Positions 1-36,628 of a stretch of 36,628 nucleotides of DNA are shown one piece after another (position 1 is the first letter of the stretch; each line of letters starts with the position of its first letter). Below the pieces are notes generated by a model. The model did no database searches. It was not told where the DNA came from and worked only from the letters and a program-made list of their open reading frames with translations. Where the stretch lies: positions 1-36,628 of the IMG/VR virus record IMGVR_UViG_3300030117_006907. One strand, written 5' to 3'. The translations under genes and the position numbers were made by a program. The stretch is from a virus.

Positions 1-3000
1 TGAATCAATGGATAAAGTGTATTTTTTTCTTTTCGTGAATCAATGTGATAATCATTAGCCCAATAAGAATTACATGTTGCGGGTGTCGTTCTTGGTTGTG
101 CGCTATCGGCTACGGCTCGGTCATCTGTAAGTGCTTCATATCGAAGACCGGAATGCACGTAATGACCATGTGATTTTCCGTAATAGTTGAAATTAACATC
201 TTTGTACAACGCTGCCCCATCTAACAAGGGAACATTCGTACCTGCACCAATTGTAATAGATGTCGCAGCAACTGCTGTAACTTTTCCAAGTATGACGCCT
301 GTAAATGGTACAGATGCAGTTCCACCCGATGCATATTGTGAAGTATATACAATATCACCAACATTGAAAACTTCTCTTGCGGGAAGAGTTTTTGTGGTCA
401 TTGCAGATGTTGTACCTTGTGGATAACCACCTGTATTGTCAATTTGGGCATAATTTTCACCCGCAGATGTGGTACTCAATGCTATTGGTCTTACAGAGGG
501 CGGTGCGTTTGTAAAGTGGTCTTTCCATCGTGTTGGAGAATTGGCACCCATGTTACCCGTTGCTTTAGCACCGAACTGATTGTTCGCAATATCGTGGGCG
601 TATGCACCTTCAATAAATGCTGATTGCTGTGTTGCACGATGCCATTTGTTTTCTGTTGGGAAACCATTTGCTACATCAATTTGTGTGCTGTATTGAGATG
701 GATTACCACCGTTAATGGTGGACATGGTGTAAGGCATATCGAACGAACCATCAATCGTACTAAACATGCGTGGTACACCAACATACGATGCTTGAGCGCT
801 TGATTGAACTTGCATGTGTATATCATGGAACGCGATAAATTCACGGTCGTGTGCTACGTCGTACAACAACACACGTGCTTTATCACTTGATGCCAAATAA
901 GGGTCAACGTATGCAATTGTAGGTGCTTGAGATGCATCTAACCCCATTGCCTCATAATTCAACTCTACTGTTTTGTTTACGTGTTGTGCGAAGTTAATTG
1001 CTGTATCAAGACAGTTATCAGCAATTAAGAAATTTTCAAGCGGTATACTCTCGCGTGGGCGTGATACAGCAAGTGTTCCTTCACCACCATTGAAACCTGA
1101 CCATACCTGACCTTCATTCAATACACCACGACTTTTACAGAACAAACCCTCAACCGCATGTGGGTTGTTCATTGTCATATTCATCCATACGGTGTCGCCG
1201 TTACGAAGACCACCGGGGGCGTAAGGATAGTACCATGTGGAGTTTAACAACGCATCATCATCTTCTTGCATTACTGTACCTGTACCAACGCGAATGTAAT
1301 CATCAGCCGCAATTACTGTAACATTGTTTGCATCAAGCGTGATAGTCGTTCGACCGCGCATCAATGTTGTACCATTGGGAATATCAATGATTGTTCCACC
1401 ACCTATTGTGATGTTGGGTGTTGAAGTGCTTGCAGTAACAATACCCGCCAAACGTGGTACACCGCCGATTACTGCATACAATACATCACCAGCGATGTAG
1501 TGTGAAGTAGGGTTTGCGCTTACAGAGAATGCTGACGTAGCACCGGCTGAAATAGTTCCTCCACTATTTTGTGTGAGTGACATCGGTGCTGTTGGAACCA
1601 AATACGATGTGACACTCGCTACTTTTCCAACATAGCCAATGTCACCTAAACTGTCATGGTCTTCAACATAGATTTCATCATCAACGCGAATAGCCAAACC
1701 TTGTTGGTTGGCATGTAACAGTCGCGCACCATTTTCTGTATCTCCTTGTGTAAGATATAGTGTGGTTGTACTACCTGCACTCGCCGCTATTTGATATTTC
1801 CATTCATCGTAGTTCGCACCTGTATATCCACCGGTATGTGCTACTGACCTAAATGTGGCTGTTGTCAATTCATGGTCACGTTGTAAAGATGGGTTAGATA
1901 CAGACTTTACAGCCATGCCTTTCTTCTTCAATTGAATATCTAATCCTTCCATATTGGTAACAAACGCCGGTATAGCATAGGGCGTACCGCCACTAATTTT
2001 CTCTGTCATTACCAAGAATGATGAATTGCTAAGATTTTCTGCATTGGTCATTGGTGTGACACCAAGATAGTACATTTCGTAATCGTTGTTTTCGTATGTT
2101 ACTTGTGCTGTAAACAATGCGTCACCAGCACTCAATACCATTGTTTTCTCTTGTATTGTAGCAACAGTAAATTGCCCACCACTACTGTTACCACTTTCGA
2201 TTATAGTTAAAATATCCCCTACACGATAACCGGACCCTGCGGTTGTTACAGTAATACCTGTGATATTACCTGTGCCACCCACACCTGTAATCTGTACAAT
2301 ACAACCCGTCCCGTGACCACCTGTAGTGGTTCTACCTGTACCTGTTGTGTAGCCCAAACCCGCAACCAAACCCGATGTTGTTAAAACAGAACCTGAAGAG
2401 TTAGCCGAAACAGTAGTGGAATATTCAACTTCAGGGAATAATTCAGCCGCATCATTGTCTACAGTCACAATAGCCAAACCTGTGTAACCGTTGTGATTTG
2501 ACAATGGTTCGATTTTTTTGACAGTACCTTTAGCGCGTTTTGATTGGATTCTCGGTGCATGAGGATTTGCTTTTGGCCCTGCTGCAAATTCTACTGCACT
2601 CACGTATTGACGCAATCCATAATCGAGATTACCACCCTGTGTTTGCACATTTGCTCTGTCCAAATAGTAATCACTCCGTCCTTCAAAATCTGCGGTGGGT
2701 GTATCAAAATCTGAACCTATAGGAATCAAAGTTTCAGAATCGTAGGATGCACTTGACGATAAACTCATGCCGACTTGCGCTTCACCAAAGAAATCATCAC
2801 TGTAGTAGTAAACTGCAAGATACCCGTCAGATGCGGGGTCGTTTGTGTACATACACCATGCGCCTGAAGGAAGGAAGGCTTTTCGATAACGTGGTAGTCT
2901 TTGGAAATTTACTTGTTTGTTGTTAGATGATTGAGGGAACAAACTCGGTTGTGATAGATAAATTCTATGATTATCGGTTGTATGATTCATTGTGATTTGA

Positions 3001-6000
3001 GTAATTGTAGTTGACACAATAAAATCATCATTGATAAAATTTTGATTAAACGATGAAAATGCAGTTCTATCATTTGCTTCAGAGTCCTTACAACGACGAC
3101 CTACAGGCGATGGATTCCAAGTATGTGCGGTATGGGTCGCATCAAGATGAATTTTCATGCTATTATCAGGGCCGGGATATACAGCATCTGTAGCATTTTG
3201 AAAGAATTGATTTGGGAATACAGGTATTTCGACCAAGGCACGTGTAGAGGCATATTGTGTACCCAATTGATAATCGTGTGTAACATCATTCATGGTTTGA
3301 AATAATCGGTCATTGACAGTTGTGCCGTCTTGACACAAATTCTCATCTAAAAATTTGTTTGTATTGTAAATGACTTGATTGATTTGAAATACTCCACTTT
3401 GATTAATTGTAGTGAGGTTGTTTTGTATACACCACGTAGAAAATTTATCAACGGCTTGTCCATCGCTCATCAAAAATTTTCTATCAGTTAATCCATCTGT
3501 GCTGTCAAACAAAAACGCAGAACCTGTTTTTGCGTAGTATTCAGCACTTGCACCATCAGCAAGATAGATGCGGCCTTGCTTTGGGAAACAATACGTACCC
3601 CACGATTTCATATCAGGTGAGTCATTGTTAAGCGGTGCAACAGATAACCAAGTTCCTTTTTCAGTTGCACCACTATCAATTTGTGAAACTGTAAATGTGG
3701 CATTAGTTGATTCTGTTACACCTGTATCATCGACCTTGTATTTATCATCCACAGCCCAATTGTAACCACCTGCTGTAATTGCAAACGCTGTAACTGCACC
3801 ACTACTCGTCGTGAGTGTGCCTGTTAGACCCACACCCGAACCACCGACATTGATTACACTACATGCTCTACCTGAACCCGCACTTGTATAACCCGCTCCA
3901 CCGTTTGCTAATGTAACACCCGTAACAACACCAAACGGTGTGTTCTTGACCGATACACCCTGTGCAGCGCAAGCATGTTGTGTTGACCACGGTAGTCGTG
4001 CCAAAGGCGACGGGTCCCACGTGGGCTTGGTATTCACCGCACCCTGACCCGGACCACCAAGAGATACGGTGACAACCGGAGCGTTTGGCTCAATCTCTTT
4101 GACAATTGTAGAATCAGGCGAGCCTTCACCGATGATATTCACATTCTGCGATACCATGCTGTCAGCCATGCTACGTGTTTGTACTGTAGTCACAAGACCA
4201 CTTTCACCTTCACTTTCAGTTACAGAGTGTATACGATGTTGTCCCATCATGTAAAGACATGAAACAATGTTTGGCTCATCCAAGTGTTCTATTCTTGCAC
4301 GTAAATGTTGTAATTGATTGGTGCGATTACGATTTGTAGGTTGGACACAAATTAAAATTTCATCATCAACGAGAGTTGGCATCTTCACATCAATAATATC
4401 AAACATCTCAAAAACATTTGAATTACCATTTGTAGAACCAATGTCAAACACACCTGTACCCGAAGATGTGCTACTTACTGCTCTTCTAAGTGTGGAACCG
4501 CTTATATTTGTTAATTCATCCACTTTTGTTTGCGCCGATGGTGTAACCACTAATTTATTGTACACGGATTCATGAGGAACATCGGTATGTGATGCCGCAA
4601 TAATTTGAGGTGTAGTATTTGGTTTTGCTGTAACATCATTAGGTGGTGTGTAATTGTTCGGGCATGTAGATTCATCTAATTCTGTATCTACTTCTAACCC
4701 ACCTGTATTGTCACCAACAAACATATTCGCTTCTTCGTATATATCAAATGTAGTAGATGATGGGGGTGATACACGTATATACCCACCCGCAGAAAACAAC
4801 GTTGTGTCTTTGGTTGAATCAGCAAGGTCGGATTCTATTACATCTAAAACAGTCGTAGTACCTGTAATTACAAAGTTACCCGCTGGTACTGTTTTTTCAA
4901 CCATCAACATAGGGAATGTTTTGCCCATTGATGCACCTGTTAAATCAATCGCATTGTAATGGATTTCTACATACGGTGCAAGATTGTGTGATGATTGTAG
5001 TGTAGGTACTTTGAGCAATGCCACACGACTAACAGATTCAGGTCGTAGGTGATATGACCGAGTATTTGCATCAATTGTATCAAATTCAGGTATTGGGCCT
5101 TTGAGTAAAAATGGCTTAATATCCATACCCGTTGAACCTATTGCAATCATTTCTCGTTTACTACTTGGTAATCCGTTATCGACAATTGTTCTCACTTCTT
5201 CAGAATTTACAAATGAGTTGACCAACATACTACTTTGTTCAGTATAAATGTCTACACGTGCGTTAATTGGAAGTGAAGATTTCAACCCCTTGTGTTGTGA
5301 GTCATACACTAATGTGCTAATATCAGATGATACTCCTATTGTTTGGTCGTGGTTTTCTGATATTGTGCGTGGTAATTGACGTAGATATTCATGCCCATCT
5401 ACATGACTAAACGTATGTCGTCCACTGTGACCTACTTGGTATAATTCATCTAATGTTGTGGGCCAACTTACTGCAAATGGGTTGTTAGGTGAATTCGATG
5501 TAGTTGCCATGTTTGATGAATATACCATACCATGTTGAGAAAATTGACTTTCATCAATTATCATTTGACCCGTTGTATCAATAACTTGCGATGCTATATG
5601 TGATGGTTGATACGGTTTACCTGTACCATTATCAACCAATAAATCGGCACTAAGCACAACAAAATAATCGTCAGTGTTTGCTGTACGGTCGTGAAGAACA
5701 CCACGTAATCCGATTGAGCCAAATGCCGATGTTGCCATATTGTTAAAATCAACGTGAATACTACTGACAGTCAAAACACCTGTCGCTGCGTTTATACTGT
5801 GTAAACGTACTCTTTCGGGTGGTTTTTGGTTTGGTTTTTGTGTATCACGATTAATTGCACCGGGGTTTATGAGAAGGTTGTAAGGTACGTGCGGCACTGA
5901 CATGGTAGAAGCGGTGCCGGGACTCGATACGTAGTTCACAACTTCATACTTACCCATGCTGTAAGGTGATGCTGTGAAGTCAACAGTTGAAGAAGTAAAT

Positions 6001-6905
6001 GTTGTATGTGCTTTACCTGTGAGATTAAGAATCATACTTTCTGCTTCAGTTGTAGAAATTTTGATGGTTGTTGTAGTTCCATCTGTTGCTGCTGTGTACA
6101 CTGATGAAGTGTCACTACCCAAACCAATGATTGTATATTCTGTAGTGTCTATTTCTAATGGCTCTTCAAAACGATACAATGCTCTTGAATTATCATTTAC
6201 AAGTGGTGCGGTTTCAGATGAAAGAGCATCACCAAAGAGATTTGTAAAATGTAATGATTCAATCACTCCTCTAAATTCTCCACCTTTTCCACCTAAAAAT
6301 AAGTGATTATTTGTTCTTGCGATTCTACCATCTGTTGGCATTTCAGCACTTGCCATAAGTTGCCCATTGACAATCAACACTACTTTGTTTTTTGATACAC
6401 CCGCAACAACATGCATCAAAGGTCGATGATTGATGTTTAAATTTGTAGCATCATCAGATGCACCAATAAATCGGTTGTAAGAATCATGTATACCACCGTC
6501 AAATGTGGGATATACTGTACCACTGTATCTTGTTGTAGCATCTACGGCGGTTGTTAGAACAATAGATTCACGACCCATAGGGCCTTCGATATACACAGTA
6601 AACGTGGCCGGACCCGCTGTATCGACATTACCTATGACCAACTCAAATTGACCTTCACAACTTGCTACTACACCACCACAATCGGGTATGACCCATGCTT
6701 CAATAGCAAAATCTCTGTCTGTTTTTTCTGTAAGTAAAGTTGTATCTTTTGTCCCGTGAGAGGATTCACCAAGAATCGAAATAGGACTTTTTGGGCCTTC
6801 GGGGAGTTCTTGACCTACGTTGTTAAATCGCCCTTGAGGTACAATAATACTGTCAGTCACACCGTCAAAAAAATACGCATGACTTGTACGACGTATAGCA
6901 GACAA
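1..6905 (-). CDS. Giant LamG-domain tail adhesin / receptor-binding protein, C-terminus cut by the window edge
   Basis: This open frame runs without a stop from a TTG at 6905 to the left edge, so at least 2,301 residues are present. GGTGAT lies just upstream of the TTG, and the frame follows the stop of the preceding gene by 12 bases. Residues about 5-240 look like a concanavalin/LamG-type beta-sandwich: FDGVTDSIIVP near the start, AIEAWVIPD, then a VNGQLMASAEM strand and FLGGKGGEFRGVIESLHF. Two Gly-rich stretches with a GGxGY-like pattern follow (about 3755-3935 and 2195-2395), of the kind seen in phage baseplate and fibre proteins. The remainder is rich in Thr, Ser, Asn, Val and Tyr and low in Lys, as in extracellular beta-structured proteins. 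It lies after the tape measure and distal tail genes, where receptor-binding proteins usually sit. Adhesin function is inferred; no catalytic site was recognised. Confidence 0.8.
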   Translation of the reverse strand, partial: MSAIRRTSHAYFFDGVTDSIIVPQGRFNNVGQELPEGPKSPISILGESSHGTKDTTLLTEKTDRDFAIEAWVIPDCGGVVASCEGQFELVIGNVDTAGPATFTVYIEGPMGRESIVLTTAVDATTRYSGTVYPTFDGGIHDSYNRFIGASDDATNLNINHRPLMHVVAGVSKNKVVLIVNGQLMASAEMPTDGRIARTNNHLFLGGKGGEFRGVIESLHFTNLFGDALSSETAPLVNDNSRALYRFEEPLEIDTTEYTIIGLGSDTSSVYTAATDGTTTTIKISTTEAESMILNLTGKAHTTFTSSTVDFTASPYSMGKYEVVNYVSSPGTASTMSVPHVPYNLLINPGAINRDTQKPNQKPPERVRLHSINAATGVLTVSSIHVDFNNMATSAFGSIGLRGVLHDRTANTDDYFVVLSADLLVDNGTGKPYQPSHIASQVIDTTGQMIIDESQFSQHGMVYSSNMATTSNSPNNPFAVSWPTTLDELYQVGHSGRHTFSHVDGHEYLRQLPRTISENHDQTIGVSSDISTLVYDSQHKGLKSSLPINARVDIYTEQSSMLVNSFVNSEEVRTIVDNGLPSSKREMIAIGSTGMDIKPFLLKGPIPEFDTIDANTRSYHLRPESVSRVALLKVPTLQSSHNLAPYVEIHYNAIDLTGASMGKTFPMLMVEKTVPAGNFVITGTTTVLDVIESDLADSTKDTTLFSAGGYIRVSPPSSTTFDIYEEANMFVGDNTGGLEVDTELDESTCPNNYTPPNDVTAKPNTTPQIIAASHTDVPHESVYNKLVVTPSAQTKVDELTNISGSTLRRAVSSTSSGTGVFDIGSTNGNSNVFEMFDIIDVKMPTLVDDEILICVQPTNRNRTNQLQHLRARIEHLDEPNIVSCLYMMGQHRIHSVTESEGESGLVTTVQTRSMADSMVSQNVNIIGEGSPDSTIVKEIEPNAPVVTVSLGGPGQGAVNTKPTWDPSPLARLPWSTQHACAAQGVSVKNTPFGVVTGVTLANGGAGYTSAGSGRACSVINVGGSGVGLTGTLTTSSGAVTAFAITAGGYNWAVDDKYKVDDTGVTESTNATFTVSQIDSGATEKGTWLSVAPLNNDSPDMKSWGTYCFPKQGRIYLADGASAEYYAKTGSAFLFDSTDGLTDRKFLMSDGQAVDKFSTWCIQNNLTTINQSGVFQINQVIYNTNKFLDENLCQDGTTVNDRLFQTMNDVTHDYQLGTQYASTRALVEIPVFPNQFFQNATDAVYPGPDNSMKIHLDATHTAHTWNPSPVGRRCKDSEANDRTAFSSFNQNFINDDFIVSTTITQITMNHTTDNHRIYLSQPSLFPQSSNNKQVNFQRLPRYRKAFLPSGAWCMYTNDPASDGYLAVYYYSDDFFGEAQVGMSLSSSASYDSETLIPIGSDFDTPTADFEGRSDYYLDRANVQTQGGNLDYGLRQYVSAVEFAAGPKANPHAPRIQSKRAKGTVKKIEPLSNHNGYTGLAIVTVDNDAAELFPEVEYSTTVSANSSGSVLTTSGLVAGLGYTTGTGRTTTGGHGTGCIVQITGVGGTGNITGITVTTAGSGYRVGDILTIIESGNSSGGQFTVATIQEKTMVLSAGDALFTAQVTYENNDYEMYYLGVTPMTNAENLSNSSFLVMTEKISGGTPYAIPAFVTNMEGLDIQLKKKGMAVKSVSNPSLQRDHELTTATFRSVAHTGGYTGANYDEWKYQIAASAGSTTTLYLTQGDTENGARLLHANQQGLAIRVDDEIYVEDHDSLGDIGYVGKVASVTSYLVPTAPMSLTQNSGGTISAGATSAFSVSANPTSHYIAGDVLYAVIGGVPRLAGIVTASTSTPNITIGGGTIIDIPNGTTLMRGRTTITLDANNVTVIAADDYIRVGTGTVMQEDDDALLNSTWYYPYAPGGLRNGDTVWMNMTMNNPHAVEGLFCKSRGVLNEGQVWSGFNGGEGTLAVSRPRESIPLENFLIADNCLDTAINFAQHVNKTVELNYEAMGLDASQAPTIAYVDPYLASSDKARVLLYDVAHDREFIAFHDIHMQVQSSAQASYVGVPRMFSTIDGSFDMPYTMSTINGGNPSQYSTQIDVANGFPTENKWHRATQQSAFIEGAYAHDIANNQFGAKATGNMGANSPTRWKDHFTNAPPSVRPIALSTTSAGENYAQIDNTGGYPQGTTSAMTTKTLPAREVFNVGDIVYTSQYASGGTASVPFTGVILGKVTAVAATSITIGAGTNVPLLDGAALYKDVNFNYYGKSHGHYVHSGLRYEALTDDRAVADSAQPRTTPATCNSYWANDYHIDSRKEKNTLYPLI
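2195..2395 (-). repeat. Gly-rich GGxGY-like module in the adhesin (copy B)
   Basis: The minus-strand translation reads GLGYTTGTGRTTTGGHGTG and, shortly after, ITGITVTTAGSGYRVGDIL. Its pattern, short strands closed by a G-x-G-Y turn, matches the module at 3755-3935 in the same protein. This is a protein-level similarity, not an exact DNA repeat. Confidence 0.5.
3755..3935 (-). repeat. Gly-rich GGxGY-like module in the adhesin (copy A)
   Basis: The minus-strand translation contains VVTGVTLANGGAGYTSAGSG followed by VGGSGVGLTGTL and ITAGGYNWAVDDKY. It resembles copy B at 2195-2395. Such modules occur in phage baseplate and fibre proteins and probably form beta-rich repeats. The assignment is by eye. 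Confidence 0.5.
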
Positions 6906-6917
6906 AATATCACCGTA

Positions 6918-8153
6918 TCAAAATATCATATCTATGGGTGCAAAGATGATAGTAAACGAATAAATTGGCTCTCCACCTAATTGTGTAAATGTGGCTTTTT
7001 GCACAGTGCCTTTGATACCTGTGAATCTGTGATTGTCTTGTTCAAATTCTTTACTTGCTGCGGGTGCATTTTGTGTACCTTTAGATTCTGTTGACATTCT
7101 TCCTGTTGGCATGAAAAAATTTCTTACATTGTATTCTTCACCGGAATTAAATGCCCAATATTTTGAGTTGTAGGGAATTTGAATAGCAATAATATAATCA
7201 CCGTATGTTTTGTCGATAAATTCGATACCTCTTCCCGCCAACCCTTTTGTTGTACCCTTTTTTGGTGATAAATTGTACATTCTTTGATTAAGAGAATTAT
7301 TCAAAATACCATACAAATTCATTACTTTGTCTCCGGCGGACATTTGACTATTATTTTCTGATGTACCTCTACCACCTCTAAACGTACGCACATATGGTAT
7401 TTGTTGGTCGCTTGAACTTCCCTTGTGTGCATAGTACGGGGTGCTTGTGTTACCCGCATCACCTGTTCTTAACTGTGTAATTAGAACTTGAGTGTTCGCT
7501 TCATTTGTCACATCAGATGTTTGTAGAGAAGCACTAAATTTTGCATTTAGAGTAGAATTTGTGTTAATCAAATCACAAAGATTGTCTGCTGCTTGTGTAG
7601 CAGTTGCGTATACTGCGGGTCCGGCGTCACTTCTATACATCCCAATGTAGTAAATTTTACCAGCCGCCACATCTGCACTCTGTGAACTTTCTCCGTATAT
7701 ATTATCAAGTGCGCCACCTGTATGATTTACAAACCAAATTGTGTATGAAGCACCATTTGTTTCTTGTAATGTAATGCCCACAGATGCATCTACAACCGTT
7801 GTGGCTGTGGCTGCCACACCACTTGCATGAAACGTTTGTTCTCCATTACCTACAGCCCATGTTGCGGCTGCGATATTTGGGTCAGTACCCGATGCATGAG
7901 AAATGGAAAAATCGACAATTGCAGAAGCCGCTTGCGCACTTGATGTAGTATTGACATGTGTATCATCTGTGATAATTCCGTTTACAATAATTGTAGCGCT
8001 GTTTAAATTTAAATCGAAACCAAAACGTGTGCTACCCGCTAAAGGTGATGCAATACCACCGGTTTTGCGCTCAACATCAAGTGCTACATCAGTCGCCATG
8101 AGTTCGGTAATGTCACCGTTTTGATGCACCAAACGAATGGGAATATTTGACAT
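6918..8153 (-). CDS. Putative distal tail / tail hub protein (411 aa)
   Basis: The product is not recognised as a named family. It lies directly downstream of the tape measure gene; its ATG overlaps that gene's TAA (TAATG). It is followed by the giant adhesin. The N-terminus (MSNIPIRLVHQNGDI, then a segment with GSTRFGFDLNLNSATIIVNG) alternates short beta strands, and the region near residues 80-230 is rich in Ala and Thr, like an inserted sandwich domain. The C-terminus (QKATFTQLGGEPIYSFTIIF) is again beta-rich. A gene in this position of a long-tailed phage commonly encodes the distal tail (Dit-like) or hub protein, so that role is an inference from order and composition. No catalytic motif was seen. 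Confidence 0.55.
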   Translation of the reverse strand: MSNIPIRLVHQNGDITELMATDVALDVERKTGGIASPLAGSTRFGFDLNLNSATIIVNGIITDDTHVNTTSSAQAASAIVDFSISHASGTDPNIAAATWAVGNGEQTFHASGVAATATTVVDASVGITLQETNGASYTIWFVNHTGGALDNIYGESSQSADVAAGKIYYIGMYRSDAGPAVYATATQAADNLCDLINTNSTLNAKFSASLQTSDVTNEANTQVLITQLRTGDAGNTSTPYYAHKGSSSDQQIPYVRTFRGGRGTSENNSQMSAGDKVMNLYGILNNSLNQRMYNLSPKKGTTKGLAGRGIEFIDKTYGDYIIAIQIPYNSKYWAFNSGEEYNVRNFFMPTGRMSTESKGTQNAPAASKEFEQDNHRFTGIKGTVQKATFTQLGGEPIYSFTIIFAPIDMIF

Positions 8154-9148
8154 TAGTATCTACCCCTCATCGTTGTTGTACCCAATGAACGAGCAACTTC
8201 TTGTTGTACCATATTACCAATGTCACGTGCAAATTGTCGCTTGTCACTTCTGTCGGTAAGACCGGATAAGTTGAATGTCATATTGAAATTGTGGCCTCCG
8301 CCGCCACTCATTTCAACAGGAATAGAGCGACCGTTGGGTAAAGGTACGATGGCTTCTGTACCGTGTAACATAGCCGGATAACCACTCGATGGACCGGATG
8401 CAATACCACCTTGTGAGAAGCCCAAGAAACTACCTACAGCACCAACAGCACCACTTATACCACCACCTATGGTATCGGTTATACCACTCACCGCATCAAT
8501 AACAGGTTGAATTATGTCCATAACAGATGAGGCAAAACCCGATGCTGCGCCTACGAGCCAATCAAATGCACCACCTATGGGGTCCGTAACATACGTATTC
8601 CAAGCATTTCCAATACTTTCCCAAATACCACCCATAAAATCTAATGCTTCTGAACCTTTACCACTAAGCCAATCCCAAAATTTACCGAGTGGTGATGTCA
8701 CGTATGTTTCCCACATCGCACCTATGGTTGACGTAGTAGTTTCCCAACCCTTACCAATACCCTCCATCGCTTGATTCCATTTAGCCATAATGCCTTCGCC
8801 AATACTCAAGACAAAATTTGAAAAATGAGTCCAAGGGTCTTGTAAGAGGGTTTTGAATGCACTCTCTGCTGTGCTATAAGTATCGGTAAACCACCCACCG
8901 ATAGAAGATATTGACTCGCTCATAAAATCAAAGAATGGTTGTAGAGGTTCTACGACACTCGCATTCCATTTTTCTTTCACTACACCCCATGCTGTACCAA
9001 ATGCATCTTCAACTTTTTTTGCAGTTTCTTTAACGTTGTTGATGAACTTACTTATTTGTTCACCAATGCCTTTGAATGCGGAGCCGATGTTATTCAACAT
9101 TGATGATACGCCCGAAACCGCACCTTGTAATGCTGCCAAACCTGCCAT
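8153..9148 (-). CDS. Tape measure protein, short form (331 aa)
   Basis: The C-terminal third has the signature of many phage tape measure proteins: a Gly-Ala-rich hydrophobic run near residues 225-250, then GGIASGPSSGYPAMLHGTEA and VPLPNGRSIPVEM, ending in a polar helix. The body carries three related Trp-rich segments beginning near residues 61, 146 and 183 (WNASVVEPLQPFFDFM, WETYVTSPLGKFWDWL, WNTYVTDPIGGAFDWL). ATG 9148 is chosen over TTG 9151 because AAGGAGGA sits at good spacing; the start overlaps the upstream stop as TGATG. The two overlapping chaperone genes before it fit the usual order. At roughly 0.15 nm per residue the length would predict a tail near 50 nm, which is inference. Typical siphophage tape measures are much longer. 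Confidence 0.85.
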   Translation of the reverse strand: MAGLAALQGAVSGVSSMLNNIGSAFKGIGEQISKFINNVKETAKKVEDAFGTAWGVVKEKWNASVVEPLQPFFDFMSESISSIGGWFTDTYSTAESAFKTLLQDPWTHFSNFVLSIGEGIMAKWNQAMEGIGKGWETTTSTIGAMWETYVTSPLGKFWDWLSGKGSEALDFMGGIWESIGNAWNTYVTDPIGGAFDWLVGAASGFASSVMDIIQPVIDAVSGITDTIGGGISGAVGAVGSFLGFSQGGIASGPSSGYPAMLHGTEAIVPLPNGRSIPVEMSGGGGHNFNMTFNLSGLTDRSDKRQFARDIGNMVQQEVARSLGTTTMRGRY

Positions 9149-9429
9149 CAAAAGTCCTCCTTATCCAAAAATGAGTAATCCAATCTTACTGTTTCATTGC
9201 CGTTGCTCTTTGCTTTTTGTTTTGCTACTTCTTGTTGCTTAACTTGTTCTTCTTCCACTACCAACGCCCAAGCGAGTGATTGCTTGAAGATAGCGGGTGA
9301 CATTGAATAGACTTCCAACAGTGATACCCCATAGTGCTTTGCCACCCTATACGCTAATCCCTGTAATTGGTATTCAATATCTTGAGGTGATTCAATACGA
9401 CTTTTCTCAACGTACTGCTCCACTCTCAA
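9148..9429 (-). CDS. Tail assembly chaperone, downstream (-1 frame) segment
   Basis: This frame encodes a helical, Gln/Glu/Lys-rich segment ending in LDYSFLDKEDF. The only in-frame start near the boundary is a TTG at 9429 that overlaps the upstream stop and has no GGAG- or GGTG-like binding site. The same frame stays open upstream through VYQQEQLRVEQYVEK back to the G6 run at 9447-9452. It therefore most likely exists as the C-terminal part of a fusion made by -1 frameshifting from the gene that ends at 9426, as for lambda G/GT and many other phages. It sits immediately before the tape measure gene, as expected for chaperones that coat the tape measure before the tube polymerises. Independent translation from TTG cannot be excluded. 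Confidence 0.7.
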   Translation of the reverse strand: MRVEQYVEKSRIESPQDIEYQLQGLAYRVAKHYGVSLLEVYSMSPAIFKQSLAWALVVEEEQVKQQEVAKQKAKSNGNETVRLDYSFLDKEDF

Positions 9430-9800
9430 CTGCTCTTGTTGGTAAACCCCCCTTGCATAGCCTCCGCAATTTCATCGGGTTGAGGCATAATTTTGGCGAT
9501 TTGGTCACCAACATACCCCTTCAATGACATGATTTCTTCTTTTGTCAATTCAGGGTCAGTGCGTGTAATCCAATTGGAAAATGCGTATTCCCAATATCCA
9601 CTAAGATTGAATGTAAGTTCACCGTCTACAATGTTAAACATTGTTTGGGCTGCATTTTGAATGTCCAAGAAAGAAAGGTCACGAATCCATACGTGCATGA
9701 CAGAAGCCTCGTCATCGGGGTCAACCCGTACAACGTGCTTCATTGATGTGTCATTCTTCAGTATCAGGCTCTTGTTCTGTATCACCGTTTGGTTGTTCAT
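9426..9800 (-). CDS. Tail assembly chaperone, upstream segment
   Basis: This is a small acidic protein with MHVWIRDLSFLDIQNAAQTM near the N-terminus and DGELTFNLSGYWEYAFSNWI in the middle, ending in PQPDEIAEAMQGGFTNKSS. Size, composition and position (after the tail tube, before the tape measure) fit the gpG class of tail chaperones. The start is uncertain. ATG 9800 has GGAGAGA at about six bases but overlaps the SAP gene by 50 bases. ATG 9743 (beginning MKHVVRVDPDD) lies just after that gene's stop but lacks a clear binding site. A run of six G close to the 3' end makes -1 frameshifting into the next frame likely. Confidence 0.7.
   Translation of the reverse strand: MNNQTVIQNKSLILKNDTSMKHVVRVDPDDEASVMHVWIRDLSFLDIQNAAQTMFNIVDGELTFNLSGYWEYAFSNWITRTDPELTKEEIMSLKGYVGDQIAKIMPQPDEIAEAMQGGFTNKSS
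9447..9452 (-). promoter_or_regulatory. Candidate -1 programmed frameshift site (G6 run)
   Basis: The minus strand reads CAAGGGGGGTTTACC, decoded in frame zero as Gln-Gly-Gly-Phe-Thr. A tRNA-Gly on the second GGG can re-pair perfectly one base back on GGG, giving Gly-Val-Tyr-Gln-Gln in the frame of the downstream ORF. Frame zero ends only about 20 bases later. Location and gene order match known tail chaperone frameshifts. The run is not a perfect X-XXY-YYZ heptamer in this phase. Confidence 0.6.
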
Positions 9801-10143
9801 TTGTACTCTCTCCATTGGTAGCAGCCGCGTCAGCAGGGGCTTCCGATTCGGTATCAGCAGCCGCTTCTTCAGCGGGGGCCTCTACCTCATCTGTATCGGA
9901 AGGAATGTCATCTTGTTTCAAGCGGAGAGCAATTTCAGCCTTGGTCCCATAGATTGGTAGGCCACGCTCTTTTGCCGCTTCTTTGAGTTCAGCAAGTGTC
10001 CAAGAATCGTACTGCTGTACAGATTCAGGAAATGGGTTCTGTTCAGGCGCAGCCGATTCAGGGTCGAATTGCGGTGTAGGTTCAGGTGTAGGTTCAGGTG
10101 TAGGTACAACAATACCAAGACGACGACGTTTTTGTAGCGACAA
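9751..10143 (-). CDS. SAP-domain acidic protein between tail tube and tail chaperones
   Basis: The start is TTG 10143, preceded by GAGGTGAGATA; no ATG is available. The N-terminus carries a Pro-Glu-Thr repeat (PEPTPEPTPEPTP) near residues 15-27. Residues about 45-78 form a SAP-like helix-extension-helix (WTLAELKEAAKERGLPIYG then TKAEIALRLK), a fold that usually binds DNA or acts as a protein docking module. The last 50 residues are almost only Glu, Asp, Ala, Thr and Pro and are probably disordered. It lies 10 bases after the tail tube gene and partly overlaps the candidate start of the tail chaperone gene. A role in tail assembly or virion attachment is only positional inference. Confidence 0.7.
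   Translation of the reverse strand: MSLQKRRRLGIVVPTPEPTPEPTPQFDPESAAPEQNPFPESVQQYDSWTLAELKEAAKERGLPIYGTKAEIALRLKQDDIPSDTDEVEAPAEEAAADTESEAPADAAATNGESTNEQPNGDTEQEPDTEE
10073..10110 (-). repeat. Short tandem 12-base repeat encoding Pro-Glu-Pro-Thr units
   Basis: The plus strand shows about three copies of ggtgtaggttca, encoding PEPT units in the SAP-domain protein. The boundaries are approximate. It probably forms an extended linker; such repeats can change copy number by slippage. Confidence 0.6.
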
Positions 10144-10152
10144 TATCTCACC

Positions 10153-12099
10153 TCAATATTTTGGTACAGCATCACGTGCCAACACTTTGATTGCCTTTGG
10201 CATAATTTTCAATGTGGATTTTACTGCACCTTTGTCTTCAGGAATTTGAAGTGGTGCTTCAATGATGTAATAATCATCAATTAGAATCATCATTTTTTCA
10301 CTTGCACTTGAAGCGGTGCTACCTGTCAAGTTCTTTTCAAACGAAATGCGAATTTGATTTGTAGTAGAACCACCTTCACCATTTACGCTGAACTCGGTGG
10401 CTGTGCGCATCTTGTGATAGAACAATGGGTCATCAACAATAATTTCCATTGTCATCTCATACGTTGTTTGACCCTCTACCATAATGGTAGGATTACGTGC
10501 GCCAGCAAACGGTACTTGGTCTGTTGCAGCCGATGATGATTGATAGTGTCCGTTAATGGTGTGGAACGATTGTACACCTGTAGTGCCTGTCAAATTGAAA
10601 TTTACAATTTGTGCAATTTGTTGTCCGGCTACTGTTACACTTCCATGATAGAACATAAACGGCTTCTGTGTACCCTTTGCAATACCTGATTCAATGCGTT
10701 TTTGTTCTGTATTTGCTGTGTCATCAAACATACGATGAGAAGCAAAACGTGTAATTGGAGTGCCTTCTAATCGCCCTGTATCGGTGTAGCACAATGCAGC
10801 ATCAAAATTGACAGCCAACCTTAGAGCCGCGTCATTGTCAGTCGAGAGAGTAAAATCTTTGACTTTACATCCACGGAAGACACGTGCCAATTCTTTTGAA
10901 TCGTTTGCACCACCATCAACAGAAGACTCGTCTGTGTCCATATCTCTCCGACGTTGTGACACTTCAAGAGAAAATGATGGCACGGTGCTACGTGAATACA
11001 ATAGATGTGTAACAGGATTAGTGATAGTCCCTGTGCTTGATACTGTCACAGGAAGTGAACCTGAAGTATCAGGGTCACGCACTTCAACATCAGTGCTATT
11101 TGCATGTGGGTATGCCAATGGTTCATCTAAATACAATCTATTGTCGTTTTCAGAAATACCAATAACTCTTCGTACTTCATGTGGTTTAGCATTGTCAAAC
11201 TCAAAATCAGTAAGTGTACCGTCCCATGTACCACCGTCAGGTTCATGGTCGCTTACAATAGGTACAATAGGTGCATCATCACGAATTTCAACATAATCAT
11301 TGACAGCGATACCACTTTTACTCGCTACAGTGATAAACGATTGACCCGCTTCTGTAGCAGCAGAAAGAGTAGTAGCAACAGAGCCACCGTTAGGTGAGTT
11401 AATCAACTCATGCCCGAGACAGTATTTGAGCCAACGAGCGGTGTGCATTGCAACCTCAAAAGACCCTCCTTCGTTGGTGAATTTACCGGGTACTTGAACC
11501 GATACATCTCGACCCAATCCCACAACATGATAACGCTTCAAATCTACAATGGTTTCAGGTAGTGTAATGGCCGATGCAATGCCCAAAAATTGGTCAGTTT
11601 TTACAGACTCATTGTTTGCACCTGCTTGCATACCTACATTTCCTGTACCATCATCCATTTCCATAGGTGGTGTCTTGTAAGGCAAAATTTCCATTACATT
11701 GCCCGGTCCTACTGTTGCAATATCAGGTGTGACCATTTCAGGTGAAATTTTCATGGTTGTTTCACCATTTTCTACAATGGTAAATACACGTCCATTGTTA
11801 CCTGCACTCCCCAAATCACCTACGACAATATCATCAGCATTGGTCCCACCAGCCGCAGTAAAAACCAATTGAGAACCAACCAACATGTTTTTTGGAAATC
11901 TTAACTTATGCGTACCTGATTCAAACAATGTAGTATTTACCTCGGCTTTGAAAGTAAGTAAAGTAAAACCGTTACCGGCTGTTGTGGCAATTGACAAACC
12001 TACATCTGAATTTGCATCTGTACCTATTCTAATTGGCAAACCAACTTCCGGCGCAAATGATACTTCAGCGAGGTCACCCTTGTAGATTGTTGATGGCAT
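10153..12099 (-). CDS. Major tail tube-like protein with inserted domains (648 aa)
   Basis: A strong AGGTGA site precedes ATG 12099. The protein is beta-rich throughout. The segments VPSFSLEVSQRRRD, ELARVFRGCKVKDFTLST and VNFDAALCY, followed by GSVTVAGQQIAQIVNFNL, resemble the strand pattern of long-tail tube proteins: an oligomer-specific fold with a glycine-marked hairpin and a statement-like core, then GFTT-like repeats. Residues 30-160 and 250-345 look like insertions, possibly surface-exposed Ig-like or decoration domains, which would explain a length well above the usual 150-400 residues. Its neighbours are a tail-completion candidate upstream and the SAP protein, chaperones and tape measure downstream, which supports the role. 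A sheath protein is a less likely alternative. Confidence 0.7.
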   Translation of the reverse strand: MPSTIYKGDLAEVSFAPEVGLPIRIGTDANSDVGLSIATTAGNGFTLLTFKAEVNTTLFESGTHKLRFPKNMLVGSQLVFTAAGGTNADDIVVGDLGSAGNNGRVFTIVENGETTMKISPEMVTPDIATVGPGNVMEILPYKTPPMEMDDGTGNVGMQAGANNESVKTDQFLGIASAITLPETIVDLKRYHVVGLGRDVSVQVPGKFTNEGGSFEVAMHTARWLKYCLGHELINSPNGGSVATTLSAATEAGQSFITVASKSGIAVNDYVEIRDDAPIVPIVSDHEPDGGTWDGTLTDFEFDNAKPHEVRRVIGISENDNRLYLDEPLAYPHANSTDVEVRDPDTSGSLPVTVSSTGTITNPVTHLLYSRSTVPSFSLEVSQRRRDMDTDESSVDGGANDSKELARVFRGCKVKDFTLSTDNDAALRLAVNFDAALCYTDTGRLEGTPITRFASHRMFDDTANTEQKRIESGIAKGTQKPFMFYHGSVTVAGQQIAQIVNFNLTGTTGVQSFHTINGHYQSSSAATDQVPFAGARNPTIMVEGQTTYEMTMEIIVDDPLFYHKMRTATEFSVNGEGGSTTNQIRISFEKNLTGSTASSASEKMMILIDDYYIIEAPLQIPEDKGAVKSTLKIMPKAIKVLARDAVPKY

Positions 12100-12109
12100 A
12101 TTTTTTCAC

Positions 12110-12565
12110 CTATGGTATTAATTCTGATAGTGTTACTACTTCGATTTGGAACGTCATTCTGTATACGTGTTTTGAGCGGTCTGAAAGGTCTGTGCGTGTT
12201 TTCAACACAAGTCTGTCAAAGTTTGTACCATCTCCCTTTCGCTTGAGGTGAACTACACGCCGCAACTCGTTCTCAAGTGCTTGGAGATGCTTCCTCCCCT
12301 TAATCGTTCTCATATCTACGGTGATATTTAACCGAGTTGTGACGAAATCGTACAACAAATCAGGGGCTTCTTCGTTGTGTGCTGTTTCGTAAATGAGAAT
12401 GTAATCACTTTGTTGGAGATTCAAACGCTTACCACGTTCAGGACTCACATCTGCAATATCAAGAATAATTGGCTTGTAGTTGCTCGTATTACCACGATTC
12501 CAATTGTCTTGGAATAATTCTATGACAACATCTGTGCCTTCTTTCCATGTAGCAACCATAATCAC
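12110..12565 (-). CDS. Putative tail terminator / tail-completion protein
   Basis: The product is about 150 residues and lies between the neck genes and the tail tube gene, the usual position of tail terminator proteins. It has alternating strands and helices: VATWKEGTDVVIELFQDNW at the start, a YILIYETAHNEE strand, a FVTTRLNITVDMRT strand followed by a helix HLQALENELRRVVH, and a final strand YRMTFQIEVVTLSELIP. This order matches the compact alpha/beta fold of gpU-like or completion proteins. GTG 12565 overlaps the upstream stop as GTGA; ATG 12559 is the alternative. The family assignment rests on order and secondary-structure pattern, not a sequence motif. Confidence 0.6.
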   Translation of the reverse strand: MIMVATWKEGTDVVIELFQDNWNRGNTSNYKPIILDIADVSPERGKRLNLQQSDYILIYETAHNEEAPDLLYDFVTTRLNITVDMRTIKGRKHLQALENELRRVVHLKRKGDGTNFDRLVLKTRTDLSDRSKHVYRMTFQIEVVTLSELIP

Positions 12566-12945
12566 TTACGCCCCGTAGATACCATTTCTTTCTTCTTCAT
12601 TGCTTTCCAATCAATTGGGTAGATTTTGCCACCTTTGTACTGCATATCATTTTCAACAAATACCTCATGTGGTACATTGAGAATTGCTTGCTCTACATTA
12701 CTCTTGTATTGTTTTTCCATCTCTTCAGATGCTGGTTTACCTGTAGCCATATCTGTAAGATTTCCCAATCCATCTTCTTGTAAACCAAGTGCTTGCGCTT
12801 CAATGCTGCTCAAACGATTTCTCAAATCTACAATACGATTGTTTTCTGTCATCATCTCACGCAACTCTTGCTGCGCCTGTTCATCTTCTTGGATTTCTTT
12901 TTGAATCATACTGTGAGCGTATTTTGCATCTTCATCAGTAATCAT
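12562..12945 (-). CDS. Small helical neck-region protein of unknown function
   Basis: I do not recognise this 127-residue protein. The first 60 residues form a charged, probably coiled-coil helix (MIQKEIQEDEQAQQELREMM onward) rich in Glu and Gln. The C-terminal part (QAILNVPHEVFVENDMQY then KGGKIYPIDWKAMKKKE) is mixed and basic. The ATG overlaps the adaptor's stop as ATGA, and its own stop overlaps the next start as GTGA, so it is translationally coupled on both sides. A head-closure, stopper or tail-joining role is plausible from position between adaptor and tail-completion genes. Confidence 0.6.
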   Translation of the reverse strand: MITDEDAKYAHSMIQKEIQEDEQAQQELREMMTENNRIVDLRNRLSSIEAQALGLQEDGLGNLTDMATGKPASEEMEKQYKSNVEQAILNVPHEVFVENDMQYKGGKIYPIDWKAMKKKEMVSTGRK

Positions 12946-14540
12946 TCAAACGTCACCACCTCAATGTAGCGTGGTAGATTGCGTTCTACGTCAGCCTTGA
13001 ACAATTGAATTTTAGATGTAAGGTCAACGTTTTGTGTCCCTTCAGGAATCAAAATGCTTCGGTCATCAGCAAGAAGCAAGTCAATCACAACGAGTTTTGT
13101 ACAAATATCCTCGATTGCTTTCTCTACGTATCGCTCACCGTAGATATAAGCCACCTTAATCGCGTTCCACTCAAAGAAAGGATAGGAGTTGTTGAAGTAG
13201 ATGATACCCATTTCGTGGTCGCACCACCAATCACGAAGACGGCCAACGTCACCACTACTGCTACCACCTTGGAGGTCAACAACAAATGTGTCTTGAGAGA
13301 TTTGTCCACCAATGTCACTAAGAGCGCTTCCTACAACGATAGCGCAACCGGTAAAGGATGTATCTGTTTTTCCTGTGTATCTGAATACATCACCACTTGC
13401 ATCAACGCATACACCTGCTTTTGCAAATCCAGCAGTAGAATCTACATTGATAGTTGTAGAAGCAAGACTACTGAAAGTAGCAGTAAGTGCTGTTGTTTGT
13501 TTGAATTCAACTGTGCTGTCTGTAGTAACGATAGAACAGGTTTCACCGGCCTTTACACCACGCATACTTGTAACTTTGACTTTACCTGTACCGTAATCTG
13601 CGTTGGCTGTAGCAAGAAACTCATTATGTACACCGACTTGGTTACTACTCCCTTCCAAAGTAAATGCAGGGTCGAAAGTCACACGTGCTTTACTGACTCT
13701 ATCTTCTTTGTTAATCAAGTCAGCAAGATTTTGTGCGGTTGTTGTAGAGTCAAAATCGGCTCGCCATTGTGATGTAGATGTACCGGCGGTCAGTGTAGCC
13801 GCACTCCCGTTACCGGGCGACATTACAATTGAGCCTGAAATCGCTCTAACATCTTCGGGTAGGTGAATTCGCGCTTCTGCCGCACCAATCTCTCTATAGT
13901 CATCACCTTGCCACAACTCAATACGTAGAATCTGCTGTACATTACGGAAAAGAAGTGGCGCTGTACCAACATAATCAGTGTAGTATCGGCGTCTGTATGG
14001 CTTGTAAGTATCGAAATTGATGTATTCTCCTGTAACAAGATAGGGTCGCCATGCATTGTGTGTGAGATTGTCAATCTTATCTTGCATAATTTTGATAAGA
14101 TGCTCTACGTGATTCTTGGTCACGCCACGTGTGCGACCGTTGGTAAACGATGCTTGATTTTGCACATACGTATTGTCTGCCGCTTGGTATTTTGAAACAT
14201 CCAAACCCTCACTAATGAATCCCAAACCAACACCATTCGATGTTGAAACTATTTCTGTAATTGTTGCCGTGAAACCCAAAGGGTCCGCATCGGAATATAC
14301 GAGAATAGTATCATCAACAGAAAAACCAATGTTTCTGTAATCGGACCCGGTGATGTATACCTTTGCAACATCATTAGAAGAGCCACCAATAACAGATAAT
14401 GTTGTATCAGATGAAACAAGAACTGCCTCTTGTGGTCCGATACCAAGTAAATCAGCCACCTTTTGTGCGGTTGTATAGACGATAGCATCAGGGTCCAAAG
14501 GACGAGTTTCCGCTTCTCCGGGGCTGAATACTACGGGCAA
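12942..14540 (-). CDS. Head-tail adaptor (connector) protein with inserted beta domains (532 aa)
   Basis: Translation probably starts at TTG 14540, preceded by GTGAGATGA. The ends resemble head-tail connector adaptors. Near the N-terminus is DPDAIVYTTAQKVADLLGI, and residues 140-230 contain a helix plus RNVQQILRIELWQG. The C-terminus has VAYIYGERYVEKAIEDICTK, then a helix VVIDLLLADDRSILIPEG and a final QLFKADVERNLPRYIEV, the helix bundle typical of gp6/gp15-like adaptors. Residues about 245-430 are Thr/Ser/Gly-rich strands and look like one or two inserted sandwich domains, which may decorate the neck. The gene follows the capsid block and precedes the neck and tail genes, which agrees with this role. 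Confidence 0.7.
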   Translation of the reverse strand: MPVVFSPGEAETRPLDPDAIVYTTAQKVADLLGIGPQEAVLVSSDTTLSVIGGSSNDVAKVYITGSDYRNIGFSVDDTILVYSDADPLGFTATITEIVSTSNGVGLGFISEGLDVSKYQAADNTYVQNQASFTNGRTRGVTKNHVEHLIKIMQDKIDNLTHNAWRPYLVTGEYINFDTYKPYRRRYYTDYVGTAPLLFRNVQQILRIELWQGDDYREIGAAEARIHLPEDVRAISGSIVMSPGNGSAATLTAGTSTSQWRADFDSTTTAQNLADLINKEDRVSKARVTFDPAFTLEGSSNQVGVHNEFLATANADYGTGKVKVTSMRGVKAGETCSIVTTDSTVEFKQTTALTATFSSLASTTINVDSTAGFAKAGVCVDASGDVFRYTGKTDTSFTGCAIVVGSALSDIGGQISQDTFVVDLQGGSSSGDVGRLRDWWCDHEMGIIYFNNSYPFFEWNAIKVAYIYGERYVEKAIEDICTKLVVIDLLLADDRSILIPEGTQNVDLTSKIQLFKADVERNLPRYIEVVTFE

Positions 14541-14545
14541 TCATC

Positions 14546-14845
14546 TCACATCCTGTTCTTTTCATCACGATGTCCGAGATTATATTCCATTGGTCTACCA
14601 CATGAACCACATTTGGCTGTCCACATGAAGTGGAGAAGACCACAGTGTTTACATCTTGTGCCTGAACCAATATTGAGAATGTCACCCACTTCAGATGTAC
14701 GAGAACGTTGTGATTTGACTACACCCTGTAGAGGGCGGTCTGTATTCATGACCTTGTTGTGGTCAAAATTTACGTCAGATACAACGCCTTGTTTCTGCGA
14801 ACGGGATATGTCTTCAAAGTCGATAGACCTAACATCGAACCCCAT
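14546..14845 (-). CDS. Small zinc-ribbon protein
   Basis: This 99-residue protein has one clear zinc-ribbon near residues 60-82: CKHCGLLHFMWTAKCGSCGRP, with two CxxC pairs about 12 residues apart. The N-terminal 50 residues (MGFDVRSIDFEDISRSQKQG onward) are charged and probably flexible. ATG 14845 is preceded by GAGGAA at a suitable distance. It lies between a 55-residue ORF and the head-tail adaptor, inside the capsid-to-neck part of the cluster. It could be a minor structural or connector protein stabilised by zinc, or a small nucleic-acid binder. The sequence does not decide between these. Confidence 0.75.
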   Translation of the reverse strand: MGFDVRSIDFEDISRSQKQGVVSDVNFDHNKVMNTDRPLQGVVKSQRSRTSEVGDILNIGSGTRCKHCGLLHFMWTAKCGSCGRPMEYNLGHRDEKNRM

Positions 14846-14860
14846 ACATATTCCTCACGC

Positions 14861-15028
14861 TCAACTTGTAGTCACAATAATGTAAATGTTACCGAGAACG
14901 GTAAACGGGTCGGCTGTTGTACAGGTATTACTACCAATAGCAGTAGTAATAGCCGTTTGAATAGCCGATACGTCATCTACAAATTCCTTTTGGGAAAAAG
15001 GACCAAGTATGGTACAAGATTTTGCCAC
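14861..15028 (-). CDS. Small ORF of 55 residues, GTG start
   Basis: The frame begins at GTG 15028 and ends at TGA 14861. An in-frame TGA lies just upstream of the GTG, so no earlier start is possible. ACGGAGTTGAT provides a good binding site at the right distance, and the frame fills an otherwise empty gap between two coding genes. The product starts VAKSCTILGPFSQKEFVDDV, followed by a helix SAIQTAITTAI and a final strand TVLGNIYIIVTTS. I recognise no family. It may be a small capsid-associated protein, judged only by its place in the capsid block. Confidence 0.65.
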   Translation of the reverse strand: MAKSCTILGPFSQKEFVDDVSAIQTAITTAIGSNTCTTADPFTVLGNIYIIVTTS

Positions 15029-15046
15029 GGAGAATCAACTCCGTAA

Positions 15047-15328
15047 TCAACTTCTACGACCGAGCGCCCACCAGCGACCTGTCATGCTTGATACACATTC
15101 GATAACTAAACCTGTACCACCGGTATGGTTTACGAATGCACCGTCAACACCAGCGCCTGTTTGGGCGCCACCTTGGTCTGCCATAACACCTGATGCCAAA
15201 ACTTCAACCAAAAGTCCGGTCAAGTCAATAGAACCGGTGTCAACGCTTGCTGCATTCCATGTGCCTGTGTAAAGCATCATATTTCCGATTGCTGTTGGTC
15301 TTTCATCTACTGTACTGCTAAATGCCAT
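15047..15328 (-). CDS. Small capsid-associated beta protein (decoration/stabilisation candidate)
   Basis: The 93-residue product is beta-rich: MAFSSTVDERPTAIGNMMLY, TWNAASVDTGSIDLTGLLVE, and a C-terminal strand CVSSMTGRWWALGRR. Short proteins of this layout (conserved MAFSSTV-like start, central TGSxDTG-like segment, terminal strand with aromatic W) are common near the capsid genes of tailed phages and are listed as structural proteins. This resemblance is from memory and was not searched. ATG 15328 has the strong AAGGAGATGATG site also used by the major capsid gene, suggesting high expression. The start overlaps the upstream stop as TAATG. A trimeric decoration role is possible but unproven. 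Confidence 0.65.
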   Translation of the reverse strand: MAFSSTVDERPTAIGNMMLYTGTWNAASVDTGSIDLTGLLVEVLASGVMADQGGAQTGAGVDGAFVNHTGGTGLVIECVSSMTGRWWALGRRS

Positions 15329-15699
15329 TATTCATCATCTCCTTGTGGATGTTCCTCGACAGGTGACTCTTCTACTTGAACTTGCTCATTGTTTTGGCCT
15401 TCACTTAGGTAGTTACCAACCAATTCAAGAGCGCGGCCCTTAGTGGTGTAACCCGAAGGTACAACACCATTTGTAGATAGCCATGCGAGAATGTCTGTGC
15501 GCTTCCAACCTGCATCGGGTACGCCATCAATAGTGGGTGCTTGTTCATCACCTTCGATAAGCCAATTTTCAGGGGCTAATCGTACACGCCACTTGTTGAG
15601 CCATTCACGTGACACCTCATGGGCCTCACCACGTATTCGCGGTGTAGGTCCATCGAGGGTCACACTGTATGATGGCCCAAGATAAGTTACAGTAGGCAC
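15328..15699 (-). CDS. HeH/SAP-like domain protein in the capsid block
   Basis: Start GTG 15699 has GAGGTGAGTTACA upstream. Residues 1-45 are beta-like with many Pro and Arg (VTYLGPSYSVTLDGPTPRIR). Residues about 55-95 resemble a helix-extension-helix of the HeH/SAP type: DAGWKRTDILAWLSTNGVVP and then TTKGRALELVGNYLSE. The last 25 residues are acidic and polar (Gln, Asn, Glu), probably disordered. Phage proteins of this type are often small head or neck genes between capsid and adaptor. The domain call is by eye and moderately sure; the function is unknown. Confidence 0.6.
   Translation of the reverse strand: MPTVTYLGPSYSVTLDGPTPRIRGEAHEVSREWLNKWRVRLAPENWLIEGDEQAPTIDGVPDAGWKRTDILAWLSTNGVVPSGYTTKGRALELVGNYLSEGQNNEQVQVEESPVEEHPQGDDE
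15333..15342 (-). promoter_or_regulatory. Strong ribosome binding site GGAGATGATG (small capsid-associated gene)
   Basis: GGAGATGATG lies four bases before ATG 15328 and is identical to the sites of the two following strong genes at 16180-16189 and 17389-17398. Confidence 0.7.
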
Positions 15700-15710
15700 T
15701 GTAACTCACC

Positions 15711-16175
15711 TCAATTGAGTAGCATTAGTGTTGCTGTGAACTGACCACCGGCTTCACCGTGAGCCACAAGTGCTGGTAGTGAACCACCGGTCTTGGTAGC
15801 AGGTGCAGTACCTGTGTTGGTGAAAGTCAACTGTAGGTCTTTATCAGTCACGTTGAAAGAGTAACCGAGAATTGCTACAATCTTTGAAGCACCTGCACTG
15901 ATAGTCAATGTTTGTTCATTAGCATCTGCCAAAGTAGCCTGAATGGTTACCATTCGCATACTACCTACTGCGTTACCGTCTGCGTTTGCTGCATTGAAAC
16001 CTGTTAGTGTGCCGGGGTATGAGCCACCGCTGTTACCACTCAACCAACCTGTCTCGTCTACAGGTGTTCCTGTTCGCATATCAAGGTCCAAAAGAACCGA
16101 GACTGTTCCTGTTGAGAAATCGCCGTCATCGAATGAAATTTCCAATCCTTTTCTTGTGTATGTCTCTGTTGCCAT
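15711..16175 (-). CDS. Putative capsid decoration / head stabilisation protein (154 aa)
   Basis: This is the first gene after the major capsid protein. It uses the same GGAGATGATG binding site, which points to abundant expression. The product is a compact beta-rich protein, rich in Gly, Thr, Ala and Asn, with strands such as TGTVSVLLDLDMRTGT, SMRMVTIQATL and FNVTDKDLQLTFTNT and no cysteine. It ends with GEAGGQFTATLMLLN. Composition, size and location match those of capsid decoration proteins. No named family was recognised, so decoration remains the best guess. A minor structural protein of the neck is an alternative. Confidence 0.6.
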   Translation of the reverse strand: MATETYTRKGLEISFDDGDFSTGTVSVLLDLDMRTGTPVDETGWLSGNSGGSYPGTLTGFNAANADGNAVGSMRMVTIQATLADANEQTLTISAGASKIVAILGYSFNVTDKDLQLTFTNTGTAPATKTGGSLPALVAHGEAGGQFTATLMLLN

Positions 16176-16179
16176 AATT

Positions 16180-16189
16180 CATCATCTCC
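16180..16189 (-). promoter_or_regulatory. Strong ribosome binding site GGAGATGATG (decoration candidate)
   Basis: GGAGATGATG lies four bases before ATG 16175. It pairs well with the end of 16S rRNA (AUCACCUCC), with one interruption. Confidence 0.7.
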
Positions 16190-16211
16190 ATTTTTATTTT
16201 TTTTGTGTTCC

Positions 16212-17384
16212 TCACTTAAGGTCACGGATTGAACCTTGACCTCCGAAGAAAGTAGTCCATAGTTCGCCCATTGAGCGGTACATTCCCTCTTGTCCGAGGC
16301 GGTTGATGGCGAATGGGTCGCCGGTTTCAATACCACTCTCAAAGTATTGGGTTGGAATTGCTGTACTGAAGTACAGGTAGTCAGTGTCAAGGAAGTACAT
16401 ACGGCTTAGACCGTCCTTTGTAACGTCCTTGCTTGGAATGATTGGAACACCGTTGTATGTTGCAACGATGAAACCAGCCTCAAGACCGGGTACACCCTTT
16501 ACACCGTTGTAGGTTGGGGTGACACGCTTCTCTTCCATGAATCGCTGTTGCGACTGTAGTAGTTGCTGTAGACGCATTAGTGTGTCATAGCCTGTTAGGA
16601 TAACCTTGGGGTTACCACCACGTTCCCATACTTGTTGGAACAAAGTGTCCAAGTGGTCAAGGGAAAGAGTTCGGCGGCTACCTGATGCACGGTCTGCACC
16701 ACAGTTGACTTCAGCGTTTGACCATGAGTTTGCACTTCGGTCGATGCTGTAGATGTCAAGGTCGTTTGCACCACAGTGGTCAGTACCAGCGCTTGCACCG
16801 GTTTCCATAGATGTTAGTCCACCGCTTGCACCACCGTCGTTTCCTGTAACACGGTCGAGTGATTCAAAGTCGTTACCGGCTACGGTTTCGGAATCCTCAA
16901 GAAGCATCTTGTTGATATGCTCTGCGTGGTGCTTGCCCATCTCTTCTTTGAGGACAGCACGAATGTCGCCAAGTCCATCGTCCTTGTCTGCCAAGAACAT
17001 TGCAGTTTCGCTCATGTCGAATGTGTGTACAATCGTCTTGGGCTTTGCTGCAATGTGCTGGAAGGTAGGCTTGGTTGTGTCAGGTAGGGTTGCGTTCTCT
17101 GCAACACCGCCACCAACAGTGAAGGAAGGTCGGGACGTAATAACACGCCATCCACTTCGCTCCCAAGGGCGCTTGGGTAGAATGCTGAAAGCATTGAATT
17201 CTTGGTTCAACTGTGACCAAACCTTGCGACCGTAAATCGCTTGGTAAGTACCACCGGTTGTGGACAGCATAGGGCTGTCAGCCTTGAGTAGTTCTGAACC
17301 ACTGTATGAGTAGCCCATTGCGTTACCTGCGCCGTAGAAGTAGCGCTCCATGTCTGTGATTGTTCGGATGTAATCTCTTGCCAT
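16212..17384 (-). CDS. Major capsid protein, HK97 fold (390 aa)
   Basis: It forms the icosahedral shell. The gene follows the prohead protease and has the best ribosome binding site of the window. The sequence follows the HK97 order: a helical/E-loop-like N-terminal part, the spine helix DDGLGDIRAVLKEEMGKHHA with EHINKMLL near residues 136-162, and an A-domain with GNPKVILTGYDTLMRLQQLL near 257-276, then VPGLEAGFIVATYNGVPIIP and LSRMYFLDTDYLYF. An insertion at residues 180-240 is Gly/Ser-rich and holds the only two cysteines I found, C204 and C228. The N-terminal SGSELLKADS (near residue 30) resembles the SELLK motif of the 34340-35920 product. No delta domain is fused; scaffold function probably lies in the protease gene. 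Confidence 0.9.
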   Translation of the reverse strand: MARDYIRTITDMERYFYGAGNAMGYSYSGSELLKADSPMLSTTGGTYQAIYGRKVWSQLNQEFNAFSILPKRPWERSGWRVITSRPSFTVGGGVAENATLPDTTKPTFQHIAAKPKTIVHTFDMSETAMFLADKDDGLGDIRAVLKEEMGKHHAEHINKMLLEDSETVAGNDFESLDRVTGNDGGASGGLTSMETGASAGTDHCGANDLDIYSIDRSANSWSNAEVNCGADRASGSRRTLSLDHLDTLFQQVWERGGNPKVILTGYDTLMRLQQLLQSQQRFMEEKRVTPTYNGVKGVPGLEAGFIVATYNGVPIIPSKDVTKDGLSRMYFLDTDYLYFSTAIPTQYFESGIETGDPFAINRLGQEGMYRSMGELWTTFFGGQGSIRDLK

Positions 17385-17388
17385 TTTT

Positions 17389-17398
17389 CATCATCTCC
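17389..17398 (-). promoter_or_regulatory. Strong ribosome binding site of the major capsid gene
   Basis: AAGGAGATGATG precedes ATG 17384 by four A-rich bases. The intergenic segment up to the protease stop at 17421 is A-rich on the coding strand, which would leave the site unpaired. Confidence 0.75.
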
Positions 17399-17420
17399 TT
17401 TTTTCATTATTGTGTGTTAT

Positions 17421-18806
17421 TCATGCACCTCGGAACGACTCGTCTGCAAGTCGGTGTACCTCATCCCAACTCATGTGGGCGAGGTCCTCGGTGGATGGAA
17501 TGGTTACAGTGCTTCGGGACTGTGACTTTGCAATCATAGTGCTTTCCGAAGAAATGTTGTCAATGCGCTCACCGAGTGCTTCGATAGCCTTGGTGATTTC
17601 TGCAAGTGGGCCGCGAGCATCGAATTGCTGCTGCTCTTGCTTCTGAATTGCTTGCTGAACTTCGTTCTCGTAGCGAGTGGCGAATTGTTGTTCAAGAGTG
17701 CCACGGAACTGCTGTTCTTCTGCGGCGGCCTTGTAAACTTCGTATGCGGCCTCAATGTCTGCATCAGATACCGTGTCAGCGGTCAAGTAACCCTTCTTTA
17801 CAGGTCCCAAAGCACCTGCTGGTTGCTTGCCACCACTTGCGGAAACTGCATTTGCAGCGCCTGTGGATGGTGAACCGGATTCTTGTCCACGGCCACGAAC
17901 TTGACCAGCGAAGTAGTCAGCACCATCAACAGCATCAGGGTTGTCGAAACCGCCGAGTTGTGCCTTGTTCAAGTCATCAAAGTGCTGTCGTGCTGCACCT
18001 GTGTCAACACCTGCACTCTTGAGAGTGTCTTCCATCCATGAAAGGTATTCAGCAGTAATAACATCACTGTATTCGTCACCCTTTTCCATGTTGTACATCT
18101 TCTCTTCTTTGTCATCATCTTCGTCTTTCTTTTCATCTTTTTCTTCAGACATAGGTTTGTCCTCCTTCTTGTCTTCCATGTGTTCACGAAGTTGAGGTGG
18201 CATACCCTTCTCCATTGAGTCGAGTCGTCCTTCAAGTCGTGTCAATACGTCGTTCATTTGTTCCATTACGTTATCATCTGTCATAGTGGTGTCCTCCTTC
18301 AATATACGAAAGGATGCTTCGGGATTAATCCCTTTTTCACAAATTGTAATTTCGTGAAGTTCAAGTTTACTGATTTCTTGGTAGTCGCCGTGTTCTCTGT
18401 CACTCTTGCGCATTCTCTTGAATGCTTGACCACCGATTGAGAAACCGGTAAGGTTACCTGCACGAATTTCTGAAGCCACTTCACGTGCCTTCTCAATATC
18501 GTTGCGTAGTTTGACAACAACAAACATACCTGTGTCATCCACTTCGGATTTCCACATACGTCCATCATTGTCTGTATAGGTGGGGATAACAGTCCCAACC
18601 TGAATGTTAGAATGAGCGAGTTGAACATTCGCATGTTCAGGGGCTGCCATGAACTTCTTGAAAGCGTCGTTCAATGCCCCGCGTGTAATAAGGTCGCCCT
18701 GCTTGTCAACCAATTCTACGCTTGCGTAACCCGCTACAACCAAATCGTTCCCGCTCTTCAGCAGGGTCAATTCAGTAGGATTGCGCATTCGCAATTGCCC
18801 AAGCAT
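17421..18806 (-). CDS. HK97-type prohead protease fused to a scaffold-like C-terminal domain (461 aa)
   Basis: The protease matures the prohead. Residues 1-170 show the family order: VAGYASVELVDKQGDLITRG, the catalytic His in VQLAHSNIQVGTV (about H65), Ser in NLTGFSIGGQAF (about S123) and Glu in LELHEITICEKGINPEA (about E152). After residue 175 comes an acidic linker (DEKDEKKDEDDDKEE) and a helical Gln/Ala/Glu-rich region ending in HMSWDEVHRLADESFRGA, which looks like a built-in scaffold. The fused length is about twice that of a protease alone. ATG 18806 is preferred (GGGGGT upstream) over TTG 18815; a later ATG at 18788 is possible. A hairpin covers the start. The last 17 residues share the motif SW[DS][DE]xHxxA with two other products of this cluster. 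Confidence 0.88.
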   Translation of the reverse strand: MLGQLRMRNPTELTLLKSGNDLVVAGYASVELVDKQGDLITRGALNDAFKKFMAAPEHANVQLAHSNIQVGTVIPTYTDNDGRMWKSEVDDTGMFVVVKLRNDIEKAREVASEIRAGNLTGFSIGGQAFKRMRKSDREHGDYQEISKLELHEITICEKGINPEASFRILKEDTTMTDDNVMEQMNDVLTRLEGRLDSMEKGMPPQLREHMEDKKEDKPMSEEKDEKKDEDDDKEEKMYNMEKGDEYSDVITAEYLSWMEDTLKSAGVDTGAARQHFDDLNKAQLGGFDNPDAVDGADYFAGQVRGRGQESGSPSTGAANAVSASGGKQPAGALGPVKKGYLTADTVSDADIEAAYEVYKAAAEEQQFRGTLEQQFATRYENEVQQAIQKQEQQQFDARGPLAEITKAIEALGERIDNISSESTMIAKSQSRSTVTIPSTEDLAHMSWDEVHRLADESFRGA

Positions 18807-18823
18807 GACCCCCAAAGGTCATG
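18804..18823 (-). promoter_or_regulatory. Perfect inverted repeat covering the protease start codon
   Basis: The plus strand has CATGACC, a six-base loop and GGTCATG: a perfect 7-bp stem. In the minus-strand transcript the second arm contains the protease AUG, and the G-rich loop edge overlaps its likely binding site. It could limit initiation until ribosomes from the upstream gene melt it, or bind a protein at DNA level. It holds no U-run and is unlikely to be a terminator. Confidence 0.55.
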
Positions 18824-18841
18824 TCATACTATATGAAGGTA

Positions 18842-18854
18842 GATTATGATAATC
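18842..18854. repeat. 13-base palindrome at the 3' end of the giant gene
   Basis: GATTATGATAATC is a perfect palindrome around a central base and includes the TAA of the 1,953-residue ORF. It is short and AT-rich, so chance is possible. It sits 18 bases from the hairpin at the protease start. Confidence 0.35.
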
Positions 18855-21800
18855 GGACTGTTGGTTGGTCATCCTCAATGTCAAAATCGACGGACTCCCC
18901 CTCATCTGACTCTAATTTTGCATGTGTAAGTCGATGTTTACCTTTTTTGCCAACCGAGGTGGGTTTTTCAGGGTCTTCACCGGGTCTTGGACGCATATCA
19001 TAATCAGGTAATGTTGAATCATCTCTCAATTTTGTAGGCCCACTTGGTGACTCTACGGGTGTTGCCATGTCAATTCCCAATCCTTTTGGTCCTGACCATG
19101 ACATTTTTTCTTTGGCTATTACATCTAATGCTCGCAAAGCAATTTCCAATGCTTTGACCATTCTCGGTTTGAGTAGAATGTTTCTTTCCTTTTGGTCAAG
19201 AATACCGGCTGATTCCCTTTCAATACGCTTAGGGTCAATTTTTTTGGGTACAACATTGACTTCATCATCCTTGTCCATTTTTTCCACATACCCGTTTAAC
19301 ATCAAAGATGCTATAGGACTCCAAAATGGTCGAAGACTTTCTGACAATTGGAATGAGTAGTTGCTCTTTTTCAAATCACCCATTACACATACAGGTTCGT
19401 TGAGATACCATGTGTCATTGAATTTGTTTACCTGATATTCTACAACATCCACGTCATTGAGTAAAATCTTGATTACATTCCCATCATAGTCAATACTGTG
19501 AGGTATGAGTACGGGAGCAAAACTCTTGGTCAACAATGACAATGATTCAGCACTCGCTGGTCCTTCACCTTGTCCTTCTTTGTCAATTGAAGTGAATTGC
19601 ACATTGTAAACATCACGACCACCTCGTGTTTTCTTTGCTACACCTGCTATCACACCTTCAACAATATCACCTTCAGCAAATGGTTTAGCAACGCGGTGTG
19701 CAGTACCCACATCCATGTAATGCTTACCTTTGTATTCAACAGCACGATTCCCAAGCCCTTCGGGTGTAAGAATAGGACCTGCACCTAATTGATATGTGAA
19801 TGGGCCTTTACCACGCTTGTCAAGAATAATGAAGTTCAATGTTTTACCTTCACGTAGAATCAACCACTTAGGATGACGCTTTTCTCCTTTCATGTATGTA
19901 GATTGGGCGTCACGAAGTAACACATATCCGTCACCTTTCAACTCATTAGCCGCTGTCTCCAACCCTTCTCTATCAGTTACACGTGTATTGAATGGACCGG
20001 GTATGGCAATTCCATCATAACTTTCTAACTGCCCACGGAGTATTTTCAATCGCTCGTTTGTTTTCATATCGGTGGTGTCAGTACCATCATACGATAATAT
20101 GTCAATGATATTGAATTCTTCATCATTAAGAATACCATCGACAATGTAATTTTTGTCACTTAACTTAGACGCAGCATCTCGTATCTTCTTTGGTACACCG
20201 CTCTTCTTACCATTTTCATCAAGGAACAATACATCATCATCTTTGACCAAAAGCAATCGCTTTCCTTCATACCATGTAGATACGACCCACGAATCACTGA
20301 AACCTCTGAACTCTTTCAAATCATCAAGTGAAAAGATACGATGCATAGGTCGAATCAAAGGAATCCAATCTTCCTTACTTGCTTTCATCAACATTACATC
20401 AGGATTCAACAAACCTTCTAAAAATTCTGTCATCTCACCTGTAGAAATACTCATTGGGTCTTCGGATTGCATACCCTGATAACCCACATCACGATATTGT
20501 TGACTTTGTTGTGGTGTGACACCGGGTTGGTCCATTACAGAATTTACAATTTCCTTACCATGTAAATCGTGTAGTGCATCTAAAGGCACAGAATGTAAAG
20601 GTGTGGGATTTACCTTATCACCAAATATCGGGTTACCGTCTACATCAAACTCAAAACCAAATGTTGGATTGGCTTCATATCCAAAGTCCATCCTACCTGC
20701 ATCGAACAAATCCCACACTGTACTAACGGCTTGAGGTGTGGGCGCAGAGATGGGTCTGTTCTTTCCCCAATCTGCTGTTTGAAGAATTTCTTCTTGTACA
20801 GGTATTTGTTCTACCTCACCTTCAGGTGAAAGCGCATCAGGTGTAAATGCAATCAAACTATCAAGATGATTTTTTGTATCTTTTGTGGGCCTCTTTAGAG
20901 ATGTAGATTTTAGTTGACCTCGCCCATGCACATCGGATGTAAATGTCATTAACCCGTGATTAGCCATATTTTCTCCAAACATTCCTTGATTCAAATACCG
21001 CATAATGCCACGAGGTAGTGAGTGAATCTCGTGTTTTTTCCAATTCGACACTCTACTTCCCGGTGTTGAGAATTGACTTGAAACAGACTTTTGCCCCTCA
21101 TCAAGTAAATTATGATAATCAGATTCATGATAATCAGTTGTATCAAAACCAGCAATTGAATCTGTATTACCGGATGTAATCATAGAATTCAAACTTGAAA
21201 CATGAAGTGGTATGTTCATGGCATTGGATTGGTCTATGACTTGACGCACATGTTCTTTATGTTCAGGTGTAGAAGATAATCCTAAAGCCTTTAATGCCTG
21301 ACTTACACTCATATTTCCATCAATCATTGTACCGTGGTCTTTGAGATAGTTTGCAATATCAGCATGATGTTTACCCTCACCCAAATCTTTGGTAGGTGAT
21401 TCCGCTACAGTTCTTGATACTTTGTAACCATAGTTGGTTTGCCCATGAGCGTTGTGTGGTGCTGAAAGTAACCAACGATTTGCCATGCGCATAAGTTGTG
21501 AGGAATTGTGTAAAAACTTCATTTTATTTTCAGGGTCGAACGCATCAGGTTGATTTTCTTCTACCATAGGTTTGAGAATTTTTGCAGCACCAATAATGGC
21601 TTCCATATCATTTTTGTAAAGTTCACCCTTTTGCTTGGCTCTTTCTTTCCACCAATTAGATTTCTTTGACGACTTTGGTTGAATGTTACTCGCTTGTTGT
21701 TGAAGTTGGTACAACTCACCTCTCAAATTTTGCATTTGGTCACGTATCATATTGATACCTTCAGGTGTTAATTCATTGTGAATAAATTCATCATCATCGA

Positions 21801-24705
21801 GTAATTGTTCTAATTTCATTAATTCTGTAGCAACCATTTCCTCTTGTCTTGTAGAAGGATAGTGTGAACCCATTCCAAGGATGTTTTGAATACCTTGAAT
21901 TTGTTCTCGCTTGTGCCTTTCAACAGCCTCTTCTTGAGTTTCTGAATCAATCGTTTGTGGGTCAATCACAGCAATATCGCTCATCACCGCATTTAATCGA
22001 GAACGGTCATCACTCGACAGTGCAGAAAAATCACCTTGATTCAAATATTCAGCAATAACTGCTGGATTTCTTGTATTCAATAAACGCGATACAACACCAA
22101 TAGCATACTGTTGGTCCATCTCTTTTTCTGAAGTAATCATATCTTCAGGTTTCACTGTTTTGGCTGATGTTTTTATTGTAGGTGACCAACCCACAAAATC
22201 AAACCATTGTGATGGTACATCACCTGTACTCACAGGTGCGCCTGTTGATTGAAGTGAATTCAAGTCATGAACTTTCTTTTTTTGTGGATTTTCAGGTGGT
22301 AGAATATGTCCCAAAATGGTGGCACGTAAATGTGCATCAACGGCTTGACGTTGTGAAATTTTGTCAGAAGCACCTTCACCATATCCTTCGGGGTTAGAGG
22401 CGAATGTATATTCTGTTATAGGATGACCACCTACAGGTGCATCCATAGAACTACCATGAATTTCTTGTTGTCTTTCTGCATTGGTTCTATTCATTGCCCA
22501 ATTTGTGTATTCAGGCGACCTCGCTGATAGATGGTCTGTGATATTATTTTTGAATGACGAACCTTGGCGTGAAAGAGTGCCGTCGCTATTGTGTACAGCC
22601 CTTGTAACATCATGAGCATTAATATGGTATTCCGGTGGCATTGCAGTAAGCAATTTTTTCCACAAAGTTTTGCCACTTTCAGGGTCCAACTCTTCTCCTA
22701 CATGCATGGGTGCTACGTAAGGTGCTACGTGACCTACAATGTTCATTAGATTTTTATTGACAATCAACCCACCCGCATCATCAATCTCTCCAAATGGTGA
22801 TTTTTTGGTCATGGGGTCCATAAGCATGTGATGAATAAACTCCATGTATGTGGGTAAAGCGCGTCCCACACCCCCCATTTGTGCGAATGGTTTCCACCAA
22901 TAATGCGCGTTACCAATTGTATGTTCACCACTCGGCACTGTCTCAAATAAATCATCATCGTGGTATTTAGGATTGGGACCAAATCTTGCTTTTTTGTGAG
23001 CCAAAGCATTTCGTATATCTTTACCAAGAGCAGCCTGACCTGAATATTGTGTAGCCTCCTTTACCAAATCTTCTAAGTCATCTTTTGGAATAATTGGGTT
23101 TTCCAACTCCCCGTATATTGGATGGTCAGGCATATGTTCACGTGTTTCAGGATGATACCCTGCGAGATAATACAAATCTTCCATCGAAAGATTGTTTCTC
23201 ATTGGGTCAATAACACCGTCAATTGCTCGGTGTTTTTTTACAGCCTCACGTATTTCTTCAATCGAGTGTTTTTCAGGCAACCCCTTCTCTTTCATAGATT
23301 TGGTGTGCATACCAAACCGTGGTAAAATATTGAACTTGTCAGAAATATCATTTCCTTCTTCATCTGTTTTTTCTTCAATTTCAGGATGCAAGTTTAGTTG
23401 TTCAAAAATCATATCCGCAATAGACGAGTTATCATCATATCTTGGCATGTAAGACATTTGATTTAATGCGTGTTGAAGAAAACGATTCTCTCCGCCATGA
23501 AAATCATTCTCATTGCTTTCAGGTCGGTGATGTGCATTCGGCGCATGTACAGAGTGAGAACGCGCCCACCAATTCATTTCAGGTGTTACACGTTCCATAA
23601 AGTTGTAAACGAAACGAGCCATTGGTAATATTGTACCATCGGGTAAAGTGACTTTTTGCGCATCTTGTGATACACTACCTTTCTCCATCATGTGGTCGTA
23701 TACGGCTGTTCTCTCTTCGGGAGAAAGCCATTCAAGACCCATGTTGTAACCAAACCAACCCAATCCATGACCATGATGTACACCTTTACCTTCGTACGAG
23801 GGTTTGTTGGCATCTTCCATTTCTTGGAATACATCTTCGTATGAGAATTCTTTTTCAGGAGGTGCTTCAAATGTAGTGTCATCACTGTCCCATTCATCGG
23901 CTCTTGCTTCAAAATGTTCTTCTCGCAGTTCAGGATTATCGTCGTTTTTCCCATGCCCATTGTCTAATTTCCAACGTTGAAAATCTCTTTCGTACAAATC
24001 GTGATTACTTTGTACTGTTGTCCCATGAAGTGTAAGAGGGCCGCCAAAATTGTAGACACGTTCATTGCTATCTTTGTCTTTCTCACCCATGACAACAGGA
24101 TTATTTTTTGACGCATGATGATTGTGCCACTTCATTTCATTTTCAGCCTGACGTTCCGATACTGATTTTTCAGTAGGTGAGGGTTTCAAATAATAATCTT
24201 TGAGAAGATGCTTCAACATCGTATCGCCCGATACAGCATGACGGCGAAGTAATGGGTGAAAATTTTCGTGAAATGGATGTGTCTTTGCGTAATGATGATT
24301 TGCATTTGAAGTAACATCAGGCCATGCGGCGTGTCTTACACCTTTGTTTGCAGAAGATGTATGTCTATCTACCCACGGGTGGTTAGAAGGTTCGCTACTC
24401 AACCCTTCCATACCATACAGATAAGCAGCAGTTTGTGTCCCACCTTTACCACCAACTTCAGCAGCAGATGCTCCTTCATCTTCTGCTTCTTCTTCGTACC
24501 CTTCATTTTTCCAAATGTAGTAATGCATCAATCTACGTGACATTGTTTTGCAAATTTGAGAAAGTGAATCTTCGGGTGTATAATCAAGATTATCGTAGGC
24601 GAGCAAATATTCTGCTGCACTACGGTCTAAATCATAGCCATCGTCTAATGACTTAAGCAAATCATCTCTTCTTAGAATAAACAGAGATGTGGGGTCGAGT
24701 AACAC
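18844..24705 (-). CDS. Giant His-rich structural-locus protein (1,953 aa) containing an inactive DNA-ligase-like domain
   Basis: GTG 24705 follows GGTGATTTTGT. I recognise no family for the first 1,440 residues, which hold no obvious transmembrane run or signal peptide. They are strikingly His-rich (NHHYAKTHPFHENFHPLLRR, GVHHGHGLGWFGYN, HAPNAHHRPESNENDFHGG) and later helical (QMQNLRGELYQLQQQASNIQ). Residues 1444-1733 match the nucleotidyltransferase plus OB-fold of ATP-dependent DNA ligases, but the key residues are changed. Motif I KxDGxR is WYEGKR, motif III VDGE is VDGI, motif IV EG is DG, and motif V ends in LILR instead of KIK. The domain is therefore probably non-catalytic. Near residue 1868 is KMSWSG, related to the motif in the protease C-terminus. 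The last 80 residues are Pro-rich and acidic. Its place between portal and protease suggests a virion protein, which is inference. Confidence 0.8.
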   Translation of the reverse strand: MLLDPTSLFILRRDDLLKSLDDGYDLDRSAAEYLLAYDNLDYTPEDSLSQICKTMSRRLMHYYIWKNEGYEEEAEDEGASAAEVGGKGGTQTAAYLYGMEGLSSEPSNHPWVDRHTSSANKGVRHAAWPDVTSNANHHYAKTHPFHENFHPLLRRHAVSGDTMLKHLLKDYYLKPSPTEKSVSERQAENEMKWHNHHASKNNPVVMGEKDKDSNERVYNFGGPLTLHGTTVQSNHDLYERDFQRWKLDNGHGKNDDNPELREEHFEARADEWDSDDTTFEAPPEKEFSYEDVFQEMEDANKPSYEGKGVHHGHGLGWFGYNMGLEWLSPEERTAVYDHMMEKGSVSQDAQKVTLPDGTILPMARFVYNFMERVTPEMNWWARSHSVHAPNAHHRPESNENDFHGGENRFLQHALNQMSYMPRYDDNSSIADMIFEQLNLHPEIEEKTDEEGNDISDKFNILPRFGMHTKSMKEKGLPEKHSIEEIREAVKKHRAIDGVIDPMRNNLSMEDLYYLAGYHPETREHMPDHPIYGELENPIIPKDDLEDLVKEATQYSGQAALGKDIRNALAHKKARFGPNPKYHDDDLFETVPSGEHTIGNAHYWWKPFAQMGGVGRALPTYMEFIHHMLMDPMTKKSPFGEIDDAGGLIVNKNLMNIVGHVAPYVAPMHVGEELDPESGKTLWKKLLTAMPPEYHINAHDVTRAVHNSDGTLSRQGSSFKNNITDHLSARSPEYTNWAMNRTNAERQQEIHGSSMDAPVGGHPITEYTFASNPEGYGEGASDKISQRQAVDAHLRATILGHILPPENPQKKKVHDLNSLQSTGAPVSTGDVPSQWFDFVGWSPTIKTSAKTVKPEDMITSEKEMDQQYAIGVVSRLLNTRNPAVIAEYLNQGDFSALSSDDRSRLNAVMSDIAVIDPQTIDSETQEEAVERHKREQIQGIQNILGMGSHYPSTRQEEMVATELMKLEQLLDDDEFIHNELTPEGINMIRDQMQNLRGELYQLQQQASNIQPKSSKKSNWWKERAKQKGELYKNDMEAIIGAAKILKPMVEENQPDAFDPENKMKFLHNSSQLMRMANRWLLSAPHNAHGQTNYGYKVSRTVAESPTKDLGEGKHHADIANYLKDHGTMIDGNMSVSQALKALGLSSTPEHKEHVRQVIDQSNAMNIPLHVSSLNSMITSGNTDSIAGFDTTDYHESDYHNLLDEGQKSVSSQFSTPGSRVSNWKKHEIHSLPRGIMRYLNQGMFGENMANHGLMTFTSDVHGRGQLKSTSLKRPTKDTKNHLDSLIAFTPDALSPEGEVEQIPVQEEILQTADWGKNRPISAPTPQAVSTVWDLFDAGRMDFGYEANPTFGFEFDVDGNPIFGDKVNPTPLHSVPLDALHDLHGKEIVNSVMDQPGVTPQQSQQYRDVGYQGMQSEDPMSISTGEMTEFLEGLLNPDVMLMKASKEDWIPLIRPMHRIFSLDDLKEFRGFSDSWVVSTWYEGKRLLLVKDDDVLFLDENGKKSGVPKKIRDAASKLSDKNYIVDGILNDEEFNIIDILSYDGTDTTDMKTNERLKILRGQLESYDGIAIPGPFNTRVTDREGLETAANELKGDGYVLLRDAQSTYMKGEKRHPKWLILREGKTLNFIILDKRGKGPFTYQLGAGPILTPEGLGNRAVEYKGKHYMDVGTAHRVAKPFAEGDIVEGVIAGVAKKTRGGRDVYNVQFTSIDKEGQGEGPASAESLSLLTKSFAPVLIPHSIDYDGNVIKILLNDVDVVEYQVNKFNDTWYLNEPVCVMGDLKKSNYSFQLSESLRPFWSPIASLMLNGYVEKMDKDDEVNVVPKKIDPKRIERESAGILDQKERNILLKPRMVKALEIALRALDVIAKEKMSWSGPKGLGIDMATPVESPSGPTKLRDDSTLPDYDMRPRPGEDPEKPTSVGKKGKHRLTHAKLESDEGESVDFDIEDDQPTVRLS
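19509..20376 (-). other. Degenerate ATP-dependent DNA ligase-like region (nucleotidyltransferase + OB fold)
   Basis: Within the giant ORF, residues 1444-1733 keep the ligase scaffold in order: STWYEGKRLLL (motif I position, about 1478-1483), NYIVDGIL (III, about 1520-1526), FNIIDILSYDG with NERLKILRGQL (IIIa region, about 1531), GDGYVLLRDAQSTYMKGEKR (IV, about 1591), KWLILREGKTLNFIILDKRG (V, about 1613) and an OB-like AEGDIVEGVIAGV. The nucleotide-accepting Lys is Trp, coded by TGG, and the motif III Glu is Ile. Confidence 0.75.
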
Positions 24706-24718
24706 ACAAAATCACCGC

Positions 24719-24898
24719 TTATGCCAGCGGTCGATAATCAAGACATGCATTCAAATCCATACCTTGATGTAGCCTACAACCACTACGTGTTGTACCTCCA
24801 CATGCACCGCAAATTTGTGGAGCGTGACCCATTTCAGCAGCCTCTCGTCGCTCGGCCATTGGATTGGCTTTGACAACAATTACAGGTTTTTTACTCAC
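24719..24898 (-). CDS. Small Cys-rich zinc-binding protein (59 aa)
   Basis: The basic N-terminus (MSKKPVIVVKANP) is followed by a Cys cluster in QICGACGGTTRSGCRLHQG and NACLDYRP: CxxC, then C and C or H, enough for one zinc site. GTG 24898 is chosen because GAGTGATAAC precedes it; TTG 24910, overlapping the upstream stop as TTGA, is an alternative that adds four residues. It lies 13 bases before the giant gene and right after another Cys-rich gene, so it is probably co-translated with both. The function is unknown. A zinc knuckle that binds nucleic acid or stabilises a virion contact would fit. Confidence 0.65.
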   Translation of the reverse strand: MSKKPVIVVKANPMAERREAAEMGHAPQICGACGGTTRSGCRLHQGMDLNACLDYRPLA

Positions 24899-24906
24899 GT
24901 TATCAC

Positions 24907-25449
24907 TCAATCCAATTTCAAAGGTTTACGTTCACCTGAAGCATCTTCTCTTTCAGCACCTGTACCTTCATGTGGATTTAGTTTACGTCCAAGACCATCC
25001 ATTGATACATTTTCCTTTGCCTTCTTGTTTTTTGGCTTTGGTGCATCTTCAGTTTCAAGTGGTCTTTGGTTAGTAGAAAAGTATTGCGATGCTGTTTGAC
25101 CACCTGTTTCTCTTACGAAATGTGGCACAGAGTCTTTACTCTTTTCAGGTGTGTAACCGGGTTGTGCTTTTTCCATTTTACCATCGCATTGTGCTTTTTG
25201 CTTTTCTGTACATTCGGAGTATTTCTTACCGAAGTTTTTCATGCAATATTTATCCTTTTCAGCCATGTCGGCCTTAGCCATTTTACCACCACAGCCCATT
25301 TTGCACATCCCTGCTTTGTCTAATTTACCACCTTTACAGTGCGGGCAATCTTTACCCTCTACTGCTTTTTCAATTCGACGTTCTATGGCTGCTGCTTTTT
25401 CAAGCAACTTTGTTGCTTCGTAACTGTATTTTTCAAATCGTGGCTTCAC
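24907..25449 (-). CDS. Cys-rich zinc-binding protein of unknown function (180 aa)
   Basis: The likely start is GTG 25449, overlapping the previous stop as GTGA with GGAGATGAT upstream. The N-terminus is helical (YEATKLLEKAAAIERRIEKA). Then come two Cys-rich units: DCPHCKGGKLDKAGMCKMGC, which looks like a short zinc ribbon, and YCMKNFGKKYSECTEKQKAQ followed by another Cys. The C-terminal 80 residues are polar, Lys/Pro/Glu-rich and likely disordered. It belongs to a run of four small genes between the portal and the giant protein. Position suggests a virion or assembly protein. I cannot assign a family. Confidence 0.65.
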   Translation of the reverse strand: MKPRFEKYSYEATKLLEKAAAIERRIEKAVEGKDCPHCKGGKLDKAGMCKMGCGGKMAKADMAEKDKYCMKNFGKKYSECTEKQKAQCDGKMEKAQPGYTPEKSKDSVPHFVRETGGQTASQYFSTNQRPLETEDAPKPKNKKAKENVSMDGLGRKLNPHEGTGAEREDASGERKPLKLD

Positions 25450-25787
25450 TGAATCATCTCCTTGGCTCTTGCTCCTTCGGCCATTTCGTGTATGTCGTCC
25501 CAACTCATAGAGTGGAATTCTTCATTCGATTGTGGAATAGCAAAACCTGTCTCATTTTTCAAAAGAATTGGGTCATCGTTTCGGAATGGGTCGGGTAATA
25601 CATCTTCAGCAAATGGTGTAGCCGTTTTTACAAAACCCGCTTTCTTCAACATGGCTTCAGGATTTGAAAACATAGAGCGAAGGCGTTGGTTTTCCGCTTT
25701 CAAAAGTTGAAGGTCATTGTCCATACCTTCCATCTTGGTAATGAGAGCGTTCATTAAACGCTCGGTTGTGGAAGGCTCTTCAGCCAT
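25446..25787 (-). CDS. Small protein sharing a C-terminal motif with the prohead protease (113 aa)
   Basis: ATG 25787 has AAGGTGAG at ideal spacing and begins two bases after the preceding stop; GTG 25796 is a poorer alternative. Residues 10-50 form a probable coiled coil (LMNALITKMEGMDNDLQLLK then ENQRLRSMF). A Pro-rich segment follows, and the end reads HSMSWDDIHEMAEGARAKEM. This end aligns without gaps to the protease C-terminus MSWDEVHRLADESF, suggesting both bind the same partner or carry the same processing signal. It may be an internal core or scaffold-associated protein. The function is otherwise unknown. Confidence 0.65.
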   Translation of the reverse strand: MAEEPSTTERLMNALITKMEGMDNDLQLLKAENQRLRSMFSNPEAMLKKAGFVKTATPFAEDVLPDPFRNDDPILLKNETGFAIPQSNEEFHSMSWDDIHEMAEGARAKEMIQ

Positions 25788-25788
25788 T

Positions 25789-26157
25789 TTACTCACCTTG
25801 ATTCACTCGGCGTCCAAATGTTCCTGTGTGTGGTCGCATAGCAGAATTGTGCCGACCGGAGGAAATGAAGCCCGGAAGCGTTTGACCGGACACAACACCC
25901 GAAGGTGATACAGAAGCGTCTTGGAATTTCATTACAGCAGCGTTACCGGCGAAATTTTCTTCAGGAACGTAGTTGTTACCCTTTTGAACAGCCGCGTGAA
26001 TATCATCGGATAGATAATCTGCGAACTTTCTAATTTCTGACAAATGTGTTTGTGCTGAAGTAGCATCACCATCTGCAAGAGCCTTGTTAAAAGCCTCTGT
26101 GTGTTGTTGCAATTTCCGCGCCATCGGGTCCATTTTCTTCAAATCCATACTGAACAC
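25789..26157 (-). CDS. Small helical protein downstream of the portal gene
   Basis: This is a roughly 120-residue protein of unknown family. Translation may begin at GTG 26157 or, more likely by its first residues (MDLKKMDPMARKLQQ), at ATG 26148; AAGGGG lies upstream of both. Residues 1-65 are helical and charged (HTEAFNKALADGDATSAQTH, LSEIRKFADYLSDDIHAAVQ). The second half (NNYVPEENFAGNAAVMKFQD onward) is Gly/Ser/Pro-rich and basic, ending GTFGRRVNQGE. The gene is 34 bases from the portal stop and nearly abuts the next gene. A minor head or portal-associated role is only positional. Confidence 0.6.
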   Translation of the reverse strand: MFSMDLKKMDPMARKLQQHTEAFNKALADGDATSAQTHLSEIRKFADYLSDDIHAAVQKGNNYVPEENFAGNAAVMKFQDASVSPSGVVSGQTLPGFISSGRHNSAMRPHTGTFGRRVNQGE

Positions 26158-26191
26158 TACCCCTTCGCACGGTACACTTGTTTATGAGGGT

Positions 26192-27979
26192 TTAGGCCCC
26201 TCTTGGCCTCCGAGCATCCATTAATGCTTGTTGATTACGCATTCCTTGAGTGGGTGGTAATCCTCTTTGTTGCACCGATGTGACAGGTGAACCAGCGCCC
26301 GGTGAACCTCTTTGTTGTGGTCGCGCTGGACTTCTCGGAGTGCGTATACCCATACCTTCACCACCCGGTTGCGAAGGTGGCATCATTGGTCTTTGACCGA
26401 TACCCGGTTGAGGCGGCATCATCGGCATACCCGGTGGCATAGCCCTTGGCATTTGTCCACCCATAGCACCCGGTGGCATACCCGGTGGCATCATTGGGGG
26501 AGCGCCTCCGGGTGGCATACCTCCGGGGGGTGGGGCGCCACCCGGCTGCGCGGGGGTTTCAGGAGGTGGTTGAGTGTAAGTAAAGCGAATGTCACGGTCA
26601 CCTTGTTCTAACAATTCAGGTTTGTAACCCAACATCATCATTCGTTGTGCTAAATTAACTTCCATCTCATCACGGCGTAGTCGTGTAATTTCATCTTCTT
26701 CTTCATTCGGATAGAGAGTTAATTTCCAATCTGTAATGCCCATATTTTTCAGTAGCCTTGGGAATAACAATTGTGTGTAGACTTTTTGCCCAAATTCTAC
26801 AGCACGATTGGTTACAAGAATTTGAAGTCCTTCGTTATTCAAACCACCGGACTTACCATTGTCAACCATAAAAATACTCGATACACCAAAGAAGGCTGCG
26901 ATACGATTACGTATTTCATCACGCACAGCAATATACTGCATCTCTTCTAATGTGTCCATGAACTTAACCCAATTCACACCACCTCTACCACTACTCGACT
27001 CAATACCGACTTTGGGTATGTAGTGTGGGTCACGTTCCATTTTCTCATCAACAGATTTCCAAAATGATTTCATTGATTCCAAGTTGTCTGTTGTAACTGA
27101 AATAATACCCTTTGGTGAACGTCGTTTTTGGTATGCTGTATACATGTAATTGTCCATTGCTGTCAACGTCATGGCTTGTCGCCACATTGTGTTCACAGGT
27201 GATGTACCATACAATTTCGATGGTTGATACTTACTAATGTGTATTACTTCATCCTTAACGTAGTATTGTGTTTTACCACTACCTGCCATATTGACGTAAT
27301 GGACTTCATGCATTTTACTACCACAAATTTCACAATTTCCTTCTTGACCGGGACTGTGTACTTGGTCACGGTGAACTAAACATGTTTTATATCGCCCACC
27401 ACGTACTCCACGTTTATCCGCTACAATACGCATAAACACAGGGTCACCACGAACAATGTCTTTGATACGATAAAATGACACTTCATTTGTTTCAGGGTCA
27501 ATGTAGTATTCTTTGACTAAAACAAGGAATGCGTCATCAACAATTTCCAAGTCTCTTTCAATTTCATGAATGACTTGCAAGAATGTTTGTTCCATACTAT
27601 TTTCTTGTTTGAGTAACCACTTTGCATATGTGGTTTGGTCGGAGTCAGGTTTACGTGTTTCACCACCACACGAAGGACATTCTTGTACTTCATGTTGGAA
27701 TTCTTCATCACATTCTACACATTTACTTTCAAATTTCTTTTCCCAATAATACCCACGACGGAAAATTTCTTGTCCAAGTTTTGATATTACAGTACGAAGA
27801 ATTAGATTTTCTTTTGACACCGCATACAATGCAGGGATAGTAATACCCTGCGCCATAATGGGTTCTTGTATACCACTTGACCAAAGTGGCATTGTTGGTG
27901 TAGGTGTTTGACGCCTCTTGAATGGATTTCTCAAAGCCGAAAGGAAACGTGAAATTCGACCTTCTTCTTCATCAGCCAT
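26192..27979 (-). CDS. Portal protein with zinc-binding insertions and a Pro/Gly/Met-rich tail (595 aa)
   Basis: The portal forms the dodecameric DNA gate between head and tail. Family features include the N-terminal ALYAVSKENLILRTVISKLG and RRGYYWEKKF, a clip/stem region, IRNRIAAFFGVSSIFMVDNG, and the long helix after TLYPNEEEDEITRLRRDEME. Two unusual insertions could bind zinc: C87xxC90 with C101xxC104, and C200xxH203 with C216xxC219. After residue 470 the tail is low complexity (PPGGMPPGG, PPGMPPG and QQRG units), likely disordered. GGAGGGA precedes ATG 27979, two bases from the upstream stop. The LAGLIDADG fusion gene and terminase lie upstream, as in standard packaging modules. Confidence 0.85.
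   Translation of the reverse strand: MADEEEGRISRFLSALRNPFKRRQTPTPTMPLWSSGIQEPIMAQGITIPALYAVSKENLILRTVISKLGQEIFRRGYYWEKKFESKCVECDEEFQHEVQECPSCGGETRKPDSDQTTYAKWLLKQENSMEQTFLQVIHEIERDLEIVDDAFLVLVKEYYIDPETNEVSFYRIKDIVRGDPVFMRIVADKRGVRGGRYKTCLVHRDQVHSPGQEGNCEICGSKMHEVHYVNMAGSGKTQYYVKDEVIHISKYQPSKLYGTSPVNTMWRQAMTLTAMDNYMYTAYQKRRSPKGIISVTTDNLESMKSFWKSVDEKMERDPHYIPKVGIESSSGRGGVNWVKFMDTLEEMQYIAVRDEIRNRIAAFFGVSSIFMVDNGKSGGLNNEGLQILVTNRAVEFGQKVYTQLLFPRLLKNMGITDWKLTLYPNEEEDEITRLRRDEMEVNLAQRMMMLGYKPELLEQGDRDIRFTYTQPPPETPAQPGGAPPPGGMPPGGAPPMMPPGMPPGAMGGQMPRAMPPGMPMMPPQPGIGQRPMMPPSQPGGEGMGIRTPRSPARPQQRGSPGAGSPVTSVQQRGLPPTQGMRNQQALMDARRPRGA
26195..26548 (-). repeat. Low-complexity Pro/Gly/Met-rich coding repeat of the portal C-terminus
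   Basis: Several imperfect units (PPGGMPPGG, PPGMPPG, MPPGMPMMPPQPG) repeat here, and the DNA is clearly more GC-rich than its surroundings. The boundaries are approximate. It is probably a flexible tail of the portal; copy number may vary between relatives. Confidence 0.65.
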
Positions 27980-27980
27980 T

Positions 27981-29300
27981 CTACAATCCCTCCGCGTACT
28001 TTGTCAAATCTTCGGCCCCAATGCCCCAATCTTGTAATAGCGCAGATGCTTTTCTCTTATCATCTTTCCAATTTTCATAAGTGACCAAACGCTTCAACTC
28101 ACTTTTTCTTGCAATATCTGTATTATCAATATATTCTAACACCGCTTTTGCTTGCAATCCTTTCATTTTCAAATGTGGTAAAATACCTTTCAAGAGTTTT
28201 TGTATATCGGCTTTTGAGTTAAACATTAAACGATGTGTGGTACGATTACTTTTCTTACTGATTCTTTGGTCAAGAGCAAGGTTACCACACCCAAGGGCTT
28301 TGTGCATTTGTTCACAATGTGTTCGGCCTCGTGTACCTGTGGCTACAAATGATGCCCGTGGCTCTCCACGTTCAGTGATGAAAATACTCCCATCAGCGTC
28401 AAGGAATCCCGCTGCATATGACCAAACATCTTTGATAATCAATCCCGTATGGTCCATTTTTACAAATGTCCCTCTTTGCGCTCCTTTGTAAATATCTAAT
28501 TCTTCACCATACATTTTCAGAAGTTTACTCATAGACGCAGGTGTAATCTCTTCTTTTTGAGTATTTTTCAATACACCTGCCTCAAGTCCATTTTCTACAA
28601 TTCTTCGACTCGACAATGGACCTTTTGTTTGCAATTCACTCGCAGCAAATTCTAATGCATTCTGTTGATGTTTAGCCAAATTATCTGTTTGCCTAAGTGT
28701 TGTGCGCCACATTTTCTTGGCTGTGCTACGGTCTGACATTGCTGTGGCCCATGCTTGTTCTTCTTCAGGACCCCATGCACTTTCATGTGTGTCAAGTTGT
28801 TTTAACGTGGATTCTGCTTTTTCATACATTTCACATGCCTGTATGAGTGATGAAGAACGTGTTTCTCCAAATTTACGTAACGATTTCAAATTGGTGTCTG
28901 ACAATCCGAGATTACGAATAGCATAATCATGTTCGTCAGACCATGACAATGATTTGATAGTGGCTTGTGTTTCCAACGCTTTGAGAGTACGTATGTCTTC
29001 AATCATCCCATCAATTTCATCTGTTTGAGATTTGTCATGTCGTCGCATTTTACGAAGCGAACGTATCAAATCATCAGCAGAACGACCGATTGAACTTTCT
29101 AACCATCCATCACCATTCGGTGGAAAACTAAATGACTTGTAAACATTTGATGTTGAAAGAGATGATTTGGTTTCCATAGGCATATCTTCAGATGAAAAAT
29201 TAGGATGTTGCGAAAGTGCCGTAAGTACGCTTTTGGTCATAATATCGTCAACCTCTACAGGTATGTCGTACTCATCACCAATCAAAGCAGACCCCCACAT
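27981..29300 (-). CDS. Helical structural-locus protein with C-terminal LAGLIDADG endonuclease-like domain
   Basis: ATG 29300 follows GGGTGGT; TTG 29312, with GATGAGGA upstream, would add four residues. The first 280 residues are helical and charged with no known family, and include KSLSWSDEHDYAIRNLGLSD, which matches the SW-x-x-x-H motif of the protease tail. Residues about 295-400 form a single LAGLIDADG unit: SYAAGFLDADGSIFITERG, with the catalytic Asp (about D303 in this numbering) present, then ASFVATGTRGRTHCEQMHKA, and IQKLLKGILPHLKMKGLQAK. A single motif implies a homodimer if it acts as an endonuclease. It is not inside an intein: no splice motifs are seen and both terminase and portal are intact. 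The gene lies between terminase and portal, an unusual location for such a fusion. Either a mobile domain was captured, or it is a domesticated DNA-binding module. Confidence 0.75.
   Translation of the reverse strand: MWGSALIGDEYDIPVEVDDIMTKSVLTALSQHPNFSSEDMPMETKSSLSTSNVYKSFSFPPNGDGWLESSIGRSADDLIRSLRKMRRHDKSQTDEIDGMIEDIRTLKALETQATIKSLSWSDEHDYAIRNLGLSDTNLKSLRKFGETRSSSLIQACEMYEKAESTLKQLDTHESAWGPEEEQAWATAMSDRSTAKKMWRTTLRQTDNLAKHQQNALEFAASELQTKGPLSSRRIVENGLEAGVLKNTQKEEITPASMSKLLKMYGEELDIYKGAQRGTFVKMDHTGLIIKDVWSYAAGFLDADGSIFITERGEPRASFVATGTRGRTHCEQMHKALGCGNLALDQRISKKSNRTTHRLMFNSKADIQKLLKGILPHLKMKGLQAKAVLEYIDNTDIARKSELKRLVTYENWKDDKRKASALLQDWGIGAEDLTKYAEGL
28113..28430 (-). other. LAGLIDADG homing endonuclease-like domain region
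   Basis: The region encodes AAGFLDADGSIFI, with the acidic catalytic position intact, and the following alpha-beta-beta-alpha pattern ending near GLQAKAVLEYIDNT. A single copy of the motif is present. Confidence 0.75.
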
Positions 29301-29331
29301 ATGACCACCCAAGTGTCCTCATCTTATAGGG

Positions 29332-29472
29332 TTAGTCCCTGACCAAAAATTCCCATGCTTTTTTCATTGCTTTTTTGTCAGGCTTCATTGTATCTTCAGG
29401 CTTTTTTGGAGCATGAGGTGTAACCGCAATTACAATTGCCACGCCTTTCTTTTTCTTCTTGTTATCTTTCAT
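29332..29472 (-). CDS. Tiny basic protein between terminase and the LAGLIDADG fusion gene (46 aa)
   Basis: The ATG at 29472 overlaps the terminase stop as ATGA, and GGATGATACC precedes it. The product begins with a Lys-rich run (KDNKKKKKG), then a short hydrophobic strand VAIVIAVTP, then PKKPEDTMKPDKKAMKKAWE, ending FLVRD. The end resembles the MxxAWxxLLK pattern found twice in the 34340-35920 product. It fills the gap between the two larger genes with almost no spacing. Small basic proteins after a terminase gene are common in tailed phages, but no function can be given. Confidence 0.6.
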   Translation of the reverse strand: MKDNKKKKKGVAIVIAVTPHAPKKPEDTMKPDKKAMKKAWEFLVRD

Positions 29473-30968
29473 GGTATCATCCATCCATCGTTAGTTGATT
29501 TTTTCTTACCACCGGCAAACCAATTGTCAAATCCGGGGAGGTAGTCATCAAGTAGCATCACGCTTCCCTTGAATTCCTTTGTAGCCCAATTTGCCAAAGC
29601 AAGGGCCATAGCCAAGTCGTCATGCACACCAACGGACTCAAGCCGCCCATTTTTCTGCATTCCGAATCGTGTGAGTTCTTCTTCCAACTTGTGTGTAAAC
29701 TTCTTGCTACGCTCATCACCATAGGGGGTTTTGATTTGACCTTGCTCAAATGCCAATAGAAGTGACATGAACAAACTTTCCTTTTTTGTGCGCGTGGTCA
29801 TGAAAGTGCGAATTGGAATATCTTCACGAAGTTCTTTCAATTCAGCCTCAAACATTCTTTGAAAATTGTTACCTTCAAGTTCGATAAGGTCAGGTTGAAA
29901 ACGACTATTGAGAAGAACCATCTGTCGCTTTTGTGCCATAGAGTTCATTCCTTTTTCGTGAACAACATTGACAATCTGTTTGATGTTTGCTTCACCCGGC
30001 GGCAACCGCATTGTCATCATCGCTGTATAGTCAGCATTTTTGTCAGAAGCAATTGCAGGGTCCCAACCAATAAAGTGTTGACCAAATACACCTGAACGCT
30101 CGCCTTCTTCATTGTAATCTGATTCGGCTTTATCGAGCAATACCAATTCAGGGTCACGCGCAGTTTCAAGAAGTGCCATCGGGAACATACTCGCTACATC
30201 GTGAATCGGCTCACACAAATACTCACGAGTAAATTGCATGGCTGGCATCGACATACGACGTTGTTCCAATGCTTCTATATCCCAACGTTCAGGCCAAAGC
30301 GGTTCTCCTTCTTTGTTAATCGCGGGATATGTTTCAACAGTGTACATGTCTTTCTGTTCCAATTCAGCATACAAGTCATTGTAACTAAACGGTGTACCGA
30401 CCATCATCAAACGGGCTGTGTGGTGAAGTACAGGAAGAAGAACAGCATAGAACCAATCAGCGGCTTTCTGAAGTTCACTACCTGTGGTTCCCCAAAGAAT
30501 ATCGTCACAGACTACAACATCGGGGTGGAAACCACGTGTTGCACCACCGACCGACTTTGCCATCATACGAGAACCATTGGTAAAATCAAAATATGATTTT
30601 GCCCAAGGACGACCTTCAGGTTTCAAGTGATGCAAACACTCGGTGTTTTCGATGATATTCCGAATCATTCTCATGTGTTCAAGCGTCTGTTCCAAAGAAT
30701 GTGAAAAAATCATAATGTGTGTATTGGGATTAAATGCTGCAATCCACAAAGCATAGGACATGAAGAATACAGATTTACCGTGGTCACGACTCGCTTTAAC
30801 ACAATAGTATCGGTTTTCTTCCAATCCTTTTTTCCACATCTCATGGTGATTGTTGAAATGTACATCATAACCGAGGTCAGCAACTTCACTGAAAAAATAC
30901 TTGAAAGACTTCGCAGACATTTTACGGTCCATCTCAAGGATGAACTGTTGCATATCTCCGTCTGTCAT
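29469..30968 (-). CDS. terL: Terminase large subunit (TerL), ATPase plus nuclease (499 aa)
   Basis: TerL translocates DNA into the prohead and cuts it. The ATPase part has a Walker A-like ASRDHGKS (about 59-66), a Walker B VVVCDDI (about 151-157) and a coupling motif GTPF (about 191-194). The RNase H-like nuclease has D303 in GWDPA, an acidic residue in LIELEGNNFQ (about E363) and the final Asp pair in VGVHDDLAMALALA. GAGATGATAC precedes ATG 30968. The length is normal for the family and the ORF carries no intein or gap. It is followed by a tiny ORF, the LAGLIDADG fusion protein and the portal. A small terminase subunit was not identified in this window. Confidence 0.93.
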   Translation of the reverse strand: MTDGDMQQFILEMDRKMSAKSFKYFFSEVADLGYDVHFNNHHEMWKKGLEENRYYCVKASRDHGKSVFFMSYALWIAAFNPNTHIMIFSHSLEQTLEHMRMIRNIIENTECLHHLKPEGRPWAKSYFDFTNGSRMMAKSVGGATRGFHPDVVVCDDILWGTTGSELQKAADWFYAVLLPVLHHTARLMMVGTPFSYNDLYAELEQKDMYTVETYPAINKEGEPLWPERWDIEALEQRRMSMPAMQFTREYLCEPIHDVASMFPMALLETARDPELVLLDKAESDYNEEGERSGVFGQHFIGWDPAIASDKNADYTAMMTMRLPPGEANIKQIVNVVHEKGMNSMAQKRQMVLLNSRFQPDLIELEGNNFQRMFEAELKELREDIPIRTFMTTRTKKESLFMSLLLAFEQGQIKTPYGDERSKKFTHKLEEELTRFGMQKNGRLESVGVHDDLAMALALANWATKEFKGSVMLLDDYLPGFDNWFAGGKKKSTNDGWMIP

Positions 30969-30972
30969 TGTA

Positions 30973-32142
30973 TCATCTCATTTTCAAGAACACTTGCGAA
31001 GCAAAATGCCCCACTTCGTGTGGTGTCATATCTTTGAGTACGTCACTGTAAACATTCATGAAAGCAGACACGAATGATTTGTCAAAAATATCTCTCGCTT
31101 TTCTTCTCTTTGAAAATTTAGGGTCAACAGGTATTTCTGAAGCCGGTCCAAATGTAATTTCATTTGTTATTGGGTCTTGATACGAGTCATCTATTCCAAG
31201 AACATTGGCTTTTTCTTGAACTGCTGCCGCTGCTTGTTCCGGTGAAAATACCATACCCGGTGGTAATTCTTCACTATACTTCCCTAAAGTTCTCCGTGCT
31301 TCTTTAACAGGTTGTGGAGCAAAAATTCGATTCATTTCTTCATCAGAAATCGGTCCATCGGGATATGACGGATATGACGGTGGTGTAGATTGATTACTAA
31401 ATCTTTGGTCGTATAATGTTGTAAACCCTGCTTTGGCTGCTGCGGCTGCTTGTTCCGGTGTAAGAGTGGATGATGGTGGTGTAGATGTAACGGGTAAAAC
31501 AGGTGCTGGCGTTGCAGGTGAAGGTGCCGCTGCCGCTGGTGCTGCTGGTGCAGAGGCTACAGGTGCAGCGGGTTGTGGTGGTGGAGTTGTAGCCTGTCCT
31601 CCTTGTACAGCAGTTTGTAAAATATTATCATGATTTACGGGTGTAGCCGATGCTGCTGCTTGAGCGGCGTTAGAGGCTTCAGGTGTTAAATTAGGATGAG
31701 AGTCTTCTTGCACCACCTTCTCTTCAACTTGTTCTTCTGCATCTTTTGGGTCAGCAGCAGCGTATGGATTTAATGACCCTGAAGGGTCTAATGTAGCGTA
31801 TGTTGCACCTGCTGTAACAGGTGTGCTAATCACACTTCCTAAACTACCACTTCTACTTGCACTTGCCAAATTATCTGCTGCGGATAATCCAGCACCTAAT
31901 GCTGCTAAACCTTTACCAGCAACACTTGCAAGCGCTCTTGTTTTTGGCATTGCTCCCCGTTCTACAGGACCACCGGGTGCATCAGGTGCAAATTTACCTG
32001 TACCTCTAAATTGATGGTATAAATCTTCTATAGTGGGTCTTTTCCCCGATGGCACCATTACTTGTAAAGGCGACGAACCACCACCGGGCGTAACACCAAT
32101 TTCTGCACCCTCTTGTTTTAGTACGGCAACAGGCTTCTTCAT
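30973..32142 (-). CDS. Ala/Pro-rich protein of unknown function upstream of terminase
   Basis: ATG 32142 overlaps the previous stop (TGATG), with GGAGTTGAAG upstream; GTG 32145 is the alternative. The N-terminus (MKKPVAVLKQEGAEIGVTPG) leads to a small hydrophobic Ala/Gly region near residues 70-90 (VAGKGLAALGAGLSAADNLA), then a long Ala/Pro/Thr-rich linker (residues 150-240). An acidic/helical C-terminus ends in MTPHEVGHFASQVFLKMR. The unit SPEQAAAA (or TPEQAAAA) occurs twice, near residues 230 and 305. The mix of a hydrophobic patch and long disordered linker is seen in some injected or internal virion proteins, but no family can be named. Confidence 0.6.
   Translation of the reverse strand: MKKPVAVLKQEGAEIGVTPGGGSSPLQVMVPSGKRPTIEDLYHQFRGTGKFAPDAPGGPVERGAMPKTRALASVAGKGLAALGAGLSAADNLASASRSGSLGSVISTPVTAGATYATLDPSGSLNPYAAADPKDAEEQVEEKVVQEDSHPNLTPEASNAAQAAASATPVNHDNILQTAVQGGQATTPPPQPAAPVASAPAAPAAAAPSPATPAPVLPVTSTPPSSTLTPEQAAAAAKAGFTTLYDQRFSNQSTPPSYPSYPDGPISDEEMNRIFAPQPVKEARRTLGKYSEELPPGMVFSPEQAAAAVQEKANVLGIDDSYQDPITNEITFGPASEIPVDPKFSKRRKARDIFDKSFVSAFMNVYSDVLKDMTPHEVGHFASQVFLKMR
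31221..31462 (-). repeat. Two copies of an Ala-rich PEQAAAA coding unit
   Basis: The plus strand has nearly identical stretches around 31221-31246 and 31437-31462 (both containing gctgcttgttccggtg). They encode SPEQAAAAV and TPEQAAAAA in the product ending at 30973, separated by about 70 residues. Confidence 0.6.
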
Positions 32143-34343
32143 CACACTTCAACTCCTGAATTAATCTTGATTACCTTGACAACATTTGGTTCTACATTGT
32201 ATGTTTTTGCAATACGAAACCAATCACCCGTTGAATGTGAAATCGAATGTACGTCCTCACGTGTTAGATTCAAATGTTTCGCTAACAATCGAGAATCACG
32301 AAAATGTGGTTTTTGATGTTTTAAAATTGAAACATCACTCTTTGCATCGGCCATTTGCAATCTTTCCAATTGTTTCAATACTCTTTCCATAATGGGTAAA
32401 TGTGAATCTTCAGAACGCATAAATTGCTCTAAGAGAGTTTGTTGTGGGTCACCGAAGATTCTTTGGAAATCTTGTGGCGACCTGTCACGTGGTAATCTCA
32501 CATTCGCTGCTTGCATATATTCTTGCAATTGTGCAGGTGAAAACTGACTAACAGCCTCTCTTGCTTGTGTTAATTGTGGTGGTAAGGAGCGGGGTGCCAC
32601 GGCTACGGGGAGTGCCGGACGCTGTGAAGGGCGCCTGTCTGACGGAGGTGAGGATATGCCTCTTGGAGAGGTGGTTTCCGCAGCCGTGACTCTTTGTGGT
32701 GGTGGTAATTGCTCTTCTACAGGAACAGCATCGGGTTGTGCAATTGCATCTCTACCGGGTCTTACGCCCATAGCAGTAGTTTCTGATGGTGTTGTTGGTG
32801 CATAATCTTCTACTCGATGTGTGTATGCATCCATGTGAGGGTCTAAACCCTCACTTACAAGAATACCCGTTTCCCGGTCAACTTGTGGGAAATTACCGAT
32901 TCTTGCACTCATCATAGGATTTTCAGGAATATCACCAAGTTCTCTTTGCACCTCATGTCCACGTGCTGATGCTTGATGATTCGCCAAACCTTCAATGATA
33001 GTTTTGTATCTGTCTGCTGCCGCGTGAGCCATAGGTGAATCAGTCAAACCAAGTAATTTCATTTCATCAGGTGTAATTTCATGTGCGCTTAGAAAACTTT
33101 GCCCATCTTCAGTCTTACCTGATTTACGAGCCAAAGCCATCAATCGTGCAGCAGATGTGTGTGTCCCTGCTCCACCGCCACTTGAACCACTTGTCAAATA
33201 CTGTGCTTGTTGGTCGAGTGTCAAACCATCTTCACCCATACCGTATTGGTCTGTAAAATGATTCATCAATTTCTTCATATCGCCTTGGCCTGAACGACCA
33301 AACAAAAACATCAATGATGGTGCTTTTGCAATATCATTGACAAGTTCTTCACGAAGGCCGGGATTTTGCAATGCTTCTCTCATACCAACTTGAACTAAAT
33401 CAGGTTGTAATACAGACCCACGATTAATTTGAATTGGTACATCAGGTATATGTTCAATCCCTTGCTGCAACGCTTCTTCGATATATCGGTGCGCTGCTCT
33501 TTTCAATGCAATGGGTGGTTTGCCACGTTTTCCAAGTTTTGGATAATGCATGACTTGTGGTAGATGATGTGCAACTTCCCATGAGTGTACAGATTCCATA
33601 TCGGGGAAATACCCTTCAGGGGCAAACCTTCGATACTTGTCAGGAATTTCTGCTGAAGGGTGGTCTTCAGAAGTACCGTAGGTATTGGGCGCAAGGTCAT
33701 GAGCATACACATACGGGTATTTTGTAAACGACATTGATTTAACATCAGCAGCATCAAACCCCATGATATTTGTCAATACATTGTATAATTCTGAATGTAT
33801 GGGCATATACGCTGATTCAATGAATTTACCCATAGGCGCTGTATCAGGATTTTTGTTGTGTAAGTGAGTAATAAGTGTGCCATTATTGGTTCTTGTAGGT
33901 ACTTCACCACCTACTGCTCTTTGAAGTGGACCTACACGAATTTTTCTCCATGCATTACTGTCAGCAGGTGGTAAACCATGATTATCTGTCATCGAATGAT
34001 TTTCATTAAAATCACGTATGGCTTTGTCAACTACGGCTTTTGGATTTGTTGGGTCACCTTTTTGCGCCAAAAAATGTCCAATACGATTGACAACTGCATC
34101 AATACCGTGTCGAAATTCACCTCTTGGTGTAACGTATACTTGTTCACCATGTGGCCCTATAGTGAATTGACCTTCATCATGATTACCAGCACCGTCATGT
34201 GCAAACGCGGGTATATCGGATTCTTCAGGCGCACGAAAATGTTGTGCAGGTGGATTACGCAAAAACGCCGGTCCACTTGGATGATAGGTGTAAACACCAT
34301 GACCTTTCAAAAGCGTCATTGGATGTAAGACGTTAATCATCAT
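32142..34343 (-). CDS. Large unrecognised protein of the packaging-side block (733 aa)
   Basis: I recognise no family. The N-terminal third is His/Pro-rich (KGHGVYTYHPSGPAFL, AHDGAGNHDEGQF, HGEQVYVTPRGEFRHG), like the N-terminal part of the 1,953-residue protein, and the two may be related. The middle is helical, and a Gly/Ser stretch SGSSGGGAG marks a linker near residue 390. Residues 510-600 are Pro/Arg/Ser-rich. The C-terminus, with LNLTREDVHSISHSTGDWF and RIAKTYNVEPNVVKVI, resembles a helix-turn-helix, which is tentative. The starts ATG 34343 and ATG 34340 are adjacent and overlap the upstream stop. Co-transcription with portal and terminase suggests a virion role. Confidence 0.65.
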   Translation of the reverse strand: MMINVLHPMTLLKGHGVYTYHPSGPAFLRNPPAQHFRAPEESDIPAFAHDGAGNHDEGQFTIGPHGEQVYVTPRGEFRHGIDAVVNRIGHFLAQKGDPTNPKAVVDKAIRDFNENHSMTDNHGLPPADSNAWRKIRVGPLQRAVGGEVPTRTNNGTLITHLHNKNPDTAPMGKFIESAYMPIHSELYNVLTNIMGFDAADVKSMSFTKYPYVYAHDLAPNTYGTSEDHPSAEIPDKYRRFAPEGYFPDMESVHSWEVAHHLPQVMHYPKLGKRGKPPIALKRAAHRYIEEALQQGIEHIPDVPIQINRGSVLQPDLVQVGMREALQNPGLREELVNDIAKAPSLMFLFGRSGQGDMKKLMNHFTDQYGMGEDGLTLDQQAQYLTSGSSGGGAGTHTSAARLMALARKSGKTEDGQSFLSAHEITPDEMKLLGLTDSPMAHAAADRYKTIIEGLANHQASARGHEVQRELGDIPENPMMSARIGNFPQVDRETGILVSEGLDPHMDAYTHRVEDYAPTTPSETTAMGVRPGRDAIAQPDAVPVEEQLPPPQRVTAAETTSPRGISSPPSDRRPSQRPALPVAVAPRSLPPQLTQAREAVSQFSPAQLQEYMQAANVRLPRDRSPQDFQRIFGDPQQTLLEQFMRSEDSHLPIMERVLKQLERLQMADAKSDVSILKHQKPHFRDSRLLAKHLNLTREDVHSISHSTGDWFRIAKTYNVEPNVVKVIKINSGVEV

Positions 34344-35920
34344 CCCATATGCCCCCGACGAGATACTATACCAGCAGGGTCAAGACCAAGGCGGTTTGCT
34401 TTTGTCTCAAGATTTTCTGTTGGGCCATCGGGGTCCTCGTCATCACTATCGCCGTGAATACCTGCGGGGTGAGATGGCATGGCACCTTCAGTTGCTGAAG
34501 TCGTACCTGCTTTCTTCTTGCTTTCTTTTGCTTCTTGTTCTTTTGCACGCGCAATACGTCGAAGTAAAGTACGCAATTCTGTCAAATCGGAATAACTCAT
34601 TTTCAATAAATCACTGTGTGATGGGTCGCTTTTGTCAAAATCACTCATCATAATTTGTGATGGGTCTTCCATAGGCGGTGCTTGAGGAAGTGGTGGAAGT
34701 GCGCTCATACTACCCATAGGTTGCATACCCATTGGATTCATAGAACGAGGCATTCTTGGGCGGCGCATTCTTGGCATTCTTGGGCGTCGCATTCTACGTA
34801 GTGAAGGTTGTCGCATCTGACCGGCTTGACCGGCGGATAAACCTGTAAGTTGACCACCACCTGTTGGACCGGCTCTTGTGCTTCTTTCACCATATCGTGC
34901 GTGAGGTGACCAAACAGTTCGTGCGCCACCAAGAATTTTCTTTGCTTCTTGTTGACCCATGTAAGCACGATAAGGTGCAGGGTCTTTCGACATAGGTTGC
35001 TTTGTCGCAATACCACGATGCGACATTTCTACAGCAAGGTGGGGTTTCATCAATCCTGTTTTCTTACCTGACGCAATACCACGCATACGGGCTTTGAATC
35101 TTCGCATTGTTGAACCGGGACCACCGCTTTGACCACCGGGTGGTTTTTTGAACTGTCCCGTTGAGGGTCGAAATTCAGAACGCTTCTCTCTTTTTCTCCG
35201 TGCAGCCATTGTTTTGGGTGTTTCACGCTTCAATAATTCCGACCAAGCGTTATCCATTGGTTCACTTCTTTGAACAAGATTCATTCTTGCCTTATGACTC
35301 GGGTAACCAAGATTCGGATTAAGACCTTTACAGGGTTCTCCAATTTGTGCGCCACAACTTGGGCAAGGAACTGATGTTTCCTTTTCCATTGTTTTTCTAC
35401 GTGCATTTGCCATCGCTTCTTCAACTCGACGTTGTTGTTCCATTTGTCGAGCAATAAATTCATCTTCACCTTCAAACTTCAACAACTCCGACCAAGCACC
35501 TTCCATTGGTTCACCGGTAGCCACGCGACTACCCATTGCAGAACCTGTACCTGTTTTTGCACCTGTAGCCAAATCCAATTCGTGACCACGATTTCCCGGT
35601 GGTCCTGTTTGCCTTGACAATTCACCTTGCAAATCTCTGCGAGGGTCTAATTCTGTGTCTGCCTCACTTTCTTCTTGAGGCACGTTCCCACTACCTCTTC
35701 CATGATGACCAAGAATTTTGATGTGCTTGATTTTATTGTGTCGCGCTTCTTTCTCATCATTTTCTTGAAGTTTTTTGTCCTTCTCTCTTTCTTTGTATTC
35801 GGGGTCTGTAGGATTGTATTTTTCATCACCCTCATTCGCTGAATACATGTGGGAAGATTCTGAACGCGGTGAATACATGCGGGTATCTGAACCCCGACCC
35901 ATACCACCTGTAGAACTCAT
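34340..35920 (-). CDS. Basic, low-complexity protein with phage zinc finger and repeated AWSELLK motif (526 aa)
   Basis: ATG 35920 has AGGGTGGT at good distance; GTG 35929 overlaps the upstream gene and is less likely. Residues about 184-212 contain VPCPSCGAQIGEPCK, with a His/Arg partner in GYPSHKARM: the CxxC-x7-C-x11-H layout of the small zinc fingers common in phages and thought to bind DNA. A PM[ED]xAWSELLK unit flanks the finger on each side, near residues 138 and 221, and a third LLK-type copy lies in HSDLLKMSYSDL near 435. A basic repeat (RRMRRPRMPRMRRPRMPR) spans about 376-393, and a Met/Pro-rich stretch follows. The mix suggests a DNA-binding internal virion protein; this is inference. 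Confidence 0.7.
   Translation of the reverse strand: MSSTGGMGRGSDTRMYSPRSESSHMYSANEGDEKYNPTDPEYKEREKDKKLQENDEKEARHNKIKHIKILGHHGRGSGNVPQEESEADTELDPRRDLQGELSRQTGPPGNRGHELDLATGAKTGTGSAMGSRVATGEPMEGAWSELLKFEGEDEFIARQMEQQRRVEEAMANARRKTMEKETSVPCPSCGAQIGEPCKGLNPNLGYPSHKARMNLVQRSEPMDNAWSELLKRETPKTMAARRKREKRSEFRPSTGQFKKPPGGQSGGPGSTMRRFKARMRGIASGKKTGLMKPHLAVEMSHRGIATKQPMSKDPAPYRAYMGQQEAKKILGGARTVWSPHARYGERSTRAGPTGGGQLTGLSAGQAGQMRQPSLRRMRRPRMPRMRRPRMPRSMNPMGMQPMGSMSALPPLPQAPPMEDPSQIMMSDFDKSDPSHSDLLKMSYSDLTELRTLLRRIARAKEQEAKESKKKAGTTSATEGAMPSHPAGIHGDSDDEDPDGPTENLETKANRLGLDPAGIVSRRGHMG
34742..34798 (-). repeat. Tandem Arg/Met/Pro coding repeat
   Basis: Repeated units built around gcattcttgg and gggcg encode RMRRP and RMPR steps in the 526-residue basic protein. 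The repeat gives a strongly positive patch that could contact DNA. Confidence 0.6.
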
Positions 35921-35922
35921 TT

Positions 35923-36348
35923 TTACCACCCTAATATGTGATGTTCATACGCTTGCTCGACCTTGTGTAAAAGTCGGCTATAGAAACGCCGAAGGCGCTC
36001 AGGTTTATCTACGCATCGTGACATAAGTTCGATTAGATGTTGAAAATTGGGTAAATTTGTTTGCTCAAATTCTCGTTTAAACATGTAAAATTCCTGTGGG
36101 TCATCATTGGTCATTAATTCATGGAAATTAGAAATTAATTCATCCATAACATACGCCATATCACCTTCATATTCACTTGGCCCATTGGTCACTTGTGTGA
36201 GATTGATAAATTCTTCAATCACACGCGAACACATGTCGAAATACGCTGGTAAAGCAATATATGGTATGGGTGATTGCTCTGCTATCAAAGGATATGCGTC
36301 ATGATTTCTTTGCATCAATTTTTCAACAGGGACAGACGCTGAAACCAA
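35923..36348 (-). CDS. Small helical protein of unknown function (141 aa), TTG start
   Basis: The probable start is TTG 36348, one base past the preceding gene's stop, with GGGAGTTGAAT upstream. The open frame extends to 36465 but that part overlaps the upstream gene almost completely. The product is helical throughout: EKLMQRNHDAYPLIAEQSPI, YIALPAYFDMCSRVIEEFIN, MAYVMDELISNFHELM, and a basic end CVDKPERLRRFYSRLLHKV with YEHHILGW. The family is not recognised. It begins the packaging-side block and shows no DNA-binding or membrane signature. Confidence 0.6.
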   Translation of the reverse strand: MVSASVPVEKLMQRNHDAYPLIAEQSPIPYIALPAYFDMCSRVIEEFINLTQVTNGPSEYEGDMAYVMDELISNFHELMTNDDPQEFYMFKREFEQTNLPNFQHLIELMSRCVDKPERLRRFYSRLLHKVEQAYEHHILGW

Positions 36349-36349
36349 A

Positions 36350-36628
36350 TTATTCAACTCCCATATTTTCTTGCAATTTACTTTTGAGTCGTTTCCATGT
36401 TTCAGGACTTTCATTTTGCAATTCAACAGAAAGAATATTGATTGTTTGATTAATTTGCTGTCCATCGGATTGTGGACCCCACTGTTCTTGGAATTTTACA
36501 AGGTCTTTGATAGATTCACGAACTTCTTTATGCAATTTTACAGCATCAGTTACAAAACCATCTTCATGCACACTACCCTCATCCAAAAGTTCGGATAATT
36601 TGTGATTTAATTTTTCTACATTCGATTG
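36350..36628 (-). CDS. Partial helical protein cut by the right edge
   Basis: The frame is open to the right edge, and the visible 92 residues end in KLQENMGVE. No binding site is seen before the internal TTG 36586, and the upstream residues (SNVEKLNHKLSELLDEG) read as a coiled coil, so the true start probably lies outside the window. The sequence is charged and helical (KLHKEVRESIKDLVKFQEQW). Its function is unknown. The stop TAA at 36350 precedes the next TTG start by one base, indicating coupling. Confidence 0.6.
   Translation of the reverse strand, partial: QSNVEKLNHKLSELLDEGSVHEDGFVTDAVKLHKEVRESIKDLVKFQEQWGPQSDGQQINQTINILSVELQNESPETWKRLKSKLQENMGVE

What the first reader, a model, noticed from the sequence alone, without database searches (positions are those of the whole stretch)
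19509..20376. Catalytically dead DNA-ligase fold buried in a 1,953-residue structural-locus protein
The order and spacing of nucleotidyltransferase motifs I, III, IIIa, IV, V and a following OB-like segment match ATP-dependent DNA ligases when read against archaeal ligase sequences from memory. The adenylated Lys (KxDGxR) is Trp (WYEGKR), the motif III Glu is Ile, motif IV Glu is Asp, and motif V Lys residues are lost. The scaffold residues (DILSYDG, SxYxxGxR, WLILR) remain. This suggests selection for DNA-end or nick binding without sealing, for example a virion protein holding genome ends, or a decoy. The reading frame is intact, so it is not a decaying gene.
Basis: partly seen in the sequence, partly recalled or inferred. 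Interest (0 to 1): 0.85.

Follow-up and report, generated by a model that had tools for sequence, protein, structure and literature searches.

The report
Dead ligase fold in archaeal virus
A giant protein in the capsid-building gene cluster of ocean viruses that infect archaea carries a DNA-joining-enzyme fold that has lost its chemistry in every relative examined yet is its most tightly conserved part, so the "DNA ligase" credited to these viruses is probably in most of them a structural or binding module and not an enzyme.

Summary
Residues ~1441-1735 of the 1,953-aa protein (18844-24705, -) are a DNA-ligase nucleotidyltransferase plus OB domain. All 40 relatives scanned hit Pfam DNA_ligase_A_M (best 2e-7), and a template-free AlphaFold model matches archaeal DNA ligase 4eq5 (Foldseek E 1.4e-11). 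The window looks like a magrovirus fragment (tailed viruses of marine Poseidoniales archaea). The gene lies between portal and prohead protease.

Inactivation is family-wide. In ~108 distinct relatives none has Lys at the motif I nucleophile, none the motif III Glu, none the nick-phosphate Arg. Yet the domain is the most conserved part of the protein (pairwise dN/dS 0.03-0.07).

Of 13 related contigs of 90-116 kb, all with DNA polymerase B, 12 show no other ATP-dependent ligase. Published magrovirus "ATP-dependent DNA ligase" genes appear, at least in part, to be this domain: one paper places that gene beside the prohead protease.

Most likely: a core head-module protein using a fossil ligase fold as a non-catalytic docking/binding module. 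The partner is unknown.

The parts
18844..24705 (-). 1,953-aa giant head-module protein carrying the pseudo-ligase
   Evidence: homologue found in 79 of 82 loci (L001-L082), the other three being cut short of it
22156..24423 (-). N-terminal region (res. 95-850), confidently predicted mostly helical fold with no solved-structure match
   Evidence: AF2 pTM 0.76; no PDB Foldseek match, best E 1.1
19846..20385 (-). dead nucleotidyltransferase domain, res. 1441-1620
   Evidence: most conserved part of the protein
20257..20274 (-). motif I remnant WYEGKR (res. 1478-1483); Lys site is Trp, Arg retained
   Evidence: 0/108 Lys, 107/108 Arg in the family
20131..20142 (-). motif III remnant VDGI (res. 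1522-1525); Glu site is Ile
   Evidence: 0/109 Glu in the family
20095..20109 (-). motif IIIa remnant IIDIL (res. 1533-1537)
   Evidence: Asp in 108/109; Phe kept in only 28
19864..19932 (-). motif IV remnant and following block DGYVLLRDAQSTYMKGEKRHPKW (res. 1592-1614), near-invariant R-D-x-x-S-T-Y-M-x-G-E-x-x-H-P-K-W
19852..19866 (-). motif V remnant WLILR (res. 1614-1618); both Lys sites changed
19501..19845 (-). ligase-type OB domain, res. 1621-1735; absent from one clade
19033..19053 (-). ESPSGPT C-terminal peptide motif (res. 1885-1891), invariant in aligned full-length homologues
17421..18815 (-). prohead (head maturation) protease
   Evidence: PHROG head maturation protease, E 1.4e-13
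16212..17384 (-). HK97-type major capsid protein
   Evidence: PHROG major head protein, E 1.6e-59
26192..27979 (-). portal protein
   Evidence: PHROG portal, E 1.5e-62
29469..30968 (-). terminase large subunit
   Evidence: PHROG TerL, E 1e-62

Best explanation
The region is the exapted remnant of an ATP-dependent DNA ligase (NTase plus OB) in the C-terminal part of a ~1,950-aa core morphogenesis protein of magroviruses. Shown by computation: ligase homology and fold, loss of catalytic residues across the family, strong purifying selection, position between portal and prohead protease. Inferred: the protein is made with the head proteins, acts at or inside the procapsid, and uses the NTase fold as a non-catalytic docking/binding module; the face around the former AMP pocket (motif I Arg, motif III/IIIa Asp, RDxxSTYMxGExxHPKW) now holds a fixed partner, most likely another head protein, less likely a nucleotide or packaged DNA. 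It does not adenylylate itself and does not seal DNA.
For: Fold. Dead in all relatives: 0/108 motif I Lys, 0/109 motif III Glu, motif V first Lys 0/109. Under selection: dN/dS 0.025-0.065 for the NTase domain against 0.13-0.29 for residues 1-1440; highest conservation in the protein. Head module and near-universal: 79 of 82 loci, the rest truncated, with conserved gene order. Not a DNA clamp: net acidic NTase, phosphate-binding Arg lost, OB domain missing in one 100/99-supported clade while NTase and C-tail persist.
Against: No virion proteomics exists, so the protein is not shown to be in the particle. The partner is unknown and a protein-docking role is argued by exclusion. One clade has a Lys one residue before the motif I Lys site (SKWYDGKR), so residual chemistry there is not strictly excluded. 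Model confidence is good for the NTase domain but low for domain arrangement (pTM 0.44).
Confidence: 0.55

Rival explanations
1. Nick or DNA-end binding without sealing: the dead ligase holds genome ends in the head or during injection.
For: Ligase fold with OB domain in the window clade; motif I Arg kept in 107/108; head-module location.
Against: Arg that binds the nick 5'-phosphate lost in all relatives and motif V lysines lost; NTase net charge median -2.8 per 100 aa; OB missing in 40 sequences of one clade.
Confidence: 0.13
2. Virion-packaged polyvalent effector or decoy: the giant protein is injected and the dead ligase binds or competes with a host repair or defence factor.
For: Druskaviruses, the nearest cultured relatives by MCP, carry a multi-domain 'zeta toxin' protein at the same place; polyvalent proteins are typical of portal-terminase phages (PMC5512222).
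Against: Polyvalent effectors vary in domain make-up; here one architecture is conserved in all relatives and no effector domain is detected in the remaining 1,440 residues.
Confidence: 0.15
3. Nucleotide or capped-end sensor: the pocket still binds a nucleotide non-covalently, as the m3G-cap-binding domain of snurportin-1 does on a related fold.
For: Pfam snurportin cap-binding model hits 14/40 members weakly (best 0.0049); near-invariant residues cluster at the former pocket.
Against: The adenine-stacking Phe of motif IIIa is not kept in most (28/109); pocket lysines gone; no cap-like ligand is known in these archaea.
Confidence: 0.1
4. It is still an active ligase with a shifted nucleophile, as published annotation implies.
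For: 12 of 13 large related contigs show no other ATP-dependent ligase; one clade has Lys one position earlier.
Against: The shifted Lys exists only in that clade; motif III Glu and the first motif V Lys are absent there too.
Confidence: 0.04

Closest known systems
ATP-dependent DNA ligase, catalytic core (Pfam PF01068 with OB domain; nearest solved 4eq5, Thermococcus sibiricus)
   Same: NTase plus OB fold, order of motif remnants I-III-IIIa-IV-V, SxYxxG and W landmarks.
   Different: Catalytic Lys, motif III Glu, motif V Lys and the phosphate Arg lost; C-terminal part of a ~1,950-aa head-module protein; no recognised N-terminal ligase DNA-binding domain; OB missing in one clade.
'ATP-dependent DNA ligase' of magroviruses (Aoguangviridae, Apasviridae; PMC10768690, PMC12999244, PMC10160649)
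   Same: In a group A magrovirus that gene abuts the prohead protease (PMC7318539), as this one does, so it is probably this protein.
   Different: Published as a replication enzyme; the sequence shows a dead domain in the head module. One related contig (G017) does have a separate intact-looking ligase.
Snurportin-1 m3G-cap-binding domain
   Same: A nucleotidyltransferase-type fold without the catalytic Lys used for binding only (own knowledge; weak Pfam hits in 14/40).
   Different: Eukaryotic import adaptor binding an RNA cap; no ligase-type OB; only remote sequence similarity.
Druskaviridae (HVTV-1, HCTV-1) 'zeta toxin' multidomain protein
   Same: Large protein encoded between the head-assembly (MuF-like) gene and the protease in viruses with a related MCP.
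   Different: No detectable homology to the magrovirus protein; zeta-type kinase domain instead of a ligase fold.

Membership tests
ATP-dependent DNA ligase (enzyme) | NTase fold followed by OB domain | tested here: met
   Foldseek over ~360 columns to archaeal ligases, E 1.4e-11; OB missing in one clade
ATP-dependent DNA ligase (enzyme) | Motif I KxDG nucleophilic lysine | tested here: not met
   0 of 108 family members
ATP-dependent DNA ligase (enzyme) | Motif III Glu and motif V Lys pair | tested here: not met
   Glu 0/109; first Lys 0/109; second Lys 5/109
ATP-dependent DNA ligase (enzyme) | Adenylylation and nick sealing | not testable with these tools
   needs biochemistry
ATP-dependent DNA ligase superfamily (descent) | Sequence similarity to PF01068 | tested here: met
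   40/40 members hit, best 2e-7; many individual copies, including the window's, below the curated cut-off
Polyvalent virion effector | Several recognisable effector domains, variable architecture | tested here: not met
   only the ligase remnant is recognised; architecture conserved
Polyvalent virion effector | Packaged and injected | not testable with these tools
   no cultured magrovirus, no proteomics
Magrovirus (order Magrovirales) membership of the window | Related head module plus 90-110 kb genomes with virus-encoded PolB | tested here: inconclusive
   MCP and pseudo-ligase relatives lie on 90-116 kb contigs with PolB and the MCP is druskavirus-like, as published for magroviruses; no named magrovirus record was available for direct comparison

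The most novel reading that the evidence does not exclude
A DNA-ligase fold has been turned into an essential non-enzymatic component of virion assembly in a whole order of marine archaeal viruses, and most of these viruses encode no ligase of their own and so depend on the host's ligase, contrary to the published picture of a self-sufficient replisome.
Probability: 0.4. Interest if true: 0.75.

Novelty: new variant of a known kind. Interest (0 to 1): 0.58.

Why it matters
It corrects a standing functional claim: the "ATP-dependent DNA ligase" listed among magrovirus replication genes is, in 12 of 13 large contigs examined, represented only by this dead domain in a head-module protein, so ligation is probably supplied by the host. 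It is also a clean, family-wide case of an enzyme fold kept under strong selection after its chemistry was lost, in an abundant virus group of the surface ocean, and it gives concrete, testable residues (R1483, RDxxSTYMxGExxHPKW, ESPxGPT).

Tried and rejected
Recent duplication of a viral ligase: the separate ligase of G017 barely matches the family (hhalign probability 0.3%, HMMER -0.4 bits), so that origin is unsupported; the nearest solved sequences are archaeal cellular ligases. Homology to druskavirus giant proteins: none. Cellular relatives: two genome-contig scans found none. Relatives in annotated phage records: none at E<=1, one chance-level hit at E 9. Known domain in the N-terminal 95-850: no PDB fold match, no Pfam family in more than a few members. 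RNA-ligase and NAD-ligase families in nine of the larger contigs: none. Decaying pseudogene: rejected by dN/dS and intact frames. Named magrovirus records ON649702 and OR863078 and Philosof et al. 2017 were not held.

Full report
WHAT IS THERE. The ORF 18844-24705 on the minus strand is open for 1,953 codons. The window is a 36,628-base virus record. Gene order on the minus strand is terminase large subunit, HNH protein, portal, three small proteins, the giant protein, head maturation protease, major capsid protein, then tail genes. The MCP has 510 relatives in IMG/VR, the best on contigs up to 108 kb, and its nearest annotated relatives are haloarchaeal druskaviruses (36% identity). That, with PolB on all large contigs, fits the published description of magroviruses, tailed viruses of marine Poseidoniales (PMC10768690, PMC12999244). 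I could not compare directly with a named magrovirus genome.

THE LIGASE FOLD IS REAL. Pfam DNA_ligase_A_M is the only Pfam hit of the whole protein (E 0.023). The only PDB sequence hits of residues 1400-1953 are three archaeal DNA ligases. Forty homologous regions were aligned (A2); all 40 hit DNA_ligase_A_M, best 2e-7, and the profile's best PDB hit is the Thermococcus sibiricus ligase 4eq5 (1e-5). A template-free AlphaFold2 model has pLDDT mostly 80-90 in the NTase domain (mean 67, pTM 0.44 over 476 residues because the tail and domain arrangement are uncertain). Foldseek against the PDB gives DNA ligases and capping enzymes throughout the top 50, 4eq5 first at E 1.4e-11, over about 360 columns, i.e. 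NTase plus OB. TM-scores are low (0.3-0.44), which I attribute to the flexible two-domain arrangement and the disordered tail. Viral structures give the same answer.

IT IS DEAD IN EVERY RELATIVE. I extracted 109 distinct homologous regions from the fetched loci; one is a probable frameshifted fragment (L069). At the motif I nucleophile none of 108 has Lys (W 34, M 19, L 17, H 15, Y 11, Q 8, F 3, P 1). The motif III Glu is absent in all 109. The arginine of the 'SR' step after motif I, which in ligases holds the nick 5'-phosphate (own knowledge of Chlorella virus and human ligase structures), is absent in all. The first motif V Lys is absent in all and the second present in 5. Kept almost without exception are the motif I Arg (107/108), the motif III and IIIa Asp, and the block R-D-x-x-S-T-Y-M-x-G-E-x-x-H-P-K-W after motif IV. 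One large clade has a Lys one residue before the nucleophile site (SKWYDGKR), but it also lacks the motif III Glu and the first motif V Lys.

IT IS UNDER STRONG SELECTION. Residues 1441-1640 are the most conserved part of the giant protein. Pairwise dN/dS of the NTase domain is 0.025-0.065 against 0.13-0.29 for residues 1-1440 (Nei-Gojobori; synonymous sites are near saturation in the more distant pairs; the closer pairs L003/L004, L053/L061 and L028/L023 agree). Of 82 loci (window plus relatives) 79 show the domain; the other three contigs are cut short of the gene.

THE OB DOMAIN IS DISPENSABLE. In 40 sequences the ligase OB domain (window residues ~1621-1735) is missing while the NTase domain and the C-terminal tail remain in frame. 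They form one group on the NTase tree with 100/99 support. Loss, not gain, is the simpler reading because true ligases have the OB domain. Since a ligase needs the OB domain to engage DNA (PMC8455567), the conserved function is unlikely to be a ligase-like nick clamp. The NTase domain is also net acidic (median -2.8 charges per 100 residues).

CONSEQUENCE FOR PUBLISHED ANNOTATION. Thirteen contigs of 90-116 kb were searched with DNA_ligase_A_M. All carry PolB. In 12 the only match is the giant protein; one (G017) has a separate 379-aa ligase with intact motifs KFDGVR, FDGELY, EGAMVR. NAD-ligase and RNA-ligase models found nothing in the nine contigs tested. Papers state that almost all magroviruses encode a DNA ligase (PMC10160649) and list ATP-dependent DNA ligase as a replisome gene (PMC10768690, PMC12999244). 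[quoted passage not shown] I infer that the published ligase is, at least there, this dead domain; I could not open those annotations. The homology itself is thus not new; the inactivation and the head-module context appear to be, as far as the papers at hand show.

HOW IT MOST LIKELY WORKS. The protein is a conserved core gene of the head module, so it most likely acts in head assembly, portal-vertex formation or inside the capsid (inferred). The ligase remnant is best read as a non-catalytic docking or binding module whose former active-site face now binds a fixed partner. I favour a head protein (by exclusion), with nucleotide binding, DNA-end binding or an injected decoy as rivals. The rest of the protein gives no further clue: residues 95-850 fold confidently in prediction (pTM 0.76) but match nothing in the PDB.

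LIMITS. No particle proteomics, no cultured magrovirus. Genome completeness of the large contigs is judged from size and presence of PolB only. Absence of a second ligase rests on profile searches. The dN/dS values are pairwise estimates, not a codon model.

Noticed in passing
window 22156-24423 (residues 95-850 of the giant): Confidently predicted, mostly helical globular region (pTM 0.76) with conserved HPFHExxHPLLR and SHxHDLYxRDF motifs and no match among solved structures; possibly a new fold.
   Followed up: partly
window 19033-19053; L083 (HVTV-1 protease, residues ~603-609); L107 (HCTV-1 gp111): The giant's C-terminus carries an invariant ESPxGPT peptide; the druskavirus protease tails carry DSPSGPT and NSPDGPS. 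May be a shared head docking or cleavage motif; the comparison is post hoc.
   Followed up: partly
L120 contig (G017) 12920-13522, locus L170: One related 102-kb contig encodes a separate 379-aa ATP ligase with intact motifs, together with the dead one.
   Followed up: yes
L053, L061, L067, L077 and relatives: One clade has Lys one residue upstream of the motif I nucleophile position (SKWYDGKR); worth an adenylylation test.
   Followed up: partly
BFVD entry A0A516LT18: Unnamed 827-aa viral protein is the best viral structural match (E 3.9e-23, 22% identity over the whole 476-residue query); perhaps a shorter relative or a fragment.
   Followed up: no
window 27981-29312: 443-aa protein with a C-terminal HNH endonuclease match lies between terminase and portal.
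   Followed up: no
window 3-6905: 2,301-aa tail-end protein running off the window, with a weak laminin-G/concanavalin-like match, perhaps a receptor-binding fibre.
   Followed up: no
window 30973-34343: 390- and 733-aa proteins just upstream of the terminase without any significant Pfam or PHROG match.
   Followed up: no
L083 6539-10480 (HVTV-1 gp115) and L107 3744-7376: Druskavirus 'zeta toxin' proteins sit at the equivalent place; HVTV-1 gp115 repeats a WVSDPTEQAPNRWT linker and by eye contains an ADP-ribosyltransferase-like segment.
   Followed up: partly
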